DNA of 64,000 nucleotides from Bradyrhizobium sp. 200. GTDB taxonomy: Bacteria > Pseudomonadota > Alphaproteobacteria > Rhizobiales > Xanthobacteraceae. The notes beneath the pieces were generated by a model, which did not search any database, was not told where the DNA came from, and saw only the letters and a program-made list of their open reading frames with translations. Within the stretch, counting starts at the first letter, position 1, and each line of letters starts with the position of its first letter. This document shows positions 1-64,000 of this stretch, piece after piece. A program made the translations under genes and the position numbers. The DNA lies in the NCBI RefSeq assembly GCF_023100945.1, contig NZ_CP064689.1, forward strand, positions 5,996,001-6,060,000. Reading direction: 5' to 3'.

Positions 1-1561
1 AGGAGCGTATCTCGAGGCAATCGCCGGGACGAAGCTCGATGCCGACTTCCTTGGTGCGCAGCACGCGCGGCTCGCGGCCTTCGGACAGCAGGCGATAATA
101 GTGCGGCTTGCCGTCCTCGCCGCCGAGCATGCCGCAGGGACCGTGGCGCGCGCCATCGCCCGCGGTGTTGCCTTTTGCGATCTTCTCGGTCTCCAGCACC
201 AGATCGAGGGACACGCCGAGGCCGCCGCGGTGCTGGCCGTCGCCGCCGGAGCCCGGACGAAATTCATGTGTACGGAAATGCAGGGGAAAGCGCACCTCGG
301 CGACCTCCAGGCTACCGAACTTCAGCCCGCCGACCGAATGCCATTCGCCGATCGACGACCAGCCGTCCCCACCCGACGACGCGCCGCCGCCGGGGCGCGC
401 CTGGAACAGGTGCCAGATGAAATTCTTTCCCGTGCGCGGGTCCTCACCCTGGATTGCGATCCGGAAACGGCGGCTCCAGCCCGCCATCGCGCGCTCCGGG
501 CACGACGCCGACAGTGCCTTCACGATGGCTTCGACGATTTCATTGGAGGGATGGCTGGTGCACAGCGTCACCGGCCGGCCCGGATCGGCCCATACCACCG
601 TGCCCTGTTTCGCAATCACCTTCAGCGGCCGCAGCGCGCCGGTGTTTTTTGGGATTTCGGCGTCGATCAGATAGGCAAAGGCCATCGCGACCGCGGCCTG
701 CATGTTGGCGTGCGAGGAATTCACAAAGCTGGTGGATTGCGGATCGGAGTCTGAAAGGTCGATCTCGACGTCGCTGCCCTTCTTGGTGACTTTCGCGGCG
801 ATGCGGATATCGGTGCGGCCATGGCCGTCATCGTCGAGAAACGCTTCGCCGTAAAACACGCCGTCCTTCCAGGTCGAGACGACAGCCCTCGTCTGCTGCT
901 CCGTCGCGTCGAGGATCGCCTCGACGGCCGCCTCGACGACAGGCGCGCCGAACTCGGCAAACAATCGCGACAGCCGCCGCTCGCCGAGATGCGCTGCGCC
1001 GAGCATGGCTGCGAGGTCGCCGCGGAATTCGCGGGGATTGCGGATGTTCAGCGCCAGCAGATCGAGCAGGTCGTCACGGAGCTTGCCGGCCTCATAGAGC
1101 TTGATCGGCGGTACGCGCAGCCCTTCCTGATAGATCTCGGTGGCGGCGGGGTTATAGGCGCCATGGGTGGCGCCGCCGATGTCGCTCTGATGCGCACGCA
1201 CGATGGTCCAGAGCAGCCGCTTGTCGCCTGTGAAGACCGGAACGAACGCGGTGAGATCGGGAAGATGGCTGCCGCCGTAGTAGGGATCGTTGAGCAGGAT
1301 GACGTCGCCTTGTTGCACGTCCTTGAACCGCTGCTCGACCGCGAGCGTCGCCCATGGCAGCGCGCCGACATGAACGGGAAGATGATCGGCCTGCGCGATC
1401 AGGCGGGCGCCGGTGTCGCAGATCGCCAGCGAAAAATCGCGGCTGGAATTGAGGATCTGCGAATAGGAGGTGCGAAGCATGGCTTCGCCCATCTCTTTCA
1501 CGATCGAACTGAGCCGGTGCTGGACGACGGAGCGCGTGATGGGGTCGATCTTGGCGGACAT
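1..1561 (-). CDS. hyuB: Hydantoinase B/oxoprolinase family protein, C-terminus cut by window edge
   Basis: The frame opens at ATG 1561 and runs leftward off the window without a stop, so about 520 residues are visible; the family is usually about 550-600. The N-terminus MSAKIDPITRSVVQHRL, RDFSLAICD at about 41-49 and LLNDPYYGGSHLPDL at about 89-103 are typical of HyuB, as are the glycine-rich stretches RPGGGASSGGDGW and RPGSGGDGQHRGG nearer the C-terminus. HyuB pairs with HyuA in ATP-dependent opening of hydantoin, 5-oxoproline or related cyclic amides in the cytoplasm. The partner hyuA would lie outside the window. The gene starts 19 nt after the aminotransferase stop codon on the same strand, which suggests one operon. 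Family assignment is firm; the substrate is unknown. Confidence 0.9.
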   Translation of the reverse strand, partial: MSAKIDPITRSVVQHRLSSIVKEMGEAMLRTSYSQILNSSRDFSLAICDTGARLIAQADHLPVHVGALPWATLAVEQRFKDVQQGDVILLNDPYYGGSHLPDLTAFVPVFTGDKRLLWTIVRAHQSDIGGATHGAYNPAATEIYQEGLRVPPIKLYEAGKLRDDLLDLLALNIRNPREFRGDLAAMLGAAHLGERRLSRLFAEFGAPVVEAAVEAILDATEQQTRAVVSTWKDGVFYGEAFLDDDGHGRTDIRIAAKVTKKGSDVEIDLSDSDPQSTSFVNSSHANMQAAVAMAFAYLIDAEIPKNTGALRPLKVIAKQGTVVWADPGRPVTLCTSHPSNEIVEAIVKALSASCPERAMAGWSRRFRIAIQGEDPRTGKNFIWHLFQARPGGGASSGGDGWSSIGEWHSVGGLKFGSLEVAEVRFPLHFRTHEFRPGSGGDGQHRGGLGVSLDLVLETEKIAKGNTAGDGARHGPCGMLGGEDGKPHYYRLLSEGREPRVLRTKEVGIELRPGDCLEIRS

Positions 1562-1580
1562 TGAACCCGTTCTTGTTATG

Positions 1581-2897
1581 TCAGAGCGTGCCTGCGACTT
1601 CCTCGAGCGCACCCGACGCCGCATCGATGATCGCATGTATATCGGCATCCGTCATCGGGGTCGACAACGCCATCAACCCGTTGCCCGCGGCCAGCACGCC
1701 GCGATTGAGAAATGCGCGATTGAAAGCCGCCTGACGCCGCGCTTCCTCCTCGTTCAGGTAAGCCGAGCGATAATCGCGGATCGGCCGGTCGGCGAAGTGG
1801 ATCTTGAGCAGAGAACCCAAGCCTACCGTGCCCCCGGGCACGCCGTGACGGCGAAACGCTTCGTCAATGCCGGAGCGAACCGCCGCGCCCATCGCATCCA
1901 GCCGCGCAAAGGTCGCGTCGTCGAGCAGCTCCATGGCGGCGATCCCTGCCCGCATCGTCACCGGATTGGCGGAGAACGTGCCGCCATGCGGCAGCGCCGG
2001 CTTGCCTGCGCGCGGATCGAACACCGCCATGACATCCCGGTGGCCGCCGATCGCGCCGACCGGAAAGCCGCCGCCGATGATTTTTCCCAGCGTGGTCAGG
2101 TCAGGATCGATATTCCAGATGCCCTGCGCGCCCCGAAAGCCGAGGCGAAACGTGATGACCTCGTCGAAGATCAGGAGTGCGCCGACCTCGCGCGTGACTT
2201 TTCGCAACGCCTCCAGATAGGCCCGGTCCGCCGGCGCGAGACCGGCGCGATTGGGCATGGGATCGACCAGCACGCAGGCGAGCCCCTCGCCGTGCTCGCG
2301 GATCAGGCTGACGGCGGCTTCGGTGTCGTTGAAGGGAATGGTGACGACGTCGGCCAGGACGTTCTCAGGTGTACCCTTCGCATAGGCGACCGATACCGGC
2401 GCGTTGCGGCCCCAGGCTTCCGGTGTTGGATCGAGGCTCACCTCGGCGTAGTCATAGGAGCCGTGATAGGCGCCCTCGCATTTGGCGATCTTGGGACGGC
2501 CGGTATGCGCCCGCGCCGCCTTCAGTGCCATCATCACGGCCTCGGTGCCGGAGTTGGCGAACCGCACCTGGTCCACCGACGGCAGCCGCGAAACCAGCAG
2601 TTCGGCGAGATCGACCTCGGAGGCGGTCGGCAGGCCGAATGCCGAGCCGAGCGCCAATTGTGCGGTCGCCGCTTTGATCAGCGCCGGGTGCGCGTGACCG
2701 TGAATCTGCGAGGTAAAATTGTTGATGCAGTCGATGTAGACGTTACCGTCGAGATCCCAGACCCGGCAGCCCTCGCCGCGCGCGGCGTAGATCGGATAGG
2801 GCTTCATGAACACGGTGGTGCGGGTGTTGCCGCCAGGCAGGCTGGCCAGCGCACGGTCGTACATTTTTTGCGACGAAGAATTTGAATCCGGGTACAT
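1581..2897 (-). CDS. Class III PLP aminotransferase, glutamate-1-semialdehyde aminomutase type
   Basis: This 438-aa PLP-dependent enzyme resembles HemL-type aminomutases. From the chosen start (MYPDSNSSSQ) it shows PGGNTRTT at 21-28, FANSGTEAVMMALKAAR at 113-129 (cofactor phosphate region), LLIFDEVITFR at 241-251 (Asp contacting the PLP ring) and the Schiff-base lysine K272 in TTLGKIIGGGFPVGA. An in-frame upstream extension to 2966 exists, but homologues begin near 2897. It lies directly upstream of hyuB on the same strand, so it probably handles an amino compound linked to the hydantoinase rather than serving tetrapyrrole synthesis. That substrate idea is inferred from context only. Confidence 0.87.
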   Translation of the reverse strand: MYPDSNSSSQKMYDRALASLPGGNTRTTVFMKPYPIYAARGEGCRVWDLDGNVYIDCINNFTSQIHGHAHPALIKAATAQLALGSAFGLPTASEVDLAELLVSRLPSVDQVRFANSGTEAVMMALKAARAHTGRPKIAKCEGAYHGSYDYAEVSLDPTPEAWGRNAPVSVAYAKGTPENVLADVVTIPFNDTEAAVSLIREHGEGLACVLVDPMPNRAGLAPADRAYLEALRKVTREVGALLIFDEVITFRLGFRGAQGIWNIDPDLTTLGKIIGGGFPVGAIGGHRDVMAVFDPRAGKPALPHGGTFSANPVTMRAGIAAMELLDDATFARLDAMGAAVRSGIDEAFRRHGVPGGTVGLGSLLKIHFADRPIRDYRSAYLNEEEARRQAAFNRAFLNRGVLAAGNGLMALSTPMTDADIHAIIDAASGALEEVAGTL

Positions 2898-3009
2898 GCG
2901 GCTTCCAGAGATGGTGGGGCAAGTCCTTATAGCCGCTGGAATTCCGGCCGCAAACCGATCGCTCACTTTTATGTGTAGCGGAGAGCGCCCGAAAACCTCA
3001 CGCCGCGAC

Positions 3010-3034
3010 GGAATAGAACGCGCCGCCGCGCGTC
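3010..3034 (+). promoter_or_regulatory. ECF sigma-type promoter upstream of the sigma operon
   Basis: GGAAT at 3010-3014 is followed by exactly 16 nt and CGTC at 3031-3034. GGAA(T/C) near -35 and CGTC near -10 is the classic layout for ECF sigma factors. The -10 element ends 38 nt before the ATG at 3073, the first gene of the operon that encodes an ECF factor, so autoregulation is a reasonable inference. Confidence 0.5.
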
Positions 3035-3072
3035 ACCAACCCATACACGCTGTTTGCATCATGGGAGCCAAA

Positions 3073-3459
3073 ATGAACAGATCTTCGCTCGCCCTTCTCG
3101 CCGCCGCGATTTCACTGTCCGCCATCTCCGGCGCCAGCGCGGCGCCTCCGGCCAAGACCGCCACGACCGCGAAAGGGCCGACGCTTACCGACGCCAAGGG
3201 CATGTCGCTCTACACGTTCGACAAGGACGCCGAAGGCAAGTCGGCCTGCAACGGCCCCTGCGCGGCGAACTGGCCGGCGCTGAAGGCGGAAGCCGGTGAC
3301 GCCGCGGGTGACAATTACACCGTCATCGCCCGCGACGATGGCTCCAGGCAGTGGGCCTACAAGGGCAAGCCGCTCTATACCTTCGTCAAGGACCAGAAGG
3401 CCGGCGACATCAGCGGCGACGGGTTCCTCAACGGCGCGTGGCATCTGGCGCAGCCCTGA
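3073..3459 (+). CDS. Secreted COG4315-type protein with YxFxxD repeats
   Basis: A 128-aa protein with a Sec signal peptide (MNRSSLALLAAAISLSA... cleaved after about ASA). The mature part carries two copies of the YTF-x-KD motif, LYTFDKDAEGKSACNGPCAANWPAL and LYTFVKDQKAGDIS, each followed by a turn-rich segment, as in the predicted periplasmic proteins of COG4315. Two cysteines in the CNGPC segment could form a disulfide or bind metal. No lipobox cysteine is present, so it should be soluble in the periplasm. An ATG at 3061, four codons upstream, is also possible. It heads the operon that ends with an ECF sigma/anti-sigma pair. Molecular function of the family is unknown. Confidence 0.82.
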   Translation: MNRSSLALLAAAISLSAISGASAAPPAKTATTAKGPTLTDAKGMSLYTFDKDAEGKSACNGPCAANWPALKAEAGDAAGDNYTVIARDDGSRQWAYKGKPLYTFVKDQKAGDISGDGFLNGAWHLAQP

Positions 3460-3568
3460 TCTGCAGAGCCTGCGAACACGAGGCGATCATGGCTCGCGCG
3501 TGTCGGCGTCGATCCCGCGGGATCCGCGCGAGCGACTTCAACCGATCATTCGATCCCTGGAAGGTACG

Positions 3569-4048
3569 ATGCTGCAATTTCTCAAACCCGGCCTGGGCAC
3601 GGCGATCTTCGGCCTGCGCCTCCTGGTCGCTTTTGCTGCGCCGCCCTTGGTATTGGCGGTGTTCGCGCACGAAGCTCATCCACCGGCAGAACAGGCCGCG
3701 ACTTCGGATGAAAGCGCTTTCCTCGTCGAAAACGAGGCCGCGATGAACAAGATGATGACTGCGATGGAGGCAAAGCCGAGCGGCGACATCGACCGCGACT
3801 TCGTCGCCATGATGGCGCCGCACCATCAGGGCGCGATCGACATGGCCGTGCTCGAATTGCGTTACGGCAAGAACGAACAACTCCGGCGCATCGCGCAGGA
3901 AATCATCGTCAGCCAGATGCAGGAGATCTCGGCGATGAAGCTTGCTATCGGCGAACATATCCCGGCGGCCCTGCCCGCGCCGACGCAAACCAGCCAGGCG
4001 CCGGCGACACATCATCACATGAACATGTCGGCAGGCATGAAGAAGTAG
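3569..4048 (+). CDS. DUF305 family exported protein
   Basis: A 159-aa protein with an N-terminal hydrophobic export segment (about residues 8-32). The DUF305 core follows: DRDFVAMMAPHHQGAIDMA, then a helix with QEIIVSQMQEISAMKLAI. The paired histidines in MMAPHHQGAI are the family hallmark and are thought to bind metal, often copper. The C-terminus adds THHHMNMSAGMKK, a His/Met-rich tail that also suggests copper. It lies 8 nt before the YVTN propeller gene. A role in copper or redox-stress handling in the periplasm fits the motifs but is not demonstrated. Confidence 0.85.
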   Translation: MLQFLKPGLGTAIFGLRLLVAFAAPPLVLAVFAHEAHPPAEQAATSDESAFLVENEAAMNKMMTAMEAKPSGDIDRDFVAMMAPHHQGAIDMAVLELRYGKNEQLRRIAQEIIVSQMQEISAMKLAIGEHIPAALPAPTQTSQAPATHHHMNMSAGMKK

Positions 4049-4056
4049 GAGCGAAA

Positions 4057-5523
4057 ATGAACTATTCGACCTTGAGAAGCAGCCTGCTGGCCTGCACGAT
4101 CGTTGCGACATCGACATCGACGGCCGCATGGGCCGGCCAAGCCCCCGGCGCCGCGTCTTCCCTGGACATTCCGATCAGCCATCGCGACCGCGTTTACGCG
4201 GCGGAACAGTTTTCGAACACGGTCTCCGTCACCGACCCCGTCGACAACAAGCTGCTCGGCGTGATCCGCCTCGGCGATCCGCAGCCCGGAAATTTCAGCC
4301 CGCTCTACAAGGGACAGGTGCTGGTCCATGGCTTGGGCTATTCGCCCGACCACAAGACGCTCGCTGTCGTCTCGATCGGATCGAATTCGGTGACATTCAT
4401 CGACACCGCGACGAACGCGGTCAAGCACACCACTTATGTCGGCCGTTCGCCGCACGAGGCGTTCTTCACGCCGGATGGAAAGGAAGTCTGGGTCACCGTG
4501 CGCGGCGAGAACTACATCAGCGTGATCGACGCCTCGAGTTTTGCCGAGAAGACCCGCATCGAGGTGCCGGCCGGCCCCGGCATGCAGATCTTCTCGCCTG
4601 ACGGCAAATACGGCTACATCTGCTCGTCCTTCAATCCGGACACGGTCGTGGTGTCGGTCGCCGACCACGCCATCGTGGCGCGCGTGAAGCAGGAAAGCCC
4701 GTTCTGCCCGAATATCGCCGCCACGCCTGATGGCGATCAGGTGTGGTTTACACTCAAGGACATCGGCAAGACGCAGGTGTTCAACGCCAGGCCGCCGTTC
4801 AATCCGATCAAAACGATCGAGACTGGCCCGATCACCAACCACGTCAACTTCGCGCGCACGCCGAAGGGAACGTTCGCCTATGTCACGATCGGCGGCACCA
4901 ACGAGGTCAAGGTGTTTCGTACCGACGATTTTTCGCAGGCGGCGACCATTCCGGTCGGCAATCTTCCGCACGGCATCTGGCCCTCCGGCGACGGTACGCG
5001 CATCTATGTCGGGCTGGAAAACGCCGACGCCCTTGCCGCGATCGATACCGCCACCAACAAGGTGGTGGCCAACATTCCGATCGGCCAGGCGCCGCAAGCC
5101 ATCGCCTATGTACCGGGCGCAGCGCCCAATCCGGACGACCGGCAGAATTTGCAAAACCTCGGCGTCGCCGGCCAGGTCGCTCACCTCACCCTCGGCGCGA
5201 GGGCTGAAGCGAAAGGCGAAAACCCGCCGACCAGCGTCTCGCTGTTCGATCAGGGCCTGATCCAGATATTGCAGGCGTCGGTGACCGGCCTGCAGCCGAA
5301 ACAGCGCTACGTGCTGGCGCTGGCCGATCAGATCGACGGAAGCGGACGGCTGCAGCCGCTCGCCGCCTTCATGACCAACCCTGCGGGCGCAGCCATCGTC
5401 AACGCGACCGGGCCCATCCGACAGATCGTCCAGAATTCCGCCAAGGCCGAGCGGCGATATCTGGTGATCGCGCCCGGAGAGCCCTCGAAGTACGGGGATG
5501 CCGTGCAGGTCCAGACCCCATGA
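4057..5523 (+). CDS. Secreted YVTN/YncE-type beta-propeller protein
   Basis: A 488-aa protein with a signal peptide ending near AWAGQA (about residue 28). At least six propeller blades follow, with recurring units such as VYAAEQFSNTVSVTD, NSVTFIDTATNAV, NYISVIDASSF, GTFAYVTIGGTNEV and DALAAIDTATNKVVANIPIG. These are 40-residue YVTN-type repeats, as in YncE and in surface or quinoprotein-like propellers. After about residue 375 comes a separate roughly 110-residue domain of unknown type. The last four bases overlap the sigma factor start (ATGA), so the genes are translationally coupled and it is probably part of the same stress response. Confidence 0.83.
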   Translation: MNYSTLRSSLLACTIVATSTSTAAWAGQAPGAASSLDIPISHRDRVYAAEQFSNTVSVTDPVDNKLLGVIRLGDPQPGNFSPLYKGQVLVHGLGYSPDHKTLAVVSIGSNSVTFIDTATNAVKHTTYVGRSPHEAFFTPDGKEVWVTVRGENYISVIDASSFAEKTRIEVPAGPGMQIFSPDGKYGYICSSFNPDTVVVSVADHAIVARVKQESPFCPNIAATPDGDQVWFTLKDIGKTQVFNARPPFNPIKTIETGPITNHVNFARTPKGTFAYVTIGGTNEVKVFRTDDFSQAATIPVGNLPHGIWPSGDGTRIYVGLENADALAAIDTATNKVVANIPIGQAPQAIAYVPGAAPNPDDRQNLQNLGVAGQVAHLTLGARAEAKGENPPTSVSLFDQGLIQILQASVTGLQPKQRYVLALADQIDGSGRLQPLAAFMTNPAGAAIVNATGPIRQIVQNSAKAERRYLVIAPGEPSKYGDAVQVQTP

Positions 5524-6047
5524 ACGACATGCTGCACCTGGTCGAACCGGTGATACCAGCCCTGCGCCGCTATGCGCGGGCGCTGGTCCGCAATCGCGCC
5601 ACCGCCGACGATCTGGTGCAGGATTGCCTGGAGCGGGCTGTCCGCCATTGGCACGCGCGGCGCGAAGGCGATCCGCGCCCGTGGCTGTTCACGATCCTGC
5701 ATAACCTTGCAGTCAACCAATTCCGCCGCTCGGCGCGCCGGGGCAAGCACATCGCCATCGACGAGGCCAATGAAGATGATTTCGGGCAGGACGCCGTGCA
5801 GGAACAGAAATTGATTTACCAGGATGTCCTCGACAAGCTTGCGCGGCTGCCGGAAGACCAGCGCGCCGTGCTGCTGCTGGTCGCGGTGGAAGACCTGTCC
5901 TATGCCGACACCGCCAGGGTGCTCGACATTCCCATCGGCACCGTCATGTCGCGCCTGTCGCGGGCGCGCGAAAAATTGCAGCAGGAAATCGAAGGGACCG
6001 CAGATGGCGCACCGAAGAACGTGGTGCAGTTGCGGAGCATGAAATGA
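5520..6047 (+). CDS. ECF-family RNA polymerase sigma factor
   Basis: A 175-aa sigma factor with only regions 2 and 4, the ECF layout. Region 2 is visible as TADDLVQDCLERAVRHW plus RPWLFTILHNLAVNQFRR. Region 4 shows LARLPEDQRAVLLLVAVEDL, LSYADTARVLDIPIGTVMSR and a trailing SRAREKLQ helix. It overlaps the propeller gene by 4 nt upstream and the anti-sigma gene by 4 nt downstream. The operon has an ECF-type promoter at 3010-3034, so it likely drives its own expression. The activating signal is not evident; the copper-like motifs of the upstream genes suggest metal or oxidative stress. Confidence 0.93.
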   Translation: MNDMLHLVEPVIPALRRYARALVRNRATADDLVQDCLERAVRHWHARREGDPRPWLFTILHNLAVNQFRRSARRGKHIAIDEANEDDFGQDAVQEQKLIYQDVLDKLARLPEDQRAVLLLVAVEDLSYADTARVLDIPIGTVMSRLSRAREKLQQEIEGTADGAPKNVVQLRSMK

Positions 6048-6814
6048 GCAATCGGCCCATCACGGAAGACGATCTCCACGCCTATGTGGATGGCGTTCTG
6101 GAACCCGAGCGAGAGGCGGAAGTCACCAGCTATCTGGAAGGCCACCCCGACATGGCCCGGCGCGTCGCCACCTTTTCGGATCAGCGCGATCTGCTGCGCG
6201 AGGCATTGGCGCCGATTGCAGACGAGCCCTTGCCGTCGCGGTTCAATTTGTCAGGGATGATCGAGAACCGGCGGCGGCGTCCCTCGCGGGCCTGGTTGGC
6301 GATCGCGGCGATGCTGTTGTTGAGCATTGGCGGTCTCGGTGGCTGGATGATGCGTGGCAGCTTGCAAGCCTCGTCCGGCGGACTTGCTGCGCTCGCGCAG
6401 GAAGCCGCTTATTCGTACAGCGTCTATGCGCCGGACCGTGTCCGGCCGGTCGAGATGCGGGCATCGGACAGCGCGCAAATGGTGCAGTGGGTGTCGAACC
6501 GCCTGAAGCAACCAGTGAAGCTGCCGGACCTGACGGGATCGGGCTATCGCCTGATGGGCGGGCGGCTGATCGCGACGTCGCATGGTCCCGCTGCGATGTT
6601 CATGTATGACGACGATCGCGGCGAGCGGCTCGTCGTGCTGACGCGCCCGATGGCATCGGAGCAGAGCGCGCCGATGGCGCCGCATTCGGGAGGCGACCTC
6701 TCCGGCTTTGCCTGGGCCGACGGCGGGATGGGCTACAGCCTGGTGGGACAGGCCGCAACCGACACCCTCAAGCCGATCGCTAACGAGGTTCGCAGGCAGG
6801 CGTGTAAGATCTAG
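6044..6814 (+). CDS. Membrane-bound anti-sigma factor without zinc-binding cysteines
   Basis: A 256-aa single-pass membrane protein coupled by ATGA to the ECF sigma gene. The cytoplasmic N-terminus (ITEDDLHAYVDGVLEP...YLEGHPDMARRVA) has the fold signature of anti-sigma domains. One transmembrane helix lies at about 83-103 (AWLAIAAMLLLSIGGLGGWMM), leaving about 150 residues in the periplasm. The HxxxCxxC zinc motif common in this family is absent: HPDMARRV has no cysteine. Release therefore probably depends on the periplasmic domain rather than on thiol oxidation. The gene ends convergently with the MFS gene, overlapping by 4 nt. Confidence 0.87.
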   Translation: MSNRPITEDDLHAYVDGVLEPEREAEVTSYLEGHPDMARRVATFSDQRDLLREALAPIADEPLPSRFNLSGMIENRRRRPSRAWLAIAAMLLLSIGGLGGWMMRGSLQASSGGLAALAQEAAYSYSVYAPDRVRPVEMRASDSAQMVQWVSNRLKQPVKLPDLTGSGYRLMGGRLIATSHGPAAMFMYDDDRGERLVVLTRPMASEQSAPMAPHSGGDLSGFAWADGGMGYSLVGQAATDTLKPIANEVRRQACKI

Positions 6815-8058
6815 GATTTTGACGGCTGGGTATAGGCAATGAAGACGATCGTGCCGACGATCAAGGTCGCGGCCATGAATAGCAGCACTGCAGGAAGCCC
6901 GAAGATCGTCGCCACCACGCCGGTCGACGATTGCATCAGCGCGGCGCCGAGGAAAAAGGCGAGATTGATCGCAGACAGCGCCTTGCCGGCATTCTGCGCG
7001 TCCACGAGTTGCCGCGTCATGCCGTAGAGCAATGGCTGCGTCGATATCGCGATGCCGATCAGGACGAACAGCGCACCGTCGATCTGGGCCGGCACAGCCT
7101 TCACGCCGAGCAATTCGGACAGCGGATAGTGCGGCGCGCCGGCCGCCATCAGCGCGAGCAGCAATGCAGCAAACGAATGCGTGGCGGCCAGCACTTCGCG
7201 GCGATGGCCGATGCTGCGATCGAGAATCCCCATCAGCACGGGGCCTGCGATCAGCGCGAGCGTGAACAGGCCGAGCATATTGCCGGCCTCGATACGGCTG
7301 AACGCCTTGATCTCCATCAGCCACGGGCCGCCCCATAGTCCCCGCAGCACCAGCGAGGCGGCGAGCGACACCAGCGACAGCGCGATCAGGCCGCGCAACG
7401 GGCGCGACAGGCCAATGCGCAGCACGTCCGCCATTTGCGACAATGGCGAAGACTGGTCGGCCTGCGCCGCCGGCTGTTTCGGGACCAGCGCGAATACCGC
7501 AATCGCCACCACCGCGCCAAAACCCGCGGAGATCCAGAATCCCGCGCGCCAGCCCCAGAGTTCGACGACAAAGGCCAGCGGGCTTGCCGACAGCAGCATG
7601 CCGATATTGCCGATCGACAGGATGATGCCGGACCACAGGCCGAACCGCGCCGCCGACATCTGCTTGGCAGCGAGCGTCATCGGGCACATCAGCATGCCCG
7701 AGGTGGCGGCGCCGAGCAGGAATTGCCCGAACACAAAGCTCTCCGGGCCGGTGGCGAGCCCGGACGCCAGCGCGCCGACGATGGTTCCGGCGAGCAGGCT
7801 CAGGGAGACCGGCCGGACGCCGAAGCGATCCATCGCGGCGCCAACCGGAATTTGCGAGGCGGCGAAGGCGAAATGATAGATCGAGGTGAGGCTCGCCAGC
7901 GTCTGCGGGGCAGTGCGGAAGTCGGCCGCCATCACGTCGAGGCTGATCGCCGGAATGGTCCGCAGCAGCGTCGACAGCATGTGGCCGCAGGCCAGCGCCA
8001 AAAGCGCAAAAATCAGGACGCGGATATTGATATCAGCGTCATCAGCCTTGCCGTCCAT
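6811..8058 (-). CDS. MFS transporter
   Basis: A 415-aa integral membrane protein with about 12 predicted hydrophobic helices. It has the loop 2-3 motif of the major facilitator superfamily (PVGAAMDRFGVRPVSLS at about 72-88) and a related repeat in the second half (GILDRSIGHRREV). Regular alternation of helices such as LIFALLALACGHMLSTLL and FVFGQFLLGAATSGMLMC supports the fold. The substrate cannot be read from the sequence. Its start is 77 nt downstream of the stop of the same-strand oxygenase gene, so co-transcription is possible. Confidence 0.9.
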   Translation of the reverse strand: MDGKADDADINIRVLIFALLALACGHMLSTLLRTIPAISLDVMAADFRTAPQTLASLTSIYHFAFAASQIPVGAAMDRFGVRPVSLSLLAGTIVGALASGLATGPESFVFGQFLLGAATSGMLMCPMTLAAKQMSAARFGLWSGIILSIGNIGMLLSASPLAFVVELWGWRAGFWISAGFGAVVAIAVFALVPKQPAAQADQSSPLSQMADVLRIGLSRPLRGLIALSLVSLAASLVLRGLWGGPWLMEIKAFSRIEAGNMLGLFTLALIAGPVLMGILDRSIGHRREVLAATHSFAALLLALMAAGAPHYPLSELLGVKAVPAQIDGALFVLIGIAISTQPLLYGMTRQLVDAQNAGKALSAINLAFFLGAALMQSSTGVVATIFGLPAVLLFMAATLIVGTIVFIAYTQPSKS

Positions 8059-8135
8059 AAGCCGTCTCGCCCCGAAACTGTTTCAGGGCGAGGTATCACC
8101 AATATGGCGGGAACGCGAATCCTGCCCGGGCCCGA

Positions 8136-8981
8136 TCAGCTCTTGTGGAACACCAATGTCCTGAGCTCGATGCTCTCGCGCGGGGCCGCGTCGGCGGGCG
8201 TGGTCGGATCGGTGAAGGCGGTATGCGGCCCGAACCGCGTGCGGCCGTCGGTTGCGGAATCGTAGCACTTCAGCAGCAGCGCCTCGTCGGTCCTCATTTC
8301 CGGGATGTAGTACCAGCGATGGTTCGGGTTGTACTTCACGGAATAGGTCTCGCCGCTGCGGTTCGGATAGATCAGGTCGGAGGCGACGAGATCGCCGGGC
8401 TCGACGGTCTGGCCGTCGCACATCGCAAGCGGCGCATCGCGCAAGGGCCCGCGGATCGGCCGCCACACATTAATGACCTGCACGCGTCCCTTCAGAAGCT
8501 CATCAGCCTCATCGGGAAGATGTTCGCGGACGCGGTTGGCGCCCGAGATGTCGGTCTGGTCGACATGGACCCGCGTGGCCGGCTGGCGCGGACCCGCGCC
8601 CCTGATATCGGCGGCGCCGTCGACGCGCTTGCGCACGGTGTGGTCGAAGATGAAGACGCGGTCGGCCTTCAGCGTCGCCTTCAGAAAAGCTTCCACGGCG
8701 GGGTAGTAGACGTTCTTCACTTCCTTGTCGTCGTAGAAATCCTTGACGATGGTGGGATGGCGGACCAGTGCAAAACCTTCACGGTCCAAGGAGAGGTTGC
8801 CGGCGATCAGGCGCGCATCGAAGATCGGCACGTCGTGAGGTTCAGGCAGCGCGGTGGATTTGGGTTCGCCCGGCGGCGGATCGAAAGCGTAGGTGCGGGG
8901 CTTTCCCGGTGTCGACGCGAGATAGTTCAGTTCGGCGGTGACGAAAGGGAGCGATTCGAGTTTTGCTTGTTGCAGGCCCAT
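8136..8981 (-). CDS. CmcJ/NvfI-family oxygenase or desaturase
   Basis: A 281-aa cytoplasmic protein of the CmcJ/NvfI family, whose fungal and bacterial members hydroxylate, methoxylate or desaturate secondary metabolites. I see the family's likely iron-binding HVDQT motif (H139, D141), the characteristic NVWRPI segment at 171-176, and SVKYNPNHRWYYIPEM near 230. The chosen start follows a GGAGAA ribosome binding site 4 nt upstream; an in-frame extension to 9146 lacks family similarity. The natural substrate is unknown. The MFS gene immediately downstream might export or import the same compound, which is inferred from position. Confidence 0.78.
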   Translation of the reverse strand: MGLQQAKLESLPFVTAELNYLASTPGKPRTYAFDPPPGEPKSTALPEPHDVPIFDARLIAGNLSLDREGFALVRHPTIVKDFYDDKEVKNVYYPAVEAFLKATLKADRVFIFDHTVRKRVDGAADIRGAGPRQPATRVHVDQTDISGANRVREHLPDEADELLKGRVQVINVWRPIRGPLRDAPLAMCDGQTVEPGDLVASDLIYPNRSGETYSVKYNPNHRWYYIPEMRTDEALLLKCYDSATDGRTRFGPHTAFTDPTTPADAAPRESIELRTLVFHKS

Positions 8982-9379
8982 GGTGTTCTCCTGGACTCCA
9001 TTGTTTGTTCTGTTTGATTTTGGTCTGCCCACCGAGGCCCACAAGGCCGTTCCGAAAATAGCAACGATGCCATTCCCGGTGGCGGCAGACAGGAAAAATC
9101 CTTTTCCAGGACGCCTTCCGAACCGGATAGTATTTCCGGTAGTCACGGCGTCGTCATCGCCTGCGAGCGGCGCGTTACAATCCTGCCCCCTGCCGATCCC
9201 GCTTATCCGTGGCTACGCCGTCGTCAATCGGTGCGATCAGGATCTTCGATGCATGATACGGGCATCTGCCCTCACCCAAAGGCGGCTTGATCAGGTCGGC
9301 CCGCGGAACCATGATGGCACCATCGGCCGATCATCCGCATCGGGCCAGCGGCATCAAAGACCGCGATCGGGAGAACAGC
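8982..9379. other. Intergenic region between divergent oxygenase and SDR genes
   Basis: This 398-nt stretch separates two genes transcribed away from each other, so it should hold both promoters. I see no convincing open frame, repeat or strong dyad. Ribosome binding sites are present at both ends (GGAGAA before 8981 on the minus strand, GGGAGAA before 9380 on the plus strand). Confidence 0.5.
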
Positions 9380-10159
9380 ATGCATGTCACGATGAAAGAT
9401 AGAGTCGCCGTCGTCACCGGCGGCAGCAAGGGCCTTGGGTTTGCGATGGCAAGGCAGTTCGCTGCCTCCGGCGCCAGAGTCGCGATGCTGGCGCGCGGCG
9501 CGGCCGATCTCAAGGCGGCGCGGGAGTTGCTCGCGAAAGACGGCCTCGAGGTTCGCGACTATGTCTGCGACGTCTCGAAAGCATCCGACATTGCCAAGGC
9601 GCACGAGAAGATCACAGCCGAACTCGGCCCGGTCGACATCCTCGTCAACAATGCGGGCACGGCACGGACGATGGCGTTCGAGAACATTTCTGACGAAGCC
9701 TGGCAGGAAGACCTCGACCTCAAACTGTTTGCCGCGATCCGTTTCTCCAGGCTGGTCTGGCCGGGCATGAAGGCGCGCAAATGGGGCCGCATCATCAACG
9801 TGCTCAACACCTACGCCAAGGCGCCGGCCGCCTCGTCGGCGCCGACCTCGGTATCGCGGGCGGCCGGCATGGCGCTGACCAAGGTGATGGCGAGCGAAGG
9901 CGGCGAGCACAACATCCTGGTCAATGCCATGCTGGTCGGCCTGATCATGAGCGATCAATGGGTGAAGCGGCACGCGGCGCAGGCGCCGGACATGGATTTC
10001 GAGGTGTTTGCAAAAAACCTCGCCAAGGGCACCCCGCTGGGGCGCATCGGCACCGCGGAGGAATTCGCCAATTTGGCCTGCTTCCTCGCCTCCGAGCAGG
10101 GCTCGTTCATCACCGGCACGGCCATCAATGTCGACGGTGGCCGTTCGCCGGTGGTGTAG
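9380..10159 (+). CDS. SDR-family oxidoreductase with altered catalytic residues
   Basis: A 259-aa Rossmann-fold protein: VVTGGSKGLGFAMA at 11-24 is the NAD(P)-binding TGxxxGxG motif and VNNAGTA at 89-95 is the NNAG motif. The active-site region differs from classical SDRs. Where S-x(12)-YxxxK is expected, RIINVLNTYAKAP and PTSVSRAAGMALTK give Asn/Leu for the serine, Thr156 for the tyrosine and Arg160 for the lysine. The C-terminal GTAINVDGGRSPVV is normal. A good Shine-Dalgarno (GGGAGAA) precedes ATG 9380. Either the chemistry is different or the protein binds rather than reduces its ligand. It ends convergently with the HU gene across a repeat. Confidence 0.88.
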   Translation: MHVTMKDRVAVVTGGSKGLGFAMARQFAASGARVAMLARGAADLKAARELLAKDGLEVRDYVCDVSKASDIAKAHEKITAELGPVDILVNNAGTARTMAFENISDEAWQEDLDLKLFAAIRFSRLVWPGMKARKWGRIINVLNTYAKAPAASSAPTSVSRAAGMALTKVMASEGGEHNILVNAMLVGLIMSDQWVKRHAAQAPDMDFEVFAKNLAKGTPLGRIGTAEEFANLACFLASEQGSFITGTAINVDGGRSPVV

Positions 10160-10192
10160 TGCGTATTGCGCTGAAGGAGCAACACGCTCAGG

Positions 10193-10336
10193 TTACCTCG
10201 CCCGCGTGCGGGGAGAGGTCGAAATTCGCACTAGCGAATTTCGGGTGAGGGCGACTCTCCGCCAGTACCTCTCTTAGCGAGGTTGTGGAGGCAGCCCCTC
10301 ACCCCAACCCTCTCCCCGTGAAGAACGGGGAGAGGG
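10193..10336. repeat. Composite intergenic palindromic repeat, 3' of SDR and HU genes
   Basis: The region between two convergent genes is built of hairpins. One has perfect 10-bp arms at 10220-10229 and 10234-10243 (CGAAATTCGC with a 4-nt loop). Another has perfect 12-bp arms at 10308-10319 and 10325-10336 (CCCTCTCCCCGT, 5-nt loop). The second core occurs again at 16244-16270. This matches the REP-like elements common in Bradyrhizobium intergenic DNA. It may act as a bidirectional transcription barrier, although no T-run follows either hairpin. Confidence 0.75.
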
Positions 10337-10344
10337 AGAGATTC

Positions 10345-10644
10345 TTAAACCGCGTCCTTGGCGGCCTTGACCGGGCGGGCCCGGACGATCTTGCGGGCCG
10401 GCTTGGCCTTGAACATCATTTCCTCGCCCGTGAAGGGGTTGGTGCCCTTACGAGCCTTGGTCGCGGGCTTCTTGACCACGACGAACTTCGCGAAGCCGGG
10501 GACGAGGAATACCCCGTTCTTCTTGAGCTCCTTGTGGCCAACGTCAACGAGCGCTTCCATCACGCCCTTGACCTCTTTCTTCGAAACTTCGGTGGTGGTC
10601 GCGATCTTCTCGATGAGCTGCGACTTAGACATTTGGGTAGCCAT
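10345..10644 (-). CDS. hup: HU-family DNA-binding protein
   Basis: A 99-aa nucleoid protein. The N-terminal helices (SKSQLIEKIATTTEVSKKEV), the GFAKFVVVKKPATKARKGTNP arm segment and NPFTGEEMMFKAKPARKIV are the standard HU/IHF body, including the DNA-intercalating proline (NPFTG). It carries a short basic tail, RARPVKAAKDAV. ATG 10644 and ATG 10632 (MSKSQ) are both possible starts. Transcribed alone on the minus strand; its leader region overlaps a strongly structured segment at 10680-10805. Confidence 0.93.
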   Translation of the reverse strand: MATQMSKSQLIEKIATTTEVSKKEVKGVMEALVDVGHKELKKNGVFLVPGFAKFVVVKKPATKARKGTNPFTGEEMMFKAKPARKIVRARPVKAAKDAV

Positions 10645-10679
10645 GGTTGCTCCATTGATTCTGGCACAGGCGACGATAT

Positions 10680-10805
10680 GGCGGAAACCGCCTAAAAAAC
10701 AGGGTTTCCGACATTCTGCACAGCTATCTCGCTAATCGAGTTGCACTGATTCGTCCAATTTTGGCTGGTTTTTAGGCCTCCGAAGCTGTGCGGGGCCTAT
10801 TTTTA
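10680..10805 (+). ncRNA. Candidate small RNA ending in a terminator-like hairpin
   Basis: Read on the plus strand, a perfect 8-bp hairpin (CGGAAACC at 10682-10689 with 10703-10710) is followed by a short CTCG/CGAG stem (10728-10740) and by TAGGCC at 10773-10778 pairing with GGCCTA at 10794-10799, then five T residues (10800-10804). GCACAGCT at 10718-10725 can also pair with 10784-10791, giving an alternative fold. The layout resembles a small RNA with intrinsic terminator. It might instead be leader or promoter DNA of the HU gene on the opposite strand. No promoter was identified. Confidence 0.22.
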
Positions 10806-11019
10806 GGGGGATTCCTCCGCTCCGGCTGCCCTGTTTCGGGACAATCTCAGGCTGCGGGGCGGCCTCTGCTGCTATGCAGACGGGCCTTGATTTCGGGTCT
10901 CAGCGAAAAAACGAGCAGGCCGATTAGGCGCTGAGCACGTTGTTTTCAGGAAGGATTTTCCGGTCCGCGCGGCGATTAGAAAATGACTCGTGTTCCCGTT
11001 CCATCGTAACATCCCTCGC

Positions 11020-11046
11020 ATGGCGGACGCGTGAACGGTCCGCCAT
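11020..11046. promoter_or_regulatory. Perfect 9-bp dyad upstream of the peptide ABC operon
   Basis: ATGGCGGAC at 11020-11028 pairs perfectly with GTCCGCCAT at 11038-11046 across a 9-nt loop. It ends 24 nt before the first start codon of the ABC operon, so it could be an operator or a leader hairpin near the ribosome binding site (GGAGAC at about 11060). Confidence 0.4.
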
Positions 11047-11070
11047 CAATAGTGTATCCGGAGACTTCGC

Positions 11071-12687
11071 ATGGATTTGACGCGCCTTGAGATCAATCGC
11101 CGCACCGCGCTGCTGACGTCGGCGGCCATCGCGGCCAACGTGATCAATCCGATGCGGGCCTTTGCGCAGGAAACGCCGCGCAAGGGCGGCGTGTTCAACG
11201 TCCATTACGGCGCCGAGCAGCGCCAGCTCAACCCGAGCATCCAGGCTTCCACCGGCGTCTACATCATCGGCGGCAAGATCCAGGAAAACCTCGTCGATCT
11301 CGACGCCAACGGCCAGCCGGTCGGCGTGCTCGCCGAAAGCTGGGAAGCCACGCCCGACGGCAAGACCGTGACGTTCAAGCTGCGCAAGGGCATCACCTGG
11401 CACGACGGCAAGCCGTTCACCTCGGCCGACGTCGAATTCACCGCCATGAACATGTGGAAGAAGATCCTCAATTACGGATCGACGCTGCAGCTCTTTTTGA
11501 CCGCGGTCGAGACGCCGGACGCAGAGACCGCGATCTTCAAGTATGAGCGGCCGATGCCGCTGAATCTTTTGCTGCGCGCCCTGCCCGACCTCGGCTATGT
11601 CTCGGCCAAGCATCTCTATGAGAGCGGCGATATCCGCCAGAACCCGACCAACCTCGCCCCCGTCGGCACCGGCCCGTTCAAGTTCGTCAAATATGAACGC
11701 GGGCAATACATCATCGCCGACCGAAATGAAAATTACTGGCGCCCCAACGCCCCCTATCTCGATCGCATCGTCTGGCGCGTGATCACCGATCGCTCGGCGG
11801 CTGCGGCGCAGATGGAGGCCGGAGAACTGCACTACGCGCCCTTCTCCAGCCTGACGCTTTCGGACATGGCGCGGCTCGGCAAGGACAAGCGCTTCGTCGT
11901 CGCCACCAAGGGCAATGAAGGTAATGCCCGCACCAATACGCTGGAGTTCAACTTCCGCCGCAAGGAATTGTCCGACATCAAGGTTCGCCGCGCGATTGCG
12001 CATGCGATCAATGTGCCGTTCTTCATCGACAACTTCCTCGGCGATTTCGCCAAGCTCGGCACCGGGCCGATCCCCTCGACCTCGACCGATTTCTATCCGG
12101 GCGCGAACACGCCGCAATACCCTTACGACAAGGCCAAGGCGGCGGCGCTGCTGGACGAAGCCGGCTTCAAGGCAGGCCGCGGCGGCACGCGCTTCTCGCT
12201 GAAGCTGTTGCCCGCCCCCTGGGGCGAGGACATCTCGCTGTGGTCGACCTTCATCCAGCAATCGCTCGGCGAGATCGGCATTCCCGTCGAGATCGTGCGC
12301 AACGATGGCGGCGGCTTCCTCAAGCAGGTCTATGACGAGCATGCCTTCGACATCGCCACCGGCTGGCACCAGTATCGCAACGATCCCGCCGTCTCGACCA
12401 CGGTCTGGTATCGCTCGGGCCAGCCGAAGGGCGCGCCCTGGACCAACCAGTGGGGCTGGGAAGACAAGGCGGTCGACAAGACCATCGACGACGCCGCAAC
12501 CGAAGTCGATCCGGCCAAGCGTAAGGCGCTGTATGCCCAGTTCGTCAAGGAGGTGAACACGGAGCTGCCAATCTGGATGCCGATCGAGCAGATCTTCCTC
12601 ACCACAATCACAGCGAAAGCGCGCAACCATTCCAATACCCCGCGCTGGGGTTCGACGAGCTGGCACGATCTTTGGCTTTCGGCTTAG
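11071..12687 (+). CDS. Peptide/opine-type ABC transporter substrate-binding protein (family 5)
   Basis: A 538-aa periplasmic binding protein. The N-terminus INRRTALLTSAAIAANV is a twin-arginine style signal, with cleavage near AFAQET. The family 5 signature is visible: VLAESWEATPDGKTVTFKLR, WHDGKPFTSADVEFT, and later NTLEFNFRRKELSDIKVRRA. It delivers dipeptides, oligopeptides or related amine compounds to the permeases encoded directly downstream. The cluster continues with two permeases and a fused ATPase. A Bradyrhizobium-type repeat begins at the last base of its stop codon. The ligand is unknown; the flavin oxidase just beyond the operon hints at an amino acid or amine. Confidence 0.92.
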   Translation: MDLTRLEINRRTALLTSAAIAANVINPMRAFAQETPRKGGVFNVHYGAEQRQLNPSIQASTGVYIIGGKIQENLVDLDANGQPVGVLAESWEATPDGKTVTFKLRKGITWHDGKPFTSADVEFTAMNMWKKILNYGSTLQLFLTAVETPDAETAIFKYERPMPLNLLLRALPDLGYVSAKHLYESGDIRQNPTNLAPVGTGPFKFVKYERGQYIIADRNENYWRPNAPYLDRIVWRVITDRSAAAAQMEAGELHYAPFSSLTLSDMARLGKDKRFVVATKGNEGNARTNTLEFNFRRKELSDIKVRRAIAHAINVPFFIDNFLGDFAKLGTGPIPSTSTDFYPGANTPQYPYDKAKAAALLDEAGFKAGRGGTRFSLKLLPAPWGEDISLWSTFIQQSLGEIGIPVEIVRNDGGGFLKQVYDEHAFDIATGWHQYRNDPAVSTTVWYRSGQPKGAPWTNQWGWEDKAVDKTIDDAATEVDPAKRKALYAQFVKEVNTELPIWMPIEQIFLTTITAKARNHSNTPRWGSTSWHDLWLSA

Positions 12688-12735
12688 AGCATGATCCGGA
12701 AAAGTGGACACCGGTTTTCCGAAGAGATCATGCTC
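12687..12735. repeat. 49-bp interspersed palindromic repeat
   Basis: GAGCATGATC (12687-12696) pairs with GATCATGCTC (12726-12735), and inside it CGGAAAA (12697-12703) pairs with TTTTCCG (12715-12721). This element type is very common between genes in Bradyrhizobium and relatives. It starts at the last base of the preceding TAG and separates the binding-protein gene from the permease genes, so it may form a stable mRNA 3' hairpin that favours expression of the binding protein. Confidence 0.8.
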
Positions 12736-12802
12736 GGACAAAAGCCAGAGTGGGATGACGAAAGTCATCGCGCGCTGAATCGATATCCGCCAAGATAGGT
12801 CC

Positions 12803-13777
12803 ATGCGCATCCTCGGCCTTGCGGGGCGGCGGCTCGCCGCCTCGATCCCGACCCTTATCCTGATCCTCATCGGCGTGTTCCTGCTGCTGCAGTTCGCGCC
12901 GGGCGACACCGTTGACGCCATGATGGCGCAGATGGGCGGCGGCGATGCCGCGACCGCGAAGGAGCTACGCAAATTCTACGGGCTCGACCTCTCGATCCCG
13001 GCGCAGCTCGGCAATTATCTCTGGCGGCTGGTGCGGCTCGATCTCGGCTTCTCCTCGATCTACGGCAAGCCGGTGGCGTCGGTCATTCTGGAGCGGCTGC
13101 CACCGACGATCCTTTTGATGACCGCGTCGCTGTCGTTTGCATTCTTCTTCGGGCTCGTGTTTGGCGTGATCGCCGCCCGCGGCGTCAACCGCTGGCCTGA
13201 TACGCTGATCTCTACCCTTGGCCTGATCTTCTATGCGACGCCCTCGTTCTGGTTCGGACTGATGGCGATCGTGGTGTTCTCGGTTTACCTGCAATGGCTG
13301 CCGCCCGGCGGCTTCGAGGACATCGGCACGGTGCGAACCGGGATCTGGCGCATATTCGATATTGCGAGCCACCTGGTGCTACCGACGCTCACGCTGGGGC
13401 TGATCTTTCTCGCGATCTACCTGCGCATCATGCGCGCCTCGATGCTGGAGGTGCTGAACCTCGACTACGTCCGGACCGCGCACGCCAAAGGCCTCGATGA
13501 GACCCGGGTGGTGACGCGGCATGTGTTGCGCAACGCACTGCTGCCGATGGTGACGCTGATCGGGCTGCAGGCCGGCACCATGCTGGGCGGATCGGTCGTG
13601 GTCGAAAGCGTATTCTCGCTGCCGGGCCTCGGGCGTCTCGCCTATGAATCGGTGGTGCAGCGCGACCTCAACACGCTGCTCGGCATCGTGTTCGTCTCCG
13701 CGCTGCTCGTGATCACGGTCAACTTCGTGGTCGACCTTATCTATGCACGGCTCGATCCGCGCATTACGGCGGGTTAG
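12803..13777 (+). CDS. Peptide-type ABC transporter permease, DppB family
   Basis: A 324-aa inner-membrane permease with the DppB/OppB layout: one N-terminal helix (SIPTLILILIGVFLLLQFAPGD), a periplasmic stretch with RLDLGFSS, then five helices. The cytoplasmic EAA-type coupling loop reads YVRTAHAKGLDETRVVTRHVLRNALLP at about 232-258. It forms the channel with the DppC partner encoded 4 nt downstream. The repeat at 12687-12735 lies in the 115-nt gap before it. Confidence 0.93.
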   Translation: MRILGLAGRRLAASIPTLILILIGVFLLLQFAPGDTVDAMMAQMGGGDAATAKELRKFYGLDLSIPAQLGNYLWRLVRLDLGFSSIYGKPVASVILERLPPTILLMTASLSFAFFFGLVFGVIAARGVNRWPDTLISTLGLIFYATPSFWFGLMAIVVFSVYLQWLPPGGFEDIGTVRTGIWRIFDIASHLVLPTLTLGLIFLAIYLRIMRASMLEVLNLDYVRTAHAKGLDETRVVTRHVLRNALLPMVTLIGLQAGTMLGGSVVVESVFSLPGLGRLAYESVVQRDLNTLLGIVFVSALLVITVNFVVDLIYARLDPRITAG

Positions 13778-13781
13778 AGCG

Positions 13782-14612
13782 ATGGACGCCGTCAAGCGCT
13801 ATTTCCGAAGCCCCGCCGCGGTCGCCGGTCTGATCCTGCTATTGGTCGTGATCGCGATGGCGATCTCGGCCGGCTTTCTCTATCCGCGCGATCCGCTGGC
13901 GCTCGCCGGCCGCCCCCTGATCTGGCCGTTTTCCAATCCGCGCTTCCTGCTCGGCACCGACAATTCCGGGCGCGATATCGCCGCGCAGATCTTCTATGGC
14001 GCGCGGATATCGCTTTTGATCGGCGGCGTCGCCACCGCGATTGCGATCCTGATCGGCATCCTCGTCGGCGCCTTCGCCGGCTATTACGGCGGCTGGGTCG
14101 ACAATGTCTTGATGCGGATCACCGAGGCGTTCCAGACGCTGCCGAACTTCGTGCTGCTGCTGGTGCTGGTCGCGGTGTTCGGCTCGACGCTGACCACCGT
14201 CACCATCGCCGTCGGCGTGGTGTCGTGGCCGGCGCCGGCGCGGCTGACTCGCGCGGAGTTCTTGTCCTTGCGCAACCGCGAATTCGTCCAGGCCGGCCGG
14301 ACGCTGGGAATGAAGAACATCCAGCTCATCTTTGGCGAGATCCTGCCCAATGCGCTGCCGCCCGTCATCGTTTATGCCAGCGTGGTAATGGCGGTCGCGA
14401 TCCTGCTTGAAAGCGCGCTCGCGTTCCTGCGGCTGTCCGATCCCAACGTGGCGTCGTGGGGCAACCTGATTGGCCTCGGCCGCGACGTGCTGCGCGTGCA
14501 GTGGTACGTCTCGGCGATCCCCGGCATCGCCATCCTCGTCACCGTGCTCGCGGTGTCGCTGGTCGGCCAGGGGCTCAACGACGCGCTCAATCCGAGGCTG
14601 AAGGGGCGATGA
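13782..14612 (+). CDS. Peptide-type ABC transporter permease, DppC family
   Basis: A 276-aa inner-membrane permease. The N-terminal helix (VAGLILLLVVIAMAISAGFL) is followed by the DppC signature FLLGTDNSGRDIAAQIFYGAR at about 64-84 and a coupling loop REFVQAGRTLGMKNIQLIFGEILPN near 166-190. ATG 13782 starts 4 nt after the dppB-like stop; an upstream in-frame ATG would overlap that gene. The last bases overlap the ATPase start (ATGA). Confidence 0.93.
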   Translation: MDAVKRYFRSPAAVAGLILLLVVIAMAISAGFLYPRDPLALAGRPLIWPFSNPRFLLGTDNSGRDIAAQIFYGARISLLIGGVATAIAILIGILVGAFAGYYGGWVDNVLMRITEAFQTLPNFVLLLVLVAVFGSTLTTVTIAVGVVSWPAPARLTRAEFLSLRNREFVQAGRTLGMKNIQLIFGEILPNALPPVIVYASVVMAVAILLESALAFLRLSDPNVASWGNLIGLGRDVLRVQWYVSAIPGIAILVTVLAVSLVGQGLNDALNPRLKGR

Positions 14613-16240
14613 GCGACAAAGAGACTATCCTCTCGCTGGATCGCCTGAGCGTCCGCCTGCCCCGCGGCGCAGATCGGACGCATGCGCTCAGGGATGTCTC
14701 GCTGAAAATCGCCTCCAACGAAATCCTCTGCGTGGTCGGCGAGTCCGGCTCCGGCAAGTCGATGACGGCGAATGCCGTCATGCGGCTGTTGCCCAATGAA
14801 GTGACGATCGACAGCGGGCGGTTGATGTTCGAGGGCCGCAATCTCTGCGCGGCGTCGGTCGCCGAAATGCGCGAGGTGCGCGGCGCCGGCATTGCCATGA
14901 TCTTCCAGGAGCCGATGACGGCGCTCAATCCGCTGCGCACCATCGGCGACCAGATCGCCGAGATGTTTTCGATCCATACCGAATTGTCGAATGCCGAGAT
15001 CAACGCGCGAGTCCTCGCTCTTTTGGCGGACGTGCGGATTCCCGACCCGAAGGTGGCGGCAAAAGCCTATCCGCATGAGCTATCCGGCGGGCAGCGCCAG
15101 CGCGCCATGATCGCGATGGCGCTGGCGCTCGATCCGAAACTCCTGATTGCCGACGAGCCGACGACGGCGCTCGACGTCACGACGCAGGCGCAGATATTAA
15201 AACTGATCCGCGACCTGCAGCAACGCCGCAGGACCGCGGTCATGTTCATCACCCATGATTTCGGCGTGGTGGCAGAGATCGCCGATCGCGTGGTGGTGAT
15301 GCAGCATGGCGTCATCGTCGAACAGGGCACGGCTTCCGACGTGCTGCACCATCCGCAGCATGCCTACACAAAACAGCTTATCGCTGCCGTCCCGCCGCTG
15401 AAGGCGCCGCCACCGCGCGCGCTGGCGGCCGATAATATCCTGACGATCACGGATGTTTCGAAAACCTATCGCACCGGCGGTTTTCTCGGGCGCGGCGCGC
15501 GGGTGACGCCGGCCGTGAAAAACGTGTCGCTCAACCTGCCGCGTGGCGCGACGCTCGGCATCGTCGGCGAATCCGGCTCCGGCAAATCGACGCTGGCGCG
15601 CTGCATCGTGCGGTTGATCGATCCGGACACGGGCTCGATCATGCTCGATGGCAACGACTGGGCGAAGATGACGCGCGAAAACGCTCGCCGCGAGACGCGG
15701 CATATCCAGATGGTGTTTCAGGACCCGTTCGCCTCGCTCAATCCGCGCCGCAAGGCGGCCGAACTGGTGGCGCAAGGGCCGATCGTGCACGGCACCCCGC
15801 GCGCGCAGGCGATCGCGGATGCTAAGGAACTGTTTTCGCTGGTCGGGCTCGATCCATCCTCCGCCGACCGCTACCCGCACGAATTCTCCGGCGGCCAGCG
15901 GCAGCGCATCGGCTTGGCACGGGCGCTGGCGCTGAAGCCGGACGTGCTGGTCGCGGATGAGCCGGTGTCGGCGCTCGATGTTTCCGTGCAGGCGCAGGTG
16001 CTGAAGCTGCTCGCCGAGTTACGTCACCGGCTCGGGCTTTCCATCGTCTTCATCACACATGACCTGCGGGTCGCCGCGCAGATCTGCGACCTCGTGGCTG
16101 TCATGAAAGACGGTGAAGTGGTGGAACACGGGCTGGCGGGTGAAGTGTTCGGCAACCCGCGGCATCCGTATACGCGGGCGCTGCTCGACTCCATCCCGGG
16201 CGGGGAATTTGCGAGGGAGCATGCGACGGAAGCAGTGTAG
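14609..16240 (+). CDS. Fused double ATPase of a peptide-type ABC transporter (DppD-DppF)
   Basis: A 543-aa protein carrying two complete ABC ATPase domains. The first has Walker A GESGSGKSMTAN at about 40, signature LSGGQRQRAM and Walker [13 protein letters not shown]. The second has Walker A GESGSGKSTLAR, signature [12 protein letters not shown] and Walker [13 protein letters not shown]. In most dpp/opp systems these are two separate genes, as in the second cluster at 47258-49314 in this window. It is coupled to the upstream permease by ATGA. All motifs look intact, so both sites should hydrolyse ATP. Confidence 0.94.
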   Translation: MSDKETILSLDRLSVRLPRGADRTHALRDVSLKIASNEILCVVGESGSGKSMTANAVMRLLPNEVTIDSGRLMFEGRNLCAASVAEMREVRGAGIAMIFQEPMTALNPLRTIGDQIAEMFSIHTELSNAEINARVLALLADVRIPDPKVAAKAYPHELSGGQRQRAMIAMALALDPKLLIADEPTTALDVTTQAQILKLIRDLQQRRRTAVMFITHDFGVVAEIADRVVVMQHGVIVEQGTASDVLHHPQHAYTKQLIAAVPPLKAPPPRALAADNILTITDVSKTYRTGGFLGRGARVTPAVKNVSLNLPRGATLGIVGESGSGKSTLARCIVRLIDPDTGSIMLDGNDWAKMTRENARRETRHIQMVFQDPFASLNPRRKAAELVAQGPIVHGTPRAQAIADAKELFSLVGLDPSSADRYPHEFSGGQRQRIGLARALALKPDVLVADEPVSALDVSVQAQVLKLLAELRHRLGLSIVFITHDLRVAAQICDLVAVMKDGEVVEHGLAGEVFGNPRHPYTRALLDSIPGGEFAREHATEAV

Positions 16241-16243
16241 CTC

Positions 16244-16270
16244 CCTCTCCCCGTGAAGGACGGGGAAAGG
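16244..16270. repeat. Short palindromic repeat, same core as at 10308-10336
   Basis: CCTCTCCCCGT at 16244-16254 pairs with ACGGGGAAAGG at 16260-16270 with one mismatch and a 5-nt loop. The core is nearly identical to the element between the SDR and HU genes. It lies between two convergent genes and may limit read-through. Confidence 0.6.
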
Positions 16271-16282
16271 AAGCTGTCACGA

Positions 16283-17587
16283 TCACGCCATTTCCCTCGC
16301 GTCACGGCGGCGATAGACGAGCAGCATCAGCGGCGCCAGCTTGCGCAGGATGCCGTGGGCGACGATCGGCACCGGCTCGGTGAACGGCAGCGCCAGCTCG
16401 TTTTCCGGCACGCCGCGGACGGCCTTTGCAAGTTCATTGCCGAGCGGGATCGTCAGTGCCACGGCGCGGCCGTTGCAGCCGGTCCAGCCATAGGCGTTGG
16501 GACCGAGCTTGTGGATGCGCGGCAGGAAATCGGTGGTCATGCCGACATAGCCATTCCAGACATAATCAAACGAGACCTCGCCGATCTGCGGCCACAGCCG
16601 CTGCAGCCGCTCGGTGACACGCGCCTTGATCCGCTCCACCTTATTGCCGGGGCCGAGCACGGCGCCGCCGGTGACCAGCCGATTGCGCGCGTCATAACGT
16701 GCAAAGTAAAGCTCGCCATGGGTATCCGACATCGCCTGCCGGCCGGGGATGATGGTCTTACGGACATTATCCGACAGCGGCTGCGTCGCCATCTGCCAGG
16801 ACAGCACCGGCATCACCTCTTGCGCGATATCAGGCACCAGCGATCTGGAGAACTCGCCGCTATAGGCATTGGTCGCCACGACAAGCGCGCGACCGGAAAT
16901 TTCTCCCTTCGCGGTCTTCACCACCCAGCGGTCGTTGCGACGCTCGAAGCTTTCGGCCGGCGAGCGCGCGTAGATGCGCGCGCCGAGGCCGAGCACGGTG
17001 CGCGCGAGGCTGCGCGCCAGCGCGAGCGGATTGATGTGGCCGCCGCTCCTGTTCCAGAAACCGCCGAACCATGCGTCGGAGCCGAGCATGTCGCGCGTCT
17101 GTTCGCGAGACAGCAACTCGACCGGCGCACCGAATTTCGACCATTGCCGCACGCGCCGTTCGGCGATCTTGATGCGGCCCGGCGAATGCACCGGCTGAAC
17201 CCATCCGGCCTGTTCCCCCTCGGCGTCGATGTTGTATCGCCTTGTCACGTCGAACAGATAGGAAGCACTGTCGCGCAGCATGCCGACAAAACGTTCTCCC
17301 GCCTCGCCGTGCTTTGCAACGATATCCTCCGGATCGGGCCGCGACAGCGTCGGGATCACCTGGCCATTGTTGCGCCCCGAAGCGCCCCATCCCGGCTCCG
17401 CGGCCTCGACGATGGCGACATCGACGCCGGCCTCGCGCAGATGCAGCGCGGTGGAAAGGCCGGTAAAGCCGCCGCCGATCACGATCACGTCCGCCTGCTG
17501 CGCGCCGGTCAGTTCGGGCAATTCAGGCCCCGATGGCGTCATCGCGGCCCACAGGGAATCGGGCCAGCGGACGTTGCTCGTATGCAT
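16283..17587 (-). CDS. FAD-dependent amino acid/amine oxidoreductase, DadA/PuuB-like
   Basis: A 434-aa flavoprotein of the DAO fold. The N-terminal dinucleotide site is ADVIVIGGGFTGLSTALHL at 32-50, and GWGASGRNNGQV is the conserved loop near the flavin seen in PuuB/OrdL-type gamma-glutamylputrescine oxidases and DadA-like dehydrogenases. Mid-sequence GGHINPLALARSLA and C-terminal GWTGCNGRAVALT fit the family. It is transcribed toward the peptide ABC operon and away from the VOC gene. An amino acid or polyamine substrate brought in by that transporter is plausible but unproven. Confidence 0.87.
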   Translation of the reverse strand: MHTSNVRWPDSLWAAMTPSGPELPELTGAQQADVIVIGGGFTGLSTALHLREAGVDVAIVEAAEPGWGASGRNNGQVIPTLSRPDPEDIVAKHGEAGERFVGMLRDSASYLFDVTRRYNIDAEGEQAGWVQPVHSPGRIKIAERRVRQWSKFGAPVELLSREQTRDMLGSDAWFGGFWNRSGGHINPLALARSLARTVLGLGARIYARSPAESFERRNDRWVVKTAKGEISGRALVVATNAYSGEFSRSLVPDIAQEVMPVLSWQMATQPLSDNVRKTIIPGRQAMSDTHGELYFARYDARNRLVTGGAVLGPGNKVERIKARVTERLQRLWPQIGEVSFDYVWNGYVGMTTDFLPRIHKLGPNAYGWTGCNGRAVALTIPLGNELAKAVRGVPENELALPFTEPVPIVAHGILRKLAPLMLLVYRRRDAREMA

Positions 17588-17661
17588 CGGTATCCTTTCT
17601 TGCAGGGGCCTTGTCGTTCTGCTTAGTTTAGCCCTCTAACAAGCCTTAAGGAAATAAAAGA

Positions 17662-18516
17662 GTGGCACTCAAAAACGTCATCGGAATCGATCACGCCGTG
17701 GTCATGGTGAAGGATCTCGACAAGGCGGCCGAGAACTACAAGCGGCTGGGCTTCACCGTGTCGCCGCGCGGCACCCACAGCGCGCATATGGGATCGGGCA
17801 ACTACACCATCATGTTCGATCCTGATTACATGGAGTTGCTCGGCGTGCTCAGGCCGACGGAACATAATGAGCCGGCGCGGGCATTCCTTGAAAAGAGCGG
17901 CGAAGGTATCGAGCGTATCGCCTTCACCGCCGTGGATTCCGCTGCGGGCGCACAAGAAATTCTCGCGCGCGGTTATATCCCCGTTGGCCCCACCGATTTC
18001 GAGCGGCCGGTGACGATGCCTGACGGGACCGAGTCCGCGGCCAGGTTCCGGACCTTTCAGTGGCCGACGGTGGAAGCACCGGCCGGCGTGCGTATCTTCG
18101 CCTGCCAGCACAAGACGCGCGAGACCGTGTGGATTCCCGAACTGATGAAGCACGCCAACGGCGCCAGGCGACTGAAGCAGGTGCTGATGGTCGCGCCGGA
18201 GCCGGCCAAGGAAGCCGCGCATCTGTCGAAGCTGATCGACCGCGAGGTACGCAACGAATCCGATGGTGCGATCGCGGTGCCCTCTGGCGGGGATCGCGCA
18301 GACTTCGTGTTCCTGACCAAGGACCAACTCGGCAAGCGCTATCCCGGCGTGTCGCTGGCCGGCCTGCCCGAACGCGGCGGCGCGGGGCTTGTGATCGTGG
18401 CCGATGTCGCGGCGGCGCAGAAGGCGCTCGGCGCTGTCGGCGTGAAGAGCGCAGGCGGCGTTGTGGTGCCGCCGGCTGAGGGTAACGGCACGATGCTGGC
18501 GTTCGTCGGGGCATAG
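17662..18516 (+). CDS. VOC-superfamily protein (glyoxalase-like domain)
   Basis: A 284-aa protein starting with GTG after TAAGGAAATA. The N-terminal half (GIDHAVVMVKDLDKAAENYKRLGF, HSAHMGSGNYTIMF, YMELLGV) is a vicinal oxygen chelate domain. H10 and E at about 61 (YMELLG) are the likely metal ligands. A second, more diverged half (VWIPELMKHANGARRLKQVL, then FVFLTKDQLGKRYPG) probably completes a two-module fold. The activity is unknown: family members include lyases, isomerases and dioxygenases. Divergent from the flavin oxidase gene across a 74-nt gap, so shared control is possible. Confidence 0.8.
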   Translation: MALKNVIGIDHAVVMVKDLDKAAENYKRLGFTVSPRGTHSAHMGSGNYTIMFDPDYMELLGVLRPTEHNEPARAFLEKSGEGIERIAFTAVDSAAGAQEILARGYIPVGPTDFERPVTMPDGTESAARFRTFQWPTVEAPAGVRIFACQHKTRETVWIPELMKHANGARRLKQVLMVAPEPAKEAAHLSKLIDREVRNESDGAIAVPSGGDRADFVFLTKDQLGKRYPGVSLAGLPERGGAGLVIVADVAAAQKALGAVGVKSAGGVVVPPAEGNGTMLAFVGA

Positions 18517-18547
18517 CTGCTCACGCCGCATGGTTTCGGCGAGCAGC
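18516..18547 (+). terminator. Hairpin between VOC and TetR genes
   Basis: GCTGCTC at 18516-18522 pairs with GAGCAGC at 18541-18547, extended by CGCCG/CGGCG with a two-base bulge. It starts at the last base of the VOC stop codon. There is no clear T-run, so termination would have to be weak or factor-assisted. Confidence 0.3.
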
Positions 18548-18570
18548 CAACAGGGGCCAGTCGGCCAGAT

Positions 18571-19182
18571 ATGGCGAAGAGCAAGACCGATCGCGAGGGT
18601 GATGCGGCGGCGGCCCGCCGCGGTCGCCCTCGTTCCGTCGAGACGACGAATGCCATTCTCGAAAGCGCCTACACGCTGATGGCGACCACGGGTCTCGCCG
18701 CCACCAGCATTGATGCGGTTGCGCGGCACTCGAATGTGTCGAAGATGACCATCTACAAATGGTGGCCGTCGAGAGAGGCCTTGCTAATCGATGCGTTTCT
18801 CAACCAGGCCTCACTGATGCTGCCGATATCCGGCACCGGACAACCGGCCGCCCGCTTCAGACGTCACGCCGCAGCCTACGCCGAAGCGCTGCAGGGAGAG
18901 TTCGGCCGGGTGCAACTCGCGGTCATTTCGGAATGCATCTCGAACACCGGGTCAGCCGAGATCTTCTACGAGCGGTATCTCGACCATCGCAGGACGGCAC
19001 TGGTCGAACTTATCGCCGCCGGCCAGCGAGACGGCAGCATCGGCGCCGGCGGAACACCGGCAGACCTCTATGACGCGATATATGGCAGCCTGTTCTACCG
19101 CTATATCTTCGGGATCAAGCCGATTTCGCCGGCGCACGCCCGCAATCTCGTCGACACGATCCTGATGATCAGGGACTATTGA
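18571..19182 (+). CDS. TetR/AcrR-family transcriptional regulator
   Basis: A 203-aa regulator. The TetR helix-turn-helix lies at about 25-70 (ILESAYTLMATTGLAATSIDAV, then SNVSKMTIYKWWPSREALLIDAF). The C-terminal domain (AVISECISNTGSAEIFYERYLDHRR...DAIYGSLFYRYIFG) resembles the TetR_C_11-like ligand and dimer domain. Its 3' end overlaps the desaturase 3' end by 14 nt (convergent). A 21-bp dyad at 21207-21227, upstream of the desaturase/hydrolase pair, is a good candidate for its operator. Ligand unknown. Confidence 0.9.
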   Translation: MAKSKTDREGDAAAARRGRPRSVETTNAILESAYTLMATTGLAATSIDAVARHSNVSKMTIYKWWPSREALLIDAFLNQASLMLPISGTGQPAARFRRHAAAYAEALQGEFGRVQLAVISECISNTGSAEIFYERYLDHRRTALVELIAAGQRDGSIGAGGTPADLYDAIYGSLFYRYIFGIKPISPAHARNLVDTILMIRDY

Positions 19183-20128
19183 CGCCGCCGGCAGCGCCCC
19201 GTCCCGCACGGCGGAACCAGGCCCATGTCTCGCGCGTCACGGCCCGGTAACCCTGCCCCCGAAAAACGATCTGGTCCGCAACGATCCGATTCAACTTCGG
19301 CAGTGCATGGAATGGGATCGAAGGGTATGCGTGATGCTCTACGTGATAGGGCATGTTCCATGCAAACCATCTCATGACCATGCCGGTATAGGTGGTGCGG
19401 GTGTTCTGGAAGGCGCTGCGCGTCCGTTCACAGCCGGTGTGCTCGGCATAAAGATACGGACGCAGGAACAACTGGCCGACGATCAGCGGAACGAGCCAGA
19501 CCCAGAGCAGAAGCGCTGTATGCAGTGCGAGCGAGGCGAGCAGCAGCGCTGCATAGAAGGCGACATAGAGCCGCGCTTCCCTCACGACGATGTGGCGCTT
19601 GCCTTCCGGAATCCAGGGAGCGGAGGCGTTGCCGGTAAAGGCATGGCGAAGCATCAGCCCCAGGCGGAAGGCGACCTGCCGAAGACCGGTATAGGCGAAC
19701 GCGAGTTGCGTATCCGATGCGGGGATGGGGCCAACAAGCAGTTCCGGATCCCGCTCCGGATCCTGCGTATAGCGATGGTGGTCCCAGTGGAACAGGCAAT
19801 AATATTCGTAAGGCAGTCCGATCGCGAATGAAGACAGATGACCGAATGCGAGATTGAGCGCACGGCTCCGAAACGCCGTCTTGTGGGCGGTCTCGTGCAC
19901 AACCATGAACAGGAAGGCGACGAAGTAACCCTGCACGACGATGAGCGGCAACGTCCAGGCGATGCCATGGGTCGAGGACGCCAGCCAGATCAGCGTACCG
20001 AAAATGCCGATGGCGCCGTAGTGGCTGAGCGCGCGAACAATGCCTTGAAGGTCCGATCGCGCCGATAGCTCGCGGAGCGCCGCCGAATTCAGCGGCTTCT
20101 CGCCCGTTGCAGTGATGGCAGTGCTCAT
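19169..20128 (-). CDS. Membrane fatty acid desaturase/carotenoid hydroxylase-like protein
   Basis: A 319-aa multi-pass membrane protein with the three histidine boxes of di-iron desaturases and hydroxylases: HETAH at 78-82, HWDHH at 114-118 and HVEHH at 262-266, plus an extra AEHTGC at 229-234. Hydrophobic helices flank the boxes. Members of this group introduce double bonds, hydroxyls or keto groups into lipids or carotenoids using O2. ATG 20128 is preferred over 20137 because of similarity at MSTAIT. It lies 18 nt after the MetX-like hydrolase gene, so the two form one operon. The exact substrate is unknown. Confidence 0.86.
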   Translation of the reverse strand: MSTAITATGEKPLNSAALRELSARSDLQGIVRALSHYGAIGIFGTLIWLASSTHGIAWTLPLIVVQGYFVAFLFMVVHETAHKTAFRSRALNLAFGHLSSFAIGLPYEYYCLFHWDHHRYTQDPERDPELLVGPIPASDTQLAFAYTGLRQVAFRLGLMLRHAFTGNASAPWIPEGKRHIVVREARLYVAFYAALLLASLALHTALLLWVWLVPLIVGQLFLRPYLYAEHTGCERTRSAFQNTRTTYTGMVMRWFAWNMPYHVEHHAYPSIPFHALPKLNRIVADQIVFRGQGYRAVTRETWAWFRRAGRGAAGGVNSP

Positions 20129-20146
20129 GGTCCGCAATCGCCTCCT

Positions 20147-21166
20147 TCAACTTCGCAGCAGCGCCGATATTTCGGCGTTGATGAACGCGCGATCCACGGA
20201 ATTGTTGACCGGATTTCCGGCGCGGTGTCCGTGGATCGAGGGAATCGGATGGAGTTCGGCCGACTTCGCGTTGACCAGCCGGCCAATCTCATCCTCGTTA
20301 TCACGGACATCGAAATAACGGTCCGTCTGCCCCGGCATCAGCAGAACCCGCGCCTTTATCGCCGCAAGCGCGCGGACCATGTCTCCGCCGAACTCCGGAC
20401 ATTGGCTGATATCGCCGCGCTGCCAGATGCCGATCTGCGCCAGCAGATCGTTGGCATCACGCCGCGAGAAGGCTTCATCCCAGGAACGCGTCAGATAATC
20501 TTCCAGCGAGCTGAAGCCGTAATCGCGCCACACCTCGTCCCGGTAGTAGGCGTGCGACATCGCCCATCCGGCATAGACGCGCCCCATGGCGCGCAAGCCG
20601 GCGGCAGGCCTGGCGACGAAACGACCGTCCCTGAAGGCGGGATCGGCAGTGAGCGCGGCCTTCACGCCCTCGAGGAAGACGTGATTATAGGGCGAGCATC
20701 TGGCGCTGCCGCAGACAATGGCCGCCCGCTCCACCATGTCAGGATGGCACGCCGCCCAGTGATATGCCTGCATGCCGCCCATGGACCAGCCGTAGACCAG
20801 CGCGATCGTCGAAATCCCGAACTGCTCGACCAGAAGGCGGCGCTGCACCGCCACCGCGTCGTGATAGCTGATGGGCGGAAACGGCGTCACCTCCGAATTG
20901 GATGGCGACGAGGACAGGCCGTTGCCGAACAGGTTCGGAATGACGATGAAGAAGCGATCGGAATCCAGGATGCCGCCGCGCTGCACCAGCCATTCCGTGT
21001 CGGTGTGCTGCGCGCTGAAGGACGTAGGATAGACAATCACGTTGTCCTTGCGCGCGTTCAGCATGCCATAGGTCTTGTAGGCAAGACGCAGCGAGCGGAA
21101 CACGGCGCCCGACTGCAGCAAAACGTCTCCCGCCTGGAAGATCTGGTAGTCACCGCTGGTCGACAT
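20147..21166 (-). CDS. MetX-like alpha/beta hydrolase or acyltransferase
   Basis: A 339-aa alpha/beta-hydrolase of the homoserine O-acetyltransferase superfamily. The nucleophile elbow is GWSMGG with S128. The other triad members appear to be D282 (GQTDRYFD) and H314 (IHGHRAG). The MetX-type N-terminus (LRLAYKTYGMLN...NVIVYPTSFSAQHTD) is present, but the GGCxGTTGP segment typical of true homoserine acetyltransferases is replaced by LFGNGLSSSPSN. A methionine role is therefore doubtful, and esterase or acyl transfer to another alcohol is possible. First gene of the operon with the desaturase; a 21-bp dyad sits 40 nt upstream. Confidence 0.82.
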   Translation of the reverse strand: MSTSGDYQIFQAGDVLLQSGAVFRSLRLAYKTYGMLNARKDNVIVYPTSFSAQHTDTEWLVQRGGILDSDRFFIVIPNLFGNGLSSSPSNSEVTPFPPISYHDAVAVQRRLLVEQFGISTIALVYGWSMGGMQAYHWAACHPDMVERAAIVCGSARCSPYNHVFLEGVKAALTADPAFRDGRFVARPAAGLRAMGRVYAGWAMSHAYYRDEVWRDYGFSSLEDYLTRSWDEAFSRRDANDLLAQIGIWQRGDISQCPEFGGDMVRALAAIKARVLLMPGQTDRYFDVRDNEDEIGRLVNAKSAELHPIPSIHGHRAGNPVNNSVDRAFINAEISALLRS

Positions 21167-21206
21167 ATCGTCACCCCCGACGGCGCGCCTGGCCGGCGCC
21201 GCCTTT

Positions 21207-21227
21207 TAATGTACAAACCGTACATTA
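21207..21227. promoter_or_regulatory. 21-bp perfect dyad, likely TetR operator
   Basis: TAATGTAC at 21207-21214 and GTACATTA at 21220-21227 form perfect 8-bp arms around AAACC. It lies 40 nt upstream of the ATG of the MetX-like gene. TetR proteins bind dyads of this size, and a TetR gene sits at the other end of the two-gene operon. Binding by a GntR-type protein is the main alternative. Confidence 0.55.
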
Positions 21228-21346
21228 TTTGGATGAGATTGCAACGGCATTGTTCCGCCCGTCGAAACGCACGCTGGGCGCACCTCGAGACCAAGTCTCA
21301 TGTCAGACTCACATATTGCGCGTCTCTACGAGACGCCCGCCACGTC

Positions 21347-23008
21347 TTATTCAGCCGGTGCTGCTGCGACCTCCGCATGCGCGCTGTAGTCCACACTCGG
21401 ACTGGTCTTCGCCAGCGCGAACAGGCCCGCAGCTATCACCGCATAGGCCAGTGCTACACCCGGCGTGACGCCGAGACCGCCGCCGATGCCGACGGCTTCG
21501 CCATGCATGAAGCCGAAATAGGTCATGACGGCGCCGGCCAGCGCGAAGGCTGAGGCTTTAAGAAAATCGCGTTCGATCACGAACACGCCGATCGCGCCCA
21601 GCACGAGGCCGGCGAGGATCGAGCCGCCGCCCATCACCTCCAGCCCGTGATAGAGCACGCCCTGCTGCGGCAGCGCTGATATCGCGGCCGTCTTCACCGC
21701 ATCGGCCTTGTCAGCGGCAAGTCCGCCAACCGTCTGCGCCGCGGTCATGGTCGAGGCGAGCATGGTGTCGATCTGGAGCTTTGCCCAGGCGGCGAGATGC
21801 GGCGTCAGCGCCAGCACGATCGCCGGCGCGTGCTTGACCGGTGTGGTCTGGAACGCCTGCGCGCCGATCAGCATGCCGATATAGAGCAGGATCGGCGAGA
21901 TCGCGACCACGGGCACCAGCGCCAGCAGCACCGAGATGATGCCGAACCACGACAGCAGCACCACCATGACGCCGGTCGCCGCCGAATAACCGATCCGCCC
22001 GCCCATCGCCTTCCAGCCGGGATGGCCGATATAGACCGCGTTGATGAAGGGGTTGCCCATCAGGCAGCCGATCAGGCTGACGACGCCATCGGCGGTGAGC
22101 ACGCGCGTGGTCGGATATTCGTCGCCGGCCGCTTCCGCGCTTTCGACATTGTCCATGGCTTCGACGAGATCGTAGATGCCGAACGGGATTGCGGTAACGA
22201 GAATGATGCCGAGGAATTCGAAGCCGGAGAACACGTGACCGATGGCCGGCAACGGCACCGAGAAGCCGAAATTGGCAAAGGCATCGCCGACGCCCTTCAG
22301 GCTCAATCCGCCGAGCCCGAGGCCGAACAGGTTCGATCCCCAGGCGATGATCATGCCGGCCGCGATGGCGACGAGACCTGCCGGCATGCCTCTCCAATAT
22401 TTCACGCCGCCGAACCAGCTCACCAGGATGATGGCAAAGCAGACGAGGCCGATCTGCGGCGTCATGTACATTTCCAGCGCCGGCCGCATCGAGATGAAGG
22501 TGACGGAGACGCCGGCCAGCGTGCCGAGCAGCGCCGCCCGCGGCGTGATCTTCCGGATATACGGCGCAATGAAGCCGCCGATCATCAGGATAAAACTCTG
22601 GAAGAACACCCAGACCAGGCCCGCCGACCAGCCCTTGATGGGATCGCCGGTCTTGAGCGTGATTGGCAGCATGATCACGAAGGTGACGATGAACATGTGC
22701 GGAACGCTGACGCCGGACGGCAGCGCGCAGACGTCGCTGCGGCCGGACTTCTGCGCCAATTTGTAGGCGAGATACGCATAGTAGAACGTCGAGAGGCACA
22801 TCATCAGGCCGAGCGCCGGCAGGATGCGGCCGAACACGATGCTGTCGGGCATTTTCAGCACGAAGCGCAGCAGGCCGGTCAGCACCAGCATGTTGACGAG
22901 GATGTTGGTGCCGAAACCGAACAGCGCGTTCCAGTCGCCCGGCGTCCACAAGGCCGGCTTGAAGGTGGATGTCCCTGCAGTCCCCGTCATGCCCGCGCTC
23001 ATCGTCAT
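21347..23008 (-). CDS. Nucleobase-type permease (NCS2/AzgA-like)
   Basis: A 553-aa integral membrane protein with about 12-13 helices. FGFGTNILVNMLVLTGLLRFVL at the N-terminus, MFIVTFVIMLPITLKTGDPI, and SAEAAGDEYPTTRVLTADGVVSLIGCLMGNPF resemble the AzgA/xanthine-uracil permease superfamily, including the pseudo-symmetric re-entrant regions. It starts at ATG 23008 in a TGATG overlap with the stop of the cysteine hydrolase, so the two are translationally coupled. The likely cargo is therefore what that hydrolase consumes or yields: a ureide, biuret-like compound or nucleobase. The 179 nt downstream-side gap at 21167-21346 holds only the operator described above. Confidence 0.8.
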   Translation of the reverse strand: MTMSAGMTGTAGTSTFKPALWTPGDWNALFGFGTNILVNMLVLTGLLRFVLKMPDSIVFGRILPALGLMMCLSTFYYAYLAYKLAQKSGRSDVCALPSGVSVPHMFIVTFVIMLPITLKTGDPIKGWSAGLVWVFFQSFILMIGGFIAPYIRKITPRAALLGTLAGVSVTFISMRPALEMYMTPQIGLVCFAIILVSWFGGVKYWRGMPAGLVAIAAGMIIAWGSNLFGLGLGGLSLKGVGDAFANFGFSVPLPAIGHVFSGFEFLGIILVTAIPFGIYDLVEAMDNVESAEAAGDEYPTTRVLTADGVVSLIGCLMGNPFINAVYIGHPGWKAMGGRIGYSAATGVMVVLLSWFGIISVLLALVPVVAISPILLYIGMLIGAQAFQTTPVKHAPAIVLALTPHLAAWAKLQIDTMLASTMTAAQTVGGLAADKADAVKTAAISALPQQGVLYHGLEVMGGGSILAGLVLGAIGVFVIERDFLKASAFALAGAVMTYFGFMHGEAVGIGGGLGVTPGVALAYAVIAAGLFALAKTSPSVDYSAHAEVAAAPAE

Positions 23009-23709
23009 CACCCCGCTGCTGCCGTTCGTGGAATCTCCGGTGAAAGCGCTTGCAGCACCGCGGCCGAGTCGGAGACCCAGCCGAAGATGCCGCCCTGGGC
23101 CTTGATCATCCTCAGGCCCATCTCGTGGAATTCTGGAAAATAGGACGCGCAGCCATCGGCCAGCACCACGCAGCGATAGCCGCGATCGTTGGCTTCGCGC
23201 ACCGTGGTGTTGACGCAGACCTCTGTCGTGACGCCGCAGACCAGAAGATTCTCGATGCCGTAACGCTGCAGCACGTCGCCGAGTTCGGTGGCGTAGAAGG
23301 CGCCCTTGCCCGGCTTGTCGATCACGATCTCGCTGTCGAGCGGATAGAGTTCCGGAATGATGTCGTGGCCGGCTTCACCGCGAATGAGAATGCGCCCCAT
23401 CGGCCCGGGATCGCCGATGCGCAAGGACGGCGCACCGCGTTCGACCTTGGCCGGCGGCGCGTCCGACAGATCGGGCAGATGGCCCTCGCGGGTATGAATG
23501 ACCAGCATGCCGGCCGCGCGCGCCGCATCCAGCACCGACGCGATCGGCTTCACCGCCCGCGCAAGCTGGCTGACGTCGTTGCCGAGCGTTTCGCCAAAAC
23601 CGCCCGGCTCCATGAAATCGCGCTGCATGTCGATGATGAGGAGCGCGGTCGCCGCCCAGTCGAGCTCGATCGGCTCCGGCTCCGCTCTGAGCTTTGCTGA
23701 GTTCGCCAT
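23008..23709 (-). CDS. Isochorismatase-fold cysteine amidohydrolase, biuret hydrolase/ureidoacrylate hydrolase-like
   Basis: A 233-aa cytoplasmic enzyme with the Asp-Lys-Cys triad of the family: D27 in [11 protein letters not shown]135 in [12 protein letters not shown]165 in [42 protein letters not shown] and HDIIPELYP closely follow bacterial biuret hydrolases and also occur in ureidoacrylate hydrolases. It therefore probably hydrolyses a ureide C-N bond, releasing ammonia or carbamate. A longer frame to 23778 exists, but MANSAK at 23709 fits the family. Coupled to a permease; a 16-bp dyad lies 56 nt upstream. Confidence 0.85.
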
Positions 23710-23765
23710 GACGTACGCGCCCCGAACGAGAGAACTCTTCGGAGACAGGTCAAGCAAGGCCCATG

Positions 23766-23781
23766 CCATTGTGTACAATGG
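23766..23781. promoter_or_regulatory. 16-bp dyad upstream of the cysteine hydrolase/permease operon
   Basis: CCATTGT at 23766-23772 and ACAATGG at 23775-23781 are perfect 7-bp arms separated by GT. The core TTGTGTACAA resembles sites of FadR/GntR-type regulators. It is 56 nt upstream of the hydrolase ATG. No regulator gene is adjacent. Confidence 0.42.
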
Positions 23782-23855
23782 TTGCAGTCAATCGGCCGAG
23801 AGAAAATCGATCGTGTTGTCAGTTCGTTACTCGCCGGTGCGGATCACGACTCGCC

Positions 23856-24055
23856 TTCATCGAACGCACCGCAAGCGGGCAACTGCTCATTAGCTGTGCA
23901 TGCTGCGATTGCGGGACTGGTCGCTGCGGGTGACGCAGGTCTATCGCAGGCAAGGCGCGGAGTGGTGGCTGGTTCACCGCCACGCCGACCCGCTTGTGCG
24001 CCACATCGGGCTCGCGGCCGCATTGGCCCGCGGCGCAAATCTCGACAAGAAATGA
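23856..24055 (+). pseudogene. Decayed 3' end of a SnoaL-like/NTF2-fold protein gene
   Basis: In one frame from about 23894 to the stop at 24053-24055 the DNA encodes MLRLRDWSLRVTQVYRRQGA followed by EWWLVHRHADPLVRH and a short tail. This is the usual C-terminus of SnoaL-like/DUF4440 proteins, which need about 130 residues. Upstream an in-frame TAG (23891) blocks the frame. The expected preceding segment, FIERTASGQL, appears in another frame at about 23856-23885, so the gene is frameshifted as well as missing its 5' half. A remnant left by deletion. Confidence 0.5.
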
Positions 24056-24061
24056 GGCGGT

Positions 24062-25492
24062 CTAATTCCCGTTAAGCAACGGGGTCCCGAATGCCCGCCG
24101 CCAGACCGACAGAAAACGCGGAAACCAGGAGTGAGCGACGGCGCCCTGATAGGCCCATGTACGATATTTCTGCCCCTCTTCGGACAGGAGCTCCTGATAT
24201 CCGCCGTGCGTTTCGGTCGCGGAACGAATGTCGCTCAAAATATCCTGCGCGCAGGACCTGTATTTATCGGTGCCGGAGTGTTCGTCGTATTCGAGCATCC
24301 GGTCGGCGAATTCGACGTTGAACGTCGGCCAGGACGAGCGCCCCTGATAGGCGGGCGCCGCAATCTTGTGGATCATCTTGTTCAGCGGGTTGTCCGCGGA
24401 TACCAGGAAGTGAGAGGTACCCGGCACTCGAAATCGCGGTTCGGCGAGTATCAAATCTGTCGTCGCCGCGAACAAGGCACGTTCGCCCTCGTCGCCCAAA
24501 TCCCAAAATCCACGGTGCACGTTGACGAAGTCGATCGCAATGGAAGATGCCGGCGGCTCGCTGCCGGCGTGCAAGGCATGCCTGATGTAGCCAGGCTTGC
24601 CGAACAACCGGAGCAGCTCCTTCTTGTATTGCGAGAGTTGGCGTCCGAGCCGAGCTTCCAGCTCGATCCGGTCGATCACCCCGAGTTCTATCCCGCGCAG
24701 AAAAGTCGCGTAGACGCATGCATTGGTGACAAAACGCCTGCGTTCGGCGCGGGTATCGGTTGCCGCGGAACGCGGTGCGGCGACGTCGCACAGCAAAGCC
24801 GTGACGCCGCCATCCGCGAACGGCTCCAACGCTTCCGCGAGTTGAAATATCGCCTTCTTCAGATCCTCGCGATACTCGGCAAGCAACAAACGGCCGGCAT
24901 GCGCGCCTTGCGACATCGCCAGATACGGCGATGGCCTTTGGTCCGCCCGGATGATCTGCTCCAGACCTGCGAGGATGCCCAGCAGCGTATCCGACGGCAG
25001 CGAGAAGTAATTGACGCCGATATACCGGTCGCCTCCGGCGGGAACGATGGTCGTCGTGACGACATTGGAGCGAACGGCCTCCAGCATCAGCCGGACGCTT
25101 TTTTCGAGCAAGCGAACCCGGCGGATGGCATCGTTGGAATCCATGATGGTCTCGGGATCGAGCACATCGGGATAAAACCAGGCGAAGTCCCGCGGGTAAT
25201 AGGCGGTTGCGTGCGGCGCCCCCGTGACCAGAAACGCTTCCTGCGGAGAAAACGCGCTGTCGACCGCGTGGCGGTACAGCTCATCGATTCCCAGTGACAG
25301 GCGATGCGCTTTTCTCAGGAACCGGTCGCTGAGAAAATTGACCGCCTGAATGCCGTTGGCGACACAGCTAGCAAACGGACTGTGGTAAAATCGATATTTG
25401 TGATGCGTTGAAAATGGAATGTGACGATGCATGTGCTTGGATGAACGAGATTCCGTGGTGTCGATTACCACGGTTCGTACTCCAAACATCAT
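24062..25492 (-). CDS. Conserved protein of unknown function, possibly six-hairpin glycosidase fold
   Basis: I do not recognise this 476-aa protein with confidence. It has no signal peptide or clear membrane helix. Features that recall alpha/alpha-barrel (six-hairpin) glycosidases are YYPRDFAWFYPDVLDP at about 98-113 (an RDF acid motif after a hydrophobic strand), repeated aromatic and charged helical segments, and a final GGYQELLSEEGQKYRTWAYQ with WFPRFLSVWRRAF, similar to the closing helices of that fold. Base composition looks lower in GC than its neighbours. It stands alone: a pseudogene fragment lies on one side and a long inverted repeat on the other. ATG 25492 is the longest start; M at 25432 is possible. 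Confidence 0.55.
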   Translation of the reverse strand: MMFGVRTVVIDTTESRSSKHMHRHIPFSTHHKYRFYHSPFASCVANGIQAVNFLSDRFLRKAHRLSLGIDELYRHAVDSAFSPQEAFLVTGAPHATAYYPRDFAWFYPDVLDPETIMDSNDAIRRVRLLEKSVRLMLEAVRSNVVTTTIVPAGGDRYIGVNYFSLPSDTLLGILAGLEQIIRADQRPSPYLAMSQGAHAGRLLLAEYREDLKKAIFQLAEALEPFADGGVTALLCDVAAPRSAATDTRAERRRFVTNACVYATFLRGIELGVIDRIELEARLGRQLSQYKKELLRLFGKPGYIRHALHAGSEPPASSIAIDFVNVHRGFWDLGDEGERALFAATTDLILAEPRFRVPGTSHFLVSADNPLNKMIHKIAAPAYQGRSSWPTFNVEFADRMLEYDEHSGTDKYRSCAQDILSDIRSATETHGGYQELLSEEGQKYRTWAYQGAVAHSWFPRFLSVWRRAFGTPLLNGN

Positions 25493-25551
25493 CGATTCGT
25501 CTTTCTGTCAGATGAATCATGATGTCATCGCACTGTCATAAAGTGACGGTG

Positions 25552-25633
25552 CGTAGGATGGGTGGAGCGCAGCGATACCCATCGCCATGTGCACCGGCGT
25601 CGATGGGTATCGCTTCGCTCCACCCATCCTACG
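25552..25633. repeat. 82-bp inverted repeat with 33-bp arms
   Basis: Arms at 25552-25584 and 25601-25633 are complementary over 33 bp with a single mismatch, separated by 16 nt. The element begins CGTAGGATGGGTGGAG and ends CTCCACCCATCCTACG, a repeat family I know from Bradyrhizobium and Rhodopseudomonas intergenic DNA. The right arm contains the TAG stop codon (25629-25631) of the amidohydrolase gene, so the repeat inserted at or replaced the natural 3' end. Confidence 0.85.
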
Positions 25634-26909
25634 ACGAAGAGGCGCCGCCCGGCCTAAAATTCTCGATCAGCCGCAGCAGCACGCGCGCGCCGGCGTCGGC
25701 GTCAGCGGGTTCGACATGCTCGGCCGGGTTATGGCTGATGCCGCCGCGGCAGCGCACGAACAGCATGGCGACGTCGGCGATATCGATCATTGCCATGCCG
25801 TCGTGCCCTGCCCCGCTCGGCAGTTCGAACACGGGATAATTTTCGGCTGCAACCGCTTCTGCGACCTGCGCTTTCAGCCACGGCGCGCAGGGCACGGTGC
25901 GGTTCTCGTGGGTGACGTCGATCTGCAGCGACAGTTCGCGCCGCTTTGCGATCGCCTCGATGCGGCGGACGATATCGGCCACCGCAAGCTTGCGGTGCGC
26001 GTCCGTCGGCGCGCGAATGTCGAGCGTGAACGACACCTTGCCCGGGATCACGTTGGTGGCGCCCGGAAGCGCGGTAATGGCGCCGACGGTGCCGACCAGT
26101 CCGGCGCTGTCGGCCGTGCAGAACTGCTCGACCGCCACGATGCATTCGGCTGCACCGGCCAGCGCGTCGCGCCGCAGCGCCATCGGCACGGTTCCGGCGT
26201 GCCCGGCCATGCCGGTCAGGCTGGCCGCCAGCCGCGTGGCGCCTGATATTGCCGTGACCACGCCGACGGGAAGGTTCTGTTGCTCCAGCACGGGCCCCTG
26301 CTCGATGTGCAGCTCGACATAGCCATGCAACTCGCGGCGCGTCCGTGCCGCCGCACCGATGTGATCGGGTTCGAGCCCGAACTGCACCAGGGCCTCACGC
26401 ATGGTGAGACCGCCGCGGTCCCGCGCGTTGAGCACGCTTTCGTCGAAGGTGCCGGCGACCGCCCGGCTGCCGAGCAGGGTGGAGGCAAACCGCACACCCT
26501 CCTCATCGGCAAAGCCAACGACTTCAACCGCGAAGGGCAACCGCCGGCCGCGCCGGTTCAGGTCGGCGACGCAGGCAATCGCCGTAATCACTCCGAGCGG
26601 TCCATCCCATTTGCCGGCGTCGCGCACGGTGTCGTAATGCGAACCCAGCATCAGGCAGGGCAGCCCTGGACGTTCACCCTCATAGCGGCCGCAGACATTG
26701 CCGATGGCGTCGAGATGCGCGACCATTCCGGCATCCTTCATCCAGGACATCAGGAGACCGGCGGCCGTGCGATGCTCGGGTGAAAGGAAGATCCGCGCCA
26801 GATGCTCCGGTGTCTCGGAAATCGCCCCGAGCTGATTGATCCGGCTGACGATTTCGTCGCCAAGCCGTGATCGTGTGGTCGCGCCGATGGCCGCCTCCGT
26901 CTCGCTCAT
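25629..26909 (-). CDS. M20-family amidohydrolase, allantoate amidohydrolase/N-carbamoyl amino acid hydrolase-like
   Basis: A 426-aa binuclear metal hydrolase. Metal ligands can be read: GSHYDTVRDAGKWDG (His, bridging Asp), FADEEGVRF (Glu pair), ELHIEQGPVLE (His) and PSGAGHDGMAM (C-terminal His). The dimerisation lid domain lies between about 205 and 320. This architecture is shared by allantoate amidohydrolase (AllC), ureidoglycine aminohydrolases and L-carbamoylases. Because it lies 53 nt downstream of uricase on the same strand, amid other urate genes, allantoate hydrolysis is most likely. The C-terminal serine run ends inside an interspersed repeat. ATG 26909 is chosen over 27026, which would overlap uricase. 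Confidence 0.87.
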   Translation of the reverse strand: MSETEAAIGATTRSRLGDEIVSRINQLGAISETPEHLARIFLSPEHRTAAGLLMSWMKDAGMVAHLDAIGNVCGRYEGERPGLPCLMLGSHYDTVRDAGKWDGPLGVITAIACVADLNRRGRRLPFAVEVVGFADEEGVRFASTLLGSRAVAGTFDESVLNARDRGGLTMREALVQFGLEPDHIGAAARTRRELHGYVELHIEQGPVLEQQNLPVGVVTAISGATRLAASLTGMAGHAGTVPMALRRDALAGAAECIVAVEQFCTADSAGLVGTVGAITALPGATNVIPGKVSFTLDIRAPTDAHRKLAVADIVRRIEAIAKRRELSLQIDVTHENRTVPCAPWLKAQVAEAVAAENYPVFELPSGAGHDGMAMIDIADVAMLFVRCRGGISHNPAEHVEPADADAGARVLLRLIENFRPGGASSS

Positions 26910-26961
26910 GCCTTCCCAGTAAGCGCTCCGATCGGCGCTTCTCGATGGGTGGGCGTGCCTT

Positions 26962-27804
26962 TTAGCCCCTTCCGACCGTGCACTCAATCTGGCCGTGGGG
27001 CTCGTCGGTCGGCAGGAAAACGTCATTATTGTTATCCAGCCCGAATGCCGACAAGTTCATCGGGATGAAGTGCATGTTCGGGCAGGCCATGCTGATTTCC
27101 GAGATTTCCGGCACGGCTGCCAGCGCCGCCTCGCCCATCCGGTACAAGCTGTCCTGCACGCTCATGCTGTAGGTCGTGCCGAACACTTCGAGCACGGTAT
27201 CGAGAATCTTCGTATTGGCCGCAGGATAATTCGACGGCTTCGCCGACCATTTCCAGGACGCGACCATGCTGGTGGCGCACATCCGGTCGGCGGTCGGCGG
27301 CAGCGTGGTGTAACGATCCCTGGGGTAGTTCTCCCAGCCGGACTCCGTCGACTTCATGAAGGCAAAGCCGTCGATGCCTGATGTCAATGCCATTGGCCCC
27401 CCGCGCGTGACGGCGGCTTCGACGAACGGCTTGCCGTTGCTGTCGAGCACGAAGCTGTGGGGATGCGGCTTGCCGCCGAAACTCAGGCGGCGCCATTTGG
27501 TCTCGTGGGCGGTGATCGCAACCGAGGCGATCTGCGGATAGGTATCGAGATATCGCTTCGCCAGCACCTGGCAGAATTCCTCGGTGCTGAGGCCCGTGTT
27601 CTCGCGGGCGACGACATTGACGATGTTCTTGATCGTATCCGTCGCTACCGAGGTGGAATTGTCGGCATCGGTATAGGCCCGCGCAAAGTCGCCCTCAATC
27701 ATCGCCTTGACGCTGAGCTGGCTGACTTCGTGCCGGTCGCCGTCCCGGTGAATCCGCATGACCCGGACGCGGCCCTTCCCATATCTGTTCCTGATCAGCG
27801 GCAT
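26962..27804 (-). CDS. Urate oxidase (cofactor-free uricase)
   Basis: A 280-aa uricase with the two-T-fold layout. The catalytic region DNSTSVATDTIKNIVNVVARE at about 48-68 contains the Thr of the Thr-Lys dyad, followed by SVAITAHETKWRR. The second half has WKWSAKPSNYPAANTKILDTVLEVF and PTDEPHGQIECTVGRG with the substrate-gripping Gln. It oxidises urate to 5-hydroxyisourate with O2, without metal or cofactor. The next two steps are encoded by the UraD-UraH fusion at 29384-30268. The promoter region to the right (27805-27992) is shared with a divergent NCS2 permease. Confidence 0.93.
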   Translation of the reverse strand: MPLIRNRYGKGRVRVMRIHRDGDRHEVSQLSVKAMIEGDFARAYTDADNSTSVATDTIKNIVNVVARENTGLSTEEFCQVLAKRYLDTYPQIASVAITAHETKWRRLSFGGKPHPHSFVLDSNGKPFVEAAVTRGGPMALTSGIDGFAFMKSTESGWENYPRDRYTTLPPTADRMCATSMVASWKWSAKPSNYPAANTKILDTVLEVFGTTYSMSVQDSLYRMGEAALAAVPEISEISMACPNMHFIPMNLSAFGLDNNNDVFLPTDEPHGQIECTVGRG

Positions 27805-27860
27805 CCGAACGCCTCCCGTTCAACCCTGCAATTTGCGGGATCACGACCGCCCGCTATGGT

Positions 27861-27900
27861 TCAATATTGAGCAACCTTCGTGCCACAGGGCAAGATCTTG
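27861..27900. promoter_or_regulatory. Two palindromes 30 bp apart between uricase and permease genes
   Basis: TCAATATTGA (27861-27870) and CAAGATCTTG (27891-27900) are each perfect 10-bp palindromes. Their centres are exactly 30 bp apart, close to three helical turns. The pair lies in the 188-nt divergent promoter region of uricase and the NCS2 permease, where a urate-sensing MarR/PecS-type or GntR-type regulator could bind. The two half-sites differ in sequence, which weakens the case for one regulator. Confidence 0.35.
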
Positions 27901-27992
27901 AGGGACAAGGTCTTTGCGGGACGAGCCTTCTGGCACGAGCCTTGTATCGGTTCAAACAGGCCCGATGGCCTGCATTCAGGGCGAGTCCGAAC

Positions 27993-29387
27993 ATGAGCCG
28001 CGAAGTCCATCCGGTCGACCAGATCCTGCCGACGCCGCGCTTGCTGGCGCTCGGCCTGCAGCATGTGCTCGTGATGTATGCGGGCGCGGTTGCCGTTCCG
28101 CTGATCATCGGCCGGGCGCTCAAGCTGCCGCCCCAAGACGTCGCCTTCCTGATCAGCGCAGATTTGTTCGCCTGCGGTATCGCCACGCTGGTGCAATGTC
28201 TCGGCTTCCCCGGCGTCGGTATCCGGCTGCCGGTGATGATGGGCGTCACGTTTGCGTCCGTGGGCCCGATGCTGTCGATGGCCGCAGCACCGGACATCGG
28301 CCTGCTCGGCATCTACGGCTCGGTGATTGCAGCCGGGCTCTTTGCCATCGTTGCCGCTCCCTTCATCAGCCGGCTGCTGCCGCTTTTTCCACCCGTCGTG
28401 ACCGGAACCATCATCCTGGTGATCGGAATTTCCCTGATGCGGGTCGGCATCAACTGGGCCGGTGGCGGCCTGCCCACCCTGACCAAAATGATCGATGGCG
28501 TGCCGCACGCTTTCCCGAATCCGGACTACGGCCAGTTGCAGGGCCTTGGCCTTGCGCTGTTCGTGCTGCTGGTGATCCTCGGCCTGATCAAATGGGGCTC
28601 CGGCTTCATCGCCAATGTCGCCGTGCTGCTCGGCATCGTCGCAGGCGCCGTTCTTGCTGCCGTGCTCGGCGTGATGCATTTCGAGAAAGTCGCCGCAGCG
28701 CCATGGGCTGCGATCGTGCTGCCGCTGCATTTCGGGCTGCCGAAGTTTCAGCTCATCCCCATCATCACCATGTGCATCGTGATGATCGTGGTGATGATCG
28801 AATCGCTTGGCATGTTCCTGGCGCTCGGCGAAATCACCGGCAAGACCGTCAGCCGTGACGCGCTGACCCGCGGCTTGCGGGCCGACGGCGTCGGCACGTT
28901 CCTGGGCGGGCTGTTCAATACTTTTCCCTACACGTCGTTCTCGCAGAATGTCGGCCTTGTCGGCGTCACCGGCGTACGCTCGCGCTGGGTCACCATCGCC
29001 GGTGGCGGCATCCTGCTGCTGCTCGGGCTCATGCCCAAGATGGCGGCGCTGGTCGAAGCGGTGCCGCTGGTGGTGCTCGGCGGCGCCGGCCTCGTGATGT
29101 TCGGCATGGTGGCCGCTACGGGTGCGCGCATCCTCACCGCGGTCGATTTCAAGAACAACCGCTATAATCTGTTCGTGGTGGCGATATCGGTCGGCTTCGG
29201 CATGATCCCGCTGGTGGCGCCGAACTTCTTCAAGAACCTGCCGCACGACCTGCATCCGCTGCTGGAGTCCGGCATCCTGCTCAGCGCGCTGGTGGCGGTG
29301 ACGCTGAACGCCTTCTTCAACGGCGTCGGCGGCAAGGCCGCCGCCGAAGCCGACGCTGCGACAGCCGCGGCCTCGGCGACGCACTAG
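27993..29387 (+). CDS. NCS2-family urate/xanthine permease
   Basis: A 464-aa membrane permease of the nucleobase:cation symporter-2 family. GLQHVLVMYAGAVAVPLIIG near the N-terminus is the family start, followed by LPVMMGVTFASVGPM, ESLGMFLALGEITG (the conserved Glu region) and FPYTSFSQNVGLVGVTGVRSR with the NxG motif of urate and xanthine carriers. Divergent from uricase and convergent (4-nt overlap) with UraD-UraH, so urate or xanthine is the probable substrate. ATG 27993 is chosen; an upstream extension to 27867 would enter the palindrome region. Confidence 0.9.
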   Translation: MSREVHPVDQILPTPRLLALGLQHVLVMYAGAVAVPLIIGRALKLPPQDVAFLISADLFACGIATLVQCLGFPGVGIRLPVMMGVTFASVGPMLSMAAAPDIGLLGIYGSVIAAGLFAIVAAPFISRLLPLFPPVVTGTIILVIGISLMRVGINWAGGGLPTLTKMIDGVPHAFPNPDYGQLQGLGLALFVLLVILGLIKWGSGFIANVAVLLGIVAGAVLAAVLGVMHFEKVAAAPWAAIVLPLHFGLPKFQLIPIITMCIVMIVVMIESLGMFLALGEITGKTVSRDALTRGLRADGVGTFLGGLFNTFPYTSFSQNVGLVGVTGVRSRWVTIAGGGILLLLGLMPKMAALVEAVPLVVLGGAGLVMFGMVAATGARILTAVDFKNNRYNLFVVAISVGFGMIPLVAPNFFKNLPHDLHPLLESGILLSALVAVTLNAFFNGVGGKAAAEADAATAAASATH

Positions 29388-30268
29388 CTTCCGCGGTAGG
29401 TTGTGTAGCTCCAGGGCGTGACCAATAGCGGCACGTGGAGATGGCCTTCCGGATCGCTTACCGAAAAGTGCAATGGAATGCGATCGAGAAACGGCGGATC
29501 GGACAGCGGCACGCCGCGATCGGCAAAATAGGCACCGACGCGAAACGTCAGTTCGTAGCGGCCGATCGGCAATGGTCGGCCGCCGATCAGCGGCTGGTCG
29601 GTACGGCCGTCGCTGTTGGTGACCGCGCGCGCCACCACGCGGGCTTCGCCAAGCTCGGACAGTTCTGTCAGCTCCACCGGTATATCAGCCGCAGGCCTGC
29701 CGCTGTGGGTATCCAGCACATGGGTCGATAGGCGACCGTGCACCGCAAGCTTATCGTCGGACGCGACGAGCTGATCGAGACGCAGCGCCGCGATCCGGCA
29801 GATTTCCCCGATCGAGGTCTGCGCCTCGGCGCTGGCGTCGTTCGGCAGCCGGCGTTCGAAATCGCACAGGATGGAATCGCGGGTGTGGCGGCGAACGCAG
29901 ACGATATAGGGAAAGCCGAATTTGGCGCGATAGGCGTTGTTGACGCGCTCGAACGCCTTGTATTCGGCATCCGAAAGCTGGTCGAGGCCAGCGCTGTTCT
30001 GTTCGGCGTGCGACTCCACGGTAAGGCCCGCGGCGCGCTGAGTCTTGTTGGCGAGATCGGGGTGCGCCCTGATCAGCGCCAGCCGCAATTCCTCGGGAGC
30101 ACGATCGACCGCCGACTTCATTGCGACGAACAGCTCTTTGACACCTGCGAACGGCCGCAGCGCGGCTGTCTCTTCGGCGATCCATGGCGAGTATTCAAAG
30201 ACATTTGCCAGTGCCGCGACGAAATCGTCCTTGCTGCAAATATTGAGATCGGAAAGCCTGTTCAGCAT
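29384..30268 (-). CDS. Bifunctional OHCU decarboxylase-hydroxyisourate hydrolase (UraD-UraH fusion)
   Basis: A 294-aa two-domain enzyme. Residues about 1-165 are UraD: FVAALANVFEYSPWIAE, LIRAHPDLANKTQ with the catalytic His, and RVNNAYRAKFGFPYIVCVRR. Residues about 175-294 are UraH, a transthyretin-like hydrolase: LSTHVLDTHSGRPAADIP, and the diagnostic C-terminal YRGS. UraH opens 5-hydroxyisourate to OHCU and UraD decarboxylates it to S-allantoin, so both steps after uricase are in one chain, though in reverse order of use. It is followed upstream on the same strand by PuuE (13-nt gap). Confidence 0.93.
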   Translation of the reverse strand: MLNRLSDLNICSKDDFVAALANVFEYSPWIAEETAALRPFAGVKELFVAMKSAVDRAPEELRLALIRAHPDLANKTQRAAGLTVESHAEQNSAGLDQLSDAEYKAFERVNNAYRAKFGFPYIVCVRRHTRDSILCDFERRLPNDASAEAQTSIGEICRIAALRLDQLVASDDKLAVHGRLSTHVLDTHSGRPAADIPVELTELSELGEARVVARAVTNSDGRTDQPLIGGRPLPIGRYELTFRVGAYFADRGVPLSDPPFLDRIPLHFSVSDPEGHLHVPLLVTPWSYTTYRGS

Positions 30269-30281
30269 CGCTGTCCCTGCC

Positions 30282-31220
30282 TTATCCGATATCGAATGCG
30301 TTGTCGGCGAGATGCGCCAGATTGGCGTGCCAGTGCTGCGCGATCTCCAGCCGGGTCGGCACCCAGACGCCCTCGTGCTTTCCGATATAATCGAGGAAGC
30401 GCATCAGCGACGCCGCGCGGCCGGGACGGCCGACGACCCGGCAATGCAGGCCGACCGACATCATCTTCGGCGCTTTTTCGCCCTCCCTGTAAAGGACATC
30501 AAAGCTGTCCTTGAGATAGGTGAAGAATTCATCCCCGCCGCCAAAGCCCTGTGGATTCACGAAACGCATGTCGTTGGCGTCGAGCGTGTAGGGAATGACC
30601 AGATGCGGCTTCGACCCGCGCGCCCTGATCCAGTATGGCAGGTCGTCGGCGTAGGAGTCGCAGAGATAAAGCAAACCGCCGGCTTCCATCAAAAGCCGCA
30701 GCGTATTGATCGAGGAACGCCCGGTGTACCAGCCGAGCGGGCGCGCGCCGGTCGCCTCGGTGTGGATGCGTATCGCCGCCGCGATCTCGACGCGCTCCTC
30801 GGACTCCGACATGTCCTTGTGCTCGATCCATTTCAGGCTGTGGCTGGCGATGTCCCAGCCGGCCTCCTTCATGGCGGCGACGACTTCCGGATTTCGCTTC
30901 AGCGCCATCGCGACGCCGAACACGGTCGCCGGCAGATTGCGTTCGGTAAAAATCCGCCACAGCCGCCAGAAGCCGGCGCGCGAGCCATATTCGAACATCG
31001 ATTCGATATTGGCGTGGCGCTGGCCGGGCCAGGGCTGGGCACCCAATACGTCGGACAGAAAGGCCTCGGAGGCGCGATCGCCGTCGAGAATATTGTTCTC
31101 GCCGCCTTCCTCGAAATTCACCACGAACTGGACTGCGACCCGCGCCCTGCCCGGCCATTGCGGATCGGGCGGATTGCGCCCGTAGCCGCGGAGATCGCGC
31201 GGGTAAGCCGGTTCGGCCAT
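30282..31220 (-). CDS. puuE: Allantoinase, polysaccharide-deacetylase type (PuuE)
   Basis: A 312-aa NodB-fold hydrolase that matches the cofactor-poor allantoinase PuuE rather than the AllB type. Visible motifs are AVQFVVNFEEGGENNILDGD at about 29-48, RANIESM-like (HANIESMFEYGSRAGFW) and ASHSLKWIEHKDMSESEE. It converts allantoin to allantoate, the proposed substrate of the M20 amidohydrolase at 25629-26909. Next to UraD-UraH (13 nt) and to a DUF3830 gene (1-nt gap), so these three are co-transcribed. Confidence 0.92.
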   Translation of the reverse strand: MAEPAYPRDLRGYGRNPPDPQWPGRARVAVQFVVNFEEGGENNILDGDRASEAFLSDVLGAQPWPGQRHANIESMFEYGSRAGFWRLWRIFTERNLPATVFGVAMALKRNPEVVAAMKEAGWDIASHSLKWIEHKDMSESEERVEIAAAIRIHTEATGARPLGWYTGRSSINTLRLLMEAGGLLYLCDSYADDLPYWIRARGSKPHLVIPYTLDANDMRFVNPQGFGGGDEFFTYLKDSFDVLYREGEKAPKMMSVGLHCRVVGRPGRAASLMRFLDYIGKHEGVWVPTRLEIAQHWHANLAHLADNAFDIG

Positions 31221-31221
31221 G

Positions 31222-31635
31222 TCAGACTTCCTCGAAGCGGATCTTCTGTGCGCCCTTCCACAGCACGGTCTTGCCGAACGCGGTCAGGTTCTCCAGTCCC
31301 GAGGTCAGGGTGATGAAGTGATTGCCGGCGAGCTGGCCCATCTTGCTCGCGAAATGCACGCCGCCATAGGCGAGCAGGATTTCGGTCTCGCTGATGCCGC
31401 CGGGATAAAGAATGATCTGGCCGGGCGCGGGATAGCTGGTGTGGTTCTCGTAGGAGACGCCGAAATCGAGATCGCCGAGCGGCATCCAGACACCCTCGCC
31501 GCTCCAGCGGACATGGATCGCCTGGCTCTCGAACGGCATCGCCTTGCGAAACGCCGCCACCGTCTTGGGCGCCAGTTGCTCCTCGAAACGGGCCTCGAAG
31601 GTGAATTCACCGGCACGGACAATCAGTTGGCTCAT
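31222..31635 (-). CDS. DUF3830 (cyclophilin-like fold) protein
   Basis: A 137-aa cytoplasmic protein of the DUF3830 family: FEARFEEQLAPKTVAAFRKAMPF, MPLGDLDFGVSYENHTSYPAPGQIILYPGG and FASKMGQLAGNHFITL. The fold resembles a small cyclophilin-like barrel, and no function is established. It is the first gene of the operon DUF3830-puuE-uraDH, with 1 nt between it and puuE, so it very probably acts in ureide metabolism or as an accessory to allantoinase. ATG 31635 follows a GAAGAAGAGA ribosome binding site. Confidence 0.83.
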   Translation of the reverse strand: MSQLIVRAGEFTFEARFEEQLAPKTVAAFRKAMPFESQAIHVRWSGEGVWMPLGDLDFGVSYENHTSYPAPGQIILYPGGISETEILLAYGGVHFASKMGQLAGNHFITLTSGLENLTAFGKTVLWKGAQKIRFEEV

Positions 31636-31760
31636 CGATCTCTTCTTCTGGATGTAGGTGAGGACGTGGTTCAATGGTATCCATTACAGCCGGGATTACT
31701 GGAAGCAAGGGCCATTCCAGCGTTGCGGGAGGTTTCAAGGAACCGCCCTGAAGGGGCCGC

Positions 31761-32552
31761 TCAGGCTTCGGCGCGCCAGAAGGCGGTCTGCAGCGGGAGC
31801 TGGTGCCGGATCATCGCGACGCCATCGACCACCTTGAGGCCGCGCCCGGCGCAAGCCTCCATAAATTCGGTCCGGCGCGCCGCGATGATGTCGAAGACGG
31901 CGCAATCGTCCGGCAACCTTGCGGGGTGCACCGGCACCGCATCGGTCGCATGCAACCCCAGCGAGGTCGCGTTGACGACAAGGCCAGCGTCATCGAATTT
32001 GTCGTCGAGACAGATCTCGAGACCGTCGAACTGACCGCGCAGTTTCGCCGCCAGCGCCTCGACCGGCCCCGAGGTCTCGTTCAGAATGCGCAGCTTCTTC
32101 AAGCCGGCCGCGGCGAGCGCATGGCAGATCGCGCGGCCCGCCCCGCCCGCGCCGATGACGACACAGCGCCGCTCCGGATCGAACACATCAGCTTCACGCG
32201 CCGCATTCAAAAAGCCGCCGCCATCGAAGGACTCGCCGACCAACCGTCCGCCGGGCTCGATCCGGATGGTGTTGACCACGCCTTCGAACCGGGCAGCCGG
32301 CCCGACCGCGTCGCAGAGTTCGAACGCGGCGGGCTTGTGCGGCATGGTCAGGTTGAAGCCGGCGACGCTTGGCGACTTCGCCAGCGTGCGGATCGTCTCC
32401 GCCAGATGTTCCGGCGCGATATCGAGCGGCACCATGTGCCAGTCGAGGCCGTTGTCGTGAAAATATGGCGTGTAATGGCGCGGCGCGCCGACATGCCCGG
32501 CGGGATGGGCAAAGATAAAGACGAACCGCGAAGCGCCAGTCGGAAGCTGCAT
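31761..32552 (-). CDS. Shikimate dehydrogenase-family protein with altered substrate pocket
   Basis: A 263-aa AroE-fold oxidoreductase. The catalytic Lys (K73, FNLTMPHK), Asp (D110, ESFDGGGF) and the NADP loop GAGGAGRA at 134-141 are kept. The substrate-binding Ser pair of AroE (HSxSP) is replaced: HPAGHVGAP gives V21 and A23. Shikimate is therefore an unlikely substrate; another hydroxy acid or cyclitol is expected. It starts 4 nt after the stop of the ABC permease gene, so it belongs to that transport operon and probably oxidises or reduces the imported compound. C-terminal MIRHQLPLQTAFWRAE is normal for the family. Confidence 0.84.
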   Translation of the reverse strand: MQLPTGASRFVFIFAHPAGHVGAPRHYTPYFHDNGLDWHMVPLDIAPEHLAETIRTLAKSPSVAGFNLTMPHKPAAFELCDAVGPAARFEGVVNTIRIEPGGRLVGESFDGGGFLNAAREADVFDPERRCVVIGAGGAGRAICHALAAAGLKKLRILNETSGPVEALAAKLRGQFDGLEICLDDKFDDAGLVVNATSLGLHATDAVPVHPARLPDDCAVFDIIAARRTEFMEACAGRGLKVVDGVAMIRHQLPLQTAFWRAEA

Positions 32553-32556
32553 CGCC

Positions 32557-33396
32557 CTACCCCTTTACGGCGCCCGCCGTCAGCCCGCTCACCAGATAGC
32601 GGCGGACCGCGAGAGAAAAAACCAGAACCGGCGCCATGACCAGCGAACCGCCGGCGGCGATCTTGCCCCACTCCCAGCCCTCATAATTCATGAAGTTGAC
32701 GACGGCAACGGGCGCGGTGCGCGCATTGGTCCGCGTCAGGATCAACGCGAAGAAGAAGTCGTTCCAAGCGTAGAGAAAGCACAGGATCGCGGTGGCGGCG
32801 ATGCCGGGCGCGACCATCGGCAGCACGATTTCAAGAAAGACGACACGCGTCGGCGCGCCGTCGACAAGCGCCGCCTCCTCCAGAGATCGTGGCACCGTCT
32901 CGAAGAACGGCTGCATCATCCAGATCACGAGCGGCAGGTTGAAGCTGGTGTAGACCAGCACCAGCCCGGTGACGGTGTCGAGCAGTCCGATCCAGCGATA
33001 GAACAGGAAGAACGGAATCGTGAATGCGATCGGCGGCGCCATCCGCGTGACCAGGATCGCAAAGCTCAGCGCGTGCTTGCCCCGCCCCGCCCATCGCGAC
33101 AGCGCGTAGGCGGCGGGTACGCCGAGAACGAGCGCCAGCGCGGTGGAGAACGAGGCGCTCATCAGGCTGTTGACGAATGAAGCCGGGAACGCGCCCTGCC
33201 AGAGCGAGGCGTAGTTCTCCAGGGTCGGCGTGAAGATCAAAGGCGGCGGAAACTGCAGGATCAAGTCGTTGGACTTGAAACTCATCTGCAAGAGCCAGAG
33301 GAACGGCGACAGCAATACGATCAGGGTCACACCGATCGCCGCCAGCCGGCGAACGCTGGCCGAACGACGGATAGGCCCGCCCGTGCCGCCAGTCAT
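32557..33396 (-). CDS. Carbohydrate-type ABC permease, MalG family
   Basis: A 279-aa inner-membrane permease with six helices. The EAA coupling loop reads VPRSLEEAALVDGAPTRVVF near 178-197, and the ending YLVSGLTAGAVKG is typical of MalG/UgpE/CymG proteins. ATG 33396 overlaps the MalF-like stop by 4 nt. It forms the channel together with the MalF-like partner. No ATPase gene is present in the operon, so a shared or distant MsmK/UgpC-type ATPase must energise it. Confidence 0.92.
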   Translation of the reverse strand: MTGGTGGPIRRSASVRRLAAIGVTLIVLLSPFLWLLQMSFKSNDLILQFPPPLIFTPTLENYASLWQGAFPASFVNSLMSASFSTALALVLGVPAAYALSRWAGRGKHALSFAILVTRMAPPIAFTIPFFLFYRWIGLLDTVTGLVLVYTSFNLPLVIWMMQPFFETVPRSLEEAALVDGAPTRVVFLEIVLPMVAPGIAATAILCFLYAWNDFFFALILTRTNARTAPVAVVNFMNYEGWEWGKIAAGGSLVMAPVLVFSLAVRRYLVSGLTAGAVKG

Positions 33397-34292
33397 TCCA
33401 GGGCCTCCCGGCGCCGGCCCATCCACACCACACCAAAGCTGACCGCCACGACGAGCAGCAGCAGCACGATCGTGACTGCGCTGGAATAGCCGATCTCGTT
33501 GAAATCGAACGCCAGCAGATAGGCGTAATAGTTCGTCACCTCGGTGACACTGCCCGGCCCGCCGCCGGTCAGGAGGAACACCAGCGGGAACGCCTTGACG
33601 CTGTCGATCAGGCGAAACATGCCTGAGATCACCAGGATCGGCGTGATGAAGGGCAGCGTGATGTAGAAGAAGATCTGAAACCGGTTGGCGCCGTCGACCA
33701 GCGCGGCTTCCGAAAATTCGTCCGGAATGGTCTGCAACGCGGCCAGCACCATCAGGAAGGTGAAGGGCATCCATTCCCAGGTATCGGCGATGATGATCGC
33801 GGTCAGCGCAAAATCTACGCTGGAGGTGAGTGACGGCATCGCGATGTTGAGCAGGCCGGCGACGTAGTAGAGCGGGCTGATGTCGGGCGTGTAGATCAGC
33901 TTCCAGATGATCGCCACCACGATCGGCGGCAGCACCATCGGGATCAGGAAGAAGGTGCGGGCGAATTCCACGACGCGCGATTGCGTGTGCAGCAAGAGCG
34001 CCAGCAGCATGCCGAGCAGAACCTGGAACAGCACGCCCCAGAACGACAGCTTGGCCTGCACCCACAGCGAATTGACGAAACGAGGATCGCCCGGCAGCAG
34101 GCGATAGTTGCGCAAGGGCGAACTGAAATCGGTCGACGAGCCGGGATTGACCAGTTGGAACGGCGTCAGGCTGGTCACGACCAGATAGATCGCGGGCAAA
34201 CCCGCGATCGCAAACAGCACGATCAGGCTCGGCGCGAGCGCGATAGCGTTGAAGCGGCGGCGCTCGGCGTCGACCAGTCCTTTTCCGCTCAA
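33393..34292 (-). CDS. Carbohydrate-type ABC permease, MalF family
   Basis: A 299-aa permease with six hydrophobic helices. The EAA loop is IPDEFSEAALVDGANRFQIFF near 190-210. I place the start at a TTG (34292) whose last two bases overlap the TGA of the binding-protein gene, giving a SGKGLVDAERRRFNAI N-terminus just before the first helix; no ATG or GTG lies between that stop and the first helix. A much longer in-frame reading through the binding-protein gene is an artefact of overlapping frames. Confidence 0.88.
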   Translation of the reverse strand: MSGKGLVDAERRRFNAIALAPSLIVLFAIAGLPAIYLVVTSLTPFQLVNPGSSTDFSSPLRNYRLLPGDPRFVNSLWVQAKLSFWGVLFQVLLGMLLALLLHTQSRVVEFARTFFLIPMVLPPIVVAIIWKLIYTPDISPLYYVAGLLNIAMPSLTSSVDFALTAIIIADTWEWMPFTFLMVLAALQTIPDEFSEAALVDGANRFQIFFYITLPFITPILVISGMFRLIDSVKAFPLVFLLTGGGPGSVTEVTNYYAYLLAFDFNEIGYSSAVTIVLLLLVVAVSFGVVWMGRRREALE

Positions 34293-35653
34293 AGCGCAGT
34301 CCCGGCCCGGCGCATATTGGCAATCGCCTGCTCCTGCGCGGCATTCATCGCAGCCGGCGCGGTGAGCTGCCCGGTCGCCACCTGCTCGAACGCCTTGTTC
34401 AGGACATCGCCCACGATCGGGAATTCCTTTACGGTGCGATAGGCCATGTAGTTCTCGCCCTTGGCAGGCAGCCCCAGCACTTCGAGATAGAGCGCGCCGA
34501 GGTCCTGGCCGTTGACGGTGTTGAGCTTGCGATATTCCTCGCTCTCGATCACGGATTTGCGGCAGACCGAGGAATGGCCGTGCTCCTTGACGAGCCGCAT
34601 CGAGATTTCCGGGCTGAGCGCCCATTTGATGAATTCCCACGCCGCTTTCTTGTTCTTGGCGTTCTTGGGAATGCCGAGGCCCTGGCTGTTGGCGGCCGGG
34701 AAATCGCGGACCGGGCCGGCCGGCATTCGCACGACGCGAGAGGTGTCCTTGACCTTGCTGTCCCCGGACATCAGGATCGGCGTGATCCACGCGCTGGAAT
34801 GAATGAAGATGTTGGAGCGGCCGGTCAGCAGGGCTTGCCGCGCCTGATCCTCGGTATAGGTCAGCACGCCCTTCGGCGCGTAGTTCTTCAACAGGTTCGC
34901 GTAGAATTCGATCGCCTGGATCGCTTGCGGCGAGTTCAGCGCCGGCATGATGTCGGTGGGCGGATTGCGGAAGATGTTGCCGCCAAAACCCTGGATGTAG
35001 GGCGGCAGGCACCAGTGATGAAGCTGAAAGCTGACGAGGCCGGTGACATTGTCGGTGCCGTTGATCGCAGCGCAGACCTCCTGCAGCTCGGCAAAGGTTT
35101 TTGGAATCTTCAGCCCCTTCTTCTCCATCAGGTCCATGCGGGAGAGGCCCATCACCATGGCGCCGCCTTCCCATGAATAGCCGTAGGTGGCGCCCTTGGC
35201 GTCGCGGTAAGGCACCTGCGCACCTTCGACGAAATCCTTTGGCTTCCATTCCGCCGGCGTCAGGTTGGAATCGCCGGTGAACTCGTCGAGATTGGCGAGC
35301 AGCCCCGCCGCGACCCAGCGCGAGGCGAGAATGAAAGTGACGTTGACGAAGTCGAAGGCCGAGCCGCCCGACGACAGTTCGAGATTGGCCTGCTGGTTGT
35401 AGACCGGAAACGCCGAGAGCTGCAGATCGACCTTCATGCCGGTCTGCGCCTCGAACTCGGGAATGTAGTTCTGCAGCAGGGTGAAGAAGCGGTGCTGGAA
35501 CGATGCGCCGCGCAGCGTGATGCCTGCAAAGGGCTTTGCCTGTGCGATGACCGGCATCGGAAATGCGGCCGCACCGAGCGTGGCGGCGCCGGCCTGAAGC
35601 AGCGTTCGGCGGCTGAGGCTTGCGGATTTATGGCCCGAATTCTTCTTGGTCAT
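34289..35653 (-). CDS. ABC transporter extracellular solute-binding protein (family 1)
   Basis: A 454-aa periplasmic binding protein. SLSRRTLLQAGAATLGAAAFP is a twin-arginine signal peptide, cleaved near VIAQAKP. The mature part has the family 1 pattern: ITLRGASFQHRFFTLLQNYIPEFE, later GYSWEGGAMVMGLSRMDLMEKKG and WEFIKWALSPEISMRLVKEHG. It should bind a sugar, polyol or similar polar solute. First gene of the operon SBP-MalF-MalG-AroE-like; divergent from a GntR regulator that probably controls it. Confidence 0.91.
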   Translation of the reverse strand: MTKKNSGHKSASLSRRTLLQAGAATLGAAAFPMPVIAQAKPFAGITLRGASFQHRFFTLLQNYIPEFEAQTGMKVDLQLSAFPVYNQQANLELSSGGSAFDFVNVTFILASRWVAAGLLANLDEFTGDSNLTPAEWKPKDFVEGAQVPYRDAKGATYGYSWEGGAMVMGLSRMDLMEKKGLKIPKTFAELQEVCAAINGTDNVTGLVSFQLHHWCLPPYIQGFGGNIFRNPPTDIMPALNSPQAIQAIEFYANLLKNYAPKGVLTYTEDQARQALLTGRSNIFIHSSAWITPILMSGDSKVKDTSRVVRMPAGPVRDFPAANSQGLGIPKNAKNKKAAWEFIKWALSPEISMRLVKEHGHSSVCRKSVIESEEYRKLNTVNGQDLGALYLEVLGLPAKGENYMAYRTVKEFPIVGDVLNKAFEQVATGQLTAPAAMNAAQEQAIANMRRAGTAL

Positions 35654-35749
35654 GGCGCCCTCCCTGACGAGCTTTTCGACAATATGACCGACATAAAATA
35701 GACTGTCAAAAGGAGGCTTCTCTCAAACTGGCTATTTTTGTGGTATGAA

Positions 35750-35779
35750 TTGACATCGCATCGCAATAAAGCAGACAAT
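35750..35779 (+). promoter_or_regulatory. Housekeeping-type promoter of the GntR gene
   Basis: TTGACA at 35750-35755 is a perfect -35 hexamer; GACAAT at 35774-35779, 18 nt further, matches four of six -10 positions. Transcription would begin near 35786, which excludes the longer in-frame TTG start at 35738 and supports a start at 35807. Confidence 0.45.
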
Positions 35780-35806
35780 ATTATTTCAAGGCTTGAGGGT
35801 CACGAT

Positions 35807-36565
35807 TTGCCCAGGGATGCCGAACTCCGCCAATCCAACACCCACGTCGCGCGCGAAATCGCCAAGCTGATCGTCTCCGGCGTCTGGCACGAGGGTTGGA
35901 CGCTGCCGCGCGAGATCGAGCTGGCCTCGCAATTTTGCGTCAGCCGTACCTCGATCCGGGAATCGCTCTCCGTCCTCAAGGCGAAGGGTTTGATCGCCGC
36001 GCGGCAAAAGGCCGGCACGCATGTGCGCGAGCGGATCAACTGGAACATGCTGGATGCGGAGCTTCTAGAGTGGACATGGGCGGAACGCCCGAGCGAGGAA
36101 TTCGCCCGGCAGCTCACGCAGGTGCGGCGGATCGTCGAGCCGGAGGCCTGCGCGATCTGCGCCGAGCGCGGCTCGGATGCCGATCTCGCGCGCATCGAAC
36201 GGGCCTATCGCGAGATGGACGCCGCCGGCATGGACAGCCGCGCCTATTCCAAACCCGACCTGCGCTTCCACCGCGGCATCCTGACGGCGACCGGCAATGA
36301 TTTTCTGGTCGCCTTCGGCGCGACGGTAGAGGCGGCGCTTCGGATGTCGTTCGATCTCTCGACGCTGAACCCGGGGGCACCGCGCAAGAGCCTGCCCTAT
36401 CATCGCGCCATCCTCGACGAGATATGGGCACGCAATCCCGATGGCGCGCGGCGCGCGATGCATCGCCTGATGGACCTGACCGAGCGCAATATCACCTCGG
36501 CCCTGTCACGCCGGCATGGCGAAGCGATGGCGGCAGCGGATGCCAGCCGTGAACACGACGCGTAA
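35807..36565 (+). CDS. FadR-subfamily GntR transcriptional regulator
   Basis: A 252-aa regulator. The winged helix-turn-helix is at about 8-68 (HVAREIAKLIVSGVWHEGWTL, LASQFCVSRTSIRESLSVLKAKG). The FCD ligand domain follows, with metal-binding type motifs PDLRFHRGILTATGNDFL and LPYHRAILDEI. The start is a TTG at 35807 with GAGGG 7 nt upstream, chosen because a promoter lies at 35750-35779. Divergent from the ABC operon, which it most likely represses until the sugar acid or similar ligand is present. Confidence 0.82.
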   Translation: MPRDAELRQSNTHVAREIAKLIVSGVWHEGWTLPREIELASQFCVSRTSIRESLSVLKAKGLIAARQKAGTHVRERINWNMLDAELLEWTWAERPSEEFARQLTQVRRIVEPEACAICAERGSDADLARIERAYREMDAAGMDSRAYSKPDLRFHRGILTATGNDFLVAFGATVEAALRMSFDLSTLNPGAPRKSLPYHRAILDEIWARNPDGARRAMHRLMDLTERNITSALSRRHGEAMAAADASREHDA

Positions 36566-36647
36566 CGGAACGGTCCTAAACGCTTGCTTTCCCTTGGTGT
36601 TGTGCGTTTCATTCCAGTCAAACATCAAGCGACCTCAGGAAACGCCC

Positions 36648-37721
36648 ATGCCCGCAAGAATCATCGGAATGATCGGCACCCAGCAGGAAGGCATCGCGGT
36701 TCACCTCATCAAGGGACAGATATCGCGGGAGTGGGTGATCGACTTCACCCGCCTGCACGAGCAGTGGAACTATGATTCTGTTCTCGTTGGATATTACGCT
36801 TCCGCCGCCGAAGGTTTTGCGATTGCGCTTTATGCAGCCGACCACACCGAGCGGATCAAGTTCCTGATCGCGCACCGGCCGGGATCGGTGGCGCCGGCGC
36901 TGGCGGCGCGGCAGGTCGCGACCTTCGACCAGCTCACGCAGGGCCGGATGGCGCTGCATATCATCGCCGGCACCAGCGACGCGGACCAGGCCAGCGAGGG
37001 CGACTTCCTGCCCAAGAACGACCGCTACCGCCGCGCCGGCGAATATCTCGAGGTGATGCGAAAGCTCTGGAGCAGCGACAGCCCGCTCGACCATCGCGGC
37101 GAGTTCTACCGTGTCGAGGGCGGCTACACCGACATCAAGCCGTATCAGCAGCCCTGCCCGCCACTGTTCTTCGGCGGTTCATCGGAGGGCGCGCTCGAGA
37201 TGGGCGCGAGGCATTGCGACGTGTTCGCGGTCTTTGGCGAGCCGCTCAAGGAGACGCGGGAGCGGATCCAGGATTTCCGCCGACGCGCCGCAGCCTTCGG
37301 GCGCAGCGTCGGCTTCAACATGTCGCTGCGGCCAATCATGGCGGACAGCGAGGGCGCGGCGTGGGACAAGGCCAACACCCTGCTGGCGGATGTCGAGCGC
37401 AAGACCGGCGCCGCGCCGCAGCCGACCAACCATTCCGCCGAACGCCTGCTCGGCTACGCCGCGCGCGGCGACGTCCACGACGAGCGGCTATGGATGGGGA
37501 TCGCGCGCGCCACCGGGGCACCCGGCAATACGTCGTGCCTGGTCGGAACGCCCGAACAGATCGCGGCAGCGGTGCTGGAATATTACCGGCTCGGCATTCA
37601 TTCCTTCCTGCTGCGCGGCTTTGAGAATCCGCACGACACGATGGCGATCGGCCGCGACCTCATTCCACTCATTAAGGCAGGCGCGCTTGCGATCGACCAG
37701 CAGGCCGAAGCGGCCGAATAA
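36648..37721 (+). CDS. LLM-class flavin-dependent monooxygenase, SsuD-like
   Basis: A 357-aa TIM-barrel flavin enzyme of the alkanesulfonate monooxygenase group: LIAHRPGSVAPALAARQVAT, GRMALHIIAGTSDADQ (FMN-site strand), GDFLPKNDRYRRAGEYLEVM and PPLFFGGSSEGALE. These use FMNH2 from a separate reductase to cleave C-S bonds or oxidise other small organics. ATG 36648 is preferred to an upstream start that would overlap the GntR gene. A quinone oxidoreductase gene follows after 84 nt. Substrate unknown. Confidence 0.89.
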   Translation: MPARIIGMIGTQQEGIAVHLIKGQISREWVIDFTRLHEQWNYDSVLVGYYASAAEGFAIALYAADHTERIKFLIAHRPGSVAPALAARQVATFDQLTQGRMALHIIAGTSDADQASEGDFLPKNDRYRRAGEYLEVMRKLWSSDSPLDHRGEFYRVEGGYTDIKPYQQPCPPLFFGGSSEGALEMGARHCDVFAVFGEPLKETRERIQDFRRRAAAFGRSVGFNMSLRPIMADSEGAAWDKANTLLADVERKTGAAPQPTNHSAERLLGYAARGDVHDERLWMGIARATGAPGNTSCLVGTPEQIAAAVLEYYRLGIHSFLLRGFENPHDTMAIGRDLIPLIKAGALAIDQQAEAAE

Positions 37722-37805
37722 GACTTCACGCAAAGAATTGCAGACACCTCAAGATGCCCGCGTAATGCATTGGAGCCCAAGAAGAAAACGCATGAAAGAA
37801 ATTGC

Positions 37806-38783
37806 ATGAAGGCCGTGGTTGTCGAGAATTACGATTCGATCGACGGCATCTCGATCAAGGAGATCGATACGCCCGGCATTTCCAGAGGCGAGGTCCGTGT
37901 CAAGGTCGGCGCCGCGGCGGTCGGCTTCGTCGACGGCTTGAAGGTGCAAGGGCTCTACCAGACCAAGGACCCGCTGCCGTTCGTGCCGGGCACCGAGTTT
38001 GCCGGCACGGTCGATGCTGTGGCTGACGACGTCACCGCGTTCAAGCCGGGCGTACCCGTGATCGGCATGACCCGGTCCGGCGCGCTTGCCGAATACATCT
38101 CGGTACCGTCGGCGGCGCTCAAGCACCTGCCGCCGCAGGTTCCCTTCGAGGCCGGCGCATCGTTTCAGGCCAACTATCTCACCGGGCTTTACGCGCTGGA
38201 TGCCCGCGCGTCACTCCGCGCCGGCGAAATACTGCTGGTGCTGGGCGCGGCAGGCGGCGTCGGTGTCGCCGCCATTCAGATCGGCAAGCTGATGGGCGCG
38301 CGGGTGATCGCCGCCGCCTCGACGGCGGAGAAGCGCGCCTTCGCGGTGCAGTTCGGCGCCGATCAGACCATCGACTACACCAAGCCAGACTGGCGGGATA
38401 CGCTGAAGGAATTGACCGGCGGACATGGGCCGGACGTGATTTTCGACCCCGTCGGCGGCGAAGTCGCGTTGCAGGCGTTTCGCTCGATTGCCTGGCGCGG
38501 ACGGCATCTGGTGGTCGGATTCGCCTCGGGCACCATTCCGGCGCTGGCGTTCAACCTGCCGCTGCTCAAGGGCGGCGCGCTGCTCGGCGTCGATCTCGCC
38601 CAGATCCAGAAGCGGGAGCCGGAGACTCACGCCCGCCTGATCGCACAATTGTTCGACTGGCTGGCATCGGGCAGATTGCAGCCCGTGGTCGGCAAGATCG
38701 TGCCGTTCGAGAATTTCCGCGAGGCTTTCAAGACCATGCAGTCGCGCTCGGCGCTCGGGAAGATGATCGTCAAATTCGGCTGA
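37806..38783 (+). CDS. NADPH:quinone oxidoreductase-family (zinc-less MDR) protein
   Basis: A 325-aa medium-chain dehydrogenase/reductase of the quinone oxidoreductase type. The catalytic N-terminal domain reads YDSIDGISIKEIDTPGISRGEV and FVPGTEFAGTVDAVADDV. The Rossmann motif is LVLGAAGGVGVAAIQIGKLMGARVI near 148-170. No structural or catalytic zinc ligands are present. It lies between the flavin monooxygenase and the DUF2889 gene, all on the plus strand. It could reduce an enone intermediate or supply reduced quinone; exact role unknown. Confidence 0.88.
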   Translation: MKAVVVENYDSIDGISIKEIDTPGISRGEVRVKVGAAAVGFVDGLKVQGLYQTKDPLPFVPGTEFAGTVDAVADDVTAFKPGVPVIGMTRSGALAEYISVPSAALKHLPPQVPFEAGASFQANYLTGLYALDARASLRAGEILLVLGAAGGVGVAAIQIGKLMGARVIAAASTAEKRAFAVQFGADQTIDYTKPDWRDTLKELTGGHGPDVIFDPVGGEVALQAFRSIAWRGRHLVVGFASGTIPALAFNLPLLKGGALLGVDLAQIQKREPETHARLIAQLFDWLASGRLQPVVGKIVPFENFREAFKTMQSRSALGKMIVKFG

Positions 38784-38812
38784 AGCGATGCGCCGATTCA
38801 GGATACGAACTG

Positions 38813-39403
38813 ATGCCTCTGGGAAATAACGATAAATGGCGCCGCCATATGCATACGCGGTCGGTTCAATGCGACGGCTTTCTGCGCGACGACGGACTCT
38901 GGGAAGTCGAGGCGTGGCTGCGCGACACAAAACCCTTCGCCCAGCGCGCCGATCGTTTTCGCGGCGAACTGAACCCGGGCGATCCCGTGCACGATATCGG
39001 CCTGCGGCTCGCAATCGACGATGGCATGACCATCCGCGAAGCCGAAGCCATGATGCGCGCGACGCCCTACCCCACCTGTATAGAGGTCGAACCGATCCTT
39101 GAGCGCCTGATCGGCGAGCGCATCGGTCCGGGCTGGCGCGAAACGGTGCGGCGGAAGATCGGCCGGCTGGAAACCTGCACGCATATGATGGAACTGCTCG
39201 GCCCTGCCGTGACCACGCTGTACCAGACCATGTCCTACGGCAAGAAGCCGCAAGGCCGCGACACGCTGGAGAACCAGCAAAGCTCCGGCGAGCGCCCGTT
39301 CTTCATCGGCGGCTGCCATTCCTGGCGCACCGACGGCCCCGTCGTCGCCGCGATGTTTCCGCAGTTCGCGACCAAGCCGGCTGCGAAGGACGCAAAGGAT
39401 TAG
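38813..39403 (+). CDS. DUF2889 family protein
   Basis: A 196-aa cytoplasmic protein. HMHTRSVQCDGFLRDDGLWEVE followed by AWLRDTKPFAQRADRFRGEL and later GRLETCTHMMELLGPAVTTLYQ are the conserved blocks of DUF2889. CDG, TCTHM and the histidines are candidate ligands. Its function is not established. In my recollection, members often sit beside genes for aromatic or hydroxy-acid catabolism. Here it follows the quinone oxidoreductase by 29 nt. Confidence 0.84.
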   Translation: MPLGNNDKWRRHMHTRSVQCDGFLRDDGLWEVEAWLRDTKPFAQRADRFRGELNPGDPVHDIGLRLAIDDGMTIREAEAMMRATPYPTCIEVEPILERLIGERIGPGWRETVRRKIGRLETCTHMMELLGPAVTTLYQTMSYGKKPQGRDTLENQQSSGERPFFIGGCHSWRTDGPVVAAMFPQFATKPAAKDAKD

Positions 39404-39518
39404 GCGGCTCAGGCCACAGACTCATAAATCCGGATTCGCAAAGCGGCCTCGCCTTTCCGCATAGTTGCGCCGCAGAATGCGCAGGTAAGTCTGCCCGATC
39501 GGCAAGGAAGGAAAATCC

Positions 39519-40514
39519 ATGTACCAGATGTTATGCGTCCTGGTGGCGACGATCGCCTATGGAACAGCGACCGGCCACTGCCAAGGCGCTCAAGCGGGCA
39601 TGACCGCTGTCACGTTTCAATCCTCCACCTACAGCGACATGCGCCAGCTCTTAGCGCGCGAGGCCACGACCGGAGCGGTGACGGTTAAGGCCGATCTCGG
39701 CTTTCCCGAACAGGTCAGGGATCGCTATCCCGCCGTCATCGTCGTTCACTCCATGGCCGGCTATCGTGACGCCAACGAAGGCTATGCCGCGGGCGAACTG
39801 CGCAAGGCAGGCTTCGCCACATTGACCTACGACAGTTTTGCCGCGCGCGGGACCACGGGCGCGGCCTTGCAGGGATCATCAGGTTATCTGCCGATTGGCG
39901 TTGCCGACGCATACGCCGCGCTGCGGCTTCTTTCGAGCGAGCCCCGGATCGACGCCGACCACATTGCCATCATCGGATTCTCGTACGGCGCTGAGGTGGC
40001 GCATCTCGCGGCATTCGAGACGTTGCGATCGGCGCTCAATCCTGGACCGAGCCGGTTTGCCGCCCACGTCGCGTTCTATCCCGGCGGAAATTTCGGTGTG
40101 TTCGCCGAACCCGGCGCCTATACCGGCGCGCCGGTGCTGATGCTGCTCGGCGAAAAAGACGACAATTTACCGGTAACAAAGATCGAGAGTTATCTGGCCT
40201 ACGCGCGCGCCGCGGGGGCTCCGGCTCCGATCGAAAGCGTGATCTACCCGGGCGCCTACCATGCATGGACGGTTCCCGACCTCACCACGCAGTTCTACCC
40301 GAACTTGGTCAGCACGAAAAAATGTCCGCTCATCCTCCTTGGGCCAAAGCGGGTGGCGCTGCTCATCGACGGCGAAACCAAGCCGTTCGACCCCGCCACC
40401 TTCGGTGCGTGCGTCGCTGCAGCGCCCGGCTATTGGATGGGATTTGATGCGGCGGTTCGCGCCCAATCGATTACTGACGCGGTTCGGTTCCTTGAACGAA
40501 GCTTGCGACCGTAA
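39519..40514 (+). CDS. Exported dienelactone hydrolase-like alpha/beta hydrolase
   Basis: A 331-aa protein with a short export signal (MYQMLCVLVATIAYGTATGH, cleavage near GAQA). The hydrolase core has YPAVIVVHSMAGYRDANEGYA (oxyanion region), the nucleophile elbow IIGFSYGAEVAH with serine where classical dienelactone hydrolases have cysteine, LMLLGEKDDNLP (acid) and PGAYHAWTV (His). It probably acts on esters or lactones in the periplasm. A strong ribosome binding site (AAGGAAGGAA) precedes the ATG. Confidence 0.82.
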   Translation: MYQMLCVLVATIAYGTATGHCQGAQAGMTAVTFQSSTYSDMRQLLAREATTGAVTVKADLGFPEQVRDRYPAVIVVHSMAGYRDANEGYAAGELRKAGFATLTYDSFAARGTTGAALQGSSGYLPIGVADAYAALRLLSSEPRIDADHIAIIGFSYGAEVAHLAAFETLRSALNPGPSRFAAHVAFYPGGNFGVFAEPGAYTGAPVLMLLGEKDDNLPVTKIESYLAYARAAGAPAPIESVIYPGAYHAWTVPDLTTQFYPNLVSTKKCPLILLGPKRVALLIDGETKPFDPATFGACVAAAPGYWMGFDAAVRAQSITDAVRFLERSLRP

Positions 40515-40524
40515 GGTCGGTGGA

Positions 40525-41826
40525 TCAACGTCCTTCTTTCGTGGTCTGTGCCAAATGCTTGCGATGGGCGCGATCGTAGATCGCAAACGCCGCGGCCAGT
40601 GCGCATCCGGCGATGATACCGACGGTCAGGTCCTCGATCAGCGTTAGGCCGAAGGTCGCGATCAGCACGCAAGCCGGGCGCCAGTCGTGCAGCAGGCGAG
40701 AAAATTCCTCCTTCTCGGCCATGTTCCAGCACACCACCACCAGCACGCCGGCCAGCGCCGACAGCGGAACGAAGCGCGCCAAGGGTGCTGCGACGATCAT
40801 GAACAACAGCACAAAGAGCGCATGTAGCATGCCGGAGACCGGGCTGCACGCACCGGCCCGGATATTGGTGGCCGTACGCGCGATCGTGCCGGTCACGCTG
40901 ATACCGCCGAAGACGGCGGAGGCTATATTGGCGATGCCTTGCGCCACCACCTCCATATTGTAGCGATGCTTGCGCCCGGTCATGCCGTCGGCGACCTTTG
41001 CAGACAACAGGCTTTCGACTGCGCCGAGCAGCGTGAAGGAGAGCGCCGCCGGCAACACGTCAAGAACGGTTGCGTAAGACATCGCCGGCAGGCGCGGCCC
41101 CGGCAAACCGTCCGGAAGCTGGCCAAAACGGCTGCCGATCGTCTCCAGCGGCAGATGGAACAGCCAGGCGGCAACCGAAGCCAGGACGACCGCGATCAGC
41201 ATTCCCGGCCAGTTTGGCACGAGGCGCCGCAACAGGAAGATCAACGCGGCCGAGCCAACGCCTATGGCGAGCGCCGCAGGATTGAGCGTTGGCAACGCTT
41301 GGCCGAGCACGGCAAGCTTTGGCAACAACGGCCCCGGTTCGGCGGCAGGCAGTTTCAGGCCGCCGAGATCCCTGAGTTGGCTGGCAAAGATCGTGACCGC
41401 AATGCCGCAGGTGAAACCGACGGTCACCGCATGGGGAATATAACGGATCAGCGCGCCGAGCCTCAAAAGGCCGATCAGCGTCAGCATGAAACCCGAGATG
41501 AAAACCGTCAGCAACAGTCCTTCGAGGCCGAACCTCGCCACGGTGGCCGCCACGAGGACGATGAACGCGCCGGCGGGACCGCCGATCTGATAGCGGCTGC
41601 CGCCCAGCGCCGATACTAAAAAGCCGCCGATAACGGCGGCGTACAACCCCCGCTCGGGCGATACGCCCGAGGCGACGGCGATCGCCATCGAGAGCGGCAG
41701 CGCGACAATCGCAACCGTCAGGGCCGCCAGCACGTCCTTTCGAAAGCTGGCGAGACCGTAACCTTCCGACAGAACGGTCACGAGCTTGGGGCGGTAATGA
41801 TGAGCGCTGGCGGAGCCGTCAGGCAT
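40525..41826 (-). CDS. SulP-family anion transporter lacking a STAS domain
   Basis: A 433-aa membrane protein with about 12-13 helices of the SulP fold: LTVAIVALPLSMAIAVASGVSPERGLYAAVIGGFLVSALG, GGPAGAFIVLV, and IPHAVTVGFTCGIAVTI. Typical family members are 500-600 aa with a cytoplasmic STAS domain; this one stops right after the last helix (IYDRAHRKHLAQTTKEGR). The transported anion (sulfate, bicarbonate, dicarboxylate) cannot be read. Stands alone, convergent with the hydrolase gene. Confidence 0.88.
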   Translation of the reverse strand: MPDGSASAHHYRPKLVTVLSEGYGLASFRKDVLAALTVAIVALPLSMAIAVASGVSPERGLYAAVIGGFLVSALGGSRYQIGGPAGAFIVLVAATVARFGLEGLLLTVFISGFMLTLIGLLRLGALIRYIPHAVTVGFTCGIAVTIFASQLRDLGGLKLPAAEPGPLLPKLAVLGQALPTLNPAALAIGVGSAALIFLLRRLVPNWPGMLIAVVLASVAAWLFHLPLETIGSRFGQLPDGLPGPRLPAMSYATVLDVLPAALSFTLLGAVESLLSAKVADGMTGRKHRYNMEVVAQGIANIASAVFGGISVTGTIARTATNIRAGACSPVSGMLHALFVLLFMIVAAPLARFVPLSALAGVLVVVCWNMAEKEEFSRLLHDWRPACVLIATFGLTLIEDLTVGIIAGCALAAAFAIYDRAHRKHLAQTTKEGR

Positions 41827-42267
41827 TGCGGGTTAACCGATCAGGGATTCGCAGATTATAGCGAAGGGCCAGAGGCGGAACCAGAAAAACTCCCCTGCAT
41901 AGCAACGGCGCGAAAACGAGCACCCCGTAAAATAGCGGGGCATCGGTAGGCCTCGGCATTACCAGAGGTTGCGATGATCTTCGCCATCGCCGCGCGTGAT
42001 CAGGCAGCAGTCACAACTGGCGCGAATGCGCTTGATCCCGTGAGACGAAATTCTCGCATTGCGAAACGTCATCGCAGCGTGACGCGCAAAAGGACGCAGC
42101 GGAAGCGGATTGGCAGATTGGGCGTGACGCCGCATCGGACAGGTGTCACTATCAGGAAGACAACAAAAGCCGCGCACGTCGGACGAAGCGCGGCTGCCAA
42201 GGGGGAAACAAAAGCGTCGACGTAGGCGCATACGCCTCCTTTGGCCTAACCGGTCCGTTGGCGTCGC
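41827..42267. other. 441-nt region without a recognised gene
   Basis: The region lies upstream of both the SulP gene (minus) and the second peptide ABC operon (plus) and should contain both promoters. A small hairpin (CCCCG 41923-41927, CGGGG 41936-41940) and an 8-bp hairpin (42168-42195) are present. A 37-codon minus-strand frame (42072 to 41959) ending in CCLITRGDGEDHRNLW and an 83-codon plus-strand frame exist. Neither has a ribosome binding site or known relatives that I recognise. Confidence 0.45.
42168..42195 (+). promoter_or_regulatory. 8-bp hairpin upstream of the second peptide ABC operon
   Basis: AGCCGCGC at 42168-42175 pairs perfectly with GCGCGGCT at 42188-42195 over a 12-nt loop. 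It lies 72 nt before the first permease gene and is A-rich on both flanks. It could be an attenuator, leader hairpin or terminator of an unknown short transcript. Confidence 0.3.
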
Positions 42268-43206
42268 ATGGGACAACAGATTGTCCATCGTCTGCTGATT
42301 TCGTTCCCCGCCTTGCTCGGGGTTCTCTTCCTCTGCTTTTGCCTGCTGCAGGTCGTGCCCGCCGATCCGGCGATGATCATCGCCGGGCCCGATGCCAAGG
42401 CTGAGACCATCGCCGCCATCCGTCAGGAACTCGGTCTCGACAGATCGATCCCGGTGCAGTTCTTCGAATACATCCTGCGTGTGCTGCGCGGGGATCTCGG
42501 CCGCTCCATCATCTCCAATCGGATGGTCAGCGAGGAACTGGCGATGACCATCGGGCCGACGATCGAGCTGATGCTCGGCGGCATGCTGCTCGCCGTGCCG
42601 ATCGGGCTCGCGCTCGGAACGCTGGCAGCCGTCAATCGCGGCCGCCTCACCGATCGCATCATCATGGCGTGTTCGGTGGCGGGTGTGTCGATGCCGGTAT
42701 TCTTTATCGGCCTGATCCTGATCCAGTTTGTCGGATTCAAATGGGCGCTGTTGCCGTTCACCGGCCGCACCGGGCCGGTATGGGACGGCGGTTTGCCGAG
42801 CCTGATTCTGCCGGCGCTGACGCTGGGCGCGGTGCTGATCGGCCCGATCGCGCGCCTGACGCGCACCGCGGTGCTCGAAGTGCTCGGCGCGGATTTCGTG
42901 CGCACGGCGCGCGCCAAGGGGCTGCGCGAGCGGGTGGTGATCATCCATCACGCGCTGCGCAACGCCATGATTCCCGTCGTCACCCTGATCGGGCTGCAGG
43001 CGGCGTTCCTGCTCGGCGGCGCCGTCGTCACGGAGACCATGTTCTCGTGGCCCGGCGTCGGCCGGCTCGCCGTCGGCGCCATCGTCTCCAGCGATTTTCC
43101 GACCGCGCAGGGCGCGATCATGATTCTCGCCATCGCCTTTCTGTCGATCAATCTCGTGGTCGACGTGCTCTACGTCTATCTCGATCCGAGGGTGCAGCGA
43201 AGATGA
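42268..43206 (+). CDS. Peptide-type ABC transporter permease, DppB family
   Basis: A 312-aa permease with the DppB layout: N-terminal helix FPALLGVLFLCFCLLQVVPADP, then GPDAKAETIAAIRQELGLDRSIP, RGDLGRSI, and the coupling loop FVRTARAKGLRERVVIIHHALRNAMIP near 211-237. First gene of a six-gene operon (two permeases, two binding proteins, two ATPases). No strong ribosome binding site precedes ATG 42268. Confidence 0.92.
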   Translation: MGQQIVHRLLISFPALLGVLFLCFCLLQVVPADPAMIIAGPDAKAETIAAIRQELGLDRSIPVQFFEYILRVLRGDLGRSIISNRMVSEELAMTIGPTIELMLGGMLLAVPIGLALGTLAAVNRGRLTDRIIMACSVAGVSMPVFFIGLILIQFVGFKWALLPFTGRTGPVWDGGLPSLILPALTLGAVLIGPIARLTRTAVLEVLGADFVRTARAKGLRERVVIIHHALRNAMIPVVTLIGLQAAFLLGGAVVTETMFSWPGVGRLAVGAIVSSDFPTAQGAIMILAIAFLSINLVVDVLYVYLDPRVQRR

Positions 43207-44090
43207 GCGCCGAGGCTCTCGATACGGGCTTTGCGGAAGCGCGCGACACCGGCGTATTCGCCCGCGCCGGGGTGTTGCGCCGGCTGGCGCGCGACCGGGT
43301 CGCGGCCCTCGCCGGGGTGGCGCTCACGGCAATCGTGCTGGCAGCGCTGTTTGCGCCCTGGATCGCGCCCTACGATCCCTACTTCACCGACCTCACCAAG
43401 GTGATGCAGCCGCCCAGCGCCAAGCACTGGTTCGGCACCGACAACACCGGCCGCGACATCTTCAGCCGCGTCCTCTACGGCACGCGCAACACGCTGATGC
43501 TCGGGCTGGTCGGCGTGATCGTCGGCGGCTTCATCGGCGGCGTTCTCGGCATCCTCGCCGCCTATTATCGCCGCCTCGACGGCTGGATCATGCGGCTGGT
43601 CGACGTGATGCTGGCCTTCCCCGCGATCCTGATTGGGCTCGCGGTGGCCGCGATCTTCGGCGCCGGACTGACAGCCGTGGTGATCGCGCTCGTCGTCGCG
43701 ACCGTGCCCGATGTCGCGCGGGTGGCGCGAGGCGCCGCGATCAGCGTGATGGGCCAGGAATTCATGGAAGCCGGCCGCGCCGTCGGCGTCTCCGACGGCG
43801 AACTGATCTGGCGCTACCTGACGCTCAACTGCATTTCGACGATCTTCGTGTTTCTCACCTTGCGCTTCGGCCAGATCATCCTGATCGGCGCGGCACTCGG
43901 CTTCCTCGGCATGGGTGCGCAGCCGCCGACCGCCGAACTCGGCATGATGGCGGCGCAAGGCCGCGACTTCCTGTTCATGGCGCCGCACATCGCGACGATC
44001 CCGAGCTGTGCCATCTTCGTGATCGTGCTGGCCGCCAACCTTTTGGGCGACGCATTCCGCGACGTCCTCGATCCGAGGCTGCAGACATGA
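43203..44090 (+). CDS. Peptide-type ABC transporter permease, DppC family
   Basis: A 295-aa permease. The start ATG overlaps the upstream stop (ATGA). AKHWFGTDNTGRDIFSRVLYG at about 73-93 is the DppC signature; the coupling loop is EFMEAGRAVGVSDGELIWRYL near 184-204. The N-terminal 35 residues are polar and precede the first helix (VAALAGVALTAIVLAALFAP). Its 3' end overlaps the first binding-protein gene by 4 nt. Confidence 0.92.
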   Translation: MSAEALDTGFAEARDTGVFARAGVLRRLARDRVAALAGVALTAIVLAALFAPWIAPYDPYFTDLTKVMQPPSAKHWFGTDNTGRDIFSRVLYGTRNTLMLGLVGVIVGGFIGGVLGILAAYYRRLDGWIMRLVDVMLAFPAILIGLAVAAIFGAGLTAVVIALVVATVPDVARVARGAAISVMGQEFMEAGRAVGVSDGELIWRYLTLNCISTIFVFLTLRFGQIILIGAALGFLGMGAQPPTAELGMMAAQGRDFLFMAPHIATIPSCAIFVIVLAANLLGDAFRDVLDPRLQT

Positions 44091-45670
44091 TCAGGATCGC
44101 ACTGGGCAGGATTGCATTGGGAATGTGTCTGGCACCGTGCGTCGCAGGTCCGGCATCGGCCCAGACGCTCCAACTGATGAAGGGCATCGACGCGCCGCAT
44201 TACGACGCGCAACGCACGACCTGGGGACCGACCTCCGACATCGTCAACATGTTCCAGGACACGCTGGTGGCACTCGACTGGGACGGTCGCACGCCGGTTC
44301 CCTATCTCGCCAAATCGTGGACGATCAGCGAGGACGGCAGGACCTATACGTTCAAGCTGCGCGACGACGTGTCGTTCTGCAGCGGCAAGAAGTTTACCGC
44401 CGATGACGTCGTCTACACTTTCAAGCGGCTGAAGGACCCGGCGCTCAAGGCGCCCTATGCCTGGCGCGCCGGCAACATCAAGGAATTGCGCGCGCCCGAT
44501 CCCACCACCGTCGAATACGAGCTCGAAGAGCCCTACTCCGAACTTCTGCTGCAGCTCACCATGTTCACCAACGTGATCCACAACAAGGAGAGCGTCGAGG
44601 CGCTGGGCAAGGATTACGGCATCAAGGGCGCCGACGGCACCGGACCCTGGTGTTTCGAGAGTTGGCAGCCGCGCACCGAAATCGTGCTCAAGCGCCACGA
44701 TGCCTACCGGTGGGGCCCGTCATTGTACAAGAACAAGGGGCCGGTGAAGTTCGAAAAGCTCAGCATGAAGATCATGCCCGAGGAGTCCAGTCGCGTCGCA
44801 GCGATGATGGCCGGACAGTTCGACATGACCCACCAGTTCCCTCCGGCATTCATCGCCCAGGCCCGGGCCGCCCCGATGCTGTCCGTGACGGCGGCGAAGC
44901 CGAACTTCCAGTTGCTCTATTTCGGCTTCAAGACGACGCGGCCGATGGTATCAGACAAGCGCGTGCGTGAGGCGATGAGCATCGCCATCAACCGTTCCGA
45001 AATCGCAACAGCCATCCTGCTCGGCAACGCCGATCCAGCCTTCACGATCGTCGACAAGGATGCGCTCGACCACGACCCGAAGACGGCAGGCATCGTCAAG
45101 GAGGACATCGAGCGCGCAAAGGCGCTGCTCGACGAAGCCGGCTGGAAGATGGGCAGCGACGGCGTGCGCGAGAAGGACGGCGTCAAGCTGCAGCCCAGGG
45201 TCTACTACACCCAGGCCGGCAACACGCCGCGGGTCGCGGAAGCGATCCAGGGCTATCTGCGCCGCATCGGCGTGCAGTGGCAGCTTCAGCCATGGGACTC
45301 CACCATTGCTCCCGCCAAGATGGCCGAGCAGGACTACGAGATCTGGTCGGTGACGGTGCCCTATCTGTCGGCCGGCGACCTCATGAACATCTATTTCGAT
45401 TCCCGCAACATCCCGACGCCCAACCGGATGAACTGGAAGGACGCCGAAACCGATGAATGGCTGAAGCAGGGGCGCTCGGCGCTGACCGAGGCCGACCGCG
45501 CCAAATACTACGCGCTGGTGCAGCAGAAGGTGATGCGAGAGCACCTCTGGATACCCGTACTCAACATCAACATGGACCAGGTGGCCAACAAGAAGATCAC
45601 CGATGCCAGGCCGCACATGATCTACCAGAACACCTTCTACAAGGGCCTGGACGTGTCGCGCCAGAAATAA
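44087..45670 (+). CDS. Peptide-type substrate-binding protein (family 5), first tandem copy
   Basis: A 527-aa periplasmic binding protein with signal peptide (IALGRIALGMCLAPCVAG, cleaved near ASAQT). Family 5 blocks are [40 protein letters not shown] and [19 protein letters not shown]. The next gene encodes a close paralogue. The start overlaps the DppC-like stop (ATGA). The two copies differ mainly in scattered surface residues and in the region around residues 245-270, which may tune ligand choice. Confidence 0.92.
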   Translation: MIRIALGRIALGMCLAPCVAGPASAQTLQLMKGIDAPHYDAQRTTWGPTSDIVNMFQDTLVALDWDGRTPVPYLAKSWTISEDGRTYTFKLRDDVSFCSGKKFTADDVVYTFKRLKDPALKAPYAWRAGNIKELRAPDPTTVEYELEEPYSELLLQLTMFTNVIHNKESVEALGKDYGIKGADGTGPWCFESWQPRTEIVLKRHDAYRWGPSLYKNKGPVKFEKLSMKIMPEESSRVAAMMAGQFDMTHQFPPAFIAQARAAPMLSVTAAKPNFQLLYFGFKTTRPMVSDKRVREAMSIAINRSEIATAILLGNADPAFTIVDKDALDHDPKTAGIVKEDIERAKALLDEAGWKMGSDGVREKDGVKLQPRVYYTQAGNTPRVAEAIQGYLRRIGVQWQLQPWDSTIAPAKMAEQDYEIWSVTVPYLSAGDLMNIYFDSRNIPTPNRMNWKDAETDEWLKQGRSALTEADRAKYYALVQQKVMREHLWIPVLNINMDQVANKKITDARPHMIYQNTFYKGLDVSRQK

Positions 45671-45686
45671 CGAGGGAGAGAATACG

Positions 45687-47257
45687 ATGCGCAGCATTTT
45701 GACGGGCGCCGTGGCGCTGCTGGGAGCGGCCGGGATTGCTTCGGCCGCCGAGGCGCAGACTTTGCGGGTGATGAAATCGCTGGACGCGCCGCATTATGAC
45801 GGCCAGCGCACGACCTGGTCGCCGACGTCCGACATCGTCAACATGTTCCAGGATACGCTGGTCGCGCTCGACTGGGACGGCAAGACGGCGATCCCCTACC
45901 TCGCCAAATCGTGGGAGATCAGCGAGGATGGCAGAACCTATACCTTCAAGCTGCGCGACGACGTGACGTTCTGCAGCGGCAAGAAGTTCACCGCCGCCGA
46001 CGTCATCTACAGCTTCAAGCGGCTGAAGGATCCCGACACCAAGGCGCCGTATCATTGGCGCGCCGGCGACATCAAGGAGCTGCGCGCACCCGATCCTTAT
46101 ACCGTCGAGTACGAGCTCAACGAACCATACTCCGAACTGCTGCTGCAGCTCACCATGTACACCAACGCGATCCATAACAAGGACAGCGTGGAGACGCTGG
46201 GCAAGGATTACGGCATCAAGGGAATCGACGGCACCGGACCGTGGTGCTTCGAGAGCTGGCAGCCGCGCACGGAAATCGTGCTGAAACGCCACGACGCCTA
46301 CAAATGGGGCCCATCGATGTACAAGAACAAGGGCCCGGTGAAATTCGACAAGCTCAGCATCAAGATCGTGCCGGAGGACGCCAGCCGCGTCGCCGCCATC
46401 ATGGGCGGACAGTTCGATCTCACCCATCAGGTTCCGCTGCAATTCATCGAGCAGGTCAAGGCCGCGCCCAACCTGACCGTCCAGGAGGCTCAGCCGAACT
46501 TCCAGTTGATGTATTACGGCTACAAGATCACGCGCCCGATGGTATCGGACAAGCGCGTGCGCGAAGCGATGAACATCGCGATCAACCGCGCCGAGATCGT
46601 CAAGGGCGTCATGCTGGGCAACGCCGAACCGGCGTTCACCTTTGTCGATCCGAAGGCGCTCGACTTCGCCGCGAAAACCAAGGACGTCATCAAGGAAGAC
46701 GTCGAACGCGCCAAGAAGCTTCTGGACGAAGCCGGCTGGAAGGTCGGCAGTGACGGTATCCGCGAGAAGGACGGCATGAAGCTCGCGCCCCGCGTCCTGT
46801 TCACCCAGGTCGCCTATTTCCCGCGCGTGTCCGAAGCCATCCAAGGCTACATGCGCAAGATCGGCGTCGACTGGAAGATCGTCGGCTACGACTCCACGAT
46901 TGCGCCAGCCGAGATGGGCAAGCAGGACTACGAGCTGTGGACCGTGACCGTGCCTTATCTGTCAGCGGGTGAGCTGATGAACATCTATTTCAACTCGAAG
47001 AACATCCCTACCCCCAACCGCATGAACTGGAAGGACGCCGAGACCGACGATTGGCTGAGCGCCGGCCGCGCCGCGTTGACCGACGCCGAGCGTACGCTCA
47101 ACTACGCCCGCGTGCAGGAGAAGGTGATGAACGAGCATCTATGGATGCCGGTGATGAACGTCGCGATGTACACGACCAGCTCGAAGAAGATGAAGGGCGT
47201 CAGGCCGCACATGCTCTATCAGAACACCTTCTACAAGGGACTGGATTACTCGTTCTG

Positions 47258-47258
<1 letters not shown>
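45687..47258 (+). CDS. Peptide-type substrate-binding protein (family 5), second tandem copy
   Basis: A 523-aa periplasmic binding protein with signal peptide ending near ASAAEAQT. It is nearly colinear with the preceding gene: over about 220 residues after the signal peptide I count roughly 35 differences by eye, so about 84 percent identity. The gene begins 16 nt after its paralogue, preceded by AGGGAGAG. This is a tandem duplication kept inside a transport operon. Both probably feed the same permease pair with different but related ligands. Its TGA overlaps the ATPase start (TGATG). Confidence 0.92.
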
Positions 47259-48234
<976 letters not shown>

Positions 48235-48238
<4 letters not shown>

Positions 48239-49314
48239 GCGACGTTCCGGTCCTTCAAGTTGACGGCCTGGTCAAGCACTTTGCGGTTAGCCGAGGCCTG
48301 ATCCGCCGCAAGATCATTGGACTCGTGCGCGCCGTCGAGGACGTGAGTTTTGAGATCGCCCGCGGCGAGACGCTGGCGCTGGTCGGCGAATCCGGCTGCG
48401 GCAAGTCGACCACGGGACGCCTGATCCTGCGCCTGATGGACCCGACGGCGGGTTCGGTGCGTTTCAAGGGCAAGGAGATCGCCGATCTCGACAAGGATTC
48501 GCTGCGCCGGATGCGCCGGCACATGCAGATCATTTTTCAGGACCCCTATGCCTCGCTCAACCCGCGCATGACCGTGGGCGAAATCCTGGCCGAGCCGCAG
48601 CGGGTCCACGACATCGGCGACGACGCATCGCGCGCCGCGCGCGGCCGCGAGCTCCTGGAAATCGTCGGCCTGCTGCCCGAACACGCCACGCGCTATCCGC
48701 ATCAATTCTCGGGCGGGCAGCGCCAGCGCATCGGCATCGCCCGCGCGCTGGCCGTCAATCCTGACCTGATCGTCTGCGACGAGCCGGTGTCGGCGCTTGA
48801 CGTCTCGATCCAGGCGCAGATCGTCAACCTCCTGCAGAATCTGCAGCAGCGCTTCGGCCTCTCCTATCTGTTCATAGCCCACGATCTTGCCGTGGTGAAG
48901 CACATCAGCGACCGCGTCGCGGTGATGTATCTCGGCAAGCTGGTTGAGATCGCGGACAAGAAGACGCTCTACGACCGCCCGCTGCACCCCTACACCCAGG
49001 CGCTGCTGGCGGCGATCCCCAAACCCGATCCCGCGTTGCGCACCAAGCGCGTGATGCTGCAGGGCGACGTGCCAAGCCCGTTCAAGCCCCCGACGGGATG
49101 CCGCTTCCACACGCGCTGCCCGCATGCGCAGGCTCGCTGCTCGGCCGAGGAGCCAAAACTGCGCGAAGCGGCACCCGGCCATCGCGTCGCCTGTCATTTT
49201 TTCGAGAGGATTCCTGTCCCGACCATTCTCGCGCGCGCCGGGCTGGCGAACGGGAAGTTCGTCGAGCGGCTGGCGGCCTTCGAGACCGCCAAGGCGGCGC
49301 GGATGCCGGGCTGA
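48235..49314 (+). CDS. Peptide-type ABC ATPase, DppF family
   Basis: A 359-aa ATPase coupled by ATGA to the DppD-like gene. Walker [16 protein letters not shown], signature [15 protein letters not shown], Walker [13 protein letters not shown], switch His [14 protein letters not shown]-terminal [14 protein letters not shown] cluster follows. The final 45 residues ([20 protein letters not shown] and beyond) exceed the usual end of DppF proteins and have no recognised role. Last gene of the operon. Confidence 0.93.
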
Positions 49315-49402
49315 GCCAGAGCGGGTTGAAGGCCCAGGCACAAAATTGCGAAAACAACCCCATGCAAAGTAGAATGGGGCCCTGCTCGCAGCACTTCCCG
49401 CC

Positions 49403-50596
49403 CTACCCGGTGTGCTCGATGGCGCGGATGGCGCCGCGCAGTTCGGCGAGCCCACGCAGCCGGCCGATCGCGGTATAGCCGGGATTTGTGCGCTTGGTCT
49501 CGGCCAGATCGTCCAGCATGCGATGACCGTGATCCGGCCGAAACACGATCTGGTGGCGCGATGAACGCTTTTGGTTCTCGGCAAGCAGCGCCTTGAGCAC
49601 CGCGATCATGTCGACGTCGCCGTCGAGATGATCCGACTCGAAGAACGACAGGCCGTCGGCCTCCCGCTTGGTCGCCCGCAGATGCGCAAAGCCGATCCGC
49701 GGCGCGAAGCGTTTGGCCATTGCGGGCAGATCGTTCTCCGCGCGCACGCCGAGCGAGCCGGTACAGAAGCAGATGCCGTTGGCCTTCGACGGCACAGCAT
49801 CGAACAATGTCTGATAGTCTTCCGCCGAGGATGCAATGCGCGGCAGGCCGAACAGCGGGCGCGGCGGATCGTCCGGATGCAGCGTCAATGTCACGCCGAG
49901 GAATTCGGCGACCGGGGTCACGCGCGCGAGGAACTCGCTGAGGTGCCGGCGCAGCACCGAAGAATCGATGCCGCGATATTGCTGCAAGCGATCGCGGAAT
50001 TGCGGGATCGTCAGCGGATCGGTCGTAGAGCCCGGCAGCGCGCTGGCAATGTTGGTGACGAGGACATCGATATCGGCCTGCGTCATCCCTGAATAGACGT
50101 CCTTGGCGCGCTGCCGCGCGGCCTCGGAATATTCGGCCGGCGCCTCGGGGCGCTCCAGGATATGCAGATCGAATGCCGCGAACCGTTCCTGGTCGAAGCG
50201 CATCGCCTTGGCGCCGTTCGGCAGTTCCCATTCGAGATCGGTGCGGCACCAATCGACAACAGGCATGAAGTTGTAGCAGATGATCTTGATGCCGGCGGCA
50301 GCCACCGCCTCCATGCTTGCGATCCAGGCCTCGATCGAGCGTGTCGCTTTGCCCCCGAGCCGCTTGACGTCATCGGGGACCGGAATCGATTCCACCACCG
50401 ACCAGGTCAGCGGCGAACGGCCGGGCTGCGAATTCTCGATCAGGTTCTTGCGCTCTTCGACGGCGGCGCGCGTCCAGGCTTCCCCGATCGGCACCTGATG
50501 CAGCGCCGTCACCACGTCGGTCGCGCCGGCCTGGCGGATATCGTCGAGCGAAACGGGATCATTGGGCCCGTACCACCGCCATCCCTGCAGCATCAT
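49403..50596 (-). CDS. uxuA: Mannonate dehydratase
   Basis: A 397-aa TIM-barrel enzyme, close to the 394 aa of E. coli UxuA. Recognisable blocks are QGWRWYGPNDPVSLDDIRQAG at the N-terminus, CYNFMPVVDWCRTDL near 115-129, LTLHPDDPPRPLFGLPRI and GICFCTGSLGVR (metal-binding His and Cys region), then HLRATKRE and FRPDHGH. It dehydrates D-mannonate to 2-keto-3-deoxygluconate. Last gene of the operon TRAP-dehydrogenase-uxuA, 28 nt after the dehydrogenase. With UxuB at 55706-57226 it forms the fructuronate-to-KDG branch. Confidence 0.95.
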   Translation of the reverse strand: MMLQGWRWYGPNDPVSLDDIRQAGATDVVTALHQVPIGEAWTRAAVEERKNLIENSQPGRSPLTWSVVESIPVPDDVKRLGGKATRSIEAWIASMEAVAAAGIKIICYNFMPVVDWCRTDLEWELPNGAKAMRFDQERFAAFDLHILERPEAPAEYSEAARQRAKDVYSGMTQADIDVLVTNIASALPGSTTDPLTIPQFRDRLQQYRGIDSSVLRRHLSEFLARVTPVAEFLGVTLTLHPDDPPRPLFGLPRIASSAEDYQTLFDAVPSKANGICFCTGSLGVRAENDLPAMAKRFAPRIGFAHLRATKREADGLSFFESDHLDGDVDMIAVLKALLAENQKRSSRHQIVFRPDHGHRMLDDLAETKRTNPGYTAIGRLRGLAELRGAIRAIEHTG

Positions 50597-50624
50597 GGGC
50601 GATCTCCTGAAATCTGAACTACAC

Positions 50625-51671
50625 TCAGGCCGTCAGCACGACCTTGACGCTTTGCGAGCGGTCGAGCGCCAGCCGTACCGCGTCAGGCGCGACCGATAGC
50701 GGGCGCTGCGCCGTCACCAGCGAAAGCACGTCCACGCTGCCATCGGCGATCAGTTCGACCGCGGTGAAGAATTCCATCCCGAAGCGGAACGAGCCGCGCA
50801 GGTCAATCTCCTTGGCCATGACAGCATTCGCCGGCACCGGGATCTGTCCGCCAGGCAGATTGCCGACCTGAACCACAACGCCGCCGCGCCTGACGACGCC
50901 GATGGCGCTGGCGAGGCCTGCGGCCGTACCCGAGACCTCAAACGCGACGTCGAACGGATGCGCCGCAGCTTCGGCCTTCAGCGCCTCCTCGCCACCGGAG
51001 ATATCGACAACATGGTCGGCGCCGAGTTTCGTCGCAAACGCCAGCGGCGCTGCCGCGATGTCGACGACGGTCGTCTCCGCGATCCCTGCGCGCTGCGCCG
51101 CCAGCATGGTCAGCAAGCCGATCGGGCCGGCACCGAACAGCACCGCGCGCTTGCCGGTAACGTTGCCGGCGCGGGCGACCGCATGCAGGCAAACCGCGAG
51201 CGGTTCGGCCAGCGCCGCCGCCTGATAGGTCACGTGATCCGGAATCTTCACACACTGTGCCGGGATGGCGTCGAAGTAGGACGCAAAGCCCCCCTGCATA
51301 TGCGGCGTCTTCGAGGCCGATCCCATGAAGAAGATGTTCTCGCAGAGATTGGCCCGGTTCTCGCGGCAAGGCTTGCAGTGGCCGCACCAGCGCGACGGAT
51401 TGAGGGCGACGCGGTCGCCGACCTTCACATCAGCCGCGGGGCCTGCGATCTCGACCACCTCGCCCGCAATCTCGTGGCCGAGCACCAGCGGCGAGGTCAC
51501 CACGAAATCGCCGGTGCGGGCATGGCGATAGTAATGCATGTCCGAGCCGCAAATGCCGCCGGCGCCGAAGCGGATGCGCACCATGCCTGATGCGAGCGGA
51601 TCGAGCGGCCGCTCGATCATGCGCAGATCTTCCGGGCCGAACAGCGTTGCAGCCAAAGCCATCGATGTCAT
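50625..51671 (-). CDS. Zinc-dependent L-idonate/L-gulonate 5-dehydrogenase-like enzyme
   Basis: A 348-aa zinc alcohol dehydrogenase of the medium-chain type. Catalytic zinc ligands are in GICGSDMHYYRH and LGHEIAGEV. The structural zinc loop is RWCGHCKPCRENRANLCEN. The Rossmann motif is VLFGAGPIGLLTMLAA. Close family members oxidise C5 of aldonates (L-idonate to 5-ketogluconate, L-gulonate to fructuronate). With UxuB and UxuA in the same locus, conversion of L-gulonate to D-fructuronate would make a complete route to KDG. ATG 51671 overlaps the TRAP permease stop (ATGA). Confidence 0.87.
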   Translation of the reverse strand: MTSMALAATLFGPEDLRMIERPLDPLASGMVRIRFGAGGICGSDMHYYRHARTGDFVVTSPLVLGHEIAGEVVEIAGPAADVKVGDRVALNPSRWCGHCKPCRENRANLCENIFFMGSASKTPHMQGGFASYFDAIPAQCVKIPDHVTYQAAALAEPLAVCLHAVARAGNVTGKRAVLFGAGPIGLLTMLAAQRAGIAETTVVDIAAAPLAFATKLGADHVVDISGGEEALKAEAAAHPFDVAFEVSGTAAGLASAIGVVRRGGVVVQVGNLPGGQIPVPANAVMAKEIDLRGSFRFGMEFFTAVELIADGSVDVLSLVTAQRPLSVAPDAVRLALDRSQSVKVVLTA

Positions 51672-53074
51672 TTTGAGAGTCCCATGTATTTTGGCAACCA
51701 GAGCGTCAGCTCCGGGATGTAGGTGATGGCGACGAGCGCCAATAGCAGCGGCACCAGCCACGGCAGGATCGCCATGGTCGTGCGCTCTACGGACAATTTC
51801 GCTACCCGCGCGAGCACGAACAGCACCATGCCGAGCGGCGGGTGAAGAAGCCCGATCATCAGGTTCAGCGTCATGATCAGGCCGAAATGAATGGGATCGA
51901 TGCCCAGTTTCAGAACGATCGGCAGCAGGATCGGAACTAAAATCGTGATGGCGGCGATGGTGTCGATGAAGCAGCCGACGAACAGGATCAGGATGTTCGC
52001 CAGCAGCAGGAACACCCATTTGTTCTGGGTGATCCCGAGCATTGCATCGGTCAGCGTCTGCGCCGCCTGCGACACCGTCAGCAGCCACGCGAAGATCGAG
52101 GCTGCCGTGACAATGAACAGCACCGAGGCCGTGGTCTCGATGGTGTCGAACGTCGCCTTGGCAACGGTCTGCAGCGTCATCGAGCGGTAACGCACCAGCC
52201 CGAGGAACAGCGACCAGATCACCGCGGCGACCGCGGCTTCCGTCGGCGTGAACCAGCCGAGCGTCATGCCGCCGATCAGGATGACGGGAGCCATCAGCGC
52301 CATCACGGCGGAGAAATCGAAATACCAATCGAGCGCCAGCAGCGCCACGAGACCGATGCCGACGGCCATGTTCACCGACATTCCGCCGACGACCAGCAGC
52401 CAGACCACCAGCGGGAAAGCCAGGACGATGAAGATTTCGAGGGCGGCCGAGCCGATCTGCGGCCAGGAGAACGGCGTGTCGCTGCCCCAGCCGTTCTTGT
52501 GGGCGAAATAGGCAACCGTCGCCATCATGGCCAACGTCATGACGACGCCGGGAATGACGCCACCCAGGAACAGCGCGCCGATCGAGACGTTCGCCATCAT
52601 GCCGTAGATCACGAACGGCAGCGACGGCGGGATGATCGGGCCGAGCGTGGCGGAGGCCGCCGTCACGCCGACGGCGAACTCGGTCGAGTAGCCGTGATCC
52701 TTCATCGCCTTGATCTCGATGGTGCCGAGCCCCGCGGCATCCGCGATCGCGGTGCCGGACATGCCCGAGAAGATCACCGAGCCGACGATATTGACGTGGC
52801 CGAGGCCGCCGCGCATCCAGCCCACCAGCGCGACCGCGAATTTGTAGATGCGCCCGGTGACACCAGCGATGTTCATGAGGTTGCCGGCCAGGATGAAGAA
52901 CGGCACGGCCAGCAGCGGAAAGCTCTCGACACCGGCGATCATGCGCTGCGCCAGCGTTACGTCGGGCGTGATGCCGGTAACGAGAATGTACACCAGCGAC
53001 GATACCGCCATGGCGAGCGCGACCGGCAGGCCGACCAGCATCAGCAGCAGAAATCCCCCAAGCAGCAGCAGCAT
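51668..53074 (-). CDS. dctM: TRAP transporter large permease (DctM)
   Basis: A 468-aa membrane protein of the DctM type, with FLLLMLVGLPVALAMAVSSL, FILAGNLMNIAGVTGRIYKFA, FSGMSGTAIADAAGLGTIEIKAM and GCFIDTIAAITILVPILLPI. It is about 40 residues longer than usual, with an extra pair of hydrophobic stretches near 240-270. It carries the solute using a sodium gradient. The start lies 5 nt after the DctQ stop. Confidence 0.93.
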   Translation of the reverse strand: MLLLLGGFLLLMLVGLPVALAMAVSSLVYILVTGITPDVTLAQRMIAGVESFPLLAVPFFILAGNLMNIAGVTGRIYKFAVALVGWMRGGLGHVNIVGSVIFSGMSGTAIADAAGLGTIEIKAMKDHGYSTEFAVGVTAASATLGPIIPPSLPFVIYGMMANVSIGALFLGGVIPGVVMTLAMMATVAYFAHKNGWGSDTPFSWPQIGSAALEIFIVLAFPLVVWLLVVGGMSVNMAVGIGLVALLALDWYFDFSAVMALMAPVILIGGMTLGWFTPTEAAVAAVIWSLFLGLVRYRSMTLQTVAKATFDTIETTASVLFIVTAASIFAWLLTVSQAAQTLTDAMLGITQNKWVFLLLANILILFVGCFIDTIAAITILVPILLPIVLKLGIDPIHFGLIMTLNLMIGLLHPPLGMVLFVLARVAKLSVERTTMAILPWLVPLLLALVAITYIPELTLWLPKYMGLSK

Positions 53075-53079
53075 CGCCC

Positions 53080-53658
53080 CTACCCTTCCGTTCCGTCGAA
53101 GGCGCCGGGGCGCTCCAGGATCGAATAGCCCCGCCGCCAGTTCTCGACCGCGATCTGGATCGAGCGCGCGAACATCAGCACGAAGCCGAGCAGCACGGCG
53201 TAGTAGACGAAGCCTTTTTGAAACTTGATCGTGGTCATCCGCTCATCACCAATGATCTGGATGAACTGCCAGACCAGCTTGATCGCATAGCCGAAGAACG
53301 CGATCCGGATCAGATCGATGACGGTTGATAGCGCACGCGCCGGCAGATGCGGCAAATAACGGAACAAGAGATCGACCTGGATGTGCCGCGACAACCGCAC
53401 GCACATGGCCGACCCGATGAACACCACGCCGATCAGGCAGTAGGTCGCGATCTCCTCGGTCCAGGCATAACTGTCGTTGAGGACATAACGGGTGAAGAAC
53501 TGCAGGAAGACGGACAGCGCCATGATCCAGAAGATCGCAAGCGCCAGCCAGTCCTCGGTCGCATACTGGCTCAGATCCGCGCCCTTGGGGACTTCGTCCT
53601 CGAAGGTGTGGGCGATCTCGTCCGCCGTGATCTGCTTGTGAACTTCAACCGTCGACAT
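53080..53658 (-). CDS. dctQ: TRAP transporter small permease (DctQ)
   Basis: A 192-aa four-helix membrane protein: LALAIFWIMALSVFLQFFTRYVL, SYAWTEEIATYCLIGVVFIGSA (with the conserved W-EE motif), then two further helices. It pairs with DctM. Separated from the DctP gene by a 114-nt gap that holds a very stable inverted repeat, which could lower its expression relative to the binding protein. Confidence 0.91.
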   Translation of the reverse strand: MSTVEVHKQITADEIAHTFEDEVPKGADLSQYATEDWLALAIFWIMALSVFLQFFTRYVLNDSYAWTEEIATYCLIGVVFIGSAMCVRLSRHIQVDLLFRYLPHLPARALSTVIDLIRIAFFGYAIKLVWQFIQIIGDERMTTIKFQKGFVYYAVLLGFVLMFARSIQIAVENWRRGYSILERPGAFDGTEG

Positions 53659-53680
53659 GCGTTTATTCCCCGGCTCTCAC

Positions 53681-53762
53681 GTCATTCCGGGGCGACGCGT
53701 CAGCGTCGAACCCGGAATCTTGAGATCCCGGGTTCGACGCTGACGCGTCGCCCCGGGATGAC
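53681..53762. repeat. 82-bp near-perfect inverted repeat with 40-bp arms
   Basis: Arms at 53681-53720 and 53723-53762 are complementary over 40 bp with two mismatches and a 2-nt centre. The arms begin GTCATTCCGGGG and end CCCCGGGATGAC. This is a common Bradyrhizobium intergenic repeat. It lies inside the TRAP operon between dctP and dctQ, 10 nt after the dctP stop. Confidence 0.9.
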
Positions 53763-53772
53763 GACTTCGTCG

Positions 53773-54750
53773 TCACTTCACCGCCTGGATGCGTTCCCAG
53801 TCGGCCTTGCGGTAGTCGAAGCTCTCGAAGCTGACGTTCTTGAGCACGGTGTCGCGGAACTCAGACTTGTTGACCTCGGTCACCGTCAGGCCCTTCTGCT
53901 TGAAGAAATCGACCAGCTTGGCTTCATTGGTCTTGATCTCGGCCGTCGCCTTCGCCGCCGCTTCCTGCGCAACATCGGTGAAGATCTTGCGGTCTTCCTC
54001 GGACAACTTCTTCCAGAGCGCGCCGGAGATCACGGTGTTGAGGTGATCGACGATGTGGCCGGTCAGCACGATGTGCTTCTGCACTTCGTAGAACTTCTTG
54101 GCCTCGATGGTCGTGAGCGGATTTTCCTGGGCTTCCACGGTGCCGTTCTGCAGCGCGAGATAGACCTCGGCAAAGGCGATCGGCGCGGTGTTGGCGCCGC
54201 AGGCGCGCGGCATCGCGAGATAGGCCGGCACATCAGGCACGCGAATCTTGAGGCCCTTCATGTCGGCGCAGGTCTTGATCGGCTTGTTCGACGAGGTGTG
54301 GCGCACGCCGTAATAAGTCACCGCCACGATGCGGTGGCCGGTCTTGTCCTCGTAGCCCTTGGTAAGCTCCTTGAAGACGTCGCTCTTGGTATAGGCCAGC
54401 AGATGGTCGGCGTCGCGGAAGGTGTAGGGATAGTAGGTCACGCCGATCGGCGGAAAGCTCTTGGCCGCAAAGCTCGAGCCTGAGATGATCATGTCGACCG
54501 AGCCCAGCGAAAGCCCCTGGTTGATGTCGGTTTCCTTGCCAAGCTGCGAGGCCGGATAGACGTCGATCTGGTAGCGGCCATTGGTGCGCTTGTTGATTTC
54601 GCCGGCGGCCCACACGGAAGCGGTATGGAACGGCTCGGACGTCTCGTAAACGTGGGCCCATTTGAGCTTGGTCTGCGCCACGCCCGAAGTGGTCGCGGCC
54701 AACAGCGCCGCAGCAGACGCCGCGAATGCAATCGTCAATTTCTTCAACAT
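53773..54750 (-). CDS. dctP: TRAP transporter solute-binding protein (DctP)
   Basis: A 325-aa periplasmic protein with a signal peptide cleaved near SGVAQT. The DctP fold is shown by LKWAHVYETSEPFHTASVWAAGEIN, IDVYPASQLGKETDINQGL, and the ligand-gripping block LKIRVPDVPAYLAMPRACGANTAPIAFAEVYLALQNGTVEAQENP with the conserved Arg that salt-bridges a carboxylate. The ligand is therefore an acid, probably a hexonate or hexuronate given the neighbouring enzymes. First gene of the dctPQM-dehydrogenase-uxuA operon. Confidence 0.93.
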   Translation of the reverse strand: MLKKLTIAFAASAAALLAATTSGVAQTKLKWAHVYETSEPFHTASVWAAGEINKRTNGRYQIDVYPASQLGKETDINQGLSLGSVDMIISGSSFAAKSFPPIGVTYYPYTFRDADHLLAYTKSDVFKELTKGYEDKTGHRIVAVTYYGVRHTSSNKPIKTCADMKGLKIRVPDVPAYLAMPRACGANTAPIAFAEVYLALQNGTVEAQENPLTTIEAKKFYEVQKHIVLTGHIVDHLNTVISGALWKKLSEEDRKIFTDVAQEAAAKATAEIKTNEAKLVDFFKQKGLTVTEVNKSEFRDTVLKNVSFESFDYRKADWERIQAVK

Positions 54751-54845
54751 TTGAATTCCTCCCTTGCTACAATTTGCTTTTGTTACTCAACCGGCGCGGC
54801 ATTTCGCCGAACCGTTCGAATTCCTGGTCGTTTTCCTGGGTTCGC

Positions 54846-55583
54846 TCAGCCGCTGCTCGCATGGACGCGGGAGGCGGACGAAGCCTCCGCTCCGAAATTT
54901 TGCGCAAAGCGGGCCTGCGAACGCGCCAGGTGCTCACGCATCGTCACGCGGGCCGCGTCCGGATCATGTGCGGCGATGGCATCGCGGATCGCCCGGTGCT
55001 CGGCCAGCGCCGCATTCCAGGATTGCGGGTTCTCGAAATAATGCGCGAGCTTGGCGAAGTAGGGATTGAGCCGCTGGTCGAACAATTCACCGACCACGCG
55101 GACCAGCACGGCGTTGTCGAGACATCCGGCTACAGCTACATGAAACGCACGGTCATGGATCATCGAGGCTTCGCCCGGATGCTGCACGGTGGCCATCGCT
55201 TCCAGCGAAGCGTCGATGCGCGCGATGTCTTCACGTGTCGCCACCCGCGCCGCCTGTTCGGCGATGGCGCCTTCGAGGAATTCGCGCGCACGCAGCAGTT
55301 CAAACGGGCCCTCGATCTCGGCCGCCGCCGGCAGGACCGGCGCGAGCGCCGTCGGCTCACTGACGTAAATTCCGGAGCCGACGCGAATCCGCACCCGGCC
55401 CTCGACCTCCAGGGCGATCAGCGCTTCGCGCACCGTCGGCCGCGACACTTTCAACTGTTCGGCAAGATCGCGTTCGGTGGGAAGCCGGCTGCCCACAGCG
55501 TATTCGCCGCTGTCGATCAAGGCGCGGAGCTGATCTGCAACCTGGCGATAAAGGCGTCGCGCTTCCACGGCTTCGAGCGGCAC
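54846..55583 (-). CDS. FadR-subfamily GntR regulator of the hexonate genes (UxuR-like)
   Basis: A 245-aa regulator. Winged helix: LYRQVADQLRALIDSGEYAVGSRLPTERDLAEQLKVSRPTVREALIALEVEGRV at about 11-64. FCD domain: FELLRAREFLEGAIAEQAARVA and DRAFHVAVAGCLDN with histidines expected to hold a metal near the ligand site. It is divergent from UxuB; the AATTGG-CCAATT dyad at 55661-55677 between them resembles the E. coli UxuR/ExuR site. It probably represses uxuB and its own operon until an intermediate such as fructuronate binds. Confidence 0.88.
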   Translation of the reverse strand: MPLEAVEARRLYRQVADQLRALIDSGEYAVGSRLPTERDLAEQLKVSRPTVREALIALEVEGRVRIRVGSGIYVSEPTALAPVLPAAAEIEGPFELLRAREFLEGAIAEQAARVATREDIARIDASLEAMATVQHPGEASMIHDRAFHVAVAGCLDNAVLVRVVGELFDQRLNPYFAKLAHYFENPQSWNAALAEHRAIRDAIAAHDPDAARVTMREHLARSQARFAQNFGAEASSASRVHASSG

Positions 55584-55660
55584 GCTCGGCTCTCCCTGAC
55601 GATCCCCTTAAGTGAATCGATTTTTCTTGCTTTGCCTGGGCCAACGTCAATAAATCGGCA

Positions 55661-55677
55661 AATTGGCCTTACCAATT
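55661..55677. promoter_or_regulatory. UxuR/ExuR-like operator upstream of uxuB
   Basis: AATTGG at 55661-55666 and CCAATT at 55672-55677 are perfect 6-bp arms around CCTTA. The known enterobacterial ExuR/UxuR consensus is AATTGGTATACCAATT, so the arms are identical and only the spacer is one base longer. The site is 28 nt before the uxuB ATG and 77 nt before the regulator gene. Confidence 0.6.
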
Positions 55678-55705
55678 GACCAAAGATTGATCGATCGAGC
55701 TTTCC

Positions 55706-57226
55706 ATGTCAAGCGAAACGGCGAAAATCCTGCCTTCCGGCCCGAATGACGGCGATTTGCGCCTGTGCAACGCCAACCTCGACAGGCTTCCCGGCCATAT
55801 CAGGCGTCCGGCCTATGACCGCTCGCGCGTCACGCCGGGCATCGTTCATCTCGGAATCGGCGCGTTCCACCGAGCGCACCAGGCGGTGGTGATCGACGAC
55901 CTTCTTGCAGGCGGCGCCACGGAGTGGGGAATCGTCGGGGCCAGTTTGCGCAGTCCGGAAACGCGCGATGCGCTGGCGCCGCAGGACTGCCTCTACACCC
56001 TCGCCGTTCGCTCCGGCGCGGGCACCGATCACCGGATCATCGGCTCGGTTCTCGCCACCGAAGTCGCCACCGAGAAGCCCGGGCAGTTGATCGCGCGCCT
56101 GGCTAATCCGGCCACGCGCATCGTCTCGCTGACGGTCACCGAGAAGGGCTACTGTCATACGCCGCAAACCGGCGATCTCGACGAACATCATCCCGACATC
56201 GTTCATGACCTGCAGAATCCGGGCACGCCGTGCTCGGCCATAGGATTTCTGGTGGCCGCACTCGCACGCCGGCGGATTGCAGGCGCGGCCCCCTTCACCG
56301 TTCTGTCCTGCGATAACCTCTCCGCCAATGGCCAGACTGTCGGACGGATCGTGACGCAGTTCGCAGCCCTTCGGTCGCGCAATCTCGCCAAATGGATCGA
56401 AGCCGAGGTGGCCTTCCCGTCAACGATGGTGGACCGGATCGTGCCGGAGACCACGGAGCTGGACCGGGCAGAAATGTCTTCCGTGCTCGGCATGACCGAC
56501 GCTCGGCCTGTCGTCACCGAGCCATTCACACAATGGATCGTCGAAGACCGCTTCCCGGCCGGGCGGCCGGATTTCGCGGCTGCGGGCGTGCAGATGGTTT
56601 CGGACGTGACGCCGTTCGAACACATGAAGCTGCGGCTGCTCAACGCCAGTCATTCGGCGCTCGCCTATCTCGGCTACCTCGCCGGCCACGAGACCATCGC
56701 CGCGGCCATGACCGATCATCGCTTTGCAGCTTTTGCCCAGCGGGTGATGCAGGATGCGGCGCCAACGCTGACGATGCCCGAAGGTACCGACCTTGCCGCT
56801 TACAGCGCGTCGCTGCTGCAGCGTTTTTCCAATGCCGCCCTGCACCACCGCACCTGGCAGATCGCGATGGACGGTTCGCAGAAGCTGCCGCAGCGGCTGC
56901 TCGCCACCATGCAGGACCGGCTGCGGCTGGGGATGCCGATCGATACCCACGCGCTCGCGGTGGCCGGCTGGATGCGTTACGTCACCGGCACCGACGAGCA
57001 GGGACGCGCGATCGACGTGCGCGATCCGCTTGCCGCGAAGCTGAAGGCCATTGCCGAGAGCGCCGGCCCGGTCGCGGAGCGGCTTGCGTCGGCGTTGCTG
57101 GAGGTCGATTCCATCTTCGGTGCGCTAGGAGCCGATCCTCGCATGCGCAGCGCCGTCACCGAGGCTCTCACCAAACTCTACGCACTTGGTGCACGTCAGG
57201 CCGTACAGACGTTTCAGGCAGCATGA
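55706..57226 (+). CDS. uxuB: Fructuronate reductase, mannitol dehydrogenase family
   Basis: A 506-aa long-chain polyol dehydrogenase. The N-terminal domain shows GIVHLGIGAFHRAHQAVVID at about 47-66 (NAD-binding GxGxFxRxH), then SLTVTEKGYCH and STMVDRIVP. The catalytic lysine region is MKLRLLNASHSALAYLGYLAG, with the KxxxxNxxH pattern of the family. It reduces D-fructuronate to D-mannonate, which UxuA then dehydrates. Mannitol or arabitol dehydrogenase is the alternative, but the neighbouring uxuA, hexonate dehydrogenase and regulator favour UxuB. About 20 residues longer than the E. coli enzyme, mainly at the N-terminus. Confidence 0.88.
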   Translation: MSSETAKILPSGPNDGDLRLCNANLDRLPGHIRRPAYDRSRVTPGIVHLGIGAFHRAHQAVVIDDLLAGGATEWGIVGASLRSPETRDALAPQDCLYTLAVRSGAGTDHRIIGSVLATEVATEKPGQLIARLANPATRIVSLTVTEKGYCHTPQTGDLDEHHPDIVHDLQNPGTPCSAIGFLVAALARRRIAGAAPFTVLSCDNLSANGQTVGRIVTQFAALRSRNLAKWIEAEVAFPSTMVDRIVPETTELDRAEMSSVLGMTDARPVVTEPFTQWIVEDRFPAGRPDFAAAGVQMVSDVTPFEHMKLRLLNASHSALAYLGYLAGHETIAAAMTDHRFAAFAQRVMQDAAPTLTMPEGTDLAAYSASLLQRFSNAALHHRTWQIAMDGSQKLPQRLLATMQDRLRLGMPIDTHALAVAGWMRYVTGTDEQGRAIDVRDPLAAKLKAIAESAGPVAERLASALLEVDSIFGALGADPRMRSAVTEALTKLYALGARQAVQTFQAA

Positions 57227-57297
57227 TTGCTGGTGAGAACTATCGGCGAAAGCATGATGATTTTTGGTTAGATCGATTTGGCCGCAGATACGCTTCA

Positions 57298-57436
57298 CCT
57301 CTCCCGCTTGCGGGGTCGAGACGAGCGAAGCTCGCTCTTAGGTCGGCGCGAAGCGCCGGGTGGGGGCTCTCTCCACGCGGGCAGTGTCGCCTGCGGAGAC
57401 ACCCCCACCCCAGCCCTCCCCCGCAAGCGGGAGAGG
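57298..57436. repeat. 139-bp nested palindromic repeat
   Basis: Outer arms of 17 bp at 57298-57314 and 57420-57436 are perfectly complementary (CCTCTCCCGCTTGCGGG). Inside lie a GGGTGGGGG/CCCCCACCC pair (57358-57366 with 57402-57410), GTGTC/GACAC (57384-57402) and smaller stems. It is related to the REP-like elements at 10193-10336 and 16244-16270. It fills most of the 302-nt gap between the convergent uxuB and hydrolase genes; nothing else is evident in 57227-57528. Confidence 0.8.
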
Positions 57437-57528
57437 GAGCGCACCTTCCTCGTGGTCGCAATCAAACCTAATTTCATCAAGCTCTAGAAGGCTACGGCGC
57501 GACCTTTCATTTCACAAATTCAAGCAGG

Positions 57529-58359
57529 CTACGGTGACAACAACGTCCTGGTGAGTTGGTGATGGGGATCGGCGAGCCCGTCGATGACATCGAAATGATG
57601 CCGGCCGGGTTCTTCGATCATGCGGGTTTTCGCGCCGAGCCCGGTCCAGATGTTGGCGAGGAGCGCGCTCTGGCGGACGAATTCCGGGCGCTCGGCGCTG
57701 CCCACCCAGCACGTCACGCGTGCGTTCTGCATCGGCTCCAGCAATGCGGGGCTTTCCGCGAACGCCTCGGCCTCGTCGATCCGAAGGTCCGTATTCATGG
57801 CAGCCTTCATCAGCGGACGAAGGTCATGAACGCCGGAAATGGAGACGGTGTGGCTGATGCGCGCCCGGACATCGTCCGGGAGCGGCGACGTCGCCGAAAT
57901 CATGCGCGTCACCAGATGCCCGCCGGCGGAATGGCCGACCAGAAAAAGCGGGCCTTCGACCATCGCGGCGGCGCGCTCGACGGCCGCGGCAATTTCGCGC
58001 GTGATCTCGGAGATGCGCACGGCCGGGCACAGTGTGTAGGAGGGCATCGCCACCGCATAGCCGCTTTCAACCGATCCGCGCGCGAGATGCGACCAAAAGC
58101 TCTTGTCGAGCGCCTTCCAGAATCCGCCATGGACGAAGACGACCAGGCCCTTTGGCCGGTCTTCCGGGCTAAAGAGATCGAAACGGTTTCGTGCCCGCTC
58201 GCCATAGCGGACGTCGAGCGTCGCACGGCCGCTGTCCAGAAGTGCGTCGCGATAGGCCTGGGCGGGCTGCACCCACGCCGCCGGCCAGCGTTCGCCGCCC
58301 GGAATATTCGGAGCATTCGCATAGGCGTCGTTCCAATCGGAAATCTGATGAAAAATCAC
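57529..58359 (-). CDS. Alpha/beta-hydrolase, candidate kynurenine formamidase
   Basis: A 276-aa alpha/beta hydrolase. HGGFW at 77-81 (oxyanion motif of the HSL/arylformamidase group), the nucleophile elbow VGHSAGGH with S144, and EPGRHHFDVID with the catalytic His are clear. The eukaryotic-type arylformamidase signature HGGxW-x4-KSFWSHLA is present. Divergent from kynU-kynA, so hydrolysis of N-formylkynurenine is the likely role; no metal-dependent KynB gene is in the window. I place the start at GTG 58359 because the sequence there (VIFHQISDWNDAY) fits the family; the frame continues to 58500 without similarity and would overlap the kynU promoter. Confidence 0.75.
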   Translation of the reverse strand: MIFHQISDWNDAYANAPNIPGGERWPAAWVQPAQAYRDALLDSGRATLDVRYGERARNRFDLFSPEDRPKGLVVFVHGGFWKALDKSFWSHLARGSVESGYAVAMPSYTLCPAVRISEITREIAAAVERAAAMVEGPLFLVGHSAGGHLVTRMISATSPLPDDVRARISHTVSISGVHDLRPLMKAAMNTDLRIDEAEAFAESPALLEPMQNARVTCWVGSAERPEFVRQSALLANIWTGLGAKTRMIEEPGRHHFDVIDGLADPHHQLTRTLLSP

Positions 58360-58457
58360 GCGGTTCGGCTTCCATTTGATCTTGTGGGCCGGGCCGATGT
58401 CCGATCGATGCCCGCAGGCAACCAGTCTATACCGGGAAGCGCACCTCCCGCCCATAA

Positions 58458-58473
58458 ATTTCAAGCTTGAAAT
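58458..58473. promoter_or_regulatory. 16-bp perfect palindrome between hydrolase and kynU
   Basis: ATTTCAAGCTTGAAAT is a perfect 16-bp palindrome at 58458-58473, in the 164-nt divergent region of the formamidase candidate and kynU. Bacterial kynurenine genes are known to be controlled by the Lrp/AsnC-type regulator KynR, so this is a possible KynR-like operator. No such regulator gene is in the window. Confidence 0.45.
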
Positions 58474-58523
58474 AATTGATATCAGCGCGAATAATTCCAA
58501 GGGGGGCGCGGACCAGGAAAGCC

Positions 58524-59717
58524 ATGACCGATTTCACGCGAACAAGATCCCTGTTCGCCATCCCGGATGGCGTGATCTATCTGGACGGCAATTCGCTCGG
58601 TCCCTTGCCCGTTGCCGCCGCCGATCGCGTCGGCCGCACGATATCGGAGGAATGGGGCAAGCACCTTATCAAGGGCTGGAACGTCGCCGGGTGGATGACG
58701 CAGCCGCGGCGTGTCGGCGACCGCATCGGCCGGTTGATCGGCGCTGCCGACGGGACGGTGGTGGTGGGCGATACGCTGTCCATCAAAGTCTACCAGGCGC
58801 TGGCCTCGGCGCTCGAACTCAATCCGTCGCGGCGCGTAATCTTGTCGGACACCGGCAACTTTCCTTCCGATCTCTACATCGCCAGCGGCCTGCTTGAATC
58901 GCTCGACCGTGGCTACGAGTTGAAGGTCGTGGCCCCCGAAGACGTCGAAGCCGCCATCGACGAGACGATCGCGGTGCTGATGCTGACCGAGGTCGACTAT
59001 CGCACCGGCCGGCTGCACGACATGAGCGCACTGACGCGCAGGGCGCATGCCGCCGGCGCGCTGACGGTCTGGGATCTGGCACACTCCGCGGGCGCGATCC
59101 CGGTCGACTTGGAAGGTACTGAGGCCGATTTCGCCGTCGGCAGCACCTACAAATATCTCAATGCCGGTCCTGGCGCGCCGGCCTTCATCTATGTAGCGCC
59201 TGACCACGCCGATACGGCGCGGCCGGCGCTTTCCGGTTGGATGGGTCATCACGCGCCCTTTGCCTTTGACCTCGACTATCGCGCCGGGCCGGGCATTGAG
59301 CGAATGCGGGTCGGTACGCCCCCGATCATCGCGATGGCCGCGCTCGAGGCCGCCCTCGACGTCTGGGACGACGTCAGCATGACCGACGTACGCCATGCAT
59401 CGATCGAGCTTGGCGACCTGTTCATCCGCGAAGTCGAAGGACGTTGTCCAGAGCTGACGCTGGCCTCGCCGCGGGACGGAAAGCGGCGCGGCAGCCAGGT
59501 TTCGTTTCGTCACCCGGATGGCTACGCGATCATGCAGGCGCTGATCGCGCGCAACGTGATAGGCGACTTCCGCGCGCCGGACATGATGCGCTTCGGCTTT
59601 ACGCCGCTCTACATCGGAGAAGCCGAGGTTCGCGCCGCCGTCGACGTCATCGCCGATGTGTTGACCAATCGCCGCTGGGATACTGCGGATTACCGCAAAA
59701 AGGCGCTCGTAACATGA
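58524..59717 (+). CDS. kynU: Kynureninase
   Basis: A 397-aa PLP enzyme. [11 protein letters not shown] at about 19-29 is the kynureninase start, followed by [14 protein letters not shown] ([18 protein letters not shown]), [30 protein letters not shown] (Asp contacting PLP) and the Schiff-base Lys in [17 protein letters not shown]. It cleaves kynurenine to anthranilate and alanine. A Shine-Dalgarno (CAGGAAAG) precedes ATG 58524. Its TGA overlaps the start of kynA (ATGA). The anthranilate produced can be activated by the ligase at 61059-62750. Confidence 0.95.
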
Positions 59718-60553
59718 CTGACAAGCTTAACGACTCCTCGCGGGAGGGAGCCCTGATGTCGTTCGAAGGGCGCATGTCCTACAGCGATTATCTGCATCTG
59801 GAACGCGTTCTGGACGCGCAAGAACCGCTCTCGGGGGCGCATGACGAACTGCTGTTCATCATCCAGCACCAGACCTCCGAACTCTGGATGAAGCTCGCCA
59901 TCCACGAAATCCGTTCTGCCATCAAGGCGATCCGCCACGACCAGTTGCAGCCCGCCTTCAAGATGCTGTCGCGCATCGCTCGGATCTTCGAGCAGCTCAA
60001 TACCGCCTGGGACGTGTTGCGGACGATGACACCGAGCGAATACACGCAGTTTCGCGATCAACTCGGACAGTCCTCGGGTTTCCAGTCGTACCAGTACCGC
60101 GCGATCGAGTTCCTCGCCGGCAATCGCAATTTGGCGCTGCTTGGCCCGCACGCCCACCGCGCCGACATCATGGCAAAGCTCGAGGAAATTCTCGCTGAGC
60201 CGGGCCTCTACGACGAGGCGCTGCTGCTGCTGGCGCGAAATGGCTTTGACATCGGCGAAGACGCGCGCCGAACCGACTGGCGCGTCAAGCGCACGCCAAA
60301 CGACGAGGTTTTGGCGGCCTGGAAGACCGTCTATGCGTCACCGGCCAAACACTGGATGCTCTACGAGCTTGCGGAAAAGCTGGTCGATTTCGAGGACTAT
60401 TTCCGCCGCTGGCGCTTCAACCATGTCACGACGGTCGAGCGCATCATCGGCCTGAAGCGAGGAACCGGCGGCACGTCGGGCGTCTCCTACTTGCGCAAGA
60501 TGCTCGAGGTCGAGCTTTTTCCGGAACTCTGGAAGCTGAGAACAGAGCTCTAG
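59714..60553 (+). CDS. kynA: Tryptophan 2,3-dioxygenase
   Basis: A 279-aa heme dioxygenase: [41 protein letters not shown] (substrate-pocket His), [18 protein letters not shown], the proximal heme His in [15 protein letters not shown], and [17 protein letters not shown]. It opens the indole ring of L-tryptophan to give N-formylkynurenine. Coupled to kynU by an ATGA overlap, so the two enzymes are co-expressed. It ends convergently with the Rid-family gene, 22 nt away. Confidence 0.96.
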
Positions 60554-60575
60554 GACGACGCCGGACAAGCGGATT

Positions 60576-61034
60576 TCAGCGCGGCACCACCGCTGTCGCC
60601 TCGATCTCCACAAGCGCCGCCTTCTCGACCAGGCGTACCACCTGAACCAGCGCCATCGCCGGATAATGCGCGCCAAAAATCTCGCGATAGGCGCGGCCAA
60701 GCTCTTTCAGGCTCGCGAGATATTCCTCAATGTCGACGACATACCAGGTCAACCGCACCAGATGCTCAGGTCTGGCGCCGCCCGCGGCAAGAATCTCGGA
60801 AATGTTGGCGAGCGTCTGGCGTACCTGCGCGACGAAGTCCGGCGCCAGATGCCCTTGCGTATCCCAGCCGATCACGCCGCCGGTCACCACAAGCCGGCCA
60901 TCGGCGGCCATGCCGTTGGCATATCCCTTCGGCATCGGCCAGCCGCTCGGCTGCAACACTTGCGGGCCCGATAGCGATGCGTCGGTCTTGGGATCAGGCA
61001 CCACGCTCAGCTTGGGGCCTTTGGGGGCGGTCAC
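60576..61034 (-). CDS. Rid-family (YjgF/UK114) protein lacking the catalytic arginine
   Basis: A 152-aa trimer-forming Rid-fold protein: VVTGGVIGWDTQGHLAPDFVAQ and the C-terminal strand HYPAMALVQVVRLVEKAALVEIEATAVV. In true RidA imine deaminases the corresponding strand reads YPARSCVEVARL, and the first Arg binds the substrate carboxylate; here Met127 occupies it. So it is not expected to be a standard enamine deaminase. It is 24 nt downstream of the aminobenzoate-CoA ligase gene on the same strand, and a role in later steps of aminobenzoyl-CoA degradation is inferred. Confidence 0.86.
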   Translation of the reverse strand: MTAPKGPKLSVVPDPKTDASLSGPQVLQPSGWPMPKGYANGMAADGRLVVTGGVIGWDTQGHLAPDFVAQVRQTLANISEILAAGGARPEHLVRLTWYVVDIEEYLASLKELGRAYREIFGAHYPAMALVQVVRLVEKAALVEIEATAVVPR

Positions 61035-61058
61035 CGGCTTTCTCCATCAAGTTAGGCG

Positions 61059-62750
61059 TTATTCCGCGGCGACGCTTGGCGACGCCGGGCCGGCCGCGGC
61101 CATCTGCCTCAGCGCAAAGCGCCTCAGCTTGCCAGTTTCGGTCTTCGGCAGTTGCGCGACATATTCGATCGCACGCGGATATTTGTACGGCGCAATGGTC
61201 TGTTTGACGTGGTCCTGCAACGCCTGCGTCAGCGCGGCGTCGCCCTTGGCGCCCCCCGTCAGAACCACATAGGCCTTGACGATCATGCCGCGCGCCTCGT
61301 CGGGCGCACCGACCACACCGCATTCGGCGACGGCAGGATGCGACAGCAACGCCGTTTCGACCTCGGGGCCTGCGATGTTGTAGCCGGAGGAGACGATCAT
61401 GTCGTCCGAACGCGCGACAAAGGACAGCCGGCCGCTCGCATCGCGGACAAAGGTATCGCCGGTCAAATTCCAGCCGTCGCGTACATAGTTCGACTGCCTC
61501 TTGTCGGCGAGATAGCGGCATCCGGTCGGTCCGCGCACCGCAAGCTTGCCGACGGTGCCCGCAGGCAGTTCGTTCATGTCGTCGTCGACGATCTTTGCCT
61601 CGTAGCCTGCGACCGGATGCCCCGTCGTCCCCGCAACCGCGTCGCCGACGCGGTTGGTGATGAAAATGTGCAGCAGCTCCGTCGAGCCGATGCCGTCGAG
61701 GATGGTCTTGCCGGTCTTGCGGGTCCAGTTGTCGAACACCGGCGCCGGCAAGGTTTCGCCGGCGGAGACCGCGATCCGCAGCGACGACAGATCGGCGCCG
61801 TTGTCCATCGCGGCCATCATCGCGCGATATGCCGTCGGCGAGGTGAAGCAGATCGTGGCCTTGTAGGTCTCGATGATTTTCACCATCTCGGGCGGCGCCG
61901 CGTTTTCCAACAGCGTTGCGGTCGCGCCGAACCGCAAGGGGAAGATCGCCAGTCCCCCGAGCCCGAACGTAAAGGCCAGCGGCGGCGAACCAACGAAGAC
62001 ATCGTCTTCGGTTACGTTGAGGACTTCCTTCGCGTAACCGTCCGCAACGATCATGAGGTCGCGATGGAAATGCATCGTCGCCTTGGGTTCGCCCGTGGTG
62101 CCCGAGGTGAATCCCAGTAGCGCAACGTCGTCGCGCCCTGTCTTCACGGCGTCGAACTTCACCGGCTTGTTCAGCGCTATCCGGTCGAGCTCGGCATCAT
62201 GGTTGGAGGTGCCGTCGAAATTCACGATCTGCTTGAGGAAGCGGCTGGTCTTCGCGCATGCGACCAGCTCATCGGCAATGCGGCTGTCGGTCAGCGCCAG
62301 CGCAATCTCGGCCTTGTCGACGATCTTGCCCAGCTCGCCAGCGCGCAGCATCGGCATGGTGTTGACGACGACGGCGCCGGCCTTGGTGGCCGCAAGCCAG
62401 GCCGCGACCAGCGCCGGGTTGTTGCCGGAGCGGATCAGGACGCGGTTGCCGGGCTTGACGCCGTAGTTCTCCACCAGCGCATGCGCGAGGCGGTTGGACC
62501 AATCGGCCAGTTCCTTGTACGTGCGCTGGCGGCCGTTGCCGATCAGCGCGATCCGGTCGCCCCAGCCTCTTTCAACGATACGGTCGGTCAGTTCGACAGC
62601 GGCATTCAGATATTCCGGATATTGAAACTCGGGCCGGTCGAGCAACAAATCCGGCCACTGTTCGGACGGCGGCAGATTTCGCCGCGTGAAATCGTCGACA
62701 TGGCCCGACGGGCCAAGAGATTGGCTGGGAGTTCTACCTGACATTTTCAT
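61059..62750 (-). CDS. abmG: 2-Aminobenzoate-CoA ligase (benzoate-CoA ligase family)
   Basis: A 563-aa adenylate-forming enzyme. The P-loop is LGFTSGTTGEPKATMHFHRD near 215-235, with GSTELLHIF (A5), DGWNLTGDTFVRDASGRLSF (A7), and the C-terminal PYKYPRAIEYVAQLPKTETGKLRR with the catalytic Lys. It groups with benzoate/2-aminobenzoate-CoA ligases. Anthranilate is the product of KynU, whose gene lies nearby, so it most likely activates anthranilate for the aerobic 2-aminobenzoyl-CoA route. Other aryl acids cannot be excluded. Start ATG 62750 or 62744. Confidence 0.85.
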   Translation of the reverse strand: MKMSGRTPSQSLGPSGHVDDFTRRNLPPSEQWPDLLLDRPEFQYPEYLNAAVELTDRIVERGWGDRIALIGNGRQRTYKELADWSNRLAHALVENYGVKPGNRVLIRSGNNPALVAAWLAATKAGAVVVNTMPMLRAGELGKIVDKAEIALALTDSRIADELVACAKTSRFLKQIVNFDGTSNHDAELDRIALNKPVKFDAVKTGRDDVALLGFTSGTTGEPKATMHFHRDLMIVADGYAKEVLNVTEDDVFVGSPPLAFTFGLGGLAIFPLRFGATATLLENAAPPEMVKIIETYKATICFTSPTAYRAMMAAMDNGADLSSLRIAVSAGETLPAPVFDNWTRKTGKTILDGIGSTELLHIFITNRVGDAVAGTTGHPVAGYEAKIVDDDMNELPAGTVGKLAVRGPTGCRYLADKRQSNYVRDGWNLTGDTFVRDASGRLSFVARSDDMIVSSGYNIAGPEVETALLSHPAVAECGVVGAPDEARGMIVKAYVVLTGGAKGDAALTQALQDHVKQTIAPYKYPRAIEYVAQLPKTETGKLRRFALRQMAAAGPASPSVAAE

Positions 62751-62823
62751 CTCCCCTCGCTTCCATCAATGAAAGGCTCGAGATCAATATCGAGGACGCC
62801 CGGCAACGCCGTCTCGCAAATCA

Positions 62824-62837
62824 TTTTAGGCTTAAAA
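62824..62837. promoter_or_regulatory. AT-rich dyad upstream of the CoA ligase gene
   Basis: TTTTA at 62824-62828 and TAAAA at 62833-62837 flank GGCT, within an AT-rich stretch 73 nt upstream of the ligase start. MarR-type regulators of aromatic-CoA genes bind dyads of this kind, but the arms are only 5 bp. Confidence 0.28.
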
Positions 62838-62926
62838 CAATTTTTCGCAAGGGTGGATTCATGGTGGAATCACGCCTCGCCGCCCCGAGATTAGCCTGAC
62901 GGCGGCAGGGCCATGGGAACCCGTCC

Positions 62927-64000
62927 TCAGGCTGCGCGGTAGGCCGGCGCCGCGGCCAGGAAGCGGCCATAGGCTGCGGCATCGGGTGGGGTAAATTTCT
63001 CCACCAGCGGATTGGCCCGCCGTCCGGACACGCCGATATCGGCCAGCAATTCGTCAAAATGCTTGAAGTGATAGGGCGCCACGCACAGCCCGCCATAGAC
63101 GCCGGCCGCCGGCCGCTCGACGCGCTTGAAATGCAGCATCATCTCGATGTTGTCCCGCATCTCCTTGGGCGTGGGCTGACGGGCGAGCCGGCCGTCGGCG
63201 TAGCGCACCAGCCAGTTCGCGGCGAGGTCAGCGCACAGCACCGTGCAGAAGCTGGAATTGAAACCGACGAATCCCATCTCGGGCAGGTCCGGATTGACGA
63301 TCAGCCGATAGAGCCGGTACTGCCCGTCGGGATCGACGAGTTTTTCACGGTACGCCTGCGGCAGGAACGGCACGCCCAGTTTGTAGCCGATCGCGAGCAC
63401 GGCAACATCGGCCTGGACGCGCTGCCCGCCGGTCATCAGAATCGAATTTCCGTCGTAGCGCTCAAAGCTGCCTCTGACGGCCTTGATGCGGCCATCGGCA
63501 ACCATCGGGAAGAATCCTGGCGTGGCGATCGGCACCGAGCAGTTGACGCCATCCTCGATCCGCTCTTTCGGCACCATGTCGCATTTGCCGAGCTTGAGCT
63601 GAACTTTCAGCAGGCTCTCCAGCCCGCGCCAGTTGGCCCAGACGAACGGTTTTGCGACCGCGTGCGCGAACCGCGACATCGCGCCGATGCCCCAGCTCCG
63701 GAACATCTCCTCCTGCGCGCGGATGTAGAGAATGCGTTTGAAATTGACCAGGCCGCCGATGAAATAGGGAAGCCGCCATACCGGCTCGCGGTACACCAGC
63801 GTCACTTCGGCCGCCCCGGAATTGACCGCGTTGACCGCGATGTCCGTCGCCGACTTCGAACCGCCGAGCACGACGATCCTGCGGCCCTTGGCGATCATCG
63901 GATCGTTGTATTGCGAGGAGTGCAGGATGTTTCCGCCCCGCGCCTTGAAAGATTCTTCGCCAGGCAGGCTGAGCGTCTGGGGCTCGTTGAACTGTCCCGT
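62927..64000 (-). CDS. Flavin-containing monooxygenase-like protein, N-terminus beyond window
   Basis: The frame enters from the right edge without a start; 357 residues to the stop at 62927 are visible. Just inside the edge is GNILHSSQYND, the FMO motif before the NADPH site, followed by RIVVLGGSKSATDIAVNAVN (second Rossmann motif, GGSKSA), then VAVLAIGYKLGVPFLPQ and GFVGFNSSF. The FAD-binding N-terminal third is missing. It is an NADPH-dependent monooxygenase; substrate unknown. Transcribed toward the ligase gene across a 176-nt gap, so a functional link is possible but not shown. Confidence 0.82.
   Translation of the reverse strand, partial: TGQFNEPQTLSLPGEESFKARGGNILHSSQYNDPMIAKGRRIVVLGGSKSATDIAVNAVNSGAAEVTLVYREPVWRLPYFIGGLVNFKRILYIRAQEEMFRSWGIGAMSRFAHAVAKPFVWANWRGLESLLKVQLKLGKCDMVPKERIEDGVNCSVPIATPGFFPMVADGRIKAVRGSFERYDGNSILMTGGQRVQADVAVLAIGYKLGVPFLPQAYREKLVDPDGQYRLYRLIVNPDLPEMGFVGFNSSFCTVLCADLAANWLVRYADGRLARQPTPKEMRDNIEMMLHFKRVERPAAGVYGGLCVAPYHFKHFDELLADIGVSGRRANPLVEKFTPPDAAAYGRFLAAAPAYRAA

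What the first reader, a model, noticed from the sequence alone, without database searches (positions are those of the whole stretch)
49403..57226. Hexonate catabolic module that enters at fructuronate through a 5-dehydrogenase
DctPQM, a zinc 5-dehydrogenase, UxuA, UxuB and an UxuR-like regulator are together, but no UxaC isomerase is. L-gulonate to D-fructuronate to D-mannonate to KDG would use every enzyme present. A comparable L-gulonate route is known in Chromohalobacter, where ManD replaces UxuA, so this would be a different enzyme set. L-idonate is an alternative substrate.
Basis: partly seen in the sequence, partly recalled or inferred. Interest (0 to 1): 0.7.

Follow-up and report, generated by a model that had tools for sequence, protein, structure and literature searches.

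The report
L-gulonate catabolic operon, idonate-dehydrogenase type
This soil bacterium carries a compact gene set that most likely imports the sugar acid L-gulonate and breaks it down; the pathway is already known in other bacteria, but here its first enzyme seems to come from a different enzyme family, usually labelled L-idonate dehydrogenase.

Summary
Confirmed: gntR-dctPQM-zinc dehydrogenase-uxuA with uxuB divergent (49403-57226). No UxaC in the genome or in any of 146 genus genomes; no KduI. KDG kinase- and KDPG aldolase-type genes lie together elsewhere. Best reading, inferred: L-gulonate -> D-fructuronate -> D-mannonate -> KDG. The claimed new enzyme set is mostly not new: Haemophilus influenzae is shown to use TRAP/GulD/UxuB/UxuA for L-gulonate (PMC5788505). 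What differs is ancestry: the dehydrogenase is IdnD-type (40% to E. coli IdnD), whereas a Haemophilus-like cluster has an RspB/LgoD-type one. IdnD-type enzymes split by neighbourhood, idnO or uxuA/rspA, almost never both. One column (N271) tracks the split, also in loci not used to find it, but with too few independent contrasts for significance. Against: loci chosen by the binding protein alone have the dehydrogenase beside it in 8 of 10, but uxuA near it in none, and an L-galactonate-like gene set in one. A conserved palindrome (14 of 14 loci) suggests one operator. Variant of a known pathway; moderate interest.

The parts
49403..50596 (-). UxuA, D-mannonate dehydratase (397 aa), last gene of the operon
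   Evidence: TIGR00695 464.5 bits, over cut-off; 51.8% to E. coli UxuA; PDB 4eac 434 bits; only UxuA in the genome
50625..51671 (-). Zinc medium-chain dehydrogenase of IdnD type (348 aa), proposed L-gulonate 5-dehydrogenase; ATGA overlap with dctM
50859..50861 (-). Codon of N271, the alignment column that best separates uxuA-linked from idnO-linked IdnD-type enzymes
51668..53074 (-). DctM, TRAP large permease (468 aa)
   Evidence: PF06808 435 bits
53080..53658 (-). DctQ, TRAP small permease (192 aa)
   Evidence: PF04290 100.4 bits
53659..53772 (-). dctP-dctQ intergenic hairpin, 33 continuous pairs in its main stem
   Evidence: MFE -86.6 kcal/mol, z -12.4; stem length counted
53773..54750 (-). 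DctP, TRAP solute-binding protein (325 aa); ligand unknown
   Evidence: PF03480 252.4 bits; nearest PDB sequence a sialate-binding SiaP (4mnp, 190 bits), HiGulP 4pbq 118 bits; AF2 model pLDDT 90.7
54846..55583 (-). GntR/FCD (FadR-subfamily) regulator, ExuR/UxuR-like (245 aa)
   Evidence: PF00392, PF07729; ExuR 152.9, UxuR 134.2 bits
55661..55677 (.). Candidate operator, a 17-bp palindrome between the divergent gntR and uxuB
   Evidence: core ATTGGN5CCAAT in 14 of 14 loci of this type; 6 sites in the genome against 1 for the reversed control pattern
55706..57226 (+). UxuB, fructuronate reductase (mannonate oxidoreductase), mannitol-DH family (506 aa), divergent from the operon
   Evidence: PF01232 and PF08125; NF011611 479.7 bits, below cut-off; 49.7% to E. 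coli UxuB, 26.3% to UxaB; only PF08125 member in the genome

Best explanation
A substrate-inducible L-gulonate utilisation module. The TRAP transporter DctPQM imports L-gulonate (perhaps D-mannonate or other aldonates too). The IdnD-type zinc dehydrogenase oxidises C5 to give D-fructuronate; UxuB reduces this to D-mannonate; UxuA dehydrates it to KDG; the kinase and aldolase encoded together near 3.643-3.645 Mb of the chromosome finish via KDPG. The ExuR/UxuR-like repressor, bound at the palindrome between gntR and uxuB, would control both divergent units and be released by an intermediate such as D-fructuronate. Shown here: gene content, absence of UxaC and KduI, presence of genes for the lower steps, recurrence, conserved palindrome. 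Inferred: ligand, substrate, order of steps, repression and induction.
For: No UxaC in the genome or in 146 of 146 genus genomes and no KduI, so neither searched isomerase family can feed UxuB; sole UxuA and sole UxuB-family gene lie here. KdgK-like kinase (303 bits, below cut-off 400) next to Eda (237.5 bits, over 156). The same chemistry and gene classes are proven in H. influenzae. Among 32 loci with a DctP of 65% or more, uxuA is near in 17, RspA/ManD-type in 5, neither in 10, idnO in 0; these loci were found through the dehydrogenase, so its presence there proves nothing. In 10 plasmid loci chosen by DctP alone (10 of 212 records) an IdnD-type dehydrogenase is next to the transporter in 8. 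4 genomes hold both this dehydrogenase (with uxuA and uxuB) and a 45-46% paralogue with idnO, which speaks for two functions. Palindrome conserved 14 of 14, of FadR-subfamily form with the 3-nt GT-AC spacing reported for ExuR.
Against: No direct substrate evidence. DctP resembles sialate-binding SiaP more than HiGulP, and the fold comparison did not discriminate. The dehydrogenase is nearest to L-idonate 5-dehydrogenase in sequence and structure. UxuB is under its subfamily cut-off. 10 of 32 same-transporter loci have neither uxuA nor rspA within about 10 kb and none of the 10 DctP-chosen plasmid loci has uxuA within about 9 kb; Mesorhizobium has UxuA elsewhere, the others were not searched. 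One DctP-chosen locus (L191) pairs the transporter with UxuB-, LgoD- and UxaA-like genes instead, another (L189) with SDR and UxaA-family genes, which hints at a wider or different aldonate ligand. The three Mesorhizobium genomes, one Pseudorhizobium and one uncultured Rhizobiaceae also hold UxaC-family genes. L105 has the enzymes without this transporter.
Confidence: 0.6

Rival explanations
1. L-idonate module: the dehydrogenase makes 5-keto-D-gluconate, UxuB or another reductase makes D-gluconate, and UxuA serves another route.
For: Dehydrogenase nearest to IdnD; a 44% IdnO-like SDR exists elsewhere in the genome; the own genome has no second IdnD-type match at E 1e-60 (5 candidates scored).
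Against: No idnO (45% or more) in this cluster, in 32 same-transporter loci or in 10 DctP-chosen loci; UxuA would have no role; the 44% SDR gene stands alone between two ORFs that look like outer-membrane proteins (unscanned); another idnO-like stretch (63% over 95 residues) carries a stop; six loci of other genus members have separate idnO-linked paralogues (L112-L117).
Confidence: 0.12
2. A broader or different aldonate module, L-galactonate with or without L-gulonate: the transporter carries several L-aldonates and the enzymes next to it differ by lineage.
For: The same DctP clade sits with UxuB-, LgoD- and UxaA-like genes in L191 and with UxaA-family genes in L188 and L189; UxaA-family genes in L028, L038 and L065, LgoD-like genes in L079, L083 and L175.
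Against: No UxaA- or LgoD-type gene is in the window cluster; UxuA and UxuB point to D-mannonate, not D-altronate.
Confidence: 0.11
3. D-mannonate is the main imported substrate; UxuA acts alone on it, and dehydrogenase plus UxuB only interconvert L-gulonate and D-mannonate.
For: HiGulP binds both L-gulonate and D-mannonate, and both induce the pathway genes.
Against: In loci chosen by DctP alone the dehydrogenase is beside it in 8 of 10 and uxuA in 0 of 10, so the usual partner of this transporter is the dehydrogenase.
Confidence: 0.1
4. D-glucuronate or D-fructuronate utilisation with an unrecognised isomerase, the dehydrogenase having a side role.
For: UxuA/UxuB classically serve glucuronate (PMC6353982 passage); the regulator's best hit is ExuR.
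Against: UxaC absent in 146 of 146 genus genomes, KduI absent in this one; a zinc 5-dehydrogenase has no role in that route.
Confidence: 0.07

Closest known systems
Haemophilus influenzae L-gulonate pathway (GulPQM, GulD, UxuB, UxuA, KdgK, KdgA, UxuR; eLife 2018, PMC5788505)
   Same: TRAP transporter, 5-dehydrogenase, fructuronate reductase, UxuA, GntR regulator; same proposed steps
   Different: DctP is not close to HiGulP (118 bits; 29% over 298 aligned residues). That L176 stands for H. influenzae is my inference; HI0053 itself was not held. KdgK/KdgA are unlinked here
Chromohalobacter salexigens L-gulonate pathway (Wichelecki 2014; not held, recalled, and cited in PMC5507952)
   Same: TRAP transporter, GntR regulator, L-gulonate (passage of PMC5507952)
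   Different: Involves an enolase-superfamily ManD (recalled); enzyme types not compared here
E. coli hexuronate pathway (UxaC, UxuB, UxuA, UxuR/ExuR)
   Same: UxuB, UxuA, related regulator
   Different: no UxaC, an extra zinc dehydrogenase, TRAP transporter instead of ExuT
E. coli L-idonate pathway (IdnD, IdnO, IdnK, IdnT)
   Same: IdnD-type dehydrogenase
   Different: no IdnO, IdnK or IdnT in the cluster; UxuB and UxuA instead

Membership tests
H. influenzae-type gul pathway | TRAP transporter, a 5-dehydrogenase candidate, fructuronate reductase, UxuA and a GntR regulator clustered | tested here: met
H. influenzae-type gul pathway | solute-binding protein in the HiGulP group (median about 60% identity in PMC5788505) | tested here: not met
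H. influenzae-type gul pathway | dehydrogenase orthologous to GulD | tested here: inconclusive
   31% to the dehydrogenase of the Haemophilus-like cluster L176, which is RspB/LgoD-type; HI0053 itself not held
H. influenzae-type gul pathway | KdgK and KdgA encoded | tested here: met
   adjacent pair elsewhere in the genome; kinase below its model's cut-off
H. influenzae-type gul pathway | L-gulonate binding and oxidation at C5 | not testable with these tools
   needs biochemistry
Hexuronate isomerase pathway (UxaC-UxuB-UxuA) | UxaC | tested here: not met
L-idonate (Idn) pathway | IdnD equivalog (NF007375, cut-off 469) | tested here: not met
   301.5 bits
L-idonate (Idn) pathway | IdnO with the dehydrogenase | tested here: not met
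   none among the cluster's genes; best genome hit 44%, unlinked
UxuA (TIGR00695) | score over the equivalog cut-off | tested here: met
   464.5 against 199.55
Fructuronate reductase UxuB (NF011611) | score over the cut-off | tested here: not met
   479.7 against 603, yet the best hit; 49.7% to E. coli UxuB against 26.3% to UxaB
FadR-subfamily regulator of ExuR type | TKGT/ACMA palindrome with 3-nt GT-AC spacing | tested here: inconclusive
   TGGYCTTACCA in 14 of 14 loci; with Y=T it fits fully, in the window Y=C in one half-site; rule from passages of PMC4494728; binding not tested

The most novel reading that the evidence does not exclude
IdnD-type dehydrogenases changed from L-idonate to L-gulonate several times (the Bradyrhizobium-Mesorhizobium clade, a second alpha-proteobacterial clade, and a beta-proteobacterial group paired with RspA/ManD), each time replacing the Leu/Met that follows the VG motif in the presumed substrate pocket by Asn, Val or Thr. 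A large class now named L-idonate 5-dehydrogenase would then be L-gulonate (or related L-aldonate) 5-dehydrogenase, recognisable from one residue and its neighbours.
Probability: 0.33. Interest if true: 0.5.

Novelty: new variant of a known kind. Interest (0 to 1): 0.36.

Why it matters
It would correct a common annotation (every source name shown among the 120 dehydrogenase relatives listed is 'L-idonate 5-dehydrogenase'), give a soil and rhizosphere genus an aldonate diet, and offer a simple residue-level test of how a polyol-type dehydrogenase tells apart aldonates that differ at one carbon. L-gulonate is a plausible soil substrate, being an intermediate of fungal D-glucuronate breakdown (passages of PMC6353982).

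Tried and rejected
Comparing predicted folds to infer the DctP ligand: the PDB titles were cut before the ligand for most EFI entries and the top rows were all TRAP-type binding proteins with similar Z; abandoned. The structure model of the dehydrogenase confirmed an IdnD/sorbitol-DH-like fold only; no coordinates were read, so the pocket position of residue 271 rests on the VG-x motif and on recalled equivalence to horse ADH Val294 and human sorbitol dehydrogenase Leu274.

An ATTGGN5CCAAT site inside eda looked like a link to the regulon; rejected because it lies inside the coding sequence and spells a stretch IGEAN of the aldolase (translation).

Treating the N271 correlation as statistically proven: rejected. 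Fisher p 1e-11 on the 60 of 75 test loci that fall in one of the two classes ignores shared ancestry; on the tree only 3 supported independent pairs exist (5 in all) and the sign test gave a median p of 0.5. Exceptions: 5 of 40 idnO-linked test loci have V or I; 1 of 38 uxu-linked rows of the combined set has L.

'The dehydrogenase is always beside this transporter' was first drawn from loci that had been found through the dehydrogenase, which is circular. I therefore searched with DctP alone on plasmids and opened 10 of 212 records: 8 of 10 have it, 2 do not. Because of the L-galactonate-like set in one of these two I lowered the best explanation from 0.65 to 0.60, raised the mixed-aldonate rival from 0.06 to 0.11 and lowered the novel case from 0.35 to 0.33.

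L176 carries UxaC in its cluster, so in that lineage the cluster may also serve uronates. Of the 10 regions opened only L176 showed a zinc dehydrogenase with my queries.
Full report
WHAT IS THERE. On the minus strand, reading from 55583 down to 49403, lie a GntR/FCD regulator, DctP, DctQ, DctM, a zinc-dependent dehydrogenase and UxuA; a UxuB-type enzyme is divergent at 55706-57226. dctM and the dehydrogenase overlap by ATGA. The genome is one contig of 9.49 Mb; the window is C1:5996001-6060000. The nearest named relatives of the dehydrogenase are Bradyrhizobium (B. lablabi 95%; a Bradyrhizobium protein 96%). Upstream on the plus strand is a peptide-type ABC transporter, and beyond uxuB a tryptophan/kynurenine gene group; neither looks part of the module.

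IS UXAC REALLY MISSING? PF02614 gave no match in the whole genome and none in 146 genomes of the genus, this one included, 137 of them at least 90% complete and at most 5% contaminated; 7 of 14 control genomes rang. KduI, another isomerase able to act on hexuronates (recalled), is absent from this genome. I gave nineteen of the 80 scan loci (16 with uxuA or rspA and no idnO, plus three Mesorhizobium): 14 of 19 genomes have no UxaC-family match; 5 do (three Mesorhizobium, one Pseudorhizobium, one uncultured Rhizobiaceae). Several of these are drafts or MAGs and their completeness was not told. A scan locus left out, L064, has uxaC, uxuA, uxuB and idnO together.

IS THE PATHWAY COMPLETE? The only UxuA and the only mannitol-DH-family gene of the genome are here. 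A KdgK-like kinase (303 bits, under its 400 cut-off) and a KDPG aldolase (237.5 bits, over 156) are adjacent at about 3.643-3.645 Mb. KDG can thus probably reach pyruvate and glyceraldehyde 3-phosphate.

PRECEDENT. I read the abstract, the Discussion and passages of PMC5788505: in H. influenzae a TRAP system GulPQM, GulD, UxuB, UxuA, KdgK and KdgA degrade L-gulonate, with enzyme kinetics, a ligand-bound structure, knock-outs of GulP and GulD, induction and 13C labelling. The Chromohalobacter paper was not held. In the held open-licence library, searches listed no paper that, by title and start of abstract, reports L-gulonate use in Bradyrhizobium or an IdnD-type L-gulonate dehydrogenase.

COMPARATIVE EVIDENCE. 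A scan with an alignment of the dehydrogenase returned 80 loci (597 or more stretches matched, best 80 kept). Loci with uxuA or rspA near the dehydrogenase: 17; with idnO: 44; both: 1. In a separate, evenly drawn sample of 397 genomes of the phylum, 59 had an IdnD-type enzyme (at most 5 candidates scored per genome); all 75 places outside the own genome were fetched: uxuA or rspA 19, idnO 41, both 0; one further locus has uxuB with idnO. DctP orthologues of 65% or more occur in 15 of 80 and 17 of 75 loci; none has idnO; uxuA is near in 17, rspA in 5, neither in 10 of these 32. In named loci the dehydratase is UxuA in alpha-proteobacteria and an RspA/ManD-type enzyme (67-69% to E. coli RspA) in beta-proteobacteria (L028, L038, L057, L065), with UxaA-family genes in three of these four and SDR and FAH genes confirmed in L028. 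Such a swap fits a D-mannonate intermediate. Of the ten other genomes of the genus that had a match, eight have the 84-95% orthologue and four of these also hold a 45-46% paralogue next to idnO; how many genus genomes had no match is not shown.

A TEST CHOSEN BY THE TRANSPORTER. Since the loci above were found through the dehydrogenase, I searched plasmids with DctP alone (212 records) and opened ten. Eight have an IdnD-type dehydrogenase right after dctM (residue 271: N in one, V in seven); none has idnO; none has uxuA within about 9 kb; L191 instead has UxuB-, LgoD- and UxaA-like genes and L189 SDR and UxaA-family genes. The transporter and the dehydrogenase thus go together in most but not all cases, and the ligand may be wider than L-gulonate.

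TREE AND RESIDUE. In a tree of 84 rows the uxuA-linked enzymes without idnO form two separate clades and the rspA-linked ones lie in a third region; label changes are far fewer than in shuffles. Column 271 had the lowest overlap between classes (0.02): N in Bradyrhizobium and Mesorhizobium, V in the second uxuA clade, T with rspA, L or M in 43 of 45 of the idnO group. In the 75 loci not used to find it: 0 of 20 uxu-linked rows have L/M (N 8, V 10, T 1, F 1) against 35 of 40 idnO-linked (the rest V 4, I 1); with rows of 80% or more identity to the first set removed, 0 of 9 against 19 of 23. The 15 loci in neither class (14 without markers, 1 with both) were set aside. With phylogeny taken into account only 3 supported independent pairs exist and the sign test is not significant. 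I regard the class split as well supported and the causal role of residue 271 as a hypothesis.

REGULATION. The gntR-uxuB gap holds AATTGGCCTTACCAATT; the core ATTGGN5CCAAT is present in 14 of 14 loci of this type (window, L008-L012, L101-L108), while the DNA to its left is little conserved. Versions occur in L057, L078, L110 and L159; 20 other same-transporter or uxuA-linked loci were scanned with a relaxed pattern and mostly lack it near the operon. The genome has 6 such sites against 1 for the reversed pattern. Passages of PMC4494728 give TKGT/ACMA boxes for the FadR subfamily, with 3 nt between GT and AC for ExuR and 2 for UxuR; here the spacing is 3, with C for T in one half-site of the window copy.

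VERDICT. A real, recurrent operon, most likely for L-gulonate, functionally like the H. influenzae pathway but assembled with an IdnD-type dehydrogenase, a SiaP-like binding protein and a mannitol-DH-type reductase. It works like that pathway; because the binding protein fails the orthology test I do not file it as the same system.

Noticed in passing
53659-53772: Near-perfect long hairpin between dctP and dctQ (-86.6 kcal/mol, z -12.4). The same gap folds strongly (-36 to -125 kcal/mol, no shuffle control) in all 13 testable loci of 14, with different sequences, several with GTCATTCCGG-type ends: palindromic elements seem to turn over at a fixed place, perhaps setting the DctP:DctQM ratio.
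   Followed up: partly
L105 (G130:C81): A genus member in which gntR is followed after about 170 bases by the dehydrogenase: dctPQM is missing while dehydrogenase, uxuA and uxuB remain.
   Followed up: no
G000:C1:2042890-2043174: idnO-like stretch (63% over E. coli IdnO residues 158-252) with a TAG stop, perhaps a remnant of an L-idonate operon.
   Followed up: no
L028, L038, L057, L065, L159: Clusters with the same DctP clade that pair the IdnD-type enzyme with RspA/ManD and UxuB, four of them in named beta-proteobacteria: a possible physiological setting for ManD-type enzymes.
   Followed up: partly
L191 (Neorhizobium plasmid): The same transporter clade followed by UxuB-like, LgoD-like and UxaA-like genes, which looks like an L-galactonate route.
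   Followed up: partly
L013-L015: Mesorhizobium keeps gntR-dctPQM-dehydrogenase but has uxuA elsewhere, two UxuA-family matches per genome.
   Followed up: partly
57529-62750: Tryptophan degradation group: alpha/beta hydrolase (possible kynurenine formamidase), kynureninase, tryptophan 2,3-dioxygenase, RidA-like protein and AMP-forming ligase.
   Followed up: no
44087-47258: Two consecutive, very similar SBP_bac_5 peptide-binding protein genes inside one ABC transporter operon, seemingly a tandem duplication (translations; only the first was scanned).
   Followed up: no
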